This document shows positions 1 to 64,000 of a stretch of 64,000 nucleotides of DNA, piece by piece (position 1 is the stretch's first letter; each line of letters opens with the position of its first letter). Position numbers and translations under genes: made by a program. The DNA comes from Leuctra nigra (Eukaryota; Arthropoda; Insecta; Plecoptera; Leuctridae): contig OW203771.1 of NCBI GenBank assembly GCA_934045905.1, positions 19,910,069-19,974,068 on the forward strand. The letters are read 5' to 3'. Under the pieces are notes generated by a model. It made no database searches. It saw nothing but the letters and a program-made list of their open reading frames with translations, and was not told the origin of the DNA.

Positions 1-1216
1 AATTTCAGATCGATTGGTTGTGCCGTTTGACCTGGGCAGTGAACACACAAAAAAAAAAAAAAAACACACACAGAGAAAGTGCCGTAAGAGTACCGTGGTG
101 ACGCTCGCTACGCTCGCTCATTTATAGTTTTTCTTTAATACATATAATTCACAATGGGGAATGTATTGAATTTCATAGTCGGTGTGGTGAAACTGTGAAT
201 ATAGATTATGGTGTAATGCTCATGTGAAAATAACAAAAACGACAATCACGTGGATTCTGTGTTAGGCCGAGAAAGATGACATTTCGTTTTTCAATGATAT
301 TATGCACCTAGGACACTGTAATTTACATTTTTAAAGGTATTTGAGAATACAACAGACTACCAAAGGATATTAATACTTAAATTGGTCATTTAAATTCATT
401 AACTCTCATTTAAAGACTGTAATGAGTTTAATTTCTATGTGACATGTCATCAATGTTTAAAACGCATAATAAGTCAATCACGTGTACGCTTTCGGTCTTC
501 ACCGATCACTTTTTGCGGCCATTTTTAAATATTTGTAAGAAATTGTAAATACTCGATGAAACCAGGTAAAAATTTTAATGTGAAAGATGGTGTCGCATGC
601 CATATTGTTGGCATAATTTGTCCATTATACTTCAAATGTCCACAATATTTACGCCACGGGTAACCTGGGTGAGAGACGAACTGCCTCCCGGTCTGAAAAT
701 GTTTGCTTAGACATCTAGTAATTATATGTGGTAAAAAATTGTGTTGAAATACCAATATGCAAAATTGTTTTAATCTCGCCAGATTTTGTAAAATTTGCTC
801 CAAAAAGTACAATTTTCACCCGAAATTATTTTGTTACTGCTAAAGTACGGCTCTGACAATATTTTTTGTTTGAAACTTTGTGCTTATTGACTACATTCCA
901 TTCCGACAACAACAAGCTCAACAAAATTTCACCAAAATGCCATCTTGGAAAATGGCCGAATTAGAAGTAAACAACTTCTAATGGACCAATGAACATGTGT
1001 GTCAAGTGGCATATTTTTATCACAATTTGCAGGATTCATTCCATATTCAGGTTGTACAGCCCGTACAATATTTATCTTCCATTTGAATTAAGATACTAAA
1101 TTGGCATTTGATTCTAATGGAGTATAGAATTGAGAATATAACTTCCGGCCTTCGACATCTAAGGTACAGACAGAGTTAATTTACGCGTTGAGCTTGAATT
1201 ACATTTTTTTTCGCAG
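1..1216 (+). other. Last intron of ALP copy 1, with repeat fragments
   Basis: Non-coding sequence upstream of the copy 1 terminal exon, ending in a T-run and the acceptor TTTTTTTTCGCAG at 1204-1216. Bases 1-125 are a fragment of the repeat family called D here (CGCTCGCTACGCTCGCTCA at the edge). Around 181-260 the sequence matches the last intron of ALP copy 2 (25203-25280), including GGTGTGGTGAAACTGTGAA against GAGTGTGGTGAAGCTATGAA. This supports a shared origin of the introns by tandem duplication. I see no exon 9 here, so it must lie left of the window. Confidence 0.6.
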
Positions 1217-1467
1217 CTGACAAAGACTACCAATTCCCGAGCATGGTCGAACTGGGCAGCGAGACCCACGGAGGCGACGATGTTGTGGTATTCGCATCGG
1301 GCCCGTGGGCCCATCTCTTCACCGGGACCTACGAGCAGAACTTCATCCCACACGTAATGGCGTACGCTGCTTGCATTGGGAATGCCAACGTCACTGCTTG
1401 CACCCCACAGAAGACAGTATCTCCAACTACTACGAAGACGACAACGGTGCCAAAATCAAGTGGCTAA
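1217..1467 (+). CDS. Alkaline phosphatase copy 1, terminal coding exon (5' partial)
   Basis: Last coding exon of a membrane-type alkaline phosphatase, an enzyme that hydrolyses phosphate monoesters at alkaline pH using two Zn and one Mg. The exon follows a clear acceptor and starts in phase 1, like copy 2. It encodes the C-terminal signature [19 protein letters not shown], whose His is the zinc ligand equivalent to E. coli H412, then [19 protein letters not shown]. Unlike copy 2, the tail after the last Cys is a Thr/Pro/Ser/Lys-rich stretch ending KSSG, with no hydrophobic GPI-attachment segment. This paralog may be secreted, or a further GPI exon may be spliced in. All other exons lie left of the window. 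Confidence 0.9.
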
Positions 1468-1700
1468 CTTAAAAATTAATTTGATAATTTGATTTGGCTT
1501 TATTTAAAATAATTTACGCATTTTGAAATGTGGGTGATTCTTTGTGTGTTTTGTTCTGTCTTTTCCTGTGATACGTATTTATGTTATTATTTGATCATAA
1601 TTTACAGATATTGTTTCAATTATTTATATTCCTTAGTCACTCGTACCCAATGGTACCTATTTGTTTGCAAATTCTGTGTGTGTGTTTGATGCTAAAACAA

Positions 1701-1706
1701 AATAAA
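1701..1706 (+). terminator. Polyadenylation signal AATAAA of ALP copy 1
   Basis: Canonical AATAAA about 235 bases after the stop codon of ALP copy 1, the first good hexamer downstream. Inferred from position only. Confidence 0.5.
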
Positions 1707-1740
1707 GTGCACTTCCCCGTGATCTGCTTTACTTTTGTTT

Positions 1741-1930
1741 AAGACGAAGATCCGCTCTGCACTCTGGTGATAGAAATGTGTACTGGAGGAAGTGGGATCA
1801 ACGTGTAGAACTAAATAATTAGTAAATGACCTGTCGTGTGAGATAAATATAACATATTATAAAGTGGCATGATTGGTCCGTTGAACCATTTCCTGTATTC
1901 TCATTTAAACTAATTAAATGTCTACATTTG
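1741..1930. repeat. Decayed MITE-B relic
   Basis: Contains diverged pieces of MITE-B: CTCTGCACTCTGGTGATAGA and GATTGGTCCGTTGAACCATT. The second matches the middle of the complete copies at 17170 and 20920. Ends are too eroded to place. Confidence 0.5.
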
Positions 1931-2053
1931 AAGGTGTCGTATGCCGTTGCATATCTGCGAAACAATTATTAAGCTACCGAGAAAGTAGTATAAAACATTG
2001 TGATATTTAGATTGACAGCACTACACCCGAGATGATAAAGCGAAGATAAGAAT

Positions 2054-4406
2054 CTAGTGGAGCGGTCGCTCCACCCAGCCAAGTCGTACTATACACTCAC
2101 AGTCACTCAACATACCGTAAATGCCTAATAAACTGAGGAGCAGACCAAACACTTTTACTGTAAGCAACAACATGGCATTTTCGGCCTACTGGATCTCAAA
2201 ATTGGTAAATCTCACATTGTTGCGAAATATCTTAATTTCGAGCTATGGCCCACCCCACTACATATACCAAATTTGGGAACAATAGGTTATGCCATTTGCG
2301 CGCTAGAGGACCGAGAAAACAGTGAAATTACACCACTTTCTGATTCTGAAGATGATGATGATTCTGATGATATCACGAAACGTCGCTATCACCGCCACAG
2401 CCTAAACGGCTGAACCGATCGACCTGAAATTTTTACCACATGTGCACTTTTGGCGTCTGAGGTGCCTTTTTATAAAACCAACCGGAAGCCGCCATTTTGA
2501 AACCGGAAGTGACGTCATAACTCAAAAACGTCTGGACCGATTAGAACGAAATTAGCGCCATTCGATTTAGATGGTCATCTATATGAAGTATCAATAAAAA
2601 AAATATTATTTTCTTATTTTCTAAACCGGAAGTGACGTCATAAATACGCAATATTTAACTTATTTCAACAAATTATACTTAAAATACGTACATAATTAAC
2701 TTACATTGTAACATAGACAATACAATTTATATATTCAAGGTAGCAGTGTTCTCGGCCGCCATTCCTGAAACCGGAAGTGACGTCATATATCTAAAACGCC
2801 TGTACCGATTGCAACTGAACTAGCTCCTGCGTATTCATTCTGCTATTTATTTGAAAAATCAATTGTGAAAAATGAATAAATAAATTAATGGTACCGGAAA
2901 TGGCGGCAGGAACCACTAAATGAAACCGGAAGTGACGTCATATATTACAAACGGCATGACCGATTTTACGGAAATATAGGGATTAGGAAATCAGATGGTC
3001 GTTCATGAAGGTATCAACTAGATAAAACTAGATTGTTTTCTTATTACCTATACCGGAATTCGGCCGCTATTTCAAAACCGGAAGTGACGTCATGTATCGA
3101 AAACGGCTGGATCGATTATAACGAAACTTAAGCTATTCTTCTTGGATAATCATTTTCATCTTATACCAAACGCAACTTTTCATAGTAACCAAATCGGTTG
3201 AGGCGTATTTTTTTAAAGAAATTAGTCCCTGCTCGGACATGTGCTACAAGCTGTATGAATAAACTAACAAAAGAAGTGATATCCCAGAAAAAACACTCCG
3301 TGTAAAAATACCAGCCAAGTCTCTTTAACTATAAAAAAAATAGAAGAAATCTAAAAATTCAGCACTGAAAAGGAAAGATATCAAAAAAGGAGCCAAGTCA
3401 ACGAATTTTCCAAATTTTAATCGTACCATTGAAATAAAAATATCAACCCCCGAGAAATACTTAAAAAAAGGACTTGGCGCATCGTTTTTTTAAAGACATT
3501 TTTCTATTCTTAAGCTTATGCCACTCACATACTACGTAGTTCAGAAATGCCTAGAAAAATTGGGACAAAACTTTCAAATTAAATATTGAACATTCTGTAA
3601 AATATTTTAAATTTAAATATAAGTACGCAAAGAAACATAGCATTGTCTTACAAGCAATAAATACAGAACAGTTGTGTTTGTGATTGGTAGGTACCTGTAG
3701 TTTTGTGGGTACATCAACATACCTACTACAGCATTATACTTTGAACCTTCTCGCCGTGTAATTAATTGCTATTAATTAACATGTTATACCAAAAAAATTC
3801 ATAAATTACATAACGTATTACTTTAGATAAAAATCTAGTCAGTAATTATTTGAGCAGCATGGCTCAGTGCACTAGTCACTTATACAAATCTCATTGACGG
3901 CCTTCTTGTAATGAGCGCTTTCGCTATTTCCCTCAGTCACGATATTGAGAAGTATGATTGATTAATATGACCCTAGAAATAGTGGCAATAACGAATAGAC
4001 TAGGCCGCTTCCGTTTATTCGTTATTCGTTTATCCTTTTATTTCCTCTGAATATTGACAAAATACCAAAACTGCCAGTAGGTAAGAGTACTAGTTATATT
4101 AAAACGTAGTATGATTCGTCGATAATGAATGTGATATACTCAGGAAAATATACTTGTAGAGTTCTTCCTATACTTTTAGGATAGAAAAGTGTCTTTAAAA
4201 AAACGATGCGCCAAGTCCTTTTTTAAAGTATTTCTCGGGGGTTGATATTTTTATTTCAATGGTACGATTAAAATTTGGAAAATTCGTTGACTTGGCTCCT
4301 TTTTTGATATCACTCCTTTTCAGTGCTGAATTTTTAGATTTCTTCTATTTTTTTTTATAGTTAAAGAGACTTGGCTGGTATTTTTACACGGAGTGTTTTT
4401 TCTGGG
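2054..4406 (+). mobile_element. HP-1: hairpin/palindrome-ended non-autonomous element
   Basis: Full copy of the HP family. It begins CTAGTGGAGCGGTCGCTCC (8-bp-stem hairpin) and has a GAT-type microsatellite near 2350-2372. Five modules containing ACCGGAAGTGACGTCAT follow, near 2500, 2625, 2775, 2925 and 3078, several preceded by a CCGCCAT-type motif. It ends in a 1.1 kb palindrome (3283-4406) with inverted arms of about 235 bp, from CCCAGAAAAAACACTCCGTG to its reverse complement. Flanks suggest a 2-bp AT target duplication (GAAT before, GGGAT after). No ORF is present, so it must be mobilised in trans. The single-hairpin asymmetric end recalls Helitron/Helentron-type elements; this class assignment is inference. 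Confidence 0.75.
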
Positions 4407-4812
4407 ATAAATATTACGTCTGGACAAAGCGCTTCTAAACTCTTTGATTTCATGTTATACGTGAATGATTTTCATCAATGACATGAAGCAAGAACATGAT
4501 ACATGGTTGAAGGATCATGCATTGCCCATGATAGCTGAAACAAGAACGTGTAAAGTAAGTACTAAGAGTTTTTAGATACACACCTTGCCTGAAAGAATAT
4601 CAAGAACTTCATCATTTATTGTAGATCTAAAACAGATTTGCTGTAAAAAAATGGTACATTTAGTACTTGAGGTTTAAGTAAACATTAGGTAGTTAATCTT
4701 ATACCTACATTTGAACTAATAAATCAATCTACTATTTCTAACACAAGTGCGGCTGCCACAAGTAACCTAATTTATGCATTTTTTAACTTTGATACTCTGT
4801 AATACAAAACAA
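4407..4812. other. Unassigned AT-rich spacer
   Basis: No convincing ORF, RNA or repeat recognised between HP-1 and the duplicated histone 3' region. Confidence 0.4.
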
Positions 4813-4839
4813 GACTATTTGTTCTTAAGTGGTTTTTGT

Positions 4840-4855
4840 GGCCCTGAAAAGGGCC
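4840..4855 (-). terminator. Histone mRNA 3' stem-loop (distal copy)
   Basis: Minus-strand GGCCCTTTTCAGGGCC, the canonical 6-bp-stem, 4-base-loop element bound by SLBP in replication-dependent histone mRNAs. It is followed by CACAAAAACC. It belongs to the H4 gene at 5546-11735. Confidence 0.9.
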
Positions 4856-4971
4856 GTTGCTTTGCTGTAGTCGTCGTAGATTCGCTAAATCAAGCTTCCT
4901 CTCTGCACTCTGGTGGTAGAAATGTGTACTTGAGGAAGGGTGTAGACTATTTGTTCTTAAGTGGTTTTTGT

Positions 4972-4987
4972 GGCCCTGAAAAGGGCC
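4972..4987 (-). terminator. Histone mRNA 3' stem-loop (proximal copy)
   Basis: Second identical GGCCCTTTTCAGGGCC, 132 bases from the first. Without the MITE at 5013-5537 it would sit about 35 bases after the H4 stop codon, the normal spacing; now it is more than 550 bases away. Confidence 0.9.
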
Positions 4988-5012
4988 GTTGCTTTGCTGT
5001 AGTCGTCGTAGA

Positions 5013-5537
5013 TTCGCTAAATCAAGCTTCCTCTCTGCACTCTGGTGGTAGAAATGTGTACTTGAGGAAGGGTGTAGCAATTCAATTCTCCATAAGGTAC
5101 CTGTAGAGTTTGGATACCTCTACTTCATACACTATTTAACATAGAAAAGATTATGCTTATTCGATCGGTCACCTCAGAAATTTATTTTTTGTGTCTAAAT
5201 AATTATAAAATAACTTTCCGTATGAAGTAAATACGGCTTATACTGTAGCCTGATTGGTCCGTTGGACCATTTCCTGTCCTCTGATTGGCTGATGCATTAC
5301 ATGTTTGAACAATTATTACGCTGCAATTTAACCTCGGAGAAAAATTCTGAGGTGACAGATCGATAAAGCATCATCTATTCTATGCTAGTTACTTTTTTCA
5401 GGGTCCTATGTTTAATTGTGTATGAAGTAGATGTATCCAAACTATACACGTTCCTTATGAAGAATTGAATGCGTACACCCTTCCTCTAGTATCACATCTC
5501 TACCACTAGAGTGCAGAGCTGATCTTAATTGTGCGAA
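5013..5537. mobile_element. MITE-B3 inserted in the histone H4 3' UTR
   Basis: About 525-bp copy of MITE-B. Terminal inverted repeats begin TTCGC and end GCGAA, with inner TIR sequence CTCTGCACTCTGGTGGTAGA matched by CTACCACTAGAGTGCAGAG at the right. Its right end stops 8 bases from the H4 stop codon. It shares the core TTCTGAGGTGACAGATCGAT with the other B and C copies. Confidence 0.8.
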
Positions 5538-5545
5538 TAGTTCGC

Positions 5546-5812
<267 letters not shown>

Positions 5813-6251
5813 TTATTTGACTGACTTGGGAATAGAAGAGTTGATACAAATAAATTGATTAATTGGTGAATTAAGTGAATTGGAGAAACATCATTACATT
5901 GCAGGTTTGCTTGAAGAGGTGGGCGCGATTTGAAGATATAAGAGAGTATTTTCGGTCGAGTAACAGTGAAGAAAAGCTGACATCTGTATTTGTGAGAGTC
6001 GGGATCGTCCTGAAGGAGTAGATCTGCTGGGGGTGATTGCATTTGTACATTGGTGCGGTTGTGCATTAGTGCATGGACGATTTGCATGAGGTGGTGAGTT
6101 TTATTGGACATATACCTCAAAGAATGATTTCATCTGAGTTTTAATGGATAAGTGTTGATATTTGGAAAATATTGAATGCATTTCTATATGGAACAAAACA
6201 CTGTAAAGTATCAAGGTATTTAGATTGTCACTCACTGCAATTGGATCTTCA

Positions 6252-8630
6252 ATGTCGAATCAAAATAATAAAAAGATGACTAGTTCGTCTAAGTCAAGGT
6301 CTATTGGGCGAAGAAATTCACAAGAATTTAGTCATTTGAAATGCATTGATGATTTAAAGCTTTATCAGTTGCGGAAGGAGTTGATAAATAGAGGAGTAAC
6401 TGCTAACATAAACGTAAATAAATCTGCACTTCTTGAGAAGCTACAAGATTCAATGAAGGCAAATAATGAAGACCCAGCCACATTCTTGTCTGATACAAAA
6501 GAGCATGATGCACAAAACACAGTAACTGAAGATAATAGTTCTGTAACATGTGATGAGCGTATAGGTAAATGTGGTAGCGCAGCATGTAATATTGATGTTA
6601 TACGTACCGATGATGTTATTAAGTGTGCCTTGTACTGTGCAACATGGTGGAATTTGGCTTGTGCTAACATATCGAAAAAGACCTATCAAGTCGTAGAAGA
6701 AAATTCACAAATAAATTGGTGTTGTCCAAGTTGTGAATCCATTGTAAAGCAAAATAGATGCATTGACTACAAATGCATTATGAAGCAAGAAAAAATACAT
6801 GAAAAAAATAATGAACTATTACTTCAAGAAATAAAGGAGGTGAGAGAAATGTTGGTGGGATTTATTAAAGAACAACAGTTGAAGCAAGGGCAGATCCATC
6901 CTCAACAGTTGCAGCAAGGGCAGATCCATCCTCAACAGTTGCAGCAAGGGCAGATCCATCCTCAACAGATGCAGAAAGTGCAGAGCCATCCTCAACAGTT
7001 GCAGCAAGGGCAGATCCGTCCTCAACAGTTGCAGCAAGGTCAGATCCATAATCAACAGTTGAAGCAAGGGCAGATCCATTCTGAACAGTTGCAGCTTGGG
7101 CAGAGCCATTATCAACAGTTGCAGCTAGGTCAGATCCATAATCAACAGTTGCAGCAAGGGCAGATCCGTCCTCAACAGTTGCAGCAAGGGCAGAGCCATA
7201 ATCAACAGTTGCAGCAGGGGCAGAGCCATAATCATCAGTTGCAGCAAGGGCAAATCCGTCCTCAACAGTTGCAGCAAGGGCAGATCCGTCCTCAACAGTT
7301 GCAGCAAGGTCAGATCCATAATCAACAGTTGAAGCAAGGGCAGATCCATTCTGAACAGTTGCAGCTTGGGCAGAGCCATTATCAACAGTTGCAGCTAGCT
7401 CAGATCCATAATCAACAGTTGCAGCAAGGGCAGAGCCATAATCAACAGTTGCAGCAGGGGCAGAGCCATCCTCAACAGTTGCAGCAAGGGCAGAGCCATC
7501 CTCAACAGTTGCAGCAAGGGCAGATCCATCCTCAACAGTTGCAGCAAGGACAGAGCCAGCCTCAAGAGTTGCAGCAAGGACAGAGCCAGCCTCAACAGTT
7601 GCAGCAAGGTCAGAGCCAGCCTCAAGAGTTGCAGCAAGGTCAGAGCCAACCTCAAGAGTTGCAGCAAGGGCAGAGCCATCCTCAACAGTTGCAGCAAGGA
7701 CAGAGCCAGCCTCAAGAGTTGCAGCAAGGACAGAGCCAGCCTCAACAGTTGCAGCAAGGTCAGAGCCATCCTCAAGAGTTGCAGCAAGGGCAGAGCCATC
7801 CTCAACAGTTGCAGCAAGGACAGAGCCAGCCTCAAGAGTTGCAGCAAGGACAGAGCCAACCTCAAGAGTTGCAGCAAGGGCAGAGCCATCCTCAACAGTT
7901 ACGGTCAGGTCAAAGTTATCAACAATATCGGCAACAAGAGCAGAGCCATCAACAATTTCAACAAGGTTATCATAATCAGTTGAAGTACATCCAGGGGGGC
8001 AAGAGCACATCGTGTGATGAGGAAGCTAGTAATATGAGGAAAGATAAGTTTTCGCGTATATTAAGGAGACAAGGCAGTACAGATGGGCATAGCAGCGAAA
8101 ATGAGAAATATCGAGATGTCTTAATTATGGGCGATTCTATAATCAGACGTGCAGGTGAAGTCTGTAGAGAGGCGGGATGTGAGGTGGAAATATTTCCAGG
8201 AATCAGAATTGATGAGATTGGAAATAAATTGAAACTCAGGGATGAAAGTTCAATACACCCCAAACTTGTAATGATTCATGTTGGTACAAACAATATTGGA
8301 AGAAGAGACCGACATATGTTGGTGGAGATGGAGGAAATGCTTAAGATAGGGTTTCAAACATTTCCAGCAGCAAAATGGATTGTGAATGGTTTAGTGTATA
8401 GAGGGGACTGTTTTGAGAGCACAATTGATAAACTTAACGAGGGTATTGAATGGTTGGCTAATGACATGGGTGTTTATTTTGATGATGTTAATAATGTACT
8501 AACTAATGAAGATTCAGCATATGACGGGATTCATCTAAATATTCAAGGTGGAAAGTTGTTGGGTCACAGAATGCTGGAAACTATACATAATGTATTGAGT
8601 TCTGATGATCCAAGTTCAAAAAATTGTTAG
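6252..8630 (+). CDS. CR1-like ORF1 protein: SAP-like, PHD-like, Gln repeats, SGNH esterase
   Basis: 792 codons from the ATG at 6252; the reading frame is open slightly further upstream but without an ATG. In order: a SAP-like segment (about residues 34-69, DLKLYQLRKELINRGV); a PHD-like finger (about 107-161) whose usual His is replaced in CALYCATWWNLAC; a Gln-rich run of 10-residue repeats (about 208-558); and an SGNH hydrolase domain with GDS (about 626), GTNN (about 677) and DGIH (about 757). In CR1-group elements ORF1 is thought to bind nucleic acid, and the esterase's role is unresolved. The stop overlaps the opening of the ORF2 frame, suggesting coupled translation. Confidence 0.85.
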   Translation: MSNQNNKKMTSSSKSRSIGRRNSQEFSHLKCIDDLKLYQLRKELINRGVTANINVNKSALLEKLQDSMKANNEDPATFLSDTKEHDAQNTVTEDNSSVTCDERIGKCGSAACNIDVIRTDDVIKCALYCATWWNLACANISKKTYQVVEENSQINWCCPSCESIVKQNRCIDYKCIMKQEKIHEKNNELLLQEIKEVREMLVGFIKEQQLKQGQIHPQQLQQGQIHPQQLQQGQIHPQQMQKVQSHPQQLQQGQIRPQQLQQGQIHNQQLKQGQIHSEQLQLGQSHYQQLQLGQIHNQQLQQGQIRPQQLQQGQSHNQQLQQGQSHNHQLQQGQIRPQQLQQGQIRPQQLQQGQIHNQQLKQGQIHSEQLQLGQSHYQQLQLAQIHNQQLQQGQSHNQQLQQGQSHPQQLQQGQSHPQQLQQGQIHPQQLQQGQSQPQELQQGQSQPQQLQQGQSQPQELQQGQSQPQELQQGQSHPQQLQQGQSQPQELQQGQSQPQQLQQGQSHPQELQQGQSHPQQLQQGQSQPQELQQGQSQPQELQQGQSHPQQLRSGQSYQQYRQQEQSHQQFQQGYHNQLKYIQGGKSTSCDEEASNMRKDKFSRILRRQGSTDGHSSENEKYRDVLIMGDSIIRRAGEVCREAGCEVEIFPGIRIDEIGNKLKLRDESSIHPKLVMIHVGTNNIGRRDRHMLVEMEEMLKIGFQTFPAAKWIVNGLVYRGDCFESTIDKLNEGIEWLANDMGVYFDDVNNVLTNEDSAYDGIHLNIQGGKLLGHRMLETIHNVLSSDDPSSKNC
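6876..7925 (+). repeat. 30-bp coding minisatellite, about 34 units
   Basis: Units such as CAGTTGCAGCAAGGGCAGAT plus ten more bases, repeating every 30 bases with no indel. They encode QLQQGQ(I/S)(H/R/Q)PQ. A nine-unit block (around 7040) recurs 270 bases later (around 7310), showing higher-order duplication. The opposite strand is also stop-free here, which creates long false ORFs. Confidence 0.95.
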
Positions 8631-8692
8631 AAGTGGGGGGATTGTTTCAAGTTATTAATACTAATTTGGGAGAATCTACATGTTTTAGATTA

Positions 8693-11377
8693 ATGCTAGT
8701 AAATGCTAGAAGTGTATTAAATAAAATAGATAATCTTACAACAATGGTAGAATGTTATAATCCAGATGTGATAGTGGTAGTAGAAACATGGTTGTCGTCT
8801 GATATTCTTTCCATTGAAATAAATATAAATGGTTACTCTATGATTAGGAGAGACAGAAGTCGCCATGGAGGGGGAGTTCTTATTGCGACAAAGAAGGAAA
8901 TGGCATGTGATCTTCAGTGGGTTAGCAATAATTTTGAAATGATGGGGGTAAAAGTGAGTGTAAAAAATGGAAATATATTTAATGTTATAGGATGTTACAG
9001 AAGTGGGTCAGGAGGAATAGAATTTTTGAAAGAACTTCATGACAAAATTAAGATGTATGGTAAAAATGAAAAATTGATTATTGCAGGAGATCTAAATTTT
9101 CCCTTTTTGGTATGGGAACAAGGGTTGAATTATGGTGATAGTAAACAAAGTGTTGTGCATCAAATTATGAATTTAGGATTTGAAATGGCTGTCAAGGATG
9201 GAACGAGAAAAATTGCTTTTGGTAGAAGTAATATATTGGATATTGTACTAATCAAACCTGAAAGAAACATTATTAAATCTGAAGTGTTAGATGGAATAAG
9301 TGATCATGGAATTGTCCTCGTAGACATTCAGAATACATGTTGTAGTGTAAAAAAAGTTGATACACACTATGAATTTTGGGATTATAAGAAAGCAAAGAAA
9401 AAAGAATTTATAATTGAGTTAGAGAATAAATATGAGAAGTGGGTAGAAGGAAGCAATTCCGTAGAAAGTTTGTGGAATGCTTTTTGTATCATACTTGATA
9501 CAGCTATGAATAATCATGTAGTTAAAATTAAAATTAAAAGTAATGGTGATCCAGCATATTATTCCAAACCAATAAGAGCTCTAAAGCGAAAAGTTAGAAA
9601 ACATCAAAACAAGTATAAAAATACTAATTCTAATGTCATAGCTAATGGTGTAAATAAAAATCGAATTAAAGAATTAAGAAAAGATTTAGACAATGAGAAG
9701 AAAAAGGCGATGAATGAATATATGAAAGGACTGTTCAAAGAGGGAGATGAGGGTGGAGGATGGAAAAATTTGTATAGGCACATTAAAAGTAAAAGCAGCG
9801 TAGATAGGGATATCCCTAATCTTTTAGATAGTATGGGAAAAGTATGTAGATTAAATAGAGAAAAAGCAGAATGTTTAAATGACTTTTACTCTAAAGTATT
9901 TAATAGATCGTCCAACGCAAATTTAAATATTATTAATGGTGATGTAAGGGGCAATTTACCAATAAAATGTGACGTAGGAATAGTATGGAAAATTATCACA
10001 AAACTTAAAAATAAAAAAGCCCCAGGTCTTGATGGATATACAGGTGAATGCCTTAAGCTTAGAGGAGTCTCAATATCGAAGTATTTAAATCATTTGTTTA
10101 ACGTAATTTTAGCTAATAAAAAAATTCCCGTGGATTGGAAGCAGGCCGTAGTTATTCCGTTGTTTAAAGGAGGTGAAAGGAGTAAAGCCTGTAATTATCG
10201 GCCAATTAGTTTAACATCTACAGTATGTAAGGTCTTTGAAAGAATAATTTCGAATTACTTGAGGAGTGTCCTGGAAATGGATAAATGGTTTATTGAAGAG
10301 CAGCATGGCTTCAGATCAGGTATGTCCTGCGAGACTCAATTGACAATTCTTTCTCACGAGTTGTCAAGTATATTAGATAATAAAGGAGAAGTTGATGCTG
10401 TGTTCTTAGATGTTCAGAAAGCATTTGACAAAGTTCCCCATCATGCTCTGATCAATAAATTAAATGAGATAATAAGTGATAAATTAGTTGTTGAAATAAT
10501 CCAAGACTTTTTGAGAAATAGAACTCAAAAGGTAAAAGTGGGAGATACATTTTCGTCACTTATTAGGGTTGAATCAGGGGTTCCGCAAGGTAGTGTTTTA
10601 GGCCCTTTACTATTTATAATTTATATTAATGACATTTCGGAAAACATACAATCTAGTATAAAATTATTTGCAGATGACTGCGTTGTATATCGATGTATTG
10701 AGAATAAAGGAGATGAGAAAGCACTTCAAGATGATTTAAATAAATTAATGGAATGGATGCATAAAAATGAAATGACATTGAATTCAAGTAAATGTGAGAT
10801 GGTACAGTTTTCAAGAAGGAAGATTAGAAGGCAAGTAGAATATAAGTTAAATTGTGAAAAAATTAAAGTTGTTCATGGGTATAAATATTTAGGGATTTGG
10901 TTTGATGAAAAATTTAATTGGCAGGAACAAGTTAAAAGGGTTACTGGGAAATCGATTAAAAATACTAACTTTGTCATGAGAAATCTAAAGCATGCTGACA
11001 AATATGTCAAAAATCAAGCATATAAAACACTCATAAGACCCATACTAGATTACGGGAGTGCAATTTGGGACCCATATAAAATAAATGAAATAACTCTTTT
11101 GGAGAAAGCACAGAGAATGGCTGTAAGGAGAGTGACGAATGAAACCAGGAAGTGGAAGGTAAAGAGAAATGAAAAGGGAGTGGTTGTGAGAGAGTGGGTG
11201 AGTCCGACAGAGTTGATGAAGGAATTAAAGTGGGAGAAGTTGGAGGAAAGGAGAAAGGTAACGCGGTTATGTAATTTTTTTAGAATATATAAGCAAATTG
11301 GCGGGTGGAAACATTTTGGACAGCTTTTGAAATTGAAAAAAAGAAACGAACAGATAAGCATGAACATCAAATTATAG
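8693..11377 (+). CDS. CR1-like ORF2: APE endonuclease and reverse transcriptase (C-terminal frameshift)
   Basis: The frame is open from about 8624, but the first ATG is 8693, just before the endonuclease. The endonuclease (about residues 1-225) shows NARSVLNK, ETWL, GGGV, AGDLNF and SDHGIV. The reverse transcriptase shows NYRPISLTSTVCKVFERI, QHGFRSGMSCETQL, FLDVQKAFDKVPHHAL, GVPQGSVLGPLLF and the catalytic FADD (about residue 658). It nicks target DNA and copies its RNA there. The frame closes at 11377, but the conserved C-terminal tail continues in the +1 frame to 11535. This points to a one-base slip in the A-run at about 11335-11341. Otherwise undamaged. Confidence 0.88.
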   Translation: MLVNARSVLNKIDNLTTMVECYNPDVIVVVETWLSSDILSIEININGYSMIRRDRSRHGGGVLIATKKEMACDLQWVSNNFEMMGVKVSVKNGNIFNVIGCYRSGSGGIEFLKELHDKIKMYGKNEKLIIAGDLNFPFLVWEQGLNYGDSKQSVVHQIMNLGFEMAVKDGTRKIAFGRSNILDIVLIKPERNIIKSEVLDGISDHGIVLVDIQNTCCSVKKVDTHYEFWDYKKAKKKEFIIELENKYEKWVEGSNSVESLWNAFCIILDTAMNNHVVKIKIKSNGDPAYYSKPIRALKRKVRKHQNKYKNTNSNVIANGVNKNRIKELRKDLDNEKKKAMNEYMKGLFKEGDEGGGWKNLYRHIKSKSSVDRDIPNLLDSMGKVCRLNREKAECLNDFYSKVFNRSSNANLNIINGDVRGNLPIKCDVGIVWKIITKLKNKKAPGLDGYTGECLKLRGVSISKYLNHLFNVILANKKIPVDWKQAVVIPLFKGGERSKACNYRPISLTSTVCKVFERIISNYLRSVLEMDKWFIEEQHGFRSGMSCETQLTILSHELSSILDNKGEVDAVFLDVQKAFDKVPHHALINKLNEIISDKLVVEIIQDFLRNRTQKVKVGDTFSSLIRVESGVPQGSVLGPLLFIIYINDISENIQSSIKLFADDCVVYRCIENKGDEKALQDDLNKLMEWMHKNEMTLNSSKCEMVQFSRRKIRRQVEYKLNCEKIKVVHGYKYLGIWFDEKFNWQEQVKRVTGKSIKNTNFVMRNLKHADKYVKNQAYKTLIRPILDYGSAIWDPYKINEITLLEKAQRMAVRRVTNETRKWKVKRNEKGVVVREWVSPTELMKELKWEKLEERRKVTRLCNFFRIYKQIGGWKHFGQLLKLKKRNEQISMNIKL

Positions 11378-11535
11378 AATGGCCCATAAAAACGGATATT
11401 GGAAAAAATGAATTTTTAATAAGAACAATTAGAGAATGGAATAATTTGGAAGGTGTGTTTGACTCCGTAGATATTGAGGAATGTAGTGTAAGAGAATTTA
11501 GGAATAAGTTAATTAGTTATATATTAGTAGAGTAA
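11342..11535 (+). pseudogene. Displaced C-terminal tail of CR1-like ORF2
   Basis: Continuation of ORF2 in another frame, with the usual non-LTR C-terminal pattern RTIREWNNL followed by REFRNKLISY and a stop at 11535. The frameshift in the adjacent A-run makes this copy probably inactive unless it is a sequencing error. Confidence 0.75.
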
Positions 11536-11612
11536 TGAGTTATTTGATGTATAGTAGTAATGTTTAAATGTTAAATTTGTTGTAGTCTTAGTTTTGTTTA
11601 TAATATTAATTA

Positions 11613-11850
<238 letters not shown>

Positions 11851-12287
11851 GAACGTTACATTCGGGAACAGAGGGAATTATTATTCAAGAGAATGAAAGT
11901 CTTAAACAGATTATCATTAAAACACGATCTTAAAAAATACGCTCAGAAGCAGAAAAATACACTTGATATGAAATAAGTAATTTAAAATAAAATATATGTA
12001 ATATAAATTAATCGATTCAATGATTTATAAATCTATTTCATGCTACGCAACATAGCGCAATGATTAGTCTAGAACAGCTGTTTTAGAGCAGATGTTCAAC
12101 AAGTTTCTTTACACACCTTGGCGAGCAGATATGAGAGGGGGCAATCTCTTTCACCCCTCAAGTGAACTGTGTGGTTCTCTAACTTGTTGGACTGTTGTTC
12201 GGTGGGCGGGTAGGGGGGGGGGGGGGTACCAAAACTTCACACACATCATGTCAATCATCGTGAAAATGATGAACCTTCCATGTTAAT
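11851..12287. other. Spacer upstream of split H4
   Basis: No convincing gene. Contains a G-run at about 12213-12226 (GGGCGGGTAGGGGGGGGGGG), a likely assembly or sequencing trouble spot. Confidence 0.4.
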
Positions 12288-12900
12288 CATCTCATTTCAT
12301 TTCATTTATTTATTTAATTGTCAATTACAAAAATACATTGTTTTAAGAAAACTGTTAGTGAATGATTCTTAATTGTCTCTTACTTTATCAAAACTACAAA
12401 TTATTCAATCAACTCTTAAACAACCGGTACATACTTATTATTTACCACTTTATCAAACAAATCCAATCTTAATTTTACATATTATATTTTGTAGACGTAT
12501 AATAATAATAGAATAATGTATATTATTTAAAGATACATATTTTTCTAACCAATAATCATGCTCAATTAGACAATAAGAAATAAAATAATTACTAAAATCC
12601 TCTGCTAGGCTTATTAATCTATTCAACCATGTATGTATTCATGTACTGTATATATTGACCTGTTAATTAGGTAATCTTTGAGGATGTTATAAAATACACT
12701 CGAATCCTTCATTTCTTTGATGATTTTTGGCAGTCTATTAAAAAGTTTTATAGCAGCCGCACTTGGAGCTTTACTTGAAATTTGTAATCTACCTGCTTCT
12801 ACATGGACATCATTTCTGTTTCTTGTTTCATAATTATGTACAGATTCATTTGTTTTTATCAAGGACCCATTTTTAACTGCCAGCATTATTGTTGTTATTG
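12288..12900 (-). mobile_element. 5'-truncated non-LTR retrotransposon fragment
   Basis: Minus-strand ORF at 12623-12886 (87 codons) has the C-terminal pattern of LINE ORF2: NYETRNRNDVHV followed by KLFNRLPKIIKE. The element ends at the plus-strand CATTTCATTTCATTTATTTA (about 12294), the reverse complement of an ATGAA-type tail like that of the full-length element at 5792. Confidence 0.65.
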
Positions 12901-13404
12901 CATTATTGCATTAAACAGCGCCAGTAATGTCAGTATACGGTAACTAACCCCATTAAAACACTCCTTATAAGCCAAGTCAAAAACAAAAATAATTGAAATC
13001 TAAAAATAACACTATTTAAAAAGTATATCAAAATCTTCTATTTATGACGTCCATTCCGGATTCAAATTATGTACAACTTTGTCTGTAAAACTACGTAATA
13101 TTCTACCCTTGAGCTTTGCCCCACTTCCTAAAGCATGTTAACTACTTACTTAATCGAGATCTCAAACAATTGGAGATTAAAGGTACTTTGATAGATAAAT
13201 GTGTAATTATGTAGATATGATTAAAGTTAAGATAAAAATTAATCATATTAAGGACAATATAACTATGAGATATAATAGAGGGGATACGTTTATCCCATCT
13301 TCTCCTCAATGTTTAAATATACCTACCTGCATTAGATAACTACTCAAGGAGTTATGTTAGTCAGGTGAGGTAATTCACAGGAATTAGTTTGCTTCCATTT
13401 CGAA
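12901..13404 (+). promoter_or_regulatory. 5' flank and 5' UTR of ALP copy 2
   Basis: The last ~30 bases (GGAATTAGTTTGC at 13380-13392, then GAAATGAG around the start) match the same position before ALP copy 3 (53160-53186), so the 5' leader is conserved between paralogs. No clear TATA box stands out further upstream. Confidence 0.45.
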
Positions 13405-13531
13405 ATGAGTTTGAAACTCGTACTTCTTGTGCTCTGCGTTGTCGTGGCATGTGCCAAGATCGTGCCACATGCCAAGATCGTGCCACATGCCAAGACCGTG
13501 CCACTGGCAGAGCGGTCTGCCCCTGAGCTAG
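13405..13531 (+). CDS. ALP copy 2 exon 1: signal peptide
   Basis: Starts at the ATG matching copy 3. Encodes the signal peptide, then three 6-residue repeats ([18 protein letters not shown]) from an 18-bp tandem triplication. Donor GAGCTAG|GTTAGT; ends phase 1. Confidence 0.85.
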
Positions 13532-16461
13532 GTTAGTATAACTTAAGGTATAAATGTCATAATGAAAAAATGTGTTAGGGTCTTAACTCAGTAGATGGCC
13601 ATCGGAGTCTATATTCGTTAAATTGATAAAAAAATATATGTGTTAAAACCTAAGGTACTTTGACCTAGCCTCCTATTGAGTCTATGAAGATATTTTGTGT
13701 CAGGGCATCGAACCCGATCGTTTACGGGTTCAGGTTCGGGTTCGGGTTCAGGCAAAAAATTAATAAGGGTTCAGGTTCGGGTTCGGGTTCAGGCAAACAA
13801 ATAATACGGGTTCGGGTTCAGGTTCGGGTTCGGGTTCGGGTCCGGCTCCACACTTAGATTAATCAGTATATACCTACATATTTGTGTTCCAAGCCAATAC
13901 ATTTTCTGGTGTACAGTTTATTAAATTTGAATTATAACAACAAAACTTCATTTGCTTTGACTTAAAATTAGGTCCGTGAAGTTGGCAGAACAACTTAAAG
14001 TACTTATTTCCGGATGGATGCTAATAATTAGTGCTCAATTTGTGCTTTCGATTGGCACCACCCCCATAATTAGTGCTTTCATATTTTCGAAGATATTTGT
14101 ACTTAAGGGTGGGGGCTGCCGCAGCCCCACTTGATCGGAATGATTTCAAAGTTGGTGGATAATTAGTGCTCAATTAGTGCTTTCGATTGACACCACCCCC
14201 ACAATTAGTGCCTTCAAATTTACGGAGATATTTGTACTTAAGTGGTGCTGCTGAACCCCCCAAAGTACCTTTAAGTACACTTTTAAGTACAAATATCTCC
14301 GAATATATGAAAGCACTAATGATAGGGGTGGTGCCAATCGAATGCACTAATTGAGCACTAATTATCCACCAACATTTAATGTAATGTTATTTTTTTAAAT
14401 GCTTTGTTTTATAAAATTAGTACTTAGATCCCGTCGAAGGGGTAGAATGTGTGATGACGTGATGATTAATGCGAAATGACGGCAGAATTGCTATTTCATA
14501 CATCCAGTTTGCCCCGCAGGGAGATTTTTCATTTTACTCTCTACTAAAACGAATTTGGTGATTTGGCGAATTTGGTGAAAATAAATCAAATTAAAATATT
14601 TATCGAGTTTACTGCCCTCTGTATTTACAACCTTTACTGAAGCTTGAAGCTGAAGCTTTATTGATCCCATTTATCGCATTAATTAAATAGATTGCCAGTT
14701 TAAGATAACAATCTTACTGTGTATCAACTTCATTGAAGATGGAGATTTAGCAAGATTTACAACCTACTTATTTCACGCGTGATCGAAAGAATGTATAAGT
14801 CTTCAGTCAAGTCGGTAATCCTCACTAACCCTGCAATAATGTTGTTAATCAGTCATTAACCTTCACAGACCAAGATATATTTTTTGCAAGTACTTTGGTG
14901 AAATTCATTTTACTCTGATAACACAATTTGAAAAAAAATTAAAAAAAAGAGTTTTATCCTTGAAGAATACATTAATTGAAAACTAATTAAAATACGGTGT
15001 CAACAATTTTGAAATCTCATGAAAACATCTATACTGCTTAGTCATGTCTTTGTTACAATATTTTTTTAATATTTTTTTACGATGGTTAAAAATCGTATCG
15101 TTTTTTAACGATACTATAAAATATATTAATAATGCGAGCGAAGCGAGCGACTCCTTTAGCTCTTTTTGCACGGACCTCTGTTTTTTCTGTTACTATCCGA
15201 TACACAGGTCGCACTGTTTCACAGATCGATCTGAAATTTGCCACACATGTAGATACAACCTTTTCTGTTTGCAAACCCTAATATTTTTGAAATCCGTTTA
15301 TTGGTTCATTGGAATAATAAATATCCCCTGATAGGTTGAAAAAAGAAAATGGTCTTCGAAAAATCTGATCTGTCTCATATTTTGCATGGTAATTTAGAGT
15401 TTAGACCATCATTCATTGTCTCTTATTTTAAAAATTTTCAGCCGAATCAAATCAGTCAAGAATTGTATGTACTTATAGACATTTTTAATAACTGTCAGAA
15501 ATGAAGTATCGAAATGACTGTTTTCCACTGCAAAATGGATCTGATTTGCTTTATGTATACACACATAGAGTGATTTGCTGTTCTTTTCATGTTACAATGA
15601 AAAGCAGACATTTTTTATGTTCATTGAGTGCACTATCCTATTTCAATTCCATATGGATGTATATGTTTTCTGTGCGTTGTGTACGCATTTCCGGTTCAAG
15701 AATTTGCACCTACCCGTGCTCGCTTATCAACGCGGTACATTGAGCGTTTTCCTAGTTAAATTATTTCAAGTTTGTTTGTTAAAGGCGGCCATGTCTGAAG
15801 TTAATACTCAAATCGAAATGGATAATTAATATCAAACTAAAAACCTAATCTAAATAAAAAAAAATAAAAAATTATCTGAACTGCAATGCACTACGGCCAA
15901 CGGCTACTAGCATCCCAGTTTTTCAATAAAACCAATAATTAAGCTAATTCACTGTCATTCTAGGAATATAATTGGTTGTTGAGTCATAATCAATCATTAA
16001 AAGTTAGCAGATTATTGAATGACTGACCCAATTGTAATTGTAATTGATACCGTTGTATGCTCAACTATCAATTGACTATCATATTTGATTAAAAATTTGA
16101 TCACATGAATTTTACTTATTCTATATCTCGAAATGTACTCATTGATTAAAACCGTTTCTGTCTCTCGGTCAACGAAAAGTGTCAATCAAGATAAAAGAGT
16201 ACTTAAGTCAAGAGTCTCTATATCTGATACATAGGTATTTATCAAGATGTAATTAGATGGGCTGTGTGATATGTAAAAGCCGACACAATCTGTTATGTCT
16301 CAACCAAGTACTAGCTTCTGGTCAATGTACAAACAGTATCAACGGAATGACATTTTTAAAATGCAAATTGTAAAATATATTGGAGGTTTTATTTTTGTAT
16401 ATACTTGTAATTTTTTAATGAATGAATGAATGAACTAATGAATTTATTTATTTATTTAATG

Positions 16462-16528
<67 letters not shown>

Positions 16529-19500
16529 ATATATTTATTTGTAACTGATAATTTGCCACTAAAAGTATCAATAGATAGCGCTGCCGGCACTGTGAATATT
16601 TTCAAGATGGCGGGAGTTAAGGGTACTCTGTTCACGTCCAACGTGATTTCTTATGGCAAAACCAGGTTCAAAAACACGCAATTAACAGGATATTCAAACA
16701 ATTGAAGTCCTTTATAATCTGATACTAAGTAAACTTATGAATGTATGAACATACAGTAACTATTCGTTTCTGTTGATGGATGCTAGATAATTGTTAAATA
16801 AAACTTAACATTCAAAGTAATAACACTTCTGGAGTGACATGATTGGTTGGTCGATGGGCGGAGCTAGCTTCTCATTGGCTGACGCATTTCATGTTTGCAT
16901 CATTCTGAGACTGCAAGTTGAACTCGGATAAAAATTCTGAGGTGACAGATCGATAAAGCATAATATTTTTCATACTGGCAATTATTTTTAAGGTTCTACG
17001 TTTAATAGTGCCTGATGTAGAGGTGTCTAAACTTAGCATGTTGCTTATGAGAAATTGGTTCTAATACCCCAATCACTAGTGCCACTTTCTGCCGGCAGAG
17101 CGCTCAATGCAACTTTTAGTGAGAGTAAAACAAAAATGAAAGTAAACGAACGAATACGAACACAAGAAATTCGCACAACCAAGATCAGTTCTGCACTCTA
17201 GTGGTAGAGATGTGGTACTAGAGGAAAGGGTTCAACATTCAATTATCCATAAGGAACCTGTAGAGTTTGGATACCTCTACATCATACACTATTAAACATA
17301 GAACCATAAAAATTGTAAGTAGTATAGAAAAGATTATGCTTATTCGATCTGTCACCTCAGAAATGCATTTATTGTGTCTAAATAATTATAAAATAACTTT
17401 CCGTATGAAGCTAATACGGCTTATACTGTAGCCTGATTGGTCTGTTGAACCATTTCCTGTACTCTGATTGGCTGCTGCATTTCTTGTTTGCATGATTATT
17501 ACGCTGCAATTTAACCTCGGAGAAAAATTCTGAGGTGACAGATCGATAAAGCATAATCTTTTCTATACTCGTTACTTTTTTCAGGGTTCTATGTTTAATA
17601 GTGTATGAAGTAGAGGTATCCAAACTCTACAGGTTCCTTATGGAGAAATGAATGTTGAACCCTTTCCTCTAGTACCACATCTCCACCACTAGAGTGCAGA
17701 GCTGATCTTGATTGTGCGAATACAAAGCAGTCGGTGAATACTGCGCACCTCCCATGAAAACTGTTCTTGCTTGAGTTATGATTGTCTACAGATGAGGAGT
17801 ACCACATGCATCCGTCAGCCGCCACGAGGTCCAGGCGCAGCCACAAGCTCTCGGATCAAGAAAACGGTTAGTTGGCAAGAAGTACCTTCGAACCATAGAA
17901 TTATGTTAAAAGGTGTTTTAATTGATAAATTGACAAATTTGTGTCAATTTAACACACATTTTCTCCAAAATTTGAAGTAATACAATTTTGAAAATTATTC
18001 CATTTAAAAGCCAGTAAAATTCCGCTGGATATAGTACATTGTGTAAGTTCATCAGGCTTCCGAATGCGGAGCAAAAAATTTTTAAACTTGATATTTCCAT
18101 TCATTGGGTTGACCTATCCGGGAGGAAAATGTAGTAATGCAGATGCATAACTCTTCGAGAAAATAAGGATCACGACTGATATCTGGTTGATTCTTTGATA
18201 CTAGAGAAAGGGGGGATCAGGGAGAATATCCGTGGGATATTTAGATAAATAAATTTTATGAAACTTGCTTTTAGTTGTTTGTTATGGCTGAAAAAGTAAA
18301 CTTGTAACTATACATTTGAATTTCAATTGTTTCTCCTTTTTCACTGCCCTATGGAATTACAAACTTCAAAATAAAAAAAGTGAATCTATTAAGTTTCCTG
18401 CCAGCAGGGGCTCCGTATCGCTTGAAAATAGCCAGACGAAATAGAAATCAACTCGCGTTTTGAAAGGGAAACATTTTATTGTACACTTTGTGTTGCTTTT
18501 ACAAGTTTAAGATATAAAAACAATAATTACCCCAAAAATTACTTCTTTGGAGCGGAAATGCTTGCATGTATACCCCTCAAATCCGAATAGTATGGAAATG
18601 GTTATCATCTAGGAGAATGCGACCTTGGGGTCCACTGGTTGGTCTTTGTTTCAATCCTCTTGATGACTGTGCGGTGTGCCAGAGCGAATGGAAATCACAG
18701 CCTTATATACATAAAATGAATAGTACCAGACAAAGAGCAGCCATTGTCGACCTATCCATGCCTTCCCTTGAATTTGCGGTCCCCCCGGGCTGGCCTCCCC
18801 CCTCGAGATTGTGATCCCCCTGAAATCGGGTCCCGCCGGACCGAATCCTCACACCCCCGGTCCGTCCCCATTCCGGCCTGGTCTTCCCACCAATGCTGGA
18901 CTCCCCCGGATCGGGCCCGTTAGATCGATCCCCTCCACTTATTATCAACAAAGTTAAATGTACATCTTAATGTGCGGAATATAGCCTCGTCGTTGACGCG
19001 CCGTTAAACTATAATAATCTAATCTGGATACACTATTCATGTCATGTATACAAGGCTGTGATTTCCATTCGCTCTGACTGTGCTAAAAATCATTACTAGT
19101 TACTAGTGAGAGTATTATTACGTAAACTTATAGAGATGGAATAAGATGTTCATAGATGAGTCGTATTGGTCGCACACGGGTTGCAAAGATTGATTATGGC
19201 TTTTAGAATGAAGAATAATAAAATAGAAGTATATAGACGTTATACCATATGGACCAATCATTTATCTGTGAAACAAAGAAGTATCCACAATTCCTCTAGA
19301 CGCTCCCTTCTGGAATGCCGGGGCCGACGCGACGCTTCTGGAACATCTCGCCAGGCAACAGATCACGACCCCCGCCAAGAACGTCATCTTCTTCATCGGA
19401 GACGGGATGTCTGTGCCGACCCTCGCTGCAGCTCGAGTATACATGGGTCAAGAACAAGGATTTGACGGAGAGGAGCAGAAACTGGCGTTCGAGAAGTTAC

Positions 19501-22500
19501 AGTACACTGGAGTGTCGAAGGTATGTAAGAAACGTATTCAAATACAAATTCTCAAGATTGATAGGAGTCGATCCTAAATGCCCGTAATGGAAGCAATTCT
19601 CCGATTTAAGGACGTGGTTCAGAAGAGATGGAGAACCAAACGTTTTTTCTACACGGTAGAGGAGATCATCTGGATTGAAAACTGAATCTCCTCAGCCACG
19701 TTTGTTTGACAAATTTGGTTCGGATCGTGCGCAGAGTCTATTTGGTGCGAATAAAGTGACTCTGCACATGTACAGAACCAAGTTGATCGTTGCTAGTCTG
19801 AATCGGTCTTTAAGGGTCTATACTCAAGTAATAACCAGTGATAATACTTATATTATGTTCTCTTTCAGACCTACTGCGTGGACATTCAGGTAGCTGATTC
19901 CGCATGCACAGCCACCGCCTACTTGACTGGTGTGAAAACAAACGACGGTTGTCTCGGAGTCACTGGGAGGGTGGCCCCCGGAAACTGCACGGCTGAGAAT
20001 GAGCCTGGGAACAGACTGGACTCTCTCATAGCCTGGGCTCAGGTAATATCTTAGTTTGACGGAAATAGTTTCGCTCTAAAGTGATCCGCAGTCGATCTGT
20101 GGATTGTAATTTTCTTGAAAAACAGGTATTTTACGAACCCCTTAGCGAGCTCAACCCACGAGAAGGCTCGGCATGAACAATGGGGCGTGGTGCGCACGCA
20201 AGTAAAGTAGGGGACGGGAAAGTAAAATGACCCTTTTCCAATCCACAGATCGACCGCTCTTTTGGTTTCGCTGTTTTGACTGTCGCTCTTCTTGAGTCGC
20301 TCATTTTGGTGACAGTTCCAAATGAAAGTGTTTTTGTCTCCAGGCTGCTGGGAAACGCACCGGCGTCGTGACGACGACACGTGTGACGCATGCGTCGCCC
20401 GCCGGCGCCTACGCACGCTCCTCGAACAGGGACTGGGAGGACGACTTCATGGTTGACAGAGATGGTTGGGACCCGGCTGTGTGCCTGGACATCGCCAAGC
20501 AACTTGTCACCACCGAGCCCGGCAAGAGCATCAATGTCAGTAAAGAGTATTTTTTGGGGGTCTAAATCTAACAATGCAAGCGTAAAACATTCGGCTGCAA
20601 GCGCGAGCGATTTTGATGCTTTTTGTTGACACTTTTTGCGATACGATTGGGGACGAAATTGGCAGACCAAATTATTTGAAATTTTATATCGTGATTAGAT
20701 AAAAGACAAAATTTGGGTTATCCCTTGGTACATTATTAATTTTTTTTCGTTAATTAGTAATAATTAGTGGATTTTTGGTTAAAAAATTAGCTATTTTCTT
20801 GTCTCCCTGGGCGCCGTATCAAATTAAATTTCAAAAATGTGCCAAGTGATAACCCTAAGTTTGACTATCATCTAACAATTGGTTAACTAGTTTGGTCTCC
20901 AATCGTATCGCAAATTTCATTCGCACAACCAAGATCAGTTCTGCACTCTAGTGGTAGAGATGTGGTACTAGAGGAAAGGGTTCAACATTCAATTATCCAT
21001 AAGGAACCTGTAGAGTTTGGATACCTCTACAGCATACACAATTAAACATAGAACCATAAAAATTGTAAGTAGTATAGAAAAGATTATGCTTATTCGATCT
21101 GTCACCTCAGAAATGCATTTATTGTGTCTAAATAATTATAAAATAACTTTCCGTATGAAGCTAATACGGCTTATACTGTAGCCTGATTGGTCTGTTGAAC
21201 CATTTCCTGTACTCTGATTGGCTGCTGCATTTCATGTTTGCATGATTATTACGCTGCAATTTAACCTCGGAGAAAAATTCTGAGGTGACAGATCGATAAA
21301 GCATAATCTTTTCTATACTCGTTACTTTTTTCAGGGTTCTATGTTTAATAGTGTATGAAGTAGAGGTATCCAAACTCTACAGGTTCCTTATGGAGAATTG
21401 AATGTTGAACCCTTTCCTCTAGTACCACATCTCCACCACTAGAGTGCAGAGCTGATCTTGATTGTGCGAATAGTTTTGCGCGGTTTTGTTGAATGAAAAG
21501 GTGCAATCTGACTGATCATGTGAACATCCTGTAAAAGTTACACTCACTTATGAAACAATTTTTCTCTCTCAATTTTCTAAAACGGCCGAGCGCTTGTATC
21601 ACCTTAAAATACGTGTTTCTTTTACGAGTTGGTGAGCACCTTGAGTATTTTCATTCTGCGCAGGTAATTCTTGGAGGTGGTCGACGTCACTTCCGTCCCT
21701 CGACTGCTACAGATGAGGAAGGGTCCAGAGGTTATCGTCTTGCAGGCTCTGAGGATCTCATCGCACTCTGGCAGAGTGACAAGGAAGCAGCAAGCCAGCG
21801 CGCAGCGTAGGTTCAACGCAAATACTACTTTAATGAAATCAATGTTCATAATTAGATATGTATTTTAATATATTAGAATTGGAAAAACACCTACCATACA
21901 AAATAATTTTTATTAGTATAACGTATATTTTTGTTTGAATACATGCAATGTATTCTACGTTTCTTACATACAAGTAAAAAATACCCGATGCATTTAAAAT
22001 TTAGTTTTTGTAAAAAAAAATATTTTATTAATTCCAAGCTTCTATCAAAACGTCATGTCATGTGGTGGATGTCTCTGCACCACTTATTTTTTACATCTTC
22101 TTGTTAGGCTGGATCTTCTTGCCAGGTCCAACACTCAACTACCTCCTACTTTACGTCATTGTCTGCCTCTTCCTCTTCCGGTTTCTTCAACAAACGTCCT
22201 CCGTCTTTCAATGGAGATATATCCATGGTCTTTCTACGTCCTCTTACTCCTTTTCGTCTCATTCCACTTCTATCTTCTTTCTTCCTCAGCTTCTCCATTC
22301 CTCTCATTCACTTTGTTCCCGGTCGCCCTGCCCTATTCTTTCCCATAGTTTTTGCTCATTCTCCCTCGGAAAAATAAAAACATACATTTATAATTAATAA
22401 TTATACTATTATTTGAGTAAATAAACGTTTGGCGCTGTCAAGAATGAAATGTTGTTCCACAGATACGTGTGGAACCGAGATGATCTCTTGGCTGTGGATC

Positions 22501-25500
22501 CAACTCAGACCGACTACTTGTTGGGTCTGTTCGAAGCTTCTCACTGTCAGTACCATCTGGACGGGAATCCAGCGACGGAACCCACTCTGGCTGAGATGAC
22601 GGAGACGGCAATCAAGATCCTGGAGCAAGGTCCTGAGGGATACGTGCTCTTCGTGGAGGGTGAGTTAACACTGGTTGTTGCAAGAATTATACCCTACCTC
22701 AATCAGAAACCTAAACGTGTGGTAATTATTTTTTAAATATTGGGGGGTATAGTCATTTAATTGTCCAATAATTTGTGACGAAATTGTTTTATATGTTTGT
22801 ATGTATGTAGTTTATTAGTTTTTAATAAAAGTAGGATAAATCTTCCAGTCACGACAAGAAAATATTATTAAGTAATTGGCTCTTTTTCGTTTGGTCTTCC
22901 ATATTTTGAACAAGACTCGAGATTAAGTTTTAACTCAAACTTTGGCCAATAAACATAACAGATATCTTAACCGAAATTCTACACTTAAAATGTTGATATC
23001 ACTCCCCAATAATATTTGATTCTTGATTCATTGAACGTTATCACTTATCTTGATATCACCTATCTTATCTTATCTTATCTTGTTGCCTCTTGACTGGTGC
23101 GGTACCATTGTTTCGTGTCAGATCATGGATTATCGGAAACAAATGCTTCAATTTGAATAAAAATGTATAAAGATTGCCCCGGACGCACTTGGAATAGGGG
23201 TCTTGTCCCCATCCACAGAATTGTTTAAATCACCTCAGCGCAAGCGAGTCATACGAATGTGAATTGTTATTTTAATGCACAGAGAACAAACGCAGGTTTG
23301 CCAGTGACAAGTTTTAAAAATCACATTCCATAATGAAATTCCATCCCTATTTTGTTACCAGGAGGGCGTATTGACCACGCCCACCATGACACAAGAGCTG
23401 TGAAGGCTCTGGACGAGACTGTGGAGCTTTCCAAAGCTGTGGATAAAGCTGTTAGCATGACAAACATGCAGGACACGTTGATTGTCGTGTCTTCTGATCA
23501 TGCGCACGCAATGACGTTTAAGTGAGTGCACAACTTTATTTATAAAGTATAAAGTATTTAAACTTGATGATATACTCTGTGAATAAAGTATAAAAAATAG
23601 TGACGGGAGTGGTCGCGTGGGGTACTGGTGACCCCACAAAAGTTTGGAGGACTGCTCAGGCAATTGTTATTTAAGTTTCCAGTCAAGTTTCCAGTAAATT
23701 GTCCAGTATGGTTAAAGGTCTAACTTGAAAAGGTACTGAAGTAAGGAAAAAAATGTGAAAAAGGTAAATTCGTTTTTTAAATAAATTTTGGTCTAGCGAG
23801 AAATTGCTTTGACAGTTTTCAATAATATATCAGGAAACTATAACTAATTTATAAAAGTTCTAATAAAGATTCTACATGTTGTTTATCATGATGATTTATA
23901 AATGAATTCATTGAAATTTTCACAGTTTGTTAGTTTTGTATAGCTTATTTTAATATTCATTATTTAATTAGACTCACAAATTATATTTATTGACATTTTT
24001 AATACACAATATTTCCCTCGGTATTCACGGAGCTTCTTCAGGTGAATTGAGAAAACAAAGTTAAAAACAATTACAACAGAAACTATTCTAGTATCTTTGT
24101 CCAAAGATTTCAATAATAACAAAAGGTATGCAAATAAAATTAAAATTAAAAAAGACAAAGATTAAGTTGTGATTAAATACGAACTGCAATAAGAAAAGAT
24201 TTTCCTTGAGTGGGACTCGAACCCACGACCTTCCGATATCCAGTCAGATGCTCCTACCAAGGCAGTTCAAATTGCAGCCGCTGTGTTCCAAAAGTTGTTT
24301 GAAAAATCTTTCCATGTTTTCTTAACTTCATTCCTCAGAGTTCCTAACCACAAGTCGTCGATATCGTAACTTGGTTGGCTAATAATTTCTATCTTCTTTT
24401 TTCATACAGGCCATGGTTATTGCTACTTTAAATTTTCTTTTGGCCCAATTATCTTCTTTCCAAAACTTCTTCACTGAACAATCGATTGCGTAACCGTTTT
24501 CGAATGCCTGTTTAGCAAGTAACGAAGCCTGCACTGTCCCATTGGGGTGTTTCCATTTGTTATTCAAATGACAGAACAGGATAATCTCTCTAACTGTGGT
24601 TGCGTTACGCGTGTGCTCTAGCGGGTACCCTGACCGAGGGAACCCCATCTTCGCTGCCACTGAGATGGGAAAAGATAACTTGACCTACGCAACTCTCAGC
24701 TACGCCAATGGTCCAGGATACAAAGTCGACCCTAACGGTTCCAGATGGGACCTCTCACAGGATAACCTCAGTAAGAATTGAAATATACTAGAAAGCGTAC
24801 AAGCAAAATAGTATTTTTTTGCATTTCTGTATAATTTCAACATTCGTAATTTTAAGTTTGTATCAAATATAATATAATGTATTTAAACCCGTCCTTCTTT
24901 ACATTAATTTACTGATATTTTATACAAATCTTCATTGATAATGATGATAAATAGGTACATTCCCCCAAATAATAGACGGTACTCGAAAGAAAATGAATTG
25001 ACTGATTAAGGTTTGATGGCATCATCCCATGAAGTCAGTGCTAACGCATTATCTAACTCTTTTAGGTGAGCTCTGATTTCATTGATAATAACAAGGATTG
25101 ATTGTCAATGAACCTGACCAGTAGCCAATCTGTTTCGTTCAAATACCGTTTTATGAATTGTCGAGGGTACCTATAATTTTTACTTGGGTATTTCTTACAA
25201 CTGAAATTCAGGTGAGTGTGGTGAAGCTATGAAAATAGATTTTAGTGTGATGCTCCAGTGAAGATAATGACAAACATATACATAAGATCCATACCCACAT
25301 GTTTGTCCACAGCCAACAAAGAGTACCAGTACCCGAGCATGGTCCCACTGGACAGCGAGACCCACGGAGGCGACGACGTCTTGGTATTCGCGTCGGGCCC
25401 GTGGGCCCATCTCTTCACGGGGACCTACGAGCAGAACTTCATACCCCACGTCATGGCGTACGCTGCCTGCATTGGACATGGTGCCACTGACGCCTGTGCT

Positions 25501-25587
25501 GATAGAAATGGCAGTCTGGGGCTTAGTCCTAAGCTTATGACCGTAGTGGTTACGATTATGTTTACGATTCTAAGTTGGCTCAGATAG
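13405..25587 (+). CDS. Alkaline phosphatase copy 2, complete, ten coding exons (570 aa)
   Basis: Membrane alkaline phosphatase (EC 3.1.3.1), probably GPI-anchored on the outer cell face. Exons: 13405-13531, 17792-17866, 19300-19520, 19869-20042, 20344-20535, 21664-21806, 22463-22659, 23362-23521, 24622-24770, 25313-25587; all introns are GT-AG and phases join without a stop. Signal peptide [17 protein letters not shown]. Metal and catalytic residues: D102 (FFIGDGM), nucleophile S152 ([14 protein letters not shown]), H215/S217 (THASPAG), R228, E376, D381 and H385 ([12 protein letters not shown]), D422/H423 (SSDHAH), H497 (SETHGGDD). The C-terminus ends in a hydrophobic stretch ([15 protein letters not shown]), as GPI signals do. 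Length suits eukaryotic ALPs (about 500-570). It lies downstream of copy 1 and upstream of copy 3 in the same orientation. Confidence 0.95.
13690..13856 (+). repeat. GGGTTC/GGTTCA hexamer-rich array
   Basis: Three clusters of GGGTTCGGGTTCAGG-type hexamers, separated by CAAAAAATTAATA and CAAACAAATAATA spacers, in ALP copy 2 intron 1. Not the insect telomere motif TTAGG. Confidence 0.8.
14020..14375. mobile_element. Foldback/MITE-like repeat F
   Basis: The block TTAGTGCTTTCGATTGRCACCACCCCC ... GATATTTGTACTTAA (written here with omission) occurs at about 14032-14116 and again at 14166-14242. It is inverted at about 14278-14372 (TACAAATATCTCCGAA ... GGGGTGGTGCCAATCGAA). No coding capacity. Confidence 0.6.
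15040..15765 (+). mobile_element. D-family repeat fragment
   Basis: Begins near ATGCGAGCGAAGCGAGCGA (15132) and includes CACGGACCTCTGTTTTTTC and GATCGATCTGAAATTTG. It ends at CATTGAGCGTTTTCCTAGTT (15744-15763), the same terminus as copies at 48122, 53421 and 54931. In ALP copy 2 intron 1. Short ORFs here are not convincing. Confidence 0.65.
16461..16527 (+). repeat. (CTTT)n microsatellite, about 17 units
   Basis: Uninterrupted CTTT repeat just left of MITE-C1 in ALP copy 2 intron 1. A Lys/Glu/Arg minus-strand ORF here is an artefact of it. Confidence 0.95.
16557..17120. mobile_element. MITE-C1
   Basis: About 560 bp, with terminal inverted repeats CACTAAAAGT...GCGCTGCCGGCA at the left and TGCCGGCAGAGCGC...ACTTTTAGTG at the right. 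The right half, including TTCTGAGGTGACAGATCGAT, is homologous to MITE-B; the left half is not. Second copy at 30619. Confidence 0.75.
17170..17720. mobile_element. MITE-B1
   Basis: 551 bp with long (about 150 bp) terminal inverted repeats: TTCGCACAACCAAGATCAG at the left against CTGATCTTGATTGTGCGAA at the right. Nearly identical to, the same length as and in the same orientation as MITE-B2 (20920). In ALP copy 2 intron 1, just before exon 2. Confidence 0.9.
17792..17866 (+). CDS. ALP copy 2 exon 2
   Basis: 75 bases, phase 1 to phase 1, acceptor TCTACAG, donor AACG|GTTAGT. Encodes the mature N-terminus [20 protein letters not shown] and on, matching copy 3 (DQDYHMHRS). Confidence 0.85.
18747..19022 (+). 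repeat. SINE/LINE-3'-end-like repeat G1
   Basis: C-rich body (CCCCCTCGAGATTGTGATCC) followed by GACGCGCCGTTAAACTATAA and an AATCT-type tail. Matches 36809-37110. Lacks a visible tRNA-like head. Located in ALP copy 2 intron 2. Confidence 0.6.
19300..19520 (+). CDS. ALP copy 2 exon 3: first metal-binding motif
   Basis: 221 bases, acceptor CCTCTAG, donor TCGAAG|GTATGT, ends phase 0. Encodes the [19 protein letters not shown] segment with the Asp that binds Zn and Mg. Confidence 0.95.
19869..20042 (+). CDS. ALP copy 2 exon 4: nucleophilic serine
   Basis: 174 bases (58 codons), acceptor TCTTTCAG, donor GCTCAG|GTAATA. Contains [20 protein letters not shown] with the Ser that forms the phosphoenzyme. 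This is the single-copy equivalent of the exon amplified in copy 3. Confidence 0.95.
20344..20535 (+). CDS. ALP copy 2 exon 5
   Basis: 192 bases, acceptor GTCTCCAG, donor ATCAAT|GTCAGT. Encodes [20 protein letters not shown] (Mg-site region) and NRDW with the phosphate-binding Arg. A 179-codon minus-strand frame overlapping it is a shadow. Confidence 0.95.
20636..20918. mobile_element. MITE-E
   Basis: Short inverted-repeat element: TGCGATACGATTGGGGACGA at the left, mirrored by GGTCTCCAATCGTATCGCA at the right. MITE-B2 begins two bases after its right end. In ALP copy 2 intron 5. Confidence 0.6.
20920..21470. mobile_element. MITE-B2
   Basis: 551 bp, nearly identical to MITE-B1, same orientation, with the same TTCGCAC...GTGCGAA termini. 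In ALP copy 2 intron 5. Confidence 0.9.
21664..21806 (+). CDS. ALP copy 2 exon 6
   Basis: 143 bases, acceptor TGCGCAG, donor GCAGC|GTAGGT, ends phase 2. Encodes [20 protein letters not shown], the glycine-rich loop typical of ALPs. Confidence 0.95.
22055..22400. other. CT-rich low-complexity intron segment
   Basis: Pyrimidine-rich stretch in ALP copy 2 intron 6 that opens several overlapping hydrophobic/Ser-rich frames on the plus strand. No domain seen; probably a decayed repeat. Confidence 0.45.
22463..22659 (+). CDS. ALP copy 2 exon 7
   Basis: 197 bases, acceptor TTCCACAG, donor GGAGG|GTGAGT, ends phase 1. Encodes [21 protein letters not shown] and ends at LFVEG, whose Glu binds Mg. Confidence 0.95.
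23046..23080 (+). repeat. Short ATCTT microsatellite
   Basis: ATCTTATCTTATCTTATCTT, four clean units with looser ones to the left, in ALP copy 2 intron 7. Confidence 0.8.
23362..23521 (+). CDS. ALP copy 2 exon 8: zinc ligands
   Basis: 160 bases, acceptor TTACCAG, donor TTTAA|GTGAGT, ends phase 2. Encodes [19 protein letters not shown] and [13 protein letters not shown], supplying Asp and His Zn ligands. Confidence 0.95.
24205..24285 (-). repeat. tRNA-like SINE head or tRNA relic
   Basis: Minus strand has a GGTAGGAGCATCTGACTGG A-box-like segment and GTGGGTTCGAGTCCCAC, a perfect T-arm with B box. The acceptor stem pairs poorly (about 5 of 7), so a functional tRNA is unlikely. In ALP copy 2 intron 8. 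Confidence 0.55.
24622..24770 (+). CDS. ALP copy 2 exon 9
   Basis: 149 bases, acceptor GTGCTCTAG, donor ACCTCA|GTAAGA, ends phase 1. Encodes [10 protein letters not shown] and [15 protein letters not shown], the crown-adjacent region of animal ALPs. Confidence 0.93.
25313..25587 (+). CDS. ALP copy 2 exon 10: last zinc ligand and GPI signal
   Basis: Acceptor TTGTCCACAG. Encodes [19 protein letters not shown] (last Zn-ligand His), then a short spacer and hydrophobic C-terminus before TAG. Closely matches the copy 1 terminal exon except in the tail. Confidence 0.95.
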
Positions 25588-25606
25588 CGGTTGCCGTCTG
25601 CATTGG

Positions 25607-25612
25607 AATAAA
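25607..25612 (+). terminator. Polyadenylation signal AATAAA of ALP copy 2
   Basis: AATAAA 20 bases after the stop codon. Further AATAAA-like hexamers lie downstream in AT-rich DNA, so the site actually used is uncertain. Confidence 0.45.
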
Positions 25613-26296
25613 ATCGTGGAAGTTTGATAAATATTGATATAATATTGATTTTAAAAAATTAATTATTTTATTAAATAATCATTGAATCTTGAGTGTAAAG
25701 TCTTTCAATTATATTTTCTATTTATATTCCTCAAGAAAGAAGAACTATAGGTACTTACTAAAATTTAGGTTCACGTTTAACAATCTTTATTGTATACATA
25801 TTACAATTGCTATATTAGTATATTTTTAATTTTATTTTATTTAATACAATATTTATTTTATTATAAGTATTTATGCCAGTTATAATTGCGAATAGTTGAG
25901 ACCTTGATGATATTTGTTTGTTTTGGTTTGTAAAATTGGATCACATTCTGTACTTAATTAATGGAGTTGTTAACTTGTAAAAATTTCTTGTAAAAAATTA
26001 CTAATTTTGTCTGCTGTCGAAAGATAAATAACTCTGAAATAAATTAAGGGGGGATACTGAGGCTTTAACTTTAAATATAACTTCTTTGACATGCACAAAG
26101 ATCAGAATGTTACAATGATTTCATATTTAAAAATGGTTTTTACACAATTCATGCCATTGTATTTGTATTTGGTATTTGGTTATTATACAATTTTTTAAAC
26201 GTAAATCTGATTAAATTTGTTTTACTCTGTGACTATGAAATAAATTGATTAAATTACATTTTGTTTTATTTATGTGAACATTTAGGTACACTGAAT
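25613..26296. other. AT-rich 3' flank of ALP copy 2
   Basis: No gene seen. May contain the 3' UTR if a distal polyadenylation site is used. Confidence 0.4.
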
Positions 26297-27594
26297 CTAG
26301 TGGAGCGGTCGCTCCACCCAGCCAAGTCGTACCGTACACTCACACTCACTCAACATACCGTAAATGCCTAATAAACTGAGGAGCAGACCAACCACTTTTA
26401 CTGTAAGCAACAACATGGCATTTTCGGCCTACTGGATCTTAAAATTGGAAAATCTCACATTGTTGCAAAATATCTTAATTTCGAGCTATGGCCCACCCCA
26501 CCCCATATACCAAATTTGGGAACAACAGGTTATGCCATTTGCGAGCTAGAGGACCGTGAAAACAGCCCCGTTTTAAAAGGTATCTTCTTCTTCCGCTTCT
26601 TCAGATATCAGGAAACGTTGCTGTCACCGCCACAGCCTAAACGGCTGAGCCGATCGATCTGAAATTTTTACCACATATGCACTTTTGGCGTCTGATGATA
26701 CCTTGCCCTTACGAATTTTTTGTGCCGCCATTTTGAAACCGGAAGTGACGTCATATCTTAAAAACGGATGGAGCTTTTGGGACGAAACTAGCGCCAAACG
26801 ATTCGGATGGTCTTCTTAATGAAATATCAATAGTCTAAATAGAAATGTACTTTTACCGAAACCGAAAATGACGTCATAAAAATGTCAAATCTGACTAAAA
26901 TCATTTTTTATAATAACTACATATTCAGAAGGCTTATAATGTTACATAACATTTTATAGCCACAAATTGTAGGTGGCAGTGAAGTCAGCCGCCATTTTGA
27001 AAACCGGAAGTGATGCCATAACGCGAGATCGGCTGGACCAATTGGAACGAAACTTGCGCTATACTTTATAACATATCATTTATGGCATATACCTACGTAG
27101 TAACAAGCACAACTTTCTTAGCAACAAAATCAAAAAGGGGTATATTTTTAAGGAATTATAGTCTTTGGTGCCACAATATATGTTACAAGTTGTAAGAATA
27201 AACTAAAAAAAGAAATGATATCCCCATAAAAAACACTCCGTGTAAAAATACCAGCCAAGTCTCTTCAACTTAAAAAAATTGAAGAAATTTAAAAATTCAG
27301 CACTGAAAAGTAGTGATATCAAAAAATTGGCCAAGTCAAAACTTTTCAAAAATTACTTGGCGCATCGTTTTTCTAGGGGATTATAGATATATTTTATGCA
27401 TAGATGAGTATATTTGATTACCGACCTACTTCTAAAGTCTTTATATGCACGATGCGCCAAGTAATTTTTGAAAAGTTTTGACTTGGCCAATTTTTTGATA
27501 TCACTACTTTTCAGTGCAGAATTTTTAGATTTCTTATATTTTTTAAGTTGAAGAGACTTGGCTGGTATTTTTACACAGAGTGTTTTTTATGGGG
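26297..27594 (+). mobile_element. HP-2 element
   Basis: Short (1.3 kb) HP copy: hairpin end CTAGTGGAGCGGTCGCTCC, CTT-type microsatellite near 26583, three modules (26735 intact; 26860 and 27000 mutated), and a compact 373-bp palindrome (27222-27594) ending TTTTTTATGGGG. Flanks TGAAT and ATTCAG suggest an AT duplication. Confidence 0.78.
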
Positions 27595-30480
27595 ATTCAG
27601 TATACCTGAATGCCTAAAGTATTCATACTAATATACTTAATTGCATACGTCGAAAATTTGTAATATGATCTACTCTAAAGTTTTTATTTAGGCAATGGGT
27701 ATACAAATAAACTTGAAATAGGTACGTTCGAATAGCATCATATATGCAATATATTAAATTGTAATCATTTGAATATCATATATATCATTATATCATATAT
27801 CAGCTATATCATTTGAAATAATATTCAATATTCATGGAGAAATTACCAGAAGTTATTTAATTGTAATTGTTTTTAATTAATTTAAATATTAATGAATTAG
27901 CTAAATTATTATTGTGTTTAAATTTTTATCATTGGTTGGACCGTATCATTTAATGGTAAAAAATATTTTATGGACAGCTACATATTAATTGTTTCATTAT
28001 AGTACAATCTTTCAAATCTATGTGTATACAATTATTTATTTTATATTTATATTATTTATCCATAATATCAATAGATGGGTATTTTTGGACACGGTTAAAT
28101 CACTTACCCATAGGTTGATATCTTTGGGTACCTACTTAAAAAGTTAAAATTAATTTTTAAGACATCATTTACTTTCTTTATTTATGAAATATACCTAACT
28201 ACAAGTTAGGTATAATTATATGTTATATGTATACTTATATGTATACTTATATGTATAATAAAAACATATAAAAACTCTTCAATTGGAAGAAAAAGAGGTT
28301 GCCACGTGAATTGCATTTGCAATGAGACATGGACCATGAATGATTCAATAAATCACCGGTTGTGTAAATGATATTGCTCACACGGTTATTGGCGATTACC
28401 AGCAAAGCTCAGTGACATCTGGCGGCGAAACGCTGAACCCGCTAGGTGCGGATTGAAGAACCCAACATGGCTGCTATGCACTCTATTAGTCATTGACGCT
28501 GCGCCACTGCTATCTATTTGATTTTTCTTAAATATAATTATGGAAATAGTGTCAAAGCACAGATATGCGTTAGGAACAAAGAGTACCGTTAGTAATAGAT
28601 ACTTTTCAGTGCCACAATGTAAAATAGAGCGGGAATAAATTCCTTTCATACATTTCCAAATGAACCATTAATGCGGGCAAATTGGGCGAAACAAGTGGAA
28701 ATTTCATACAATCTTGATGGTTCGGTTGATTAAAACTTTTGTAGTTCTATAGTGAAATATGAAACCTTCATAATCTCTTCTTTAGCTTATGATTAATTAA
28801 TTAATTGACACAAAAATCGAAATGAGAACAGAACTTATGAATGAAAAGCGAATTTGTTACTCGGGTACAAAATCTATGTGAATTTGCCCCATTTCCTGTC
28901 TAGGTTTCCATCCATACATCATTACGCATTTAAATTGCTGCCACTCTATAATAGGTTGCTGAAAATTTCCCACGTACTTCATGATTTTATATAATTAAAT
29001 GTCCGAGGTATCCATATTAATTCGTAAATAAAATAAAACTCCCCCAAAACTCGCCGAAAAAATCCCGCCGTTTGCGAGTTCACTCCGACAGAATTACATT
29101 AAATGATAAGGAGCTGAAATTTGTACACGTTATAGGACACATATGATAATTTATTGCATGCGATTTGTAGAAATATTTGAGTTATGAGAAAAGAGTTACA
29201 TACATTTGAATTGAGCCTTTGATCAACAGTTTATATACCTAGCGTTCGAAAAGCACACGTTAGAGATTAAACAATTTGATAGCTTGTTATAAAGAATCAG
29301 CTCTGTTTTGCAAAGAAGTTTCCATTGTTGTCATAATTTGCCATAAAAGGTGTCTCCATTTAGTATGAAGTATCTTATTGATAATTGTGGTTTCAAGAAT
29401 AGAAATTGAGAGGGAAGAAAATAATTGTGTATGTGTTTTCAGCGAAGATTTAAACAATGTAGGTATTTAAACTCCCGTTAATGTCAGTGGACGAAAGTTA
29501 AATACATTCTCACACATAACTCAATAAACCAAGCATAAATTCACATAGATGTATTAAAAGTTATTTCATGTTCATTTATGAATTCATAAGTAAACATAAA
29601 ATCACCTACTTCCTACAAAGTAACTGCAAACAAATCCTTTAAACACGTAATTTTGTATGGTTTATTCTGTTTTTTCAAAAACAACTTCGGTAATTTTTCC
29701 CATTTTTCCCATTCAATAAATATGTTTGAAACTTACATATATTATATGCCAGTATGTTTTCTAAAATATGTTCAAGTTTCAAACCCCTATCTTTAATAGT
29801 GTTGATGTAGTGACCTCTCAAACAAGGGGATGTTTTGCGCCACCCGGTATAAGAATAGCACACAGCGCGTGAAATCTCCACCTGCTTATCCGCACCCGGT
29901 CCGCCATTCGCAGGCGATCTCAGCGCTACTAGCGGAGGTGGTAACCGCGAATAGTGTCGGAAAGCCTTTGACTAGAAGAACAATAGACAACATCATATAC
30001 TATCAGAGCTCTCTGGCGGGAGAAATATCGGATCGCATTGCCTATCGGGTACCTGGTTCAATCCAACCTGCAGTCTCTACGCGTAGTCTGTATACATCTC
30101 ATATGATTAGGTATAAATTCAAGTCTGTACGACATTGAATAAATGAAAACTTTTTGAACAACTTGTTCTTATAGATGTAAACAAATCCAATAATTACGAA
30201 TAAAATATAATATCGGGACATTTCCACGTCAATTAATGAGATAATGGTGAATTTCCTTTTGAATGACGCTCCTCAGCCAATGAGAGGCGAGCATTCTGCT
30301 CTGGAGCTGAAGACTGTAGGTTAGTCACACCCCAAATGCACCGCCATATTATGGTTTCCGCGCATGCAAAGTAGGTTTGTGATACTGAAGTCAAAGCCCT
30401 CACAGTTCATATCCACGTTCACTACCTTCATTCCATTTTCACATGAGATTACAAGCCCTCATCAGTCATCTGTCATTACG
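27595..30480. other. Intergenic AT-rich region, no gene seen
   Basis: Simple-sequence stretches (TATATCAT type near 27770-27810; TATATGTATACT type near 28215-28260). Small ORFs at 28386-28649 (minus), 29675-29881 (minus) and 29830-30138 (plus) show no recognisable domain and no splice context. Confidence 0.4.
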
Positions 30481-30545
30481 ACCAGGTAGCTCAGTTGAGA
30501 GAGGTCTCGCCCGGCAAGTGAAGAGGTCCTGGATTCGAACTACAA
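30481..30545 (+). repeat. tRNA-derived SINE head
   Basis: CCAGGTAGCTCAGTTGAGAG (A box) and CCTGGATTCGAAC (B box) about 35 bases apart, as in a tRNA-like pol III promoter. The body is lost or interrupted by MITE-C2. Confidence 0.5.
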
Positions 30546-30618
30546 TTTCTCGCCAATTTGAATGTTGAATAAGAAATTAATAATTTGTATTTTGACCGGT
30601 CATTGGACCAAAAACGTA

Positions 30619-31191
30619 TTCGACGCTAAAAGTATCAAAAGATGGCGCTGCGGTCACTGTGAATATTTTCAAGATGGCGAGAGTAATGAGGACTCTGTTC
30701 ACCTCCAACATGGTTTTTATGGCAAAACATGGTTAAAAAACACGCAATTAACAGGATATTCAGACCATTGAAGTCCTTTTTAACCTGATACTATGCAAAC
30801 TCATGAATGTATGAACATACAGTAACTATTCATTTCCGTTAATGGATAATAGATAATTTTTAAATAAAACTTAAAATTTTCAGTAATAATACTTCTAGAG
30901 TGACATGATTGGTTGGTCGATGGGCGGAGCTAGCTTCTCATTGGCTGACGCATTTCATGTTTGCATCATTCTGAGACTGCAATTTGAACTCGGAGAAAAA
31001 TTCTGAGGTGACAGATCGAAAAAGCATAATCTTTTCTATAACTGTAATTATTTTTAAGTTTCTATGTTTAATAGTGCCTGATGTAGAGGTGTCTAAACTT
31101 AGCATGTTGCTTATGAGAAATGAATTCTGTCCTCAAACCTCTAGTGCTACTTTCTGCCGTCAGAGCGCACATTGCAACTTTTAGTGTCGAA
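30619..31191. mobile_element. MITE-C2
   Basis: Second copy of MITE-C, with termini TTCGACGCTAAAAGT and ACTTTTAGTGTCGAA. Includes AAGATGGCGAGAGTAATGAG and the shared core TTCTGAGGTGACAGATCGA. Confidence 0.75.
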
Positions 31192-31413
31192 TTTGACCGG
31201 TCACATCCGCTATAATCACTCAAAACAATGTCAGTCAGTATACACTGTTGTATAACATTGAGATTGTAACACTTTAATTCAACAGTGCGCTGCACAACAT
31301 TGTCTTCTGTTCACTGTTGAAAATGTAACGTTGGTTTTCAATCAACACACAATTATTCATTTAAGGCTGACATCCAGTAAAATGTACCAAGTAATATGAA
31401 GTAAACTTCCACA

Positions 31414-31885
31414 ATGCCACAACACAAACCAGCAAACTCACTTTTTTCTCTTTCGCTAGCTGTCACAATCAAGTTAGTCATTACTGCATGCAAGAAGATC
31501 GAAGAACAATATCCTTGCTGGATGAGGTTACACTATGACGTCCAGGGTTGTAAAGAAACCGTCCAGAAGATGCAAGATTTTCTTCGCGAAAACATTCCTG
31601 TGTCAATCTGGCAAGATTTGTTCCAGGGTTGTGTTGAAGTATACGTTCAACATAAAATCTATGACGAGAGAATTCTTTATGCCATGTTCATTTATGACAA
31701 AGTGTTCTTGAAGAAGTTAACTGTAACAGGGTATATGTATGGCGAAGAATACGTCAATCCATTTCAATTGGCAATGACATTATATAAAACTGCATTAAGA
31801 ACAGTGCAAAAATCCAGCCACATTCGATTCTGGCTAGAACAGATACCAAACTTATCCAAGCTCGTCGCTGTCGATATCGAAGGAT
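31414..31885 (+). pseudogene. LRR-like gene, 5' half (interrupted by HP element)
   Basis: Open frame of about 157 codons before the HP terminus: KLVITACKKIEEQYPCW, QDFLRENIPVSIWQDLF and finally IPNLSKLVAVDIEG. A polypyrimidine tract and CTAG at 31441-31459 look like a splice acceptor, so the true exon may start at 31460 and earlier exons may be missing. The frame runs on into the HP element for 28 meaningless codons. The natural continuation is at 43830. Helical, Leu-rich and F-box/LRR-like in style; the exact family is not identified. Confidence 0.6.
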
Positions 31886-34729
31886 CTAGTGGAGCGGTCG
31901 CTCCACACAGCCAAGTCGTACCGTACACTCACAGTCACTCTACATATACCGTAAATGCCTATATAAACTGAGGAGCAGACCAACTACTTTTACTGTAAGC
32001 AACAACATAGCATTTTCAGCCTACTGGATCTCAACTATGAAAAATCTCTCATTGTTGTGAAATGTCTTAATTTTGAGCTATGGCCCACCTGACAACATAT
32101 ACATCACGCGACAACAACCAGTCATGCCGTTTACGACCTAGAGGGCAGTAAAAATCGTGAAATTACACCGCTTTCTTCTTCTTCTTCTTCTTCTTCTTCT
32201 TCTTCAGATGATATCAGAAAAGGTCGCTGTCACCGCCACAGCCTAAACGGCTGAACCGATCAACCTGAAATTTTTACCACATATGCACTTTTGGCGTCTG
32301 ATGATACCTTGCCTCTTGTGATTTTTTGTGCCGCCATTTTTAAACCGGAAGTGACGTCATATATGAAAAACGGCTGGACCGATTAGAACGAAATTAGCGC
32401 CATTCGATTTAGATGGTCATCTATATGAAGTATGTTACTTAAAAATATAATTTTCTTATATTCTAAACCGGAAGTGACGTCATAAATTTGCAATATTTAG
32501 CTTATTTCATCAAATTATACTTTAAATACACATATAATTATCTTACATTGTAACATAGACAATACAAAAACACAGTGTTCTCGGCCGCCATTCCTGAAAC
32601 CGGAAGTGACGTCATACATCGAAAACGCCTGTACCGATTGCCACTGAACTAGCTCCTGTATATTCATTTTGCAATCTATTTGAAAAATCAATTGGGATAA
32701 ATGAATATACAAATTAACGGTACCGGAAATGGCGGCAGGAACCACTAAATGAAACCGGAAGTGACGTCATATATTGAAAACGGCATGAGCGATTTGACGG
32801 AAATTAGCGCTATTGAATTCAGAAGGTCATTCATGAAGTATCAACTAGATAAAACTTAATTGTTTTCTTATTACCTATACCGGAAATGACGTCATAAAAA
32901 TGCTAAATGACGTCATTAATATTCTAAAGGACACTAAATTCACCACTTTATACTTTTAAATAGATATTTAGTAAACATACATTGTAAATAATTATAAATT
33001 CAAGGTTGCAGTGCTCTCGGCCGCCATTTTCTAAAACCGGAAGTGACGTCATATAACGAAAACGGCTGTACCGATTGCAACTAAATTTTGGAATTGTGTA
33101 GGACTTATAATTATGAATTCAATACGACATTAATTTCGGCCGCCATTGTTAAAACCGGAAGTGACGTCATATATCGAAAACGGATGTACCGATTGCAACC
33201 AAATTTTAGAATTATGTCGGACTAATATAATTATGAAATAAAGACGACATTATTTTCGGCCGCCATTGTCAAAACCGGAAGTGACGTCATATATCGAAAA
33301 CGGCTGTACCAATTACAACCAAATTTTGGAAATGTGTAGGACTAATAATTATGAATTAAAGACGACATTATTTTCGGCCGCCATTGTTAAAACCGAAGTG
33401 ACGTCATTATCGAAAGCGGCTGTACCGATTGCAACCAAATTTTGGAAATAGTATGACTAATAATTATGAATTCAAGACGACATTAATTTCGGCCGCCATT
33501 TCAAAACCGGAAGGGACGTTATAATATATCGAAAACGGCTGGACCGATTGTAATTTCTTAGTACCTATCCTAATCGGTTGAGGCGTATTTTTTTAAAGAA
33601 ATTAGTCCTTGCTCGGACATGTGCTACAAGCTGTATGAATAAACTAACAAAAGAAGTGATATCCCAGAAAAAAACACTCCGTGTAAAAAAGGCAGCCAAG
33701 TCTCTTTACTTAAAAAAAAATCAACACCGAAAAGGAGTGATATCAAAAAAGGAGCCAAGTCAATGACATTTCCAAATATTTAATCGTATCTTTGAAATAG
33801 AAGTATAAACACCGAGAAATACTTTACAAAAGGACTTGGCGCATCGTTTTTTTAAAGACATTTTTCTATTCATAAGCATATGCCATTTATATACAACCGT
33901 AATTTAGAATTTTTAGAATAATAGGGACACAACTTTCAATTACATATTATACCTACATACCTACTGTAAAATATTTTCTATTTGAATATGTACGCGATGA
34001 AACTTGTTGCCTATATTTGTAATAAATATACAATAGTTATCTTCATATTATTGTTTCGTGGTCAACATAATTAAGTCTCATGCGTTACACCTTCTCACAA
34101 TGAAATACATTTCTATTAATCCACATTTTATAACAATACATTTCACAAAGTACACAGTGAAGTCACATTGAATAACTATTAAAACCATAATAATATACTT
34201 CCATAATATAATAGTGTTCTATAAATAGTTAGTAATTATTTGACAACTTTTCATGATTTCCCTCAGTCATGATCAAATTATGAAAAGATATCCTTCTAAT
34301 ATCACCATATTAACAGTGCTATAAGAATATATATGAGCCCACTTCCTTGTTATTTAATTCTACCCCCCCTATTATTACTTCTATTACAGCATGACATCTC
34401 TCTTCTATCGCCATTACAAAATTATAAAATAGCCATTACCAAAAGTAGCTTGATTCATAGATCCTGGCTCAAATAAAAAGAGGAATATGTACCTACTTGT
34501 TAATAATCTTTCCACTTTTAGGATAGAATGATGTCTTTAAAAAAACGATGCGCCAAGTCCTTTTGTAAAGTATTTCTCGGTGTTTATACTTCTATTTCAA
34601 AGATACGATTAAATATTTGGAAATGTCATTGACTTGGCTCCTTTTTTGATATCACTCCTTTTCGGTGTTGATTTTTTTTTAAGTAAAGAGACTTGGCTGC
34701 CTTTTTTACACGGAGTGTTTTTTTCTGGG
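31886..34729 (+). mobile_element. HP-3 element (left part of a larger insertion)
   Basis: Begins CTAGTGGAGCGGTCGCTCC directly after codon GGA-T of the LRR-like gene. A (TCT)n microsatellite lies at 32172-32207, followed by about ten ETS/CRE-like modules. These include a tandem array of about 118-bp units (starts near 33019, 33138, 33258, 33376, 33490) with GGCCGCCATT and ACCGGAAGTGACGTCAT. Palindromic end at 33663-34729. The LRR-like gene does not resume here, so this palindrome is not the outer right boundary of the insertion. Confidence 0.75.
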
Positions 34730-34747
34730 ATCATTAATACTATCAAC

Positions 34748-34887
34748 TAGAGGTCAGTTAGGGTACCCGGGTACGCCATTAACCGGGTAAAATTGTAATA
34801 TCCGGGTATTAAAAATAACATGTATTTATTACCCGGGTAAAAAAAGCGGGTGCCCGGGTACAAAAAATTACACAAACCCGACCTCTA
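34748..34887. mobile_element. Small hAT-like MITE
   Basis: 140 bp, TIRs TAGAGGTC...GACCTCTA, interior full of ACCCGGGTA motifs in both orientations. TAGAGGTC termini are common in insect hAT-type MITEs; class by analogy only. Confidence 0.55.
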
Positions 34888-35558
34888 CTATTAACACACC
34901 AAAACCATAGACATGACAGTTATTCTGAACATTGCCAAAAAGTTTTCTCACAAGCAAACTATGATGTTAAAAAAGTTAAATGAAAAGGACTCGCTTATCA
35001 ACGTGTTCACTGAGTGCTTTCTGGATTAAACTAATTACTATGCTTTTACATCTAAACATTGAAAGCAACTTAAATGATTCTACTTCAGTTGATCATTCTC
35101 TTACATCAAACTTCACAGAGAAAACTTCTCTCGAACTTCTTGAAAACGTCAATAATGTATCAACGTCTGGCTTTATGCTCTGGAAGCCACTTGCAATGTT
35201 GCTCTGGAGTGTCAGTAAACGCAAAGCCATGAAACCATGACCGTCAAGCATTCTTCCCCATTGACTCTGCTCCAACTCTTGTGAACTCCTCACAACAAAC
35301 TCGGCTCATTCAAAACTCGAAATACGCAACTTGAAATTTATAAAACCCTTTATAGGCATCTTGCATAAGAAATAGTTGACACAGCAATCCATTGAAAGGT
35401 ATGGGAGGTAAACAGAAGAAGGCAATAAGGCCTCATTGAAGAAAGATGGAAGAAAGATATTTGAAGCAATAATCATTTGTACCTATAGCCAAAATACGTT
35501 TAAGTTTCATTATTCCTATTTTATTTACTTAAAAATAGAATTGTTATTGATGGTTTTA
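34888..35558. other. Unassigned region within the large insertion
   Basis: Contains a plus-strand frame at 34980-35240 (86 codons) with no recognised domain. Possibly a decayed gene or transposase fragment. Confidence 0.35.
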
Positions 35559-35714
35559 GGGCCGGTATAACTAAAGATAATCTGAGCCGGATTAACTAAA
35601 TATTGGACTAAATTGGCGGCACAGCCAATCAGATACCTCAAAATGATTGAAACAGTTGAATTTAATCCAAAAGTTTGTTAATCCGGCACAATTTAACTTT
35701 GGTTATACCGGGCC
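35559..35714. mobile_element. PIF/Harbinger-like MITE
   Basis: 156 bp with TIRs GGGCCGGTATAACTAAAG and CTTTGGTTATACCGGGCC, flanked by TTA on both sides (35556-35558 and 35715-35717). TTA duplication plus GG(G/C)C ends is the PIF/Harbinger signature. Confidence 0.75.
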
Positions 35715-36808
35715 TTAAGTTAAGGTTTAATTTGTTATATGCGCTTAATTTGAAAAATTGTTATCTTCTAAAAAATGATGGAAAATGTGCCCAGGTCGTA
35801 CGTTTTTTAACTTCTTTAAGTGGATTTAACTCATTTTTGAGATATTTAAATTTAGCGTGTAGTGTTCTGCGTCCATGAGGTAAAATTCTTTTTAAAAATG
35901 ATAGCCATCAATGAAAATATTTATATATACTAGATAAAAATATTATGCAATATGAGAAGGAAGACAAATGCGACAGGCCTGGTTAGCCGGCATTAATAAA
36001 TGTATTTAGCCTATAAAAATGTACTCTACCTAGTGTGGAATTAAATGTTTATGCAAATAAATATGTGATAATAAAAAATAAAAAAAATTTAAACACATTT
36101 ACCAGTTATATTTTAATCTGAGAAAAGTGATTTAGGTACATTATTTTTAGCCATGACACATTTGGACTCCAGCCGTCACGTGACCTTACCAATGGACTGA
36201 TACCTTGACGCGGTGGTGGGGTTTAAGGGGGAGCAATCGATCGACATATACAAAAAAAAATTATTCTTGAAATTAAAAGTTCAAAAAACGTTTTCCTACA
36301 TTTCAACTATATTTAAGTACAACAGACTCATTAAATGTTCTGTTGTTTGCAACTCCAGTCCAACAATGAGTTTTCAATTTTATGTTATCAGAGGATGAAC
36401 AAAACTTTAACATGGGAGGTATAGGAAAATCATTTCGAATTTGGTATATAACTTTTAAAATAGCACACGTTGGTATTGTTTTCAATTTTTTTCCTGATAG
36501 TATGTCCATATGTCTACCATAAAAAAAGTTTTTTGCTCAAATCTATCGAGACAAAAAAATAGATCTTCATTTTAGCCTAAAAATGACACGATTTTCTTAT
36601 TCCGCCATAAGATAACATGGGGGAGACAAATCAATTTATCTCAGAAACTGGACACGAGAAGTGTTTCATTTTTTCATGGATTGTGTATTGCATGATTATC
36701 AATGAGTCACCAAAATTTCAAGTAAATCGGAAACATTGAGGTTATGGTGGTTCTACCTTAAGGGGCCGCCTCACATTACAGGCAGGTCCCAACTAAGTGC
36801 AGTCCAGG
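35715..36808. other. AT-rich non-coding region
   Basis: No gene or repeat I can support. Short ORFs only. Confidence 0.35.
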
Positions 36809-37110
36809 GTCGACCTAGTCACATGCGATCCCCTCGGGCCGCCGCCCCCCCCCCCCCCCCCTCGAGATGGTGATCCCCCTGAATTCGGGTTCTACCGGCC
36901 CGATGCCTCCCCCCCCCCCCCCCCCCGGTCTGACCCATTCTGAACTGGCTTTCCCACCAGTTTCAGACTCCCCCGGATTGGGCCCGTTAGGTCGACCCCT
37001 CCCCACGTCCTCCACGTATTATCAACAAAGTTCAAAGTAAATATTAATGTGCGCAAAATGACCTAGTTGTCGACGCGCCATTAAACAACAATAATCTAAT
37101 CTAATCTAAT
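36809..37110 (+). repeat. SINE/LINE-3'-end-like repeat G2
   Basis: Matches 18747-19022: CCCCCTCGAGATGGTGATCC, later GACGCGCCATTAAACAACAA, and tail AATCTAATCTAATCTAATC. Two C-runs (36845-36862, 36907-36927) may be mis-sized. Confidence 0.65.
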
Positions 37111-38332
37111 CCGTCAAGTGAAAGAAGCCTATTGGTCCCCCAAATTCCTTTGAGAGGAATGTGATCACGAAAATAAAACTTTTGTTACAAAACGAGGCGG
37201 ATTTAGATCTCTTACATCAATATTGTAAGTGACAGCCATTATAAATGACCGAGCGTAGATCTAAGTAAATTAAACGGAATGAAACTCGACTGGGGAATGC
37301 ATCAGCACGCGAACCTTCTAATGGCCGCCGACAAAAGAGAAGAATCATCCTTCGAAGGCAATCAACCAATCACCAGCGATTAATATCACTCTCGTAATTC
37401 GCGAGACTATCTTGTTACTCTCGTCTAAAGCACTTTGATTCTTCCGAGGACGATAATAAGGTAAGAACCTCATCATCGGCTCTTTTTATCCACGAGGCGC
37501 TCATTTTTCTAGGTTAACTCTTTACCGATATTGCATTATCGACCCGTGGATGTGATTGGTGGAGGGGAATAATCGTCTAGGAATCTTGTTAGCGAAATTG
37601 AAAAGTTAAGAGCGTTGTTGAGTGGACGAGTGCGGCAGACAGGCGCGTAGGAACGTTATTTTGAGTGGAGGTCAACATTCTCGTGCGAGTACAACGTCAT
37701 AAGGGGTATGGATGCTTGCGCCCCACCCCGCATGGGCCTCTTTTGAATTTTTGATAAAGAAAAGAAATTGAATTATTTTTGAATCCTTTACAAAGAAATT
37801 TAAAACGTGTGATATGCAATATTCTTGTGGAAACCTTAGACAAATCCCATTTATTTTGTTCATAGAATCACCCATTGCATTAGGACATTTTTTTGAATTT
37901 TTGGTAAAAGAAAATCAAATTGAATGCTATATTTTGAAATAATGAATGAATAATGTGTGTGCCATGCAATATTCGTAAGGAAAATTTAGGCAAATGCAGT
38001 AAAATCTGTGTTTGTTTTCGGTATCCAACCGTTAAATCTAAGAAATATCAAAGTCCGAGTGGATGAGAGGGGACGAAAGTGTGAAGCAGAGAGAAGCACT
38101 AAGTGGCACTACAAAAATGAGCATTTATTTAACTCATAACGTTTTTATGTTTTGCTTTTTGTACGGAGCTATGATTTTGCTGTGAAATGTTTAATGATAA
38201 CAACTCCACATATTTTATAGAGTAACTCGTAATAAAAACTCTAATTATGCAATTATACGTCATATATTTATTTAACGCCATATTACATTACCTTTTTCAA
38301 TCTAATGCATGAAGCGAAACACAGTTTAATAT
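37111..38332. other. Non-coding region, no gene seen
   Basis: No convincing ORF or domain. GAATTTTTGATAAAGAAAAG at 37745 recurs loosely at 37896, a weak local duplication. Confidence 0.35.
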
Positions 38333-38512
38333 ACCATTTTAAATATTATCTCATTGGCTCTGCTTTCTAATAAAAATCATATGCAGTTTGATTTCCAGAC
38401 ACCTTAGTCCCTGTTTCAACAATAGGTAAAACAGGGACTAAGGTGTCTGGAAATAATACTGCATATGATTTTTATTAGAAAGCAGAGCCACCGAGATAAT
38501 ATTTAAAATGGT
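38333..38512. repeat. 180-bp near-perfect inverted repeat
   Basis: Arms of about 83 bp (ACCATTTTAAATATTATCTC at the left, mirrored at the right) with a loop of about 14 bases around CAACAATAGGTAAA. Only a few mismatches. It would fold to a long hairpin if transcribed. Confidence 0.9.
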
Positions 38513-40609
38513 CTATTTGAGCTTTAAAATTGTTTTAATGATGTTGATAAAACGTGATATAAAGTGAAATTGACTGCAAAAAATTGTTTTACTATTCTTC
38601 AACACTATGACCATTCAGGCTTCTCCTCATTGGTCGAGGATAGTTTTGACGTCACATGGGAGGTCTATTGAAATGAAAGTCCTAGTGTCCATTTATTGCT
38701 AACCTAGTTGTTATGAAAAGTAAGATCGATTGAAATGATGGATTTGTCATTATTGCATAATTACTCGTCGATTCCGTGGTGTAGTCAAGGGCAACATGAT
38801 TACAAGAAGTGTTTCGATTGCACCATGTCGTTAGCAACTCTATCTTCCACATCAGCACATCCCCGGGAAAAGAAACACATCCAACAGGAAGTAAAGTCGA
38901 GCGACTATTTGAGAACAATCACTTGTTTCGTCTTGAGTGCTATCCAGAGGGCTGTGGCTGAAGTGCATGAGACGTGATCTAGATGGCTGTGCACGAAGTG
39001 GCTCGGCACACATTACATTCTCGAGCATGCAGTCCGAAAAATACGAATAACACAGTTTTCTTGTTTCACAAAAGAACGACTTGCGTGGTTTCTATATGTA
39101 AATTTCAGTCATGGAGTTCTCGGGTCCCTGAGGCATGTGACATCTCTCTCTTCAGATCTGATCCCAGCTTCCGACCCAGCTCCGGAGAAGTCAAATACGC
39201 GGGGTTGTTATTAGGTCACTGTTTAACTTTTGGTCGTGGTGTGAAGGAAAGTTTTGTATATGTTTCGCCCTCTGTTACTTGACGGAGTGGCTATACAATG
39301 CAATGCAATGTTGTTATTATATTCTTCTTTGCTCTCAATGGAACAATTATGTAACTGAAGCCAATATCTTATGAACAAAATGTGAAACAATTAACACTTC
39401 ATAATTTTTACAGATAAATACGTCCACTGAGGAATTGAAGAGGGGTCATCTCTCCCCCCCCCCCCCTTGGATTTGAAACATTATTTACAGGTCAAACTAA
39501 GTTCAACAGATCAGGTAAATGTTTTCAAAAACACACATTACTATCCACATCGTCTCCTTATTATTTTCTAGCAATAATGGTGTCTTGTTTCACCGGACTG
39601 GGCGTTTTCCTAGGACAGAAAATATATTATGAAAGTTAAATTTCATTGTAGTTGGTTAGTTTTCATGTTGAGTTCTCCTTTTTCCAGGAAATGATAATGA
39701 TTGCTTTGCCGCAACTGAGATTAGTTTTAGCTATACTTTTGTGAAACGTTTCTATGTCATGTTTTAATTTCTGTAAAAGTAGGACAATACAGCTCTAAAT
39801 CGAATGAAAAACATTTTCCAAGTTATTCTTTTATTTTTATTCCGTATATCTACAACGGATTAAACTAAATTATAGATAATGTGCTTTTACATAAATGCAA
39901 CGTGTTGTTAACAGCGATGCATTTATTTACTTGAAAATCAACAATCGTTGCAGAGAAATTCTGCGTACACCGTGCTCCTTGAAAACTGAAGAAAAATCAA
40001 AGTAAGTACTTCATTAGATGTCGGTTCTTCGGTAGAAGCTCCTTGTGTTGTTTGTGGTTTTGGTCCTAAAAAGGGCTGTTTACCACGACGTTTTGGCGGA
40101 GATTGTTCCGCCATCCTCAGGTGTCGGAGGTCGAAATCTAATAACTGCAACGGCTCCCAGACTCTCAGTCAGTAAGTACTTCATTTGAGTTTCGATCAGC
40201 TCTCATACAATATGTACATCATCTTAATCCAGAGAAAAGCAGAATTATTCAGAAAGGAAAGAAATGGGAAGAATTGGCATGAGAGACAGTTAAAAGAGTA
40301 GAATGCAAAAACTGATGTAGGAATATGATTTATGTAAAGATCAGCGAAGGAATTGAGATTTTTGGGCTGTTGAGTAGATGAGGTAGGATCTAAAAAGAAG
40401 TGGACGATTGAAGAGATGGAATTAGTTATGAAGATTAGTTTATACTTGATAGTGTTTGATCAACATTTGTATATTTTCATGTTCGTAATTGTAAATTTAC
40501 TATATACCTGTTATTATTATTATTATTATTATTATCGAATGCATAAATTCCTTGCTACCTCTGAAAACAATTCACAAGATCTAAACCAATAAAATGTAAA
40601 ATCTCTGGG
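38513..40609. other. Non-coding region, no gene seen
   Basis: Small unlinked ORFs (38735-38977, 38983-39282, minus 39938-40150) without domains. The last includes GAGGATGGCGGAACAATCTC, which resembles a LINE 3' UTR. An ATT microsatellite lies at about 40511-40534. Confidence 0.35.
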
Positions 40610-40810
40610 GTCACGACTCGAGTTCTAACCTCGTTAAGGCGCCCTTATTTACCTACTCGGTCCTAACTCCGATCCACTCGAGATGCTTGTGTATGTAACT
40701 AATGACGTAGCAACTCGACCATCAAACCATAACTGTACAAGCATCGCTGCGCGGTCACTGCGTTCAGTCCGTGCACTAAACCGACTGAGCCAGTGCAACA
40801 ACCACACGTG
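40610..40810 (-). repeat. Possible tRNA-derived SINE
   Basis: Minus strand begins GTTGCACTGGCTCAGTCGG (A-box-like) and has a degenerate B box (GGTTAGAACTC) near its far end, so spacing is unusually long. Weak call. Confidence 0.35.
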
Positions 40811-41970
40811 TTTACGATCTACTGGAGTCACTCAAATTAGGACATAACTAACTCCCATTGTGGTCGTATGCAGAATGGAGTAGACTGTGTTATGATGTTG
40901 TTAGAGTGTTGATACAAGTACTAATCTAGTTGCTAATGTATGTTTAGATTCATAATAATCTAAATAATTTCGTTGAATATAACCTCGTCTTCTTCGTCCT
41001 TCGTGTCTTGAAATTATCTTCATAATTTAGCCGGGTTTGGGATGCAACCCGCAACACAGCAGTGTGTTGCGGGTGGCGTGTAGGAGCAGATGGGTTCGGC
41101 CATGATGAATAGGATGAAACTGATTTAACCCCGCTTATAATTATACGTTTTAAGTTTATTCAAACCTTGAGTTATGAGTTGTAGTTTTGTGAACACCATA
41201 AATAAGGAAATCGTGACTAAAAACTATCTAAATGAACTTCTCAATAAATAGAGGAATCTTCAAACCCGACAGTAAAATAAAATGTGTAATATTTGGTCTC
41301 AAAATTTGATGCTTTACTACCTAAATATTATACATTTTATTTACTTGTCATTAAAAAGCTATCGTTATACCACAACACGCTCTATGGTATAAATAAAATC
41401 CTTTTACTGTCTTTTACAAAATGAGACAAAATCATCTATTAGTGAATTCCTCAGTTAAACTGGCGTAGATTTATGCACGTACTATGAATGTGTGAATTTG
41501 TGAATGTTTTGTTAAGCTTTTATTTTAGTTGTTTAGGACCATATTGCCATAGCAACAACCAATGACATTGGTGCGTCGTAATAATTTTAACAACATTTGA
41601 TTTTCTTTTCTCACGTCCACGTTTCGCATGCCACTTCACCTAGTGTCATATTGTCGGCTATTCACATATTGCATGTGATGTCATCTCATTGTTGCCGTCG
41701 CAGAATAGCTGTGATTCTCTGCTTTTTTGACGATATTTTATAGTTAATGAGTACCTGGGAAATTGTATAGGCTCCGGAGATTACTAAAGTACGAAGAGGA
41801 ATCACTCACATTACAAAAATACATCGGTTTGCCTCAATAAAGTTATAAATCTGACCCTTCAACGTGCCAACGTAATGGGTGGACAATTCAATAATTTAGT
41901 ATTGCTGATATAAAACAAAATAAGTTCGTGCAAGCTATGAATTGAGTCCTGCATATGCGTGTTGTTTACT
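40811..41970. other. Non-coding region, no gene seen
   Basis: Contains a short inverted repeat GCAACCCGCAACACAGCAGT/GTGTTGCGGGT near 41045-41075. Otherwise nothing supported. Confidence 0.35.
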
Positions 41971-41971
41971 C

Positions 41972-42645
41972 GGTGATCTCGGCCTTCTGGAGTCTTCTCG
42001 ACTGATTGCTTGATCTCGGCCTTCTGGAGTCTTCTCGACTGAGTGCTTGAACTCGGCCTTCTGGAGTCTTCTCGACTGAGTGCTTGATCTCGGCCTTCTG
42101 GAGCCTTCTCGACTGAGTGCTTGATCTCGGCCTTCTGGAGTCTTCTCGACTGAGTGCTTGATCTCGGCCTTCTGGAGTCTTCTCGACTGAGTGCTTGATC
42201 TCGGCCTTCTGGAGTCTTCTCGACTGAGTGCTTGAACTCGGCCTTCTGGAGTCTTCTCGACTGAGTGCTTGATCTCGGCCTTCTGGAGCCTTCTCGACTG
42301 AGTGCTTGATCTCGGCCTTCTGGAGTCTTCTCGACTGAGTGCTTGATCTCGGCCTTCTGGAGTCTTCTCGACTGAGTGCTTGATCTCGGCCTTCTGGAGC
42401 CTTCTCGACTGAGTGCTTGATCTCGGCCTTCTGGAGTCTTCTCGACTGAGTGCTTGATCTCGGCCTTCTGGAGCCTTCTCGACTGAGTGCTTGATCTCGG
42501 CCTTCTGGAGTCTTCTCGACTGAGTGCTTGATCTCGGCCTTCTGGAGTCTTCTCGACTGAGTGCTTGATCTCGGCCTTCTGGAGCCTTCTCGACTGAGTG
42601 CTTGATCTCGGCCTTCTGGAGCCTTCTCGACTGAGTGCTTGATAA
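41972..42645 (-). repeat. 37-bp minisatellite, about 18 units
   Basis: Unit CTCGGCCTTCTGGAGTCTTC plus 17 more bases, in strict 37-base phase with few point variants (AGTC/AGCC, GATC/GAAC). Because 37 is not a multiple of 3 and no minus-strand frame has a stop, it creates a 274-codon minus ORF (41935-42759). That ORF cycles through three peptide versions with a 37-residue period (for example SREDSRRPRSSTQSRRLQKA). No start context, splice sites or homolog support it as a gene. Confidence 0.92.
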
Positions 42646-43430
42646 ACCCGGCGATCCGGTATCAGCTCTCAGAGGCCGTGTGAACAAACACTCACGTGTC
42701 GCAGAGAAGCTCTCGATATTAACAAGTGGCTGCACGTTCCAAGCATCATTCAATATCATCGCGTTTTAATGCAGTGGTGGGTAAGCAAGTATCAAAACAC
42801 ACACCGTTCCGTTGACAGAATGTTGATAGATTTTACATAAGAGAATAAATATATAAATCATTGTAGTATGATTAAATGTTCCGTTTTTATTTCAATAAGA
42901 CTTTATACTGTAATAAGACTACATTAACTTAAAAGATTCCTGTAAATTGATAATCTTTCACTCCTACTTAATTTTCTTTACGTAATATTCAACCAAATTT
43001 CGAGCTTCAATGACGCCATATCAGCGTCCATAATTTGTTTATATATTGTTTAAAATATAAATAAAATCTCTCTTGGGGACATTAATTTAGAAACAGTACA
43101 GATTACAGAAAAATTTGTTAAAGTTCGGTGTTCGGTTATTAATATTACTAATGTGATGTTATATAAAAATTGTGCTCTAATTTCAATACCCTTCATAGGT
43201 AACTGTACATACATATTGCATGCACTTTAGTAAGGGGTTTTATGTTAAGTTACGTGATAGGGGTCCAAGATAACCAAATATTGTAAAAGTGGCGCGGTAA
43301 AGTTTAAGAACTGCGACCGTAGAACGTTATTTCTGTGTCAGCACCTCAAATTATACTTGTAAAATAAAAATAATATAAAAATAGTATGAGTAATGTGAAC
43401 GAAAATAATATCTTCGCGTAAAATGATTTA
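42646..43430. other. Non-coding region, no gene seen
   Basis: AT-rich, no ORF or repeat supported. Ends at the palindromic HP terminus. Confidence 0.35.
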
Positions 43431-43827
43431 CCCATAAAAAACACTTCGTGTAAAAATACCAGCCAAGTCTCTTCAACTAAAAAAAAAATATGAAATCTAA
43501 AAATTCTGCACTGAAAAGTAATGATATCAAAAAATTAGCCAAGTCAAAACTTTATTTGAAAATCAAAAAATACTTGGCGCATCGTGTACATAAATAGCTT
43601 GGAAGTATAAGCCAATTATAAATTATACATGAAATATACATACATAGTATACCTATAATGCCCTAAAAAAAACGATGCGCCAAGTATTTTTTGATTTTCA
43701 AATAAAGTTTTGACTTGGCAAATTTTTTGATATCATTACTTTTCAGTGCAGAATTTTTAGATTTCATATTTTTTTTTTAGTTGAAGAGACTTGGCTGGTA
43801 TTTTTACACGAAGTGTTTTTTATGGGG
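43431..43827. mobile_element. HP-family palindromic end (outer right end of the LRR-splitting insertion)
   Basis: 397-bp palindrome from CCCATAAAAAACACTTCGTG to its complement ending TTTTTTATGGGG, followed directly by AT and in-frame LRR-like coding sequence. No hairpin end or module region adjoins it on the left. It resembles the HP-4 palindrome (44912-45307) more than the HP-3 one. Confidence 0.75.
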
Positions 43828-43829
43828 AT

Positions 43830-44847
43830 TATATTTTTACTGCGATGAACTCATCCTTGCTTTTAGTCGAGGTTGCCCGGAGTTACGGGTGTTCATGTTC
43901 TCCAGTTCATCTGTTGAGACGTACAACGCTGTGCTTCGATCGTGCACTAAACTAAGAGTGCTTGATGATGTGGATGGTAATGTTGATGTCTTTCTTGAAG
44001 CCCTGACATCTCTTGACACGAATCAAACTTTTTTTCCTGAATCAAACTCAGGAAATTACCTTTTGAAGATATTGTGTCCATGCAAGACCTGAAAATCATC
44101 ATTGATCGTTGTCCTTATTTACAAGTTCTAGAAATACAATGTGAGCCAAACAATTTTGTTCTACTCTCTGAAAGTCCCCTGAGACCATCACGTCTCTCTC
44201 TTGAATGTGAGAACAATATTGATGGTTTAGCCGAGTATCTCCAATGTAAAGGTAGATTCATAACAGATCTCGAAATTAAATCTAAATCAGCACAGATACA
44301 CTACGTCGACGTTTTGGAGCTCATTAGCGAACACTGTCAAAATTTAACAAGTCTTAAACTGGAACTTAACTGGATCCCCAGCGAGCAAGCGTTAAACGCC
44401 AAATACGATAACCGAATATCATTTCGAAAGCTTGAGCAACTTTCGCTCACTAACAGATCTGAACACGTACTCGGACTGGTCCATCCTGCTCGACTTTGTC
44501 TGCAAGACGCTGAACAACTGACCAAGTTGTGTCTGTATGGGCGAGTGCACTCAGAAGAAGACTTGCGAGCAGTAGAAGCAGCACTGACTCATCTCTTCAC
44601 CACACACAGCCACCGGATGATGCAGCTGACGCATCTGGCTCCGCTGTTCCTCGTGGCCCATACAACGCAGTTTTTAAGATCTTGCTACGAGTTATGTCCG
44701 AACCTGAATGTTTTTGAGATTATATTCTTGAGCGATGAAAGTAAGCTCTATTGGCAACATTTGGCTGCGGAAATCAAGTCACGTAATTTAGACTTGAAGC
44801 TTGATAGCTTATTATGTATACATTCACAAGTGTTGAACATAATCTAA
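43830..44847 (+). pseudogene. LRR-like gene, 3' half (frameshifted)
   Basis: Resumes in frame with 31885: after GGA-T comes TA-TAT-TTT, giving LYFYCDELILAFSRGCPELR. It continues to about 44050, then shifts frame and proceeds as FEDIVSMQDLKIIIDRCPYL through Leu-rich repeats (LTSLKLEL, LEQLSLTN, LTKLCLYG, CPNLNVFEIIF) to a stop at 44847. The 10-base repeat GAATCAAACT on both sides of a T-run (44021-44050) marks the likely damage. F-box/LRR-type in style, probably an adaptor-like protein; function not assignable. Confidence 0.6.
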
Positions 44848-44911
44848 ATCAAACGACAGATGTAAAAATTTTCGAATCTTAAGTGTGTTATTTTTATTGA
44901 AGTTATTTTAT

Positions 44912-46726
44912 ACCATTAAAAAACACTTCGTGTAAAAATAACAGCCAAGTCTCTTCAACTAAAAAAAATATGAAATCTAAAAATTCTGCACTGAAAAGTA
45001 ATGATATCAAAAAATGAGCCAAGTCAAAACTTTATTTGAAAATCAAAAAATACTTGGCGCATCGTGTATATAAAAAGCTTGGAAGTATAGGCCAATTATA
45101 AAATATACATAAAATATCCATATCCATAGTACACCTATAATGCCCTAAAAAAACGATGCGCCAAGTATTTTTTGATTTTCAAATAAAGTTTTGACTTGGC
45201 TCATTTTTTGATATCACTACTTTTCAGTGCAGAATTTTTAGATTTAATTTTTTTTTTTAGTTGAAGAGACTTGGCTGTTATTTTTACACGAAGTGTTTTT
45301 TAATGGGATATCACTACTTTTTTTAGTTTATTCTTACAACTTGTGACAATCGAATGAACAATTACTATATCCTTAAAAAAAATCACCCTTTACAATTTGG
45401 TTATTTTCATGAAGAATAGCAAAGGTTTCATTCCAATCGGTCAACCAAGTTCCGAGATATGGCAACATATCCGTTGTCAAAATGGCTGCTGAACTTTCTG
45501 CACTGCCACATAGAATTTATAACTATAAATGATGTGTATCATTTTAAGCTTTCTGAATATGTATTTATTGTATAGGAGGGGATTATAATAATTTATAAAT
45601 TTGAATGACGTCATTTCCGGTCTCATAAATAGGAACATTCTAGTTTGACTGTTCCTATTCCATAGAGATGGCCTTCCGAATCGTTTCGCGCTAGTTTCAT
45701 ACCGATCTGTCAACCAGTTTTCGAGATATGGCGTTTCTTCCGGTTTCAAAATGGCTGCTGAAATCACTGACTCCTTGAATTATAATTTAAACATGATTAC
45801 ATTTTATTATAAGCTGTCTGAAATAGTGTATTTATTGCATCAACATGTAAATTTGTGAGATTCTTAAAAAGTGTGACGTCATTTCCAGTTTTGGTATGGA
45901 AAACTGCAAATATTATTGATGATAATACATAAAGTTGACCGTCTAAATTGTTTAGCGCTGGTTTCGTTCAAATCTATTTAGCCGTTATTGATATATGATG
46001 TCACTTCCGGTTTCAAAATGGCGGCTTCCGGTTGGTTTTTTAACAAGTCAAATGAGATATCAAAAGTACATACGTTACATAAATATCAAAATAATCGGAT
46101 CAAATTTGTTGCCGAAATGCCAATCGATGTATTTCAAATTTCATGACGTCATTTCCGGTTTCGTTAACATAAATTTTAGTCTGTTGCTATTTATAATCCA
46201 TATAGTTGACCGTCCGAATCGTTTGGCGCTATTTTTGTTCCAATCAGCTCAGCCGTTGTCGAGATATGATGTCACTTCCGGTTTCAAAATGGCGGCACAA
46301 AAAAGTCAATGGGGGGAGGGCAAATCAGACGCCAAAAGTGCACACGTGGTAAAAATGTGAGATCAATCGGTTCAGCCGTTTAGGCTGTGGCCTGTTTACC
46401 GGATTTAAATTCCAGGAGACTACTACTACTACTGAGATTATTATTATTATTATTATTATTATGAAAACCGCCCTAAAACACTGTTTTCACGGCCCTCTAG
46501 CGTGCAAAGGGCGTAACCTATTGTTCCCAAATTTGATATATGTTGTAGGGTGGGCCATAGCTCGAAATTAAGATATATCGCAACAACGTGAGATTTCCCA
46601 ATTTTAAGATCCAGTAGGCCGAAAATGCCACTTTGATGCTTACAGTAAAAGTGGGTTTGCTCCAGCCTTTATATGAGAGTGTGCGCGCCGTACGACTTGG
46701 CTGGCGTGGAGCGACCGCTCCACTAG
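44912..46726 (-). mobile_element. HP-4 element (reverse orientation)
   Basis: Reads right to left: hairpin end at 46709-46726 (plus-strand GGAGCGACCGCTCCACTAG), then ACT/ATT microsatellite (46424-46462). Modules appear as GACGTCATTTCCGGT or GTCACTTCCGGTTTCAAAATGGC (near 45606, 45735, 45873, 45998, 46143, 46270), then the 396-bp palindrome (44912-45307). It lies 65 bases after the LRR-like stop codon. Confidence 0.75.
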
Positions 46727-48121
46727 ATTAGTTATTTTATTGAACCTATATTGTTGTTACAAAATGATGTAAGTAATAAATACATAAATGCAACTGGAAC
46801 ATGACTTTGACAAGTTGTTTGAATGCGATTAGTGGTGAATATGGTGGGGGAGGGGATTTGGGGTCAATGACCCCCCCCCTCCTACTTTTCATCCTGATCA
46901 CCACCAGATATAAAAAATGTTGCAAAAAGAGATGCAAAGATGCACAGCTTTGCTCTATTATGACGTTGAATTCTCAAATTTTTCTCAAGTGTTGCAAAAC
47001 TAATAGCGTTTTCCACTGGCTGCACTGGGTTGCACTGAGAGCGGGTATCGTTTTCCACTGGGAAATCCAGTGTGCACTGGAGTAGTTTTTTCGTTGTCCA
47101 CTGGCAAAGTTGCACGCTCTGAGGGCACATTTCTCGCACTGAGAAAATTCTCAGGGCAATCGAGTGCTCTTGAATATTCCAAGATGGACGCTTGCAAAAT
47201 GTTTGCTGTTTAAAACCTTTGAATCTTTAAATGACAGTGATAGTTTAATTGATCAACAATGGATGATCTAAATCGAATTCTATGAAATGCATTGCTATTT
47301 TTAGATTATGTTAGCACTGAAAAAATCCTCGTTTTCCCCTGGGGTTGCTTTTTTTGCCGCACTAGTGCAGAGCATGAAGTCACAGAGCAATTCTTTGCTC
47401 TCATGCAGTGCATGCCAGAGAAAAACGCTATAATTGAGCTGAGGCATTTAAATGTGCCATCTCACTTGAAAACAGCAAATATTGTAAAAAAATCATTTTT
47501 TCATTTTTTATTTACTTAAATAGCTGGGTAATTTATGTTTCTTTTCCTTCTTTTAGTTTGATTATATCTATAATAACTTTATTTAAAAAAAAAATTAACG
47601 AAAGTCATGTTTCAAAATGTAATATCTCTGTTTGTATATCAACTTGATTTTTCTTTCTTAAGGTAGATTATTACATGCTTTGTGATTTGAACTAGAATGA
47701 AAAAATTGGTGTTAACAGGAAATTTTTTATGAGGTGTTGAACATAATTTATATTAGTGATAATGAAAAAAAATCATTTAATTGTTTTTGATAGTAATTAT
47801 TTTTTTGGGATATTGATTCTAGTCCAAATCATTGACCATATAACTACCTCCATACAAAAAAAATTGGGTGCCTCAGACCAACCGTGACTTCTGAATCACG
47901 TTTTGAAAAACACAATTTTTTCATTGTTAGAAATTCCCAACAATGGATTTTTTTTTTAATTTTCCCCAATTCTTATAATTTTGTAACAGGGAATATACAG
48001 AAAAAATCTTGGTATTCTAAACACAAAATTGCAAAAAAATGTCAAGAGGAAGATGGTACCTCAAATGAGGCAGTCAGTGACTCATTTTGTCCATCATGAT
48101 CATCCTCATGAATACAATTTA
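46727..48121. other. Unassigned region with small ORFs
   Basis: Repeated CACTGG/GCACTG words at about 47010-47105. A 75-codon frame at 47292-47519 (HEVTEQFFALMQCMPEKN) and a 71-codon frame at 47884-48099 show no recognised domain. Confidence 0.35.
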
Positions 48122-48660
48122 ACTAGGAAAACGCTCTGAGTAACGCGTTGATGAGCGAGCACGGATACACGCAACACCTCGAACCGAAATTATGTCTATC
48201 GAAAATGTCATTAAAAGCCAATAATTCTTGAATTTCGTCACAGACTTGTATAAATATCTCCAAAATTTCCAAAAATATTGGTCCCAATAACCTTGCTAAG
48301 TTTTAAGTTGATCAATTAAACCTTTGATTGAACGGTTCCTTGTTAAGTTTCAAAAATCACATGATATCCTTCAAACAATATACCTGGGACCACTCATATG
48401 ATATGATATTACTGTGTACACAATATCAGATCAATCTGTTAAACGGTCATTATTAGTTTCATTTCGTTTGAAACTTTCTGCTCTAACTACCTTGCCTTGA
48501 ACTGAAGATTCGAAGTCGCCGTGAATTTGACAGCCAACACACAAAATGTCCCTAAAATTACAAAAACTTTTGAAAATAACTACAAATTAGACTGAAAATT
48601 GGCAAAAATACCTTAAATGTTGCTACCAATTACCATGCGAAGTTTTTAGTTGGTCGGTCA
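48122..48660 (+). mobile_element. D-family repeat fragment
   Basis: Left terminus AACTAGGAAAACGCTCTGAG followed by GTTGATGAGCGAGCACGGAT, as at 53421. Continues through CTACCTTGCCTTGAACTGAA to TTAGTTGGTCGGTCAATCGG, and cuts the ORF at 48630-48890. Confidence 0.7.
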
Positions 48661-48890
48661 ATCGGCAATATACCCGCTGCACGAGAGCGGGTATTGCGTT
48701 GATTGTTTGAGTATCTCCTTGCAGCAGTCTGGTCGGGGGTCTCTTTGCTCCTTGATGCTTTATTATTAACGACATTTTGTTTCAACCTTTTAGATTTAGC
48801 TTCGTCAGTTTCTTGATCTTCAATTTCACGCAGACGCTTTTTCGCCTTTATGGCTTTCATTCTAGCAGAAGTCTTTCCATTTTTCGGCAT
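48630..48890 (-). pseudogene. Fragment resembling the basic N-terminus of Helitron-type helicase proteins
   Basis: 86 codons: MPKNGKTSARMKAIKAKKRL, then charged repeats including SKETPDQTAARRYSNNQRNT and RSRAAG. Short R/K/E-rich repeats with ETPxQxxxR patterns often precede Helitron Rep/helicase domains in arthropods, but no catalytic domain follows. The last residues run into the D repeat. Assignment is by style only. Confidence 0.35.
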
Positions 48891-49864
48891 GTTTAAATAG
48901 GGATAAGATAGGTAATGAAAAAGTAAGAAGTAGAGTACCTACCTAATTAAAGTACAATAATATTTGTGTGATCAATGTTTGAAATGCACGAAATGTGTGC
49001 TCAAAGACGTAATGTATTCAATGTCGTAATGTTACGAAATGAATCTTGAACAAAACTTCGCAAATATGAAAATAAAGTAAACACCTTTCAACTAATAAGC
49101 GAAAGGAATCAAAGTTCCACACAAAAAAACGGATCAGGTAAAATAGTAACTACCTAGTTTAGAAACGGAATGAATCCAACGTTCCACAATTAAAATAAGA
49201 CAACGTAATGTTTTGAACTGAATGAATCAAAACTTTCAAAAAAAAAGCAACCTTCAAGGAAATGTCAGGCTAGACAGAAGCTCAGAAACGGAATAAATCC
49301 AACGTTTCCAAGAAGAAAATAATTTGAAATAATCAATCCCCTTGACAAAAACTGTAGATACCTAATATCTATGCTTTAAAAGCGATTCAATTTTACTAAT
49401 ACCTTCACAAAGTACACCAAATTGCCAAAATTATCAACGAAAAGAAGCAAAATGCAGGAGAGATTTGGAATGACGTGTGAACGCTAGAAGAGAACAAACG
49501 CCACTCAATGATATTATTGAAATGTGAGCTTATGTTTCTAATCCCTCCTGGATGCAAAATCAGCCAAGTAGAAACACGGGAGGCACGGCCATCAAAACTA
49601 CGAATTGACGAAAAGACAATCAAGGTCCTTAAAAACTCGAAATGATTTGTTGGAAACTATGATCCAAATTGAATTATTCAAATTTGATCAACTCAATAAA
49701 CATAAAAATATCTGCTTTTCACTAAAAAAAAGTGTACATACCATCAAAACACTCTTGTACCTAAAGCAAATCAGATTCAGTTGCATTGGAAAGACATTCA
49801 TTTTCAATGTTTCATTTCTGACAGCTATTAAAAATGTCAATAAGTGCATACTTTCTTGACAGAT
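48891..49864. other. AT-rich region, no gene seen
   Basis: Recurrent AAACGGAATGAATCCAACGT-like words (49170, 49290) hint at a degenerate local repeat. No ORF with a domain. Confidence 0.35.
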
Positions 49865-50190
49865 TCGGCTGAAAATTTGTAAAATAAGTGACATTGTTGG
49901 TCTTACTGACCATGCTAAATATGAGTTTGATCACATTTCTCGAAGACCATTTTCATTTTTTAGGCTATCAGGAGATACTTATTTTAACAATGAACCAATG
50001 GATGGATTTCAAAATAAAATTGGGTCTGCAAACAGAGAAGGTTGTCTTTACATGTGTGCAAAATTTCAGGTCGATCGGTGAAACGGTGCGACTTCTATTG
50101 CTTCCTTTAGCATACAAAAAAAAAAAAAAAAAAAAAAAAAACAGAGGTCCGTGCTAAAAGAACCAAATGGAGTCGCTCGCTTCGCTCGCT
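49865..50190 (-). mobile_element. D-family repeat fragment
   Basis: Reverse of the 15130-15480 segment: AATTTCAGGTCGATCGGTGA, a 27-base A-run (50117-50143), CAGAGGTCCGTGC, and terminus GCTCGCTTCGCTCGCTCA. Confidence 0.65.
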
Positions 50191-51388
50191 CAATAATTAC
50201 ACGTTAAAATATTTGACACCAAAACACACAGTTATTTCCTTTGTTTATTGCTGTTGCTTCTTGCAACTGTTTCAAAGGAATTCCAAAATCGATTCATATA
50301 ATCTGCTTGCTTTTACCCATTTACTATAGATATTCAAAAAATTATCTGCGAGCAAATGGGGATTTTATCAATAACAATTAGTTGAAAATTATATTGCATT
50401 TTATTTTGTCTATAGTTTTGCCCAAAATATTGCATCACACATTTTAAATTTCTTTGAAAAGGATGCCAAAATAGTTTCGCAACCCGATTCTTTGGTATCA
50501 AAAATTAAAAAAGGCCCTGCTGGCCAAACTGGGAACACTACCTTTTCCTCTTCCATCGATCCCCAATAATTTGGACATCCCCCCCCCTCCCCCCCCCCCC
50601 TCAAATAAAGTTCCTACGAGCATGGGATTGTATTTGAGCGAGCGTATGAGAGCGTCTCCAATTGGCAATTTTGGACACTTTATCTGTTTTCTTGTTTGTC
50701 TTTCTTGTTTGTTTAGCTCGATGCCACATTATTTTTCCGATCGAGCAGAAATTTTGCACACATATTAACTTTGCTACGATTGGTTCATTATATGAAAATA
50801 GCCTGTAGCTCACCCGTTTGATCGATCAAATTGAAATTTTTCAAATTGAATGAGGTCGTCGTAGTGTTTTCAGGTTATTCATTTTCTTGAAATCCGTTCT
50901 TCGGTTGAAATGTTAAAACAAATGTGATTGGTTGATATAGGATCAATTTAAAATTTTGCAGTGTCATTTAAGATCAACATTTTATCAGACAACCCTAGGG
51001 GCGCACATACCCAATAGGATAGTTTACTTCATAATTATTATTAGCATTACTATTATTATTAGATTTAATTAGACTAAATATATTATATAACTACTTAGAA
51101 ATAATGACTTCATGCGGGAAAAAAAGTATACTATAAACAAAGCCGCGAAGCCAGATTTGTTTTAGAGGGCCCCGGCTCGGAATTAGTTAACAAATTCGAG
51201 GAATTAATAGCCTCGGTCAAACAAGGTGAAACGCGGAACTTCTATACAAAGTTTCAGAAAAATCCTGACATCAATGGAATCAATGGAATTGATGTCTTCT
51301 TAAGAAATTTCTGTTTTATTCTTAATGAAATTGACTGGTTCTGACGATATTTATTTCATAAAATTATACCTCTGGGCATCGAACCTAA
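50191..51388. other. Intergenic region with a diverged D fragment
   Basis: 50630-51000 has GAGCGAGCGTATGAGAGCG and CGATCGAGCAGAAATTTTGC, a diverged D relative. C-runs at 50579-50600. No gene seen. Confidence 0.4.
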
Positions 51389-51452
51389 GGTCGGTGACAG
51401 GCAAAGAGGGCGGCCCATGCTAGCGCGGGTTCATCTTTGCCTGTCACCGACC
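51389..51452. repeat. Perfect 19-bp-stem hairpin
   Basis: GGTCGGTGACAGGCAAAGA, a 26-base GC-rich spacer, then TCTTTGCCTGTCACCGACC. Shorter than a usual pre-miRNA; could be the remnant of a foldback element. Confidence 0.85.
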
Positions 51453-51856
51453 ATACGGTAACAGCCTTCGGTAATGAAAGACCACCAAACAAAAGGCTCT
51501 TGTTATCAAGTTCACTTTGAAAGGAACATAATGTACATTTGGCAACGCGCCACTCGTCACTCGCGATAAGAAATTGTACCGCACGCTTCTGATAACAAAA
51601 CTAATTAGTTCATTGAAGACAAGCAAAGTCAAGTTCAAAGTTAATTTGCTTGGACACAAGTGATATCTGTAGAAACTGATTCTGACAACTTATCGAGTTT
51701 GATTCCATTTCACAGTTTTGCGATGATCATCACTGTGGTGATCAATTTAAGATTATTATTAAGGAATCAAATAATTTGATGAGTCATTGTGATATGATTT
51801 TATGAATAACGAAAGGAGCTCGAATTTCATTTCATCCGCATTCAGAAACGTAAGAA

Positions 51857-52236
51857 CCATGGGCGTCCAGAGGGGGGGGGGGCAAGGGGGCGCTTGCCCC
51901 CTCCCCCTAGATGTCAGGAACACATCAATGTTTGTTGTGTTTTACAAATAGTTTTATTTTGCAAAACAAAAATCTAAACAAAAATCAAAGTGTCTAAAAA
52001 CAAAAAAATGCCCTGCGGGGCAAGGTAGGGCATGCCCTTCACCACCCTAGAGTGTCAAATTTTCCACAAAATACACCTCATCATCTAAAAATTGATTTCA
52101 AAGTGTCCAAAAACCAAAAAGCGCCCTAGGGGTAGGATGGAGGGCGAACCCCACACCACCCTTAACTCGTGGATTTTTTCCCCTTGCCTTGCCCCCCCCC
52201 CCCCCCCCCCCCGGCAGAAATCCTGCGGACGCCAAT
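51857..52236. mobile_element. DNA-transposon-derived MITE with GGCGTCC ends
   Basis: CCATGGGCGTCCAGAGGGGG at the left, matched by GCGGACGCCAATGG at the right. Interior has two GCCCTRCGGG-type segments and long G/C homopolymers (51872-51881; 52194-52212). Confidence 0.55.
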
Positions 52237-53183
52237 GGTAAGAACATTCATATTCATTGAAGTTTTTAAAATAATTGACCTCTTGAAAATGATCCCGTAT
52301 GCCCGCTTAAGTAATGGTGGGGATTGTAGGGGGAGGGGGAGGGGGAATACTTATTGGGTAATTGTGTTTGGAAGTTGTTCGTTGACTAATTAGTAATTAG
52401 TAGCAGGTGTGTTATCAAACTACAACAGGACAACTGCTGATTAGTATTTAAATAATCTCCTTCTTTCAATTAGAATCACTTAAATAAGAGTTCACGTGAA
52501 GGTCGAAGTGTTGACCTGATTCGCTTTCGTGACGTATTGTAGTCGATTAAATCTAACTCAATTACTAATTTGTCTATTCTGTAACACTACAGTTCTCAGA
52601 GATCGGATAGGAAAGAATTTAGGTTATGTTGAGGAAGAATTAATTACAACTGAATCTATAGCGCCAACATGGATGTTGAATTTAAATTGTCTGAAAGCTC
52701 GCAATGATTGGATGGATCTTTAAAGTGCTTGAAATGATAGCTAGAGATTTTGATTATATTGTAATTTGTTTGATTGTATATTGTAATTTCTTATTTAAAC
52801 CACATTCATAATGTTTCTCATGCAGATATTATTCTAAAGACATTCTTTGAGAATTAATTTTTTTGCACAACAAAACTGGCGCACATTGTAGTGTATAAAT
52901 GTTCAAAACTCACTTTCTCAGTTTAGCAGAAAGTGGATATGGATCAAATAAGTACTAGGGCTACGACGTGTAAAAGACTACTTCGATGTAAATCATGTAA
53001 TTGCGATAATGTCTCGAGGTAAGATAATTAGCAGTTTAGTCAATCAACGCAATGTAACTCAATGTGTGGAAATGGAATGAATAGTTAGAACGTTGATCCC
53101 AACTTCCCCTCGTTGTTCGTGACTCAAGAAAATGGAGAATGAATCAAGGAGGTGCAGAAGGAATTAGTTTGCATCCAGCTGAA
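52237..53183 (+). promoter_or_regulatory. 5' flank of ALP copy 3
   Basis: Ends in a leader (GGAATTAGTTTGC, 53160-53172) shared with ALP copy 2. A GTATAAATG at about 52902 could be a TATA box with the first exon end nearby; not certain. The 64-codon frame at 52529 has no domain. Confidence 0.4.
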
Positions 53184-53292
53184 ATGAGTTTAAAACTTCT
53201 ACTTCTGGCGCTCTGCTTTGCCGTGGCATGTGGCAAGACGGTAACACGTGTCAAGACCGTGCCAGTGCCAAGAAGACCTGCTCCTGAGTCAG
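53184..53292 (+). CDS. ALP copy 3 exon 1: signal peptide
   Basis: 109 bases; donor GAGTCAG|GTAAAT; ends phase 1. After the signal peptide comes [15 protein letters not shown], a shorter version of the copy 2 hexapeptide repeats. Confidence 0.88.
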
Positions 53293-55544
53293 GTAAATAT
53301 TTCATAGGGTTCTGGGTGACATCAAATGATATTGTCCTGATTAAGCGAGTCATGTATCATGTACAGAATTGAAAATAAGCAGTCATCGGTGTCCAGGCGT
53401 TACCTAAGAATTTAATAAAACTAGGAAAACGCTCTGAGTAACGCGTTGATGAGCGAGCACGGATACGCGGAACACCTCGAACCGAAATTATGTCTATCGA
53501 AAATATCATTAAAAGCCAATAAATCTTGAATTTCGTCAGACTTGAATAAAAATCTCTAAATATTCCTAAAATGTTAGTATCAACCCTTATGATTGAACTA
53601 TTCCTTGTTGAGCGAGCGAAGCGAGCGTCTCCATTTGGCTCTTTTGGCACGGACCTCTGTTTTTTTTGTTTTTTTGTTTTTTTTTTTCTGTTACTGACGA
53701 TATACAGGTCAGAGTTTTTCTTCGATCGAGCTGAAATTTTGCACACATGTACGTAACATTTCTGATTGTTGCAGACCCTAATTTTTTTGAAATCCATTGA
53801 TTGGTTCAAATTTAAAAAAAATTAACTTTCGATTGGTTGTTTTGATCAAATTGAAATTTTGACAAGTCATTACCCCCAACATTGTACCCAATCAAACAAA
53901 GTTTCAGCCAAATCCTCCCATTGGTTAAAATTTAAAACCATCTTTCCTGTGTTTTTAGAAATTTAAACTATAACCGATTGAACGATCAACTTATAACTTC
54001 GCATGATGGTTGGGTCCAACATTATCTGCATTTTTGACAATTTTCATACTAATCTGTGTTTAAATCCAAACGTTATTGACATTTTACGGACTATTAGCGT
54101 GTTGGCTGTCAAATTCACGGCGACTTCGACTCTTCAGTTCAAGGCAAGGTAGTTAGAGCAGAAACTTTCAAACGCAAATGAAACTGATAATGACCGTTCA
54201 ACAGTCGATCTGATATTGTGTAGACACACTTATATCATATGAGTGGTCTCAGGTATATTTTTTGAAGGAGATCCTGTGATTTTTGAAAATTAACACGGAA
54301 CAGTTCAATCATAAAGGTTCAATTGATCAACTTAAAGCTTTGCATGGTTATTTGGACCAATATTTTAGGAATGTTTTGAGATTTCTATACAAATCTGTGG
54401 CGAAATTTTAGAATTATTGGCTTTTAATGACATTTTCGATAGACAGAATTTCGGTTCGAGGTGTTGCGCGTATCCGTGCTCGCTCATCAACGCGTTACTC
54501 AGATTCATTGGTTAAAATTTAAATAAATATCTCCTGATAGGCTGAAAAATGAAAACGGTCTTCGATAATTCTGATCAAACTCATATTTTGCATGATCATT
54601 AAGACCAATATTGTCTCTTATTTTACAAAATTTCATCCCAATCAGTTAAGAACGTATGAAGTTATTTACATTTTTAATATCTGTCAGTAATGAAGTATCG
54701 AAATGAATGTTTTCCAGTGCCAATTGAAAATTGATTCTGATTTGCTTTATGAACCAGGTGCTTAGATGCTATTTTAAAGTTTCGATGAAAAGCATACACT
54801 TTTAAGTTGATATCATAATCAATTCCATATGGATGTATATGTTTTCTGTGCGTTGTGTACGCATTTCCGGTTCGAGAATTTGCACGTACCCGTGCTCGCT
54901 CATCAACGCGTTACACTGAGCGTTTTCCTAGTTAATATTCAAAAATCACAGGATCTCTTTAAAAAAATATACCTGGGACCAATCAAATCATATGATATTA
55001 GTGTGTACACAATATCATCAATCACAATCTGTTGAACGGTCATTATTAGTTTCATTTCGTTTGAAACTTTCTGCTCTAACTACCTTGCCTTGAACTGAAG
55101 ATTCGAAGTCGCCGTGAATTTGACAGCCAACACGCAAAATGTCACTAAAATTACAAAACCTTTTGAAAATAACTACAGATTTGACTGAAAATTGGCAAAA
55201 ATACCTTAAATGTTGGTACCAATGACCATGCAAAGTTTTTAGTTGATCGGTCAATCGGTTCTAGTTTAAATTTAAAAAATCACAGGAAAAATGGTTTCAA
55301 ATTTGAACCAATGGGTGGATTTGGCTGAAATTTATTATGATTGGGTACAATGTTGGTTGCAATGTCTTTGCTTAATTTCAAATTGATCAAACCAACCAAT
55401 CGAAAGATATTTTTTTTTAAATTTGCACCAATCAGGGGATTTCAAAAAAATTAGGGTCTGCAACAATCAGAAATGTTACGTACTTGTGTGCAAAATTTCA
55501 GCTCGATCGAAGAAAAACTCTGACATGTATATCGTCAATAACAG

Positions 55545-55584
<40 letters not shown>

Positions 55585-58500
55585 AGAGGTCCGTGCCAAA
55601 AGAGCCAAAAGGAGACGCTCGCTTCGCTCGCTCAAAAATTGGAAAACATGTCTACGACTAAATATATTTATGTACCTCAGAGGTAGAAGGCCCGATGTCT
55701 ATTTCAATCATTTTTGTGAGTTCAGTTGGTATAATTCTGAATTCATCCAATCACATTTGTAATAGCAACACCAGTATTGTTGGATCAATATTTTTGATAT
55801 GTGTTGATTTTGTATCGTTGTTAATATAGACTATTTTTACAAAATGCCGGAGCCATAAGAAAACACAAAAAACACCACCTTCCTCCAATGGCCGGAGAAG
55901 TCACTATAGATTTCAAAAGAAGGCCCAAAGGTGGATTTTTGGACTGAGGGATGAGCCTTACGCTTTTATCAAAATAAAATTTAAACATTTAGGTATACCT
56001 ACCATATATGTAAACATGATAACTATTCAGTAAATAGGATTGCAAATGTCAAGTTAACATTTTGATGGGAGAATAACAGAGAATAATTTGGTAGATTCAA
56101 GTCATATTACTCTTTAATAATGTTTTTCAATATGTAGCGCAGTGGTACTCAGCCTGCGGCCCGCGGGACTAATGTTTGTGGCCCCCCCAATGACGTTTCA
56201 AATACTTTTAAAAGTATTTTAATCACTTTTAAATCACTTTTAAAATGATAAAATCTAAAAATCGCCCTCCCCCCCCCCCCCCCCCCCTCCTGATAAAAGT
56301 AGTTCATACGCTCCTGGAATTAACCTTACCACTGATGTAAAGTATCATGTGGTATAAAGATGTTATTGCTTGCAGATCAGGATTACCACATGCATCGGTC
56401 AACAGTACCCAAGACGCTGACCAGCAGCAAGTACTCAGACGAAGAGAACGGTCAGTACGTTTTACCATTTTTGTGAATTGAAAATAAGCAGTCATCGACT
56501 GTTATACACAAATAGGAGAGTGGATAATGTCTTATATCTCTGCCCTTGTCCACATTTCCCGCTACAAATTCAAGTTCTACATAGACTTGGACTAGAAGGA
56601 GACTAGAAAGGAGTTCAAGTAATCTGTGAAATCAAGTTCCCATCTTTCTGGTAGACGCACGCTTCTGGGCTGTCAACGGCGAAGTGACGCTTCTACATCA
56701 TCTCTCGAGGCAACAGATCACGACCCCCGCCAAGAACATCATTTTCTTCATCGGAGACGGCATGTCTGTGCCGACCCTCGCTGCTGCTCGCATCTACATG
56801 GGGCAACAGCAAGGATATAATGGAGAACAATGGCGACTGGCGTTCGAGGATCTACCTTATACAGGGATGTCGAAGGTAAGCAGTGGCATAATCAAATCAG
56901 GTTTTTCATTCTTGTTGATGATGCCCAGTTGTTAACGGCGGCGTTGAATGATGATGGGTTGAAGATGCTAACAGAGTAGACGACATAACTTTGGTAAAAG
57001 AATGCTCTAGACTCTGAGTTTCAACTATCACAGTAGCTAAGTAAGTGAGGAATAAGTTAACTTTTGAAACAGTCGTTCGCTCCACACTGGCTACAATTAA
57101 ACAGTTCGACCGATAAAAAGTGTGAGTTGATATAGAACTTTTCACACTCTGTATAGGGTGAGTGTCGGCCGGTGTAGTTTCAGTGTCACTCGTGTAGATC
57201 GAACGAACATAGGTACCTATCATGATGACAGGAATCGAGACCATATTTCCAGAATGCCAGCAAGGAAACTTAAAAACTTTCAACTCTAATTTTCTGATTT
57301 TCAAATATATTTGTGTGAAATTGATACCATTTTTAGAACGTTCTGTTCTAGCTGTTGGAAGAGTAACATCTGGAACAAGGTACTGGAAGACATTCCAAGT
57401 AACTCCATCTGTTGCAGACCTACTGCGTGGACGCCCAGGTGTCTGACTCCGCCTGCACAGCCACCGCCTTCTTGACAGGTGTGAAAGCGAACCAAGCGAC
57501 AGTCGGAGTCACTGGCAGATTGACAGAGAGCACCTGTACAGCCGAGAACATTCCAAGTAACTCCATCTGTTGCAGATCTACTGCGTGGACGCCCAGGTGT
57601 CTGACTCCGCCTGCACAGCCACCGCCTTCTTGACAAGTGTGAAAGCGAACCAAGCGACAGTCGGAGTCACTGGCAGAGTGACAGAGAGCACCTGTACAGC
57701 CGAGAACATTCCAAGTAACTCCATCTGTTGCAGACCTACTGCGTGGACGCCCAGGTGTCTGACTCCGCCTGCACAGCCACCGCCTTCTTGACAGGTGTGA
57801 AAGCGAACCAAGCGACAGTCGGAGTCACTGGCAGAGTGACAGAGAGCACCTGTACAGCCGAGAACATTCCAAGTAACTCCATCTGTTGCAGACCTACTGC
57901 GTGGACGCCCAGGTGTCTGACTCCGCCTGCACAGCCACCGCCTTCTTGACAGGTGTGAAAGCGAACCAAGCGACAGTCGGAGTCACTGGCAGAGTGACAG
58001 AGAGCACCTGTACATCCGAGAACATTCCAAGTAACTCCATCTGTTGCAGACCTACTGCGTGGACGCCCAGGTGTCTGACTCCGCCTGCACAGCCACCGCC
58101 TTCTTGACAGGTGTGAAAGCGAACCAAGCGACAGTCGGAGTCACTGGCAGAGTGACAGAGAGCAACTGCACAGCCGAGAACATTCCAAGTAACTCCATCT
58201 GTTGCAGACCTACTGCGTGGACGCCCAGGTGTCTGACTCCGCCTGCACAGCCACCGCCTTCTTGACAGGTGTGAAAGCGAACCAAGCGACAGTCGGAGTC
58301 ACTGGCAGAGTGACAGAGAGCACCTGTACAGCCGAGAACATTCCAAGTAACTCCATCTGTTGCAGACCTACTGCGTGGACGCCCAGGTGTCTGACTCCGC
58401 CTGCACAGCCACCGCCTTCTTGACAGGTGTGAAAGCGAACCAAGCGACAGTCGGAGTCACTGGCAGAGTGACAGAGAGCACCTGTACAGCCGAGAACATT

Positions 58501-61500
58501 CCAAGTAACTCCATCTGTTGCAGACCTACTGCGTGGACGCCCAGGTGTCTGACTCCGCCTGCACAGCCACCGCCTTCTTGACAGGTGTGAAAGCGAACCA
58601 AGCGACAGTCGGAGTCACTGGCAGAGTGACAGAGAGCACCTGTACAGCCGAGAACATTCCAAGTAACTCCATCTGTTGCAGACCTACTGCGTGGACGCCC
58701 AGGTGTCTGACTCCACCTGCACAGCCACCGCCTTCTTGACAGGTGTGAAAGCGAACCAAGCGACAGTCGGAGTCACTGGCAGAGTGACAGAGAGCACCTG
58801 TACAGCCGAGAACATTCCAAGTAACTCCATCTGTTGCAGACCTACTGCGTGGACGCCCAGGTGTCTGACTCCGCCTGCACAGCCACCGCCTTCTTGACAG
58901 GTGTGAAAGCGAACCAAGCGACAGTCGGAGTCACTGGCAGAGTGACAGAGAGCAACTGTACAGCGGAGAATATTCCGGAGAATAGGCTGGACTCCATCAT
59001 TGCATGGGCGCAGGTAACATTTGTCACTTAGGGCAGGTCTTTCAATCCGACGTTGGTTGTTGATTCTTCTTGTAGTGCCATGTCCGATTATCGAACGTCG
59101 GCGATCATGTCGGCTATCTTAGTCTTTTCAACTGCTAGTCTGAACAGTGTCTCAGTAGTTTGACCAGGTTTGACCAAACCACTGTAGCAGGTTCTTCAGC
59201 CATGAACATCGTCCCCGCTTTCCTATGATTTTCCCTTTAATGATGAGGTGCATGATGTTGTACGTTTCTGGATGCCTACTAAGGACTACGGCAATATAGT
59301 CATACTAATTAACTCTCTAAAATTTAGCAGAGTATTGAACAACTGGCCCTAAGAAGGACATCTTTTTGCGTTCTTGATTAGAAAAGAAGTGCTGCAAAAA
59401 AGAGTGAAATAAATAAATAAATAAATAATATGAAAATGGTCATTCACACTTCATGATGACTATAAGAATTGTTTGCATAAATTTACTTTAATTTGCATAT
59501 GAGCTCAACAATTTTATTTTATAATCATGTCATAATGTATATTAATTGTGTACCTCTGACCCCAATTTTATTGTAACCAGGGTTTGAAATTAAAAAAAAT
59601 AACAGGTCAAGCCATTTTTGGCATTGCGATTCTACACTATATTTTTTTGGTCTGTATCTTTCTAAGTAAATTCGTGACAAATGTGTTCACATCAGCAGCA
59701 ATTGCCGCGTCTGCCTCCAGGCTGCTGGGAAACACACCGGCGTCGTGACGACGACACGGGTGACGCACGCGACGCCTGCCGCCGCCTACGCACGCTCCTC
59801 GAACAGGGACTGGGAGGACGACTTCATGGTTGACAGAGATGGTTGGGACCCGGCTGTGTGTATCGACATCGCCAAGCAACTTGTCACCACCGAGCCCGGC
59901 AAGAACATCAATGTCAGTACAGGTCGATCGTAATTACCAAGTACAAAACTGCAGCATATTCTACTTTGGCGGGTGATTGTACTTAATGTCTTCAAATCAG
60001 TTTGTATTTTCATCAAAATCATTCTATACAACGACAGAGCATAGAATCTCTTCAAACTCAACAACACTATTATTAAAAAATAATATATTCTTTGTATTAT
60101 AAATTTTTCTGATTCAAATTATAATTATATTATCCGGCCACCGGAAACACTTGGTTTCCTAAGCTGTGTATCTATTTAAAAAAAATTATCATGATCAAAG
60201 ACAAACTACAGAAAGGGTATTGATTGAAAATAATAAGATCGCTCAAATAAGCTTGTATAAGATGTTTCTACATGAAAATAATCTAAAGGATATCTATAGT
60301 GGAGCGGTCGCCTCATGCCAGACAAGTCGTACGGCATGCACACTTCAACAGAAGTCAGAAAAACAGAAGTGAAACATAAATTATATAATTCAACTCTGAA
60401 AAATATTGACATCTAATAGATATCCCTGGTCGATTCCAAAAATGCAGCACTTAACAGTAACGATATCAAAAAATAGAGCAGGTAGGTATATATATTTTTT
60501 TTGTCTGGGGCTTAACGTCGCACTGTTCTGCAGCGAGGCTAATGGCGACGGATGAATGATTATGATGATGATTGGGAGATGATGGTGAAGAGTAGGTAAG
60601 GATGGAAGGTGGGAAGGAGGCGGTCGTGGCCTATTAGTAGGGTACCTTCCCAGCATTTGCCTGTCGACTGAGGGAATACCACGAAAAAAACCCAGTCAGG
60701 AAGAACGGCCGCGAGATTCGAACCCGGCCCTCCGGAATACAAGTTCAGAGCGATAACCACTCACCTAACCTGTTCCGTGTGTGTAGCTATATTATTAGTT
60801 GATTTCTGTCATATATCTATATTCTATAGATTTAAATACGAAATGCGCCAAGTACTTTTTGATTTTAAAACGAATATTTGTTGATTTCTTGATGTCATAT
60901 CTACTCGGTGGCGAATATTTAGATTTATTTAATAGTTTGTAGTTGCATATACTTGGCTATAATTTTTACATTGAGTGGTTTTTCCTGATTAATATTGTAC
61001 ATCCAGTCGGCAATTATTACTAACTCTTCCTAATCTGAGTGGAAATGTTTCTTCCTCCTGCGCAGGTAATTCTTGGCGGTGGTCGACGTCATTTCCGCCC
61101 CTGGAACATCCGAGACGAGGAGCGTGCGAGTGGTTCTCGTCTTCAAGGCTCTGAAGATCTCATAGAGCTGTGGAGAAGTGACAAGAAAGCAGCTAAACAG
61201 CGAGCAGCGTAGGTCGAATATTCATGAATAGCGTTCGTCTTAAATATGGAGAACTGAACGCTGTGGCTCTCGTACCAAATGCATGCAATATGACCGCGTT
61301 TTCAGGCCAGCAGGAATAAAAAATTAAAACATTTTAAGCTTCAACCTGATATCAATTTTAATTTAGAACTAGTCTTCTCTTATAAACAAATCGTCGGGTA
61401 ATTGTTTATTTGTTGCATACGCCCATTTCCTGATTTTTCAGGGGAGCTGCCTAAAGATAAATTTAGTAATATCTCTGAACATAGTTATCTGTAGATCGGC

Positions 61501-63873
61501 GGAATCTTATTATGATTGTAAAACATGTCACAGGTAATTATGGAATGGTGTATTAGTGTCATTTGTCTCTTGTTTTTCATAAATATTGCAATCAAGTTTG
61601 GATATGGGACACAGGTTCGCACATTTACCAACTATGACTATCTCGAGTGTCCCATATCCAAATTATTTAGCTATAAAACCACCGTACAGTGGCTATACAG
61701 TTTATTTTTTACTAAAATATTATACTGTCTACTGTTTCTTTAATTAATAATCAAAATAAATTATAAAATAAATTATAAATAAAATAAATTGTAAATTATT
61801 TTTGTTACATTTAAAACGGTTAAAACTGTTTCGAAGAATGTCAGAACAAAATTATCTTAATTATAAACAATTAATTAGACATGTGACATTATAAATTGAA
61901 CCTTGGCGTATAGTGTTTCTGGCGTTCCTAGTTTTGCTTCGCGAGTCACGTGACCAAATGAACACATTCTATTGGCTTGCCGAGGATATGGGACAAGCTA
62001 ACAATTAAAATATTTGCATTGCCGAGGATATGCAACAAATAAACATTAAGAAAACCAATTTCCTTGTAATTTTCTGCACTGTTTTCAGTGGATATATGAC
62101 AAGTAAGTACTCGGGAATATGTAGATGCATCTAACTCCAAAAGTGAAAAAACCGGATATGCAACAAATTAACAATTACACGACGAAATAATCAAATAAAG
62201 AAAAAAATTCATTAAATATTTAATAAGTTCTGTGCTTCAGAGTTAGAAGGCCGGAAGTACTTTCTATCTCGATTTTTCGATGCACTCTTTGAACGATAAT
62301 CAAGCTTTAGCAATAGGCCATTTAAGAAAGTCAAAGCGCATGCGATAAAGCCTGACAGGTCCACAGCCGTGTAGTGACTAGTTCTGTTTAGTGTCTGTCA
62401 TATTTACGTGTTGTTTTCGAGAAGGCTGTGGGTGGGATGACGTCACGCCGAGTCCTTTGAAGTGCGCACTGCGCATGCGTTTAAGCCTGATAACATTAGT
62501 ACCACACTTCACCAACAGATGTATCTTTACTTTCTTTAATGGCCTATTGAATTTGACTGATGTCAATTACAGTTATATTGAAGTAGGTATTCTCACAGGC
62601 ACGATAAATGTGGATTTTCTCGACGAAAAATCCGGCACCTACAGACTTTATTTTAGAAAAATTGCAATAAAAATACCGGAAATGACTTTAGTACTCCCTA
62701 GGTATAAGTATTATGATTATTCATGCCAAGTTTCAGCTTGCTATGTTGAACGGTTATTCAGTTTCGATCTTTTCTTGAATCATCTTGAACCAGTTTGGAT
62801 CGTCCTGGATATTACTTTGACTTTCCAAATTGGGTTGATTCGCTAAATATCGGTCTCAGCTGACATCTACATACAATATTTGCCCTGAAAATAAAAAGTC
62901 ATAACCCCCCCCCCCCCCCCCTTCCTTTCCCTGGAATTCCCTTTAGCCTGTGAGCTGGTATTGGTGTCAGAGACAGATTTGTAACATTTCTCATCACAGA
63001 TGAAGTGTATTATCTAATATTGTCGCACAGTTACGTGTGGAACCGAAGCGATCTACTCGCCGTGGACCCGAACAACACCGACTTTCTTCTCGGTCTCTTC
63101 GAGGCGTCTCACTGCAAGTATCATCTGGATGCGGATGCTGTGCTGGACCCGTCACTCGCGGAGATGACGGAGACGGCCATCAAGATGCTGGAGAGGGGGC
63201 CTAAAGGATACTTTCTCTTCGTAGAGGGTGAGTGACAAGTTGCTGCAATTTACTCTGGAATTGTTTTTAATCGATTATTATCAATATCTTTTACCAATTG
63301 TTTATAAAATAAGGCTTTGTACGCGTCTTCAGAACTGTTCAATGAAAATAATTTCATAGCTTGTAATGGTTTATTAGATTTACTTTGTCCTACAGATGTT
63401 TAGTGCCCGAAAATTAGTAAAAAAAATGGCACTAAACGTCTGAGTAAACGTCATTTGTTAATTAATGTAAACAAATGCAGTTTGAAGTATTCTCTTATAC
63501 AATGACTCATGCCACCATTACAAATATGATTGGATGAAGGCAGAATTACTGGTCTTTGAGCTCACCTCATGAATCATCGAGTTGGACCTCCGGCCTTTTA
63601 CCTCTGAAGGAGAGTAGTAATAATTTATATAAGCATATAAATTCAAACTTTACTAAGTTAGTTTGCGAATAAAATAATAAAATATGAACTGATGAAATGT
63701 ATTATGTTTCTAGGAGGGCGTATTGACCACGCCCACCATGACACAAAAGCTGTGAAAGCTCTGGACGAGACTGTACAGCTATCTCAAGCTGTTGATACAG
63801 CTGTTAGGCTGACAAATGAGAGAGATACGTTGATAGTTGTGACTTCTGATCATTCTCACGCAATGACATTCAA
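53184..63873 (+). CDS. Alkaline phosphatase copy 3 (3' partial; exon 4 amplified)
   Basis: Exons 53184-53292, 56376-56450, 56655-56875, [58840-59013], 59721-59912, 61066-61208, 63031-63227 and 63714-63873. Exons 9-10 lie beyond the window. Lengths and phases of exons 2-8 equal copy 2. Encodes signal peptide [37 protein letters not shown], nucleophile Ser in [44 protein letters not shown] and [10 protein letters not shown], so the visible active site is complete. I chose the ATG at 53184 over one 45 bases upstream because it matches copy 2 and begins the signal peptide. Nine extra partial copies of exon 4 precede the intact one; correct mRNA requires joining exon 3 to the last acceptor. Confidence 0.92.
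53421..54931. mobile_element. D-1: complete D-family inverted-repeat element
   Basis: 1.5 kb, from CTAGGAAAACGCTCTGAGTA to CACTGAGCGTTTTCCTAG, in ALP copy 3 intron 1. GAGCGAGCACGGATACGCGG near the left end is mirrored near 54470-54490, and the ~170 bp inside the ends (AACCGAAATTATGTCTATCG) is inverted at 54300-54480. So it may be two nested or partly duplicated copies. No transposase. Confidence 0.65.
54940..55640 (-). mobile_element. D-family fragment, inverted relative to 53600-54300
   Basis: Reverse complement of much of D-1's interior: GAACGGTCATTATTAGTTTC, GAAATGTTACGTACTTGTGT, a 38-base A-run (55545-55582) and terminus CTCGCTTCGCTCGCTC. Together with D-1 it forms a ~2 kb imperfect inverted repeat. 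Confidence 0.65.
56137..56200 (+). mobile_element. hAT-type terminal fragment
   Basis: CAGTGGTACTCAGCCTGCGG followed by CCCGCGGGACTAATGTTTGT, the classic CAGTGGTTCTCAACC-style end of hAT elements. The other end was not found; a C-run follows at 56270. Confidence 0.5.
56376..56450 (+). CDS. ALP copy 3 exon 2
   Basis: 75 bases, acceptor TGCTTGCAG, donor GAACG|GTCAGT. Encodes [20 protein letters not shown] and on. Confidence 0.85.
56655..56875 (+). CDS. ALP copy 3 exon 3: first metal-binding motif
   Basis: 221 bases, acceptor TCTGGTAG, donor TCGAAG|GTAAGC. Encodes [20 protein letters not shown] with the metal-binding Asp. Confidence 0.94.
57392..58971 (+). repeat. 10 x 158-bp tandem array of the ALP catalytic exon
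   Basis: Exactly ten units of 158 bases with no indels. Each holds the end of intron 3 (AAGTAACTCCATCTGTTGCAG acceptor region) plus the first 137 or so bases of exon 4, including the Ser codon. Exon starts: 57418, 57576, 57734, 57892, 58050, 58208, 58366, 58524, 58682, 58840. Units 1-9 break off at ACATTCC and enter the next unit out of frame (158 = 3x52+2). Only unit 10 continues into [13 protein letters not shown] and a donor. Units differ by only a few substitutions each, so amplification is recent. Confidence 0.97.
58840..59013 (+). CDS. ALP copy 3 exon 4 (the only intact copy)
   Basis: 174 bases as in copy 2, acceptor CTGTTGCAG, donor GCGCAG|GTAACA, 58 codons: [20 protein letters not shown] then on to IIAWAQ. 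It is the tenth unit of the array. Confidence 0.92.
59721..59912 (+). CDS. ALP copy 3 exon 5
   Basis: 192 bases, acceptor TGCCTCCAG, donor [29 protein letters not shown] replaces [17 protein letters not shown] of copy 2. Confidence 0.95.
60294..60988 (+). mobile_element. HP-5: decayed HP copy with nested SINE
   Basis: CTATAGTGGAGCGGTCGCCTC resembles the hairpin end with mutations. Palindrome relics ATGCAGCACTTAACAGTAAC (60441) and GCGCCAAGTACTTTTTGATT (60845) flank a SINE. No ETS/CRE modules remain. In ALP copy 3 intron 5. Confidence 0.55.
60487..60782 (-). mobile_element. tRNA-derived SINE
   Basis: Minus strand: tRNA-like head with A box (GGTTAGGTGAGTGGTTATCG) and B box (GGGTTCGAATCTC), a ~200-base body, 3' end GCGACGTTAAGCCCCAGACA and an A/TA-rich tail. 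This is the standard arthropod SINE layout, transcribed by RNA polymerase III. Confidence 0.8.
61066..61208 (+). CDS. ALP copy 3 exon 6
   Basis: 143 bases, acceptor CTGCGCAG, donor GCAGC|GTAGGT. Encodes [20 protein letters not shown]. Confidence 0.94.
61209..63030 (+). other. ALP copy 3 intron 6
   Basis: No nested gene supported. Holds a short inverted repeat (TTTGGATATGGGACAC at 61598 and GTGTCCCATATCCAAA at 61646), a 151-codon frame at 62391-62846 without a recognised domain, and a C-run at 62906-62921. Confidence 0.5.
63031..63227 (+). CDS. ALP copy 3 exon 7
   Basis: 197 bases, acceptor TCGCACAG, donor AGAGG|GTGAGT. Encodes [20 protein letters not shown] and ends LFVEG. Confidence 0.94.
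63714..63873 (+). CDS. ALP copy 3 exon 8: zinc ligands
   Basis: 160 bases, acceptor GTTTCTAG, donor TTCAA|GTAGGT. Encodes [20 protein letters not shown] and [10 protein letters not shown]. Last exon visible in the window. Confidence 0.94.
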
Positions 63874-63939
63874 GTAGGTACATATAGAAGAAATATTTTT
63901 AGTTATTATTAATGAATAATAATACATGGAGTAAGTATA

Positions 63940-64000
63940 GAGCTCTGAACTTGCGGTCCGCAGGTACTGGGTTCGATTCCCGCTGACATCTTTCTGACTG
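63940..64000 (+). mobile_element. tRNA-derived SINE head, cut by window end
   Basis: AGCTCTGAACTTGCGGTCCG, then CTGGGTTCGATTCCCG (B box) and TTTCTGACTG. Same family as the SINE at 60487, opposite strand. Confidence 0.6.

What the first reader, a model, noticed from the sequence alone, without database searches (positions are those of the whole stretch)
57392..58971. Ten-fold tandem amplification of the alkaline phosphatase catalytic exon with one usable copy
Seen directly: ten 158-bp units, each with an apparently identical 3' splice acceptor and the nucleophile-Ser coding sequence, but only the last has the full 174-base exon and a 5' splice site. Splicing exon 3 to any of the first nine acceptors gives about 46 correct codons, then a frameshift and a stop inside the next unit. 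That would be a ~206-aa truncated, probably NMD-targeted product. Nine decoy acceptors before the real one could act as a splicing brake on this paralog.
Basis: partly seen in the sequence, partly recalled or inferred. Interest (0 to 1): 0.88.

Follow-up and report, generated by a model that had tools for sequence, protein, structure and literature searches.

The report
Mirage splice-site array in stonefly gene
In a stonefly alkaline phosphatase gene, the start of one exon with its splice site has been copied ten times in a row, most likely as harmless intron filler of a kind (mirages) so far described in amphioxus, and several related genes in the same genome carry similar arrays.

Summary
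Window 57390-58976 holds ten 158-bp head-to-tail units at 98% matches, each with an identical 3' splice site and the nucleophile-serine sequence. Only the tenth continues into the full 174-nt exon and its donor. Joining exon 3 to any of the first nine acceptors and reading on gives 46 in-frame exon-4 codons and a stop at codon 71. The gene is otherwise intact where I could read it.

It is not unique. The genome is the stonefly Leuctra nigra. Eight of 12 alkaline phosphatase loci, by my grouping, carry 14 arrays (unit 60 bp or more), each across one exon-intron boundary: nine acceptor-side, five donor-side. Thirteen control genes (7 CCT, 6 P450) showed none.

This matches amphioxus 'mirages', whose RT-PCR suggested undisturbed splicing (PMC3087553, passages). 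Most likely the nine extra copies leave as intron, because only the last acceptor has a strong donor nearby (inferred). The 'splicing brake' reading is untested and has no support here. An insect occurrence and the density in one gene family appear new in my limited searches.

The parts
57390..58976 (+). tandem array, ten 158-bp units, each spanning intron 3' end + acceptor + 5' part of the catalytic exon (mirage)
   Evidence: TRF; unit comparison; acceptor contexts
57418..57418 (+). first exon base after decoy acceptor 1; decoy acceptors repeat every 158 bp (57576, 57734, 57892, 58050, 58208, 58366, 58524, 58682)
   Evidence: all nine, read through, lead to a stop at codon 71
58840..59013 (+). 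working exon 4 (174 nt, phase 0, nucleophile serine in [11 protein letters not shown]), formed by unit 10 plus unique sequence and donor CAG|gtaaca
   Evidence: its donor scores above 17 of the 22 family donors used for the matrix
56376..56450 (+). exon 2 of the alkaline phosphatase gene
56655..56875 (+). exon 3, donor AAG|gtaagc
59721..59912 (+). exon 5
61066..61208 (+). exon 6
63031..63227 (+). exon 7
63714..63873 (+). exon 8 (two further exons lie past the window end, at 65226-65374 and 65804-66066 in extended coordinates)
19299..21805 (+). neighbouring alkaline phosphatase paralog, part shown by tblastn, with a single exon 4 (about 19870-20042) and no array
   Evidence: tblastn; no TRF row of period 60 or more there

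Best explanation
The array is a mirage: a minisatellite made by repeated tandem duplication of a segment that straddles an exon-intron boundary. A first duplication joined the later part of exon 4 back to a point 28 bp upstream of its acceptor through a short patch of microhomology, and unequal exchange or slippage then took it to ten near-identical units (inferred). The pre-mRNA keeps the normal protein because only the tenth acceptor has a strong donor at exon distance, so under exon definition the other nine copies are removed as part of an enlarged intron 3 (1964 nt instead of 542; the splicing outcome is inferred, not shown). Such arrays are tolerated at a boundary because splicing, not the reading frame, decides whether the extra copies matter.
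For: Array and single complete copy. Left and right array edges share ATTCC (by eye). The gene is otherwise intact: 523 residues and a stop from exon 2 on, PF00245 1-423/423 at 1.4e-145. All ten GT sites in a decoy unit were scored with a small matrix: the best three reach 5.3-5.8, below all 22 family donors in the matrix (7.3-11.9), while the true donor scores 10.1. Fourteen arrays in 8 of 12 ALP loci each span one boundary; by TRF period 13 of 14 units are not multiples of 3, so they could hardly stay in the mRNA. Some decoys have stops (gene B) or 5-bp length changes (L016), and one decoy set lacks a 24-bp stretch with the GDG motif of the working exon (gene C exon 3). Repeats that lie inside exons keep the frame: 45 bp in a nearby P450 (L051 1264-1461) and 36 bp in the last exon of gene C (L014 463-538). 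Amphioxus mirages have the same anatomy, with 150-160 and 157 bp units on either exon side, and RT-PCR suggested normal splicing.
Against: No transcript, read or second-haplotype data were available. Decoy variants show 30 nonsynonymous, 21 synonymous and 1 stop type against a neutral expectation of 36.3, 13.9 and 1.8, a mild shortage of nonsynonymous changes; exchange with the working copy could explain it. All 141 copies found keep their AG or GT. That the usable copy is last (acceptor side) or first (donor side) follows from geometry and is not independent evidence. Plain tolerance does not by itself explain why 13 control genes had no such array. Mirages are described in cephalochordates, not insects.
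Confidence: 0.87

Rival explanations
1. Splicing brake: the nine decoy acceptors compete with the real one, divert transcripts to NMD and so keep output of this paralog low, perhaps in a regulated or copy-number-dependent way.
For: Nine acceptors identical to the real one lie upstream of it, and all give early stops if read through. All 141 copies found in 14 arrays keep their splice dinucleotide.
Against: Decoy splice regions show no clear extra conservation in 11 arrays (10 variant types per 134 columns against 85 per 903 in exon parts). Decoys lack a good donor. Similar arrays in other ALP genes sit on other exons and on donor sides. Amphioxus RT-PCR suggested no interference.
Confidence: 0.08
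2. Assembly artefact: a single exon 4 was expanded by the assembler.
For: Tandem repeats are a known source of misassembly (general knowledge), and neither reads nor the alternate haplotype were seen.
Against: Assembly from 32-fold PacBio HiFi with 12-20 kb shearing and QV 57.2 (PMC10280035, part 1 of 3 read), so single reads can span 1.6 kb. Six of ten units differ from unit 3 by 1-2 bases. Arrays with other units occur in 7 further loci.
Confidence: 0.03
3. Alternative exon cassette: units are used as mutually exclusive or repeated exons to diversify the catalytic region.
For: Each unit carries an acceptor and coding sequence for the nucleophile serine.
Against: Units are nearly identical, so little diversity is gained. 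They lack a good donor. A 139-nt decoy exon ending at the weak CAA|GTAACT site shifts the frame, and only 19 nt would separate it from the next acceptor.
Confidence: 0.02

Closest known systems
Mirages of amphioxus genes (Adh3, globins BflGb6 and BflGb9, troponin C, PGBD5)
   Same: Minisatellite-like tandem duplications that span an intron-exon boundary and include the splice site, on the 3' or the 5' side of an exon, with the authentic exon copy kept; unit sizes overlap (10-72 bp in Adh3, 150-160 and 157 bp in globins, 60 and 108 bp in PGBD5; passages).
   Different: Host is an insect (Plecoptera), not a cephalochordate. Copy numbers here reach 10, and 35 in L016, against 3-6 in the globin case and 2-7 in PGBD5 that I saw. 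Fourteen arrays in one gene family. Transcripts and haplotype variation not examined here.
Intron gain by tandem genomic duplication (AGGT proto-splice-site duplication)
   Same: Internal tandem duplication of gene segments that carry splice signals.
   Different: No new intron is made here; an existing intron is lengthened by partial exon copies. Seen only as search listings and as discussed in the passages.
Tandem or mutually exclusive exon arrays (Dscam type)
   Same: Head-to-tail exon-derived copies in one gene.
   Different: Those copies are complete, diverged exons with acceptor and donor; here nine of ten lack the 3' part of the exon and a good donor. The Dscam side is general knowledge.

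Membership tests
mirage | minisatellite-like tandem repeat | tested here: met
   10.0 x 158 bp, 98% matches
mirage | unit spans an exon-intron boundary and includes a splice site | tested here: met
mirage | authentic exon copy kept, gene otherwise intact | tested here: met
   exon 1 not found
mirage | regular splicing not disturbed | not testable with these tools
   no transcript data
mirage | copy-number differences between haplotypes or cells | not testable with these tools
   an alternate haplotype, GCA_934046545.1, is deposited but was not available to me
mirage | reported host group (cephalochordates) | tested here: not met
   host is Leuctra nigra, an insect; a matter of known distribution, not of anatomy
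intron gain by tandem duplication | a new intron compared with paralogs | tested here: not met
   in the array-free paralog of the window exons 3 and 4 are also separate (19299-19521 and about 19870-20042)
mutually exclusive exon array | each copy a complete exon with acceptor and donor | tested here: not met
   units 1-9 lack about the last 40 nt of the exon and its donor
alkaline phosphatase (PF00245) | full-length domain match | tested here: met
   1-423/423, E 1.4e-145

The most novel reading that the evidence does not exclude
The stonefly has a mutational process that is aimed at exon-intron boundaries rather than merely tolerated there, and it has repeatedly built mirages in the alkaline phosphatase family (14 arrays in 8 of 12 loci, units of about 74-170 bp), independently of cephalochordates. 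Re-integration of small, nucleosome-sized circular DNA made from exon edges would be one candidate source (speculation). The resulting stock of spare splice sites may in some genes tune splicing.
Probability: 0.2. Interest if true: 0.78.

Novelty: new member of a known kind. Interest (0 to 1): 0.55.

Why it matters
The mirages I found in print are all from amphioxus. Finding them in an insect, with both splice-site polarities and many copies in one gene family of a HiFi genome, makes the questions they raise testable: how a spliceosome chooses one of ten identical acceptors, how such arrays arise, and whether they seed new introns or exons. It also warns that automatic annotation may misread such genes as having long or repeated exons.

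Tried and rejected
Organism: guesses held before identification (amphioxus among them) were dropped once six scaffold lengths matched the Leuctra nigra table and the longest scaffold and N50 matched contigs to the base. Telomere test: of 11 contig ends read none was telomeric; the first 600 bases of C10 held a short degenerate TTAGG run, which only hinted at an arthropod. Text searches for '536.2 megabases' and variants found nothing.

Considered and rejected or not relied on: random placement of arrays. Under rough assumptions (12-14 genes, 18-20 boundaries each), 14 of 19 arrays at exon boundaries gives P of 1.6e-6 to 2.3e-4. This rests on assumed exon counts and on loci chosen for one family, so it is only a hint. 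Constraint on decoy splice sites: not shown (11 of 14 arrays; the intron column of that table is inflated by flanking sequence). A 141-bp x2 repeat in a CCT locus (L042) lies in an intron, and a 185-bp x2 repeat in L039 is the same dispersed repeat as in L012. Five repeats of period 60 or more in the ALP loci are not counted as exon-derived: L012 5172 and L015 2301 (dispersed repeats), L020 1183 (intron by position), and L014 6347 and L018 9506 (judged from the consensus only; short open stretches). In one search one array (G10b_ex10) was read in a wrong frame; it contributed no variants.

Wanted but not done: a genome-wide or random-sample rate, a mitochondrial search (PF00115, unanswered), and other families (PF00135, PF01433, unanswered). 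Whether ALP genes are special rests on 13 control genes (8 of 12 ALP loci against 0 of 13, Fisher P 0.0005; 7 of 11 without the finding's gene, P 0.001; against the 7 CCT genes alone 0.013). Control exons were known only from profile hits, and repeats under 60 bp in controls were not checked against exons. The P450 search scored 92 of 835 candidates and says nothing about arrays.
Full report
What is there. The window holds an alkaline phosphatase gene on the + strand. TRF places a tandem array at 57390-58976: period 158, 10.0 copies, 98% matches, no indels. Each unit is the last 28 nt of intron 3 with its acceptor, then about 130 nt of exon 4. Relative to unit 3, units 6, 7 and 8 are identical and the other six carry 1-2 changes each. 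All ten acceptors have the same 24 nt upstream. Only the tenth unit runs into the rest of exon 4 (58840-59013, 174 nt, phase 0) and its donor CAG|gtaaca. Read through from any of acceptors 1-9, exon 3 is followed by 46 in-frame exon-4 codons, 25 unrelated ones and a stop at codon 71.

The gene is otherwise intact where read. Joining exons 2 to 10 of my model (two of them past the window end) gives 523 residues and a stop, with AG and GT at every intron. Pfam PF00245 is matched over 1-423 of 423 positions (E 1.4e-145). The best relatives with solved structures are tissue-nonspecific (human) and shrimp alkaline phosphatases (species names recalled). Exon 4 carries the nucleophile serine in [11 protein letters not shown], aligned with QVTDSAASATA of the shrimp enzyme (the serine's role is recalled knowledge).

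Which organism. The assembly rests on 32-fold PacBio HiFi reads of DNA sheared to 12-20 kb, consensus QV 57.2, which makes a false 1.6-kb array unlikely.

The same thing happens in other paralogs. A search of the genome with PF00245 gave 85 matches, which I group into 12 ALP loci; three distant pieces on C7 are taken as one gene, which is an assumption. I fetched 147.6 kb around 11 of them (the twelfth lies in the window); some long introns, above all on C7, were not fetched. Among repeats with period 60 or more (TRF), fourteen arrays in 8 loci each contain one exon-intron boundary: exon 4 of the finding's gene (10 x 158 bp); exon 4 of another member of the C10 cluster, donor side (8 x 170); three arrays in a gene at C10:2.68 Mb (13 x 137, 3 x 148 and 2 x 148, the last donor side); two in a gene on C9 (2 x 137 and 35 x 160); two at C13:14.7 Mb (15 copies spaced 67-88 bp, and 10 or more x 74, donor side); one on C1 (4 x 92, donor side); three on C7 (8 x 124, 21 or more x 100, 3 x 92); one on C2 (7 x 133, donor side). 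Nine are acceptor-side and five donor-side. That the complete exon is the last copy in acceptor arrays and the first in donor arrays follows from geometry. Not forced by geometry: no array of this size lies wholly inside an ALP exon, and by TRF period 13 of 14 units are not multiples of three. By contrast, two smaller repeats that I saw inside exons keep the frame: 45 bp in a P450 beside the cluster (L051 1264-1461) and 36 bp in the last exon of gene C (L014 463-538). Five other repeats of period 60 or more in the ALP loci are not counted as exon-derived.

Are the extra copies used? Nothing suggests it. Gene B decoys contain stops. One decoy set of gene C lacks 24 bp, including the GDG motif of the working exon. 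Decoy spacing in L016 varies by 5 bp. Among 108 comparable decoys of 117 examined (9 dropped for indels, divergence or a wrong frame), variant types were 30 nonsynonymous, 21 synonymous and 1 stop; a neutral expectation was 36.3, 13.9 and 1.8. That is a mild shortage of nonsynonymous changes, against full neutrality; exchange with the working copy is one possible cause. In 11 arrays, splice regions of decoys had 10 variant types in 134 columns, exon parts 85 in 903, so no clear extra conservation, although all 141 copies found keep AG or GT. A small donor matrix from 22 ALP donors scores the ten GT sites of a decoy unit at 5.8 or less, below every donor in the matrix (7.3-11.9), and the exon-4 donor at 10.1. 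Since the ten acceptors are identical, only their position relative to that donor can distinguish them; exon definition is the simplest account (inference). Intron 3 is 1964 nt, or 542 nt without the nine extra units.

How it arose. The two array edges share ATTCC, with further imperfect similarity (by eye). This fits a first microhomology-joined tandem duplication, then slippage or unequal exchange (inferred). Edges of eight other arrays were printed in the same call but not analysed further.

Controls. Seven CCT loci (65.5 kb) and six P450 genes (39 kb) showed no repeat of period 60 or more across an exon boundary; their exons are known only from profile hits. By locus that is 8 of 12 against 0 of 13 (Fisher P 0.0005), or 7 of 11 against 0 of 13 without the finding's gene (P 0.001); against CCT alone P is 0.013. 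The families differ in introns and evolutionary rate, and ALP exons sampled are somewhat richer in G+C (mean 0.58 of 20 against 0.53 of 17), so this is a lead and not proof that ALP genes are special. It also means that plain tolerance of boundary duplications may not be the whole story.

Comparison with what is known. [quoted passage not shown] PGBD5 and troponin C of amphioxus are further cases (passages of PMC3902484). By anatomy the stonefly array is a mirage; normal splicing and copy-number variation are not tested. I found no report of mirages in an insect in the library searched, which lacks most subscription papers; the original Adh paper was not seen.

Verdict. It is a new member of a known kind in a new animal group, made more interesting by its density in one gene family.

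Noticed in passing
window 4812-5077: Exact two-fold tandem repeat of 132 bp, each copy with a histone 3' UTR stem-loop on the minus strand (Rfam RF00032).
   Followed up: partly
window 6225-11377: Two long consecutive ORFs on the + strand that look like a LINE (by eye); the first contains about 34 copies of a 30-bp in-frame repeat.
   Followed up: no
window 33017-33550; L015 2301-2870; L051 5202-5856: A dispersed 118-bp tandem repeat that recurs near several ALP loci, in opposite orientation in the window and the two loci.
   Followed up: no
L016 2294-7803: The largest boundary array: 35 copies of about 160 bp with 5-bp length variants and a partly alternating pattern that may be a two-unit higher-order repeat.
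   Followed up: partly
L051 1264-1461: In-frame 45-bp x 4.3 repeat inside a P450 exon just downstream of the ALP cluster.
   Followed up: partly
L014 463-538, minus strand: In-frame 36-bp x 2.1 repeat near the C-terminal end of gene C's last exon.
   Followed up: partly
L025 about 2991-4298: The C2 alkaline phosphatase has most of its catalytic domain in one long exon, unlike the many-exon paralogs.
   Followed up: no
window 41935-42759, minus strand: 37-bp minisatellite, 18.1 copies at 97%, open as one 274-aa reading frame.
   Followed up: no
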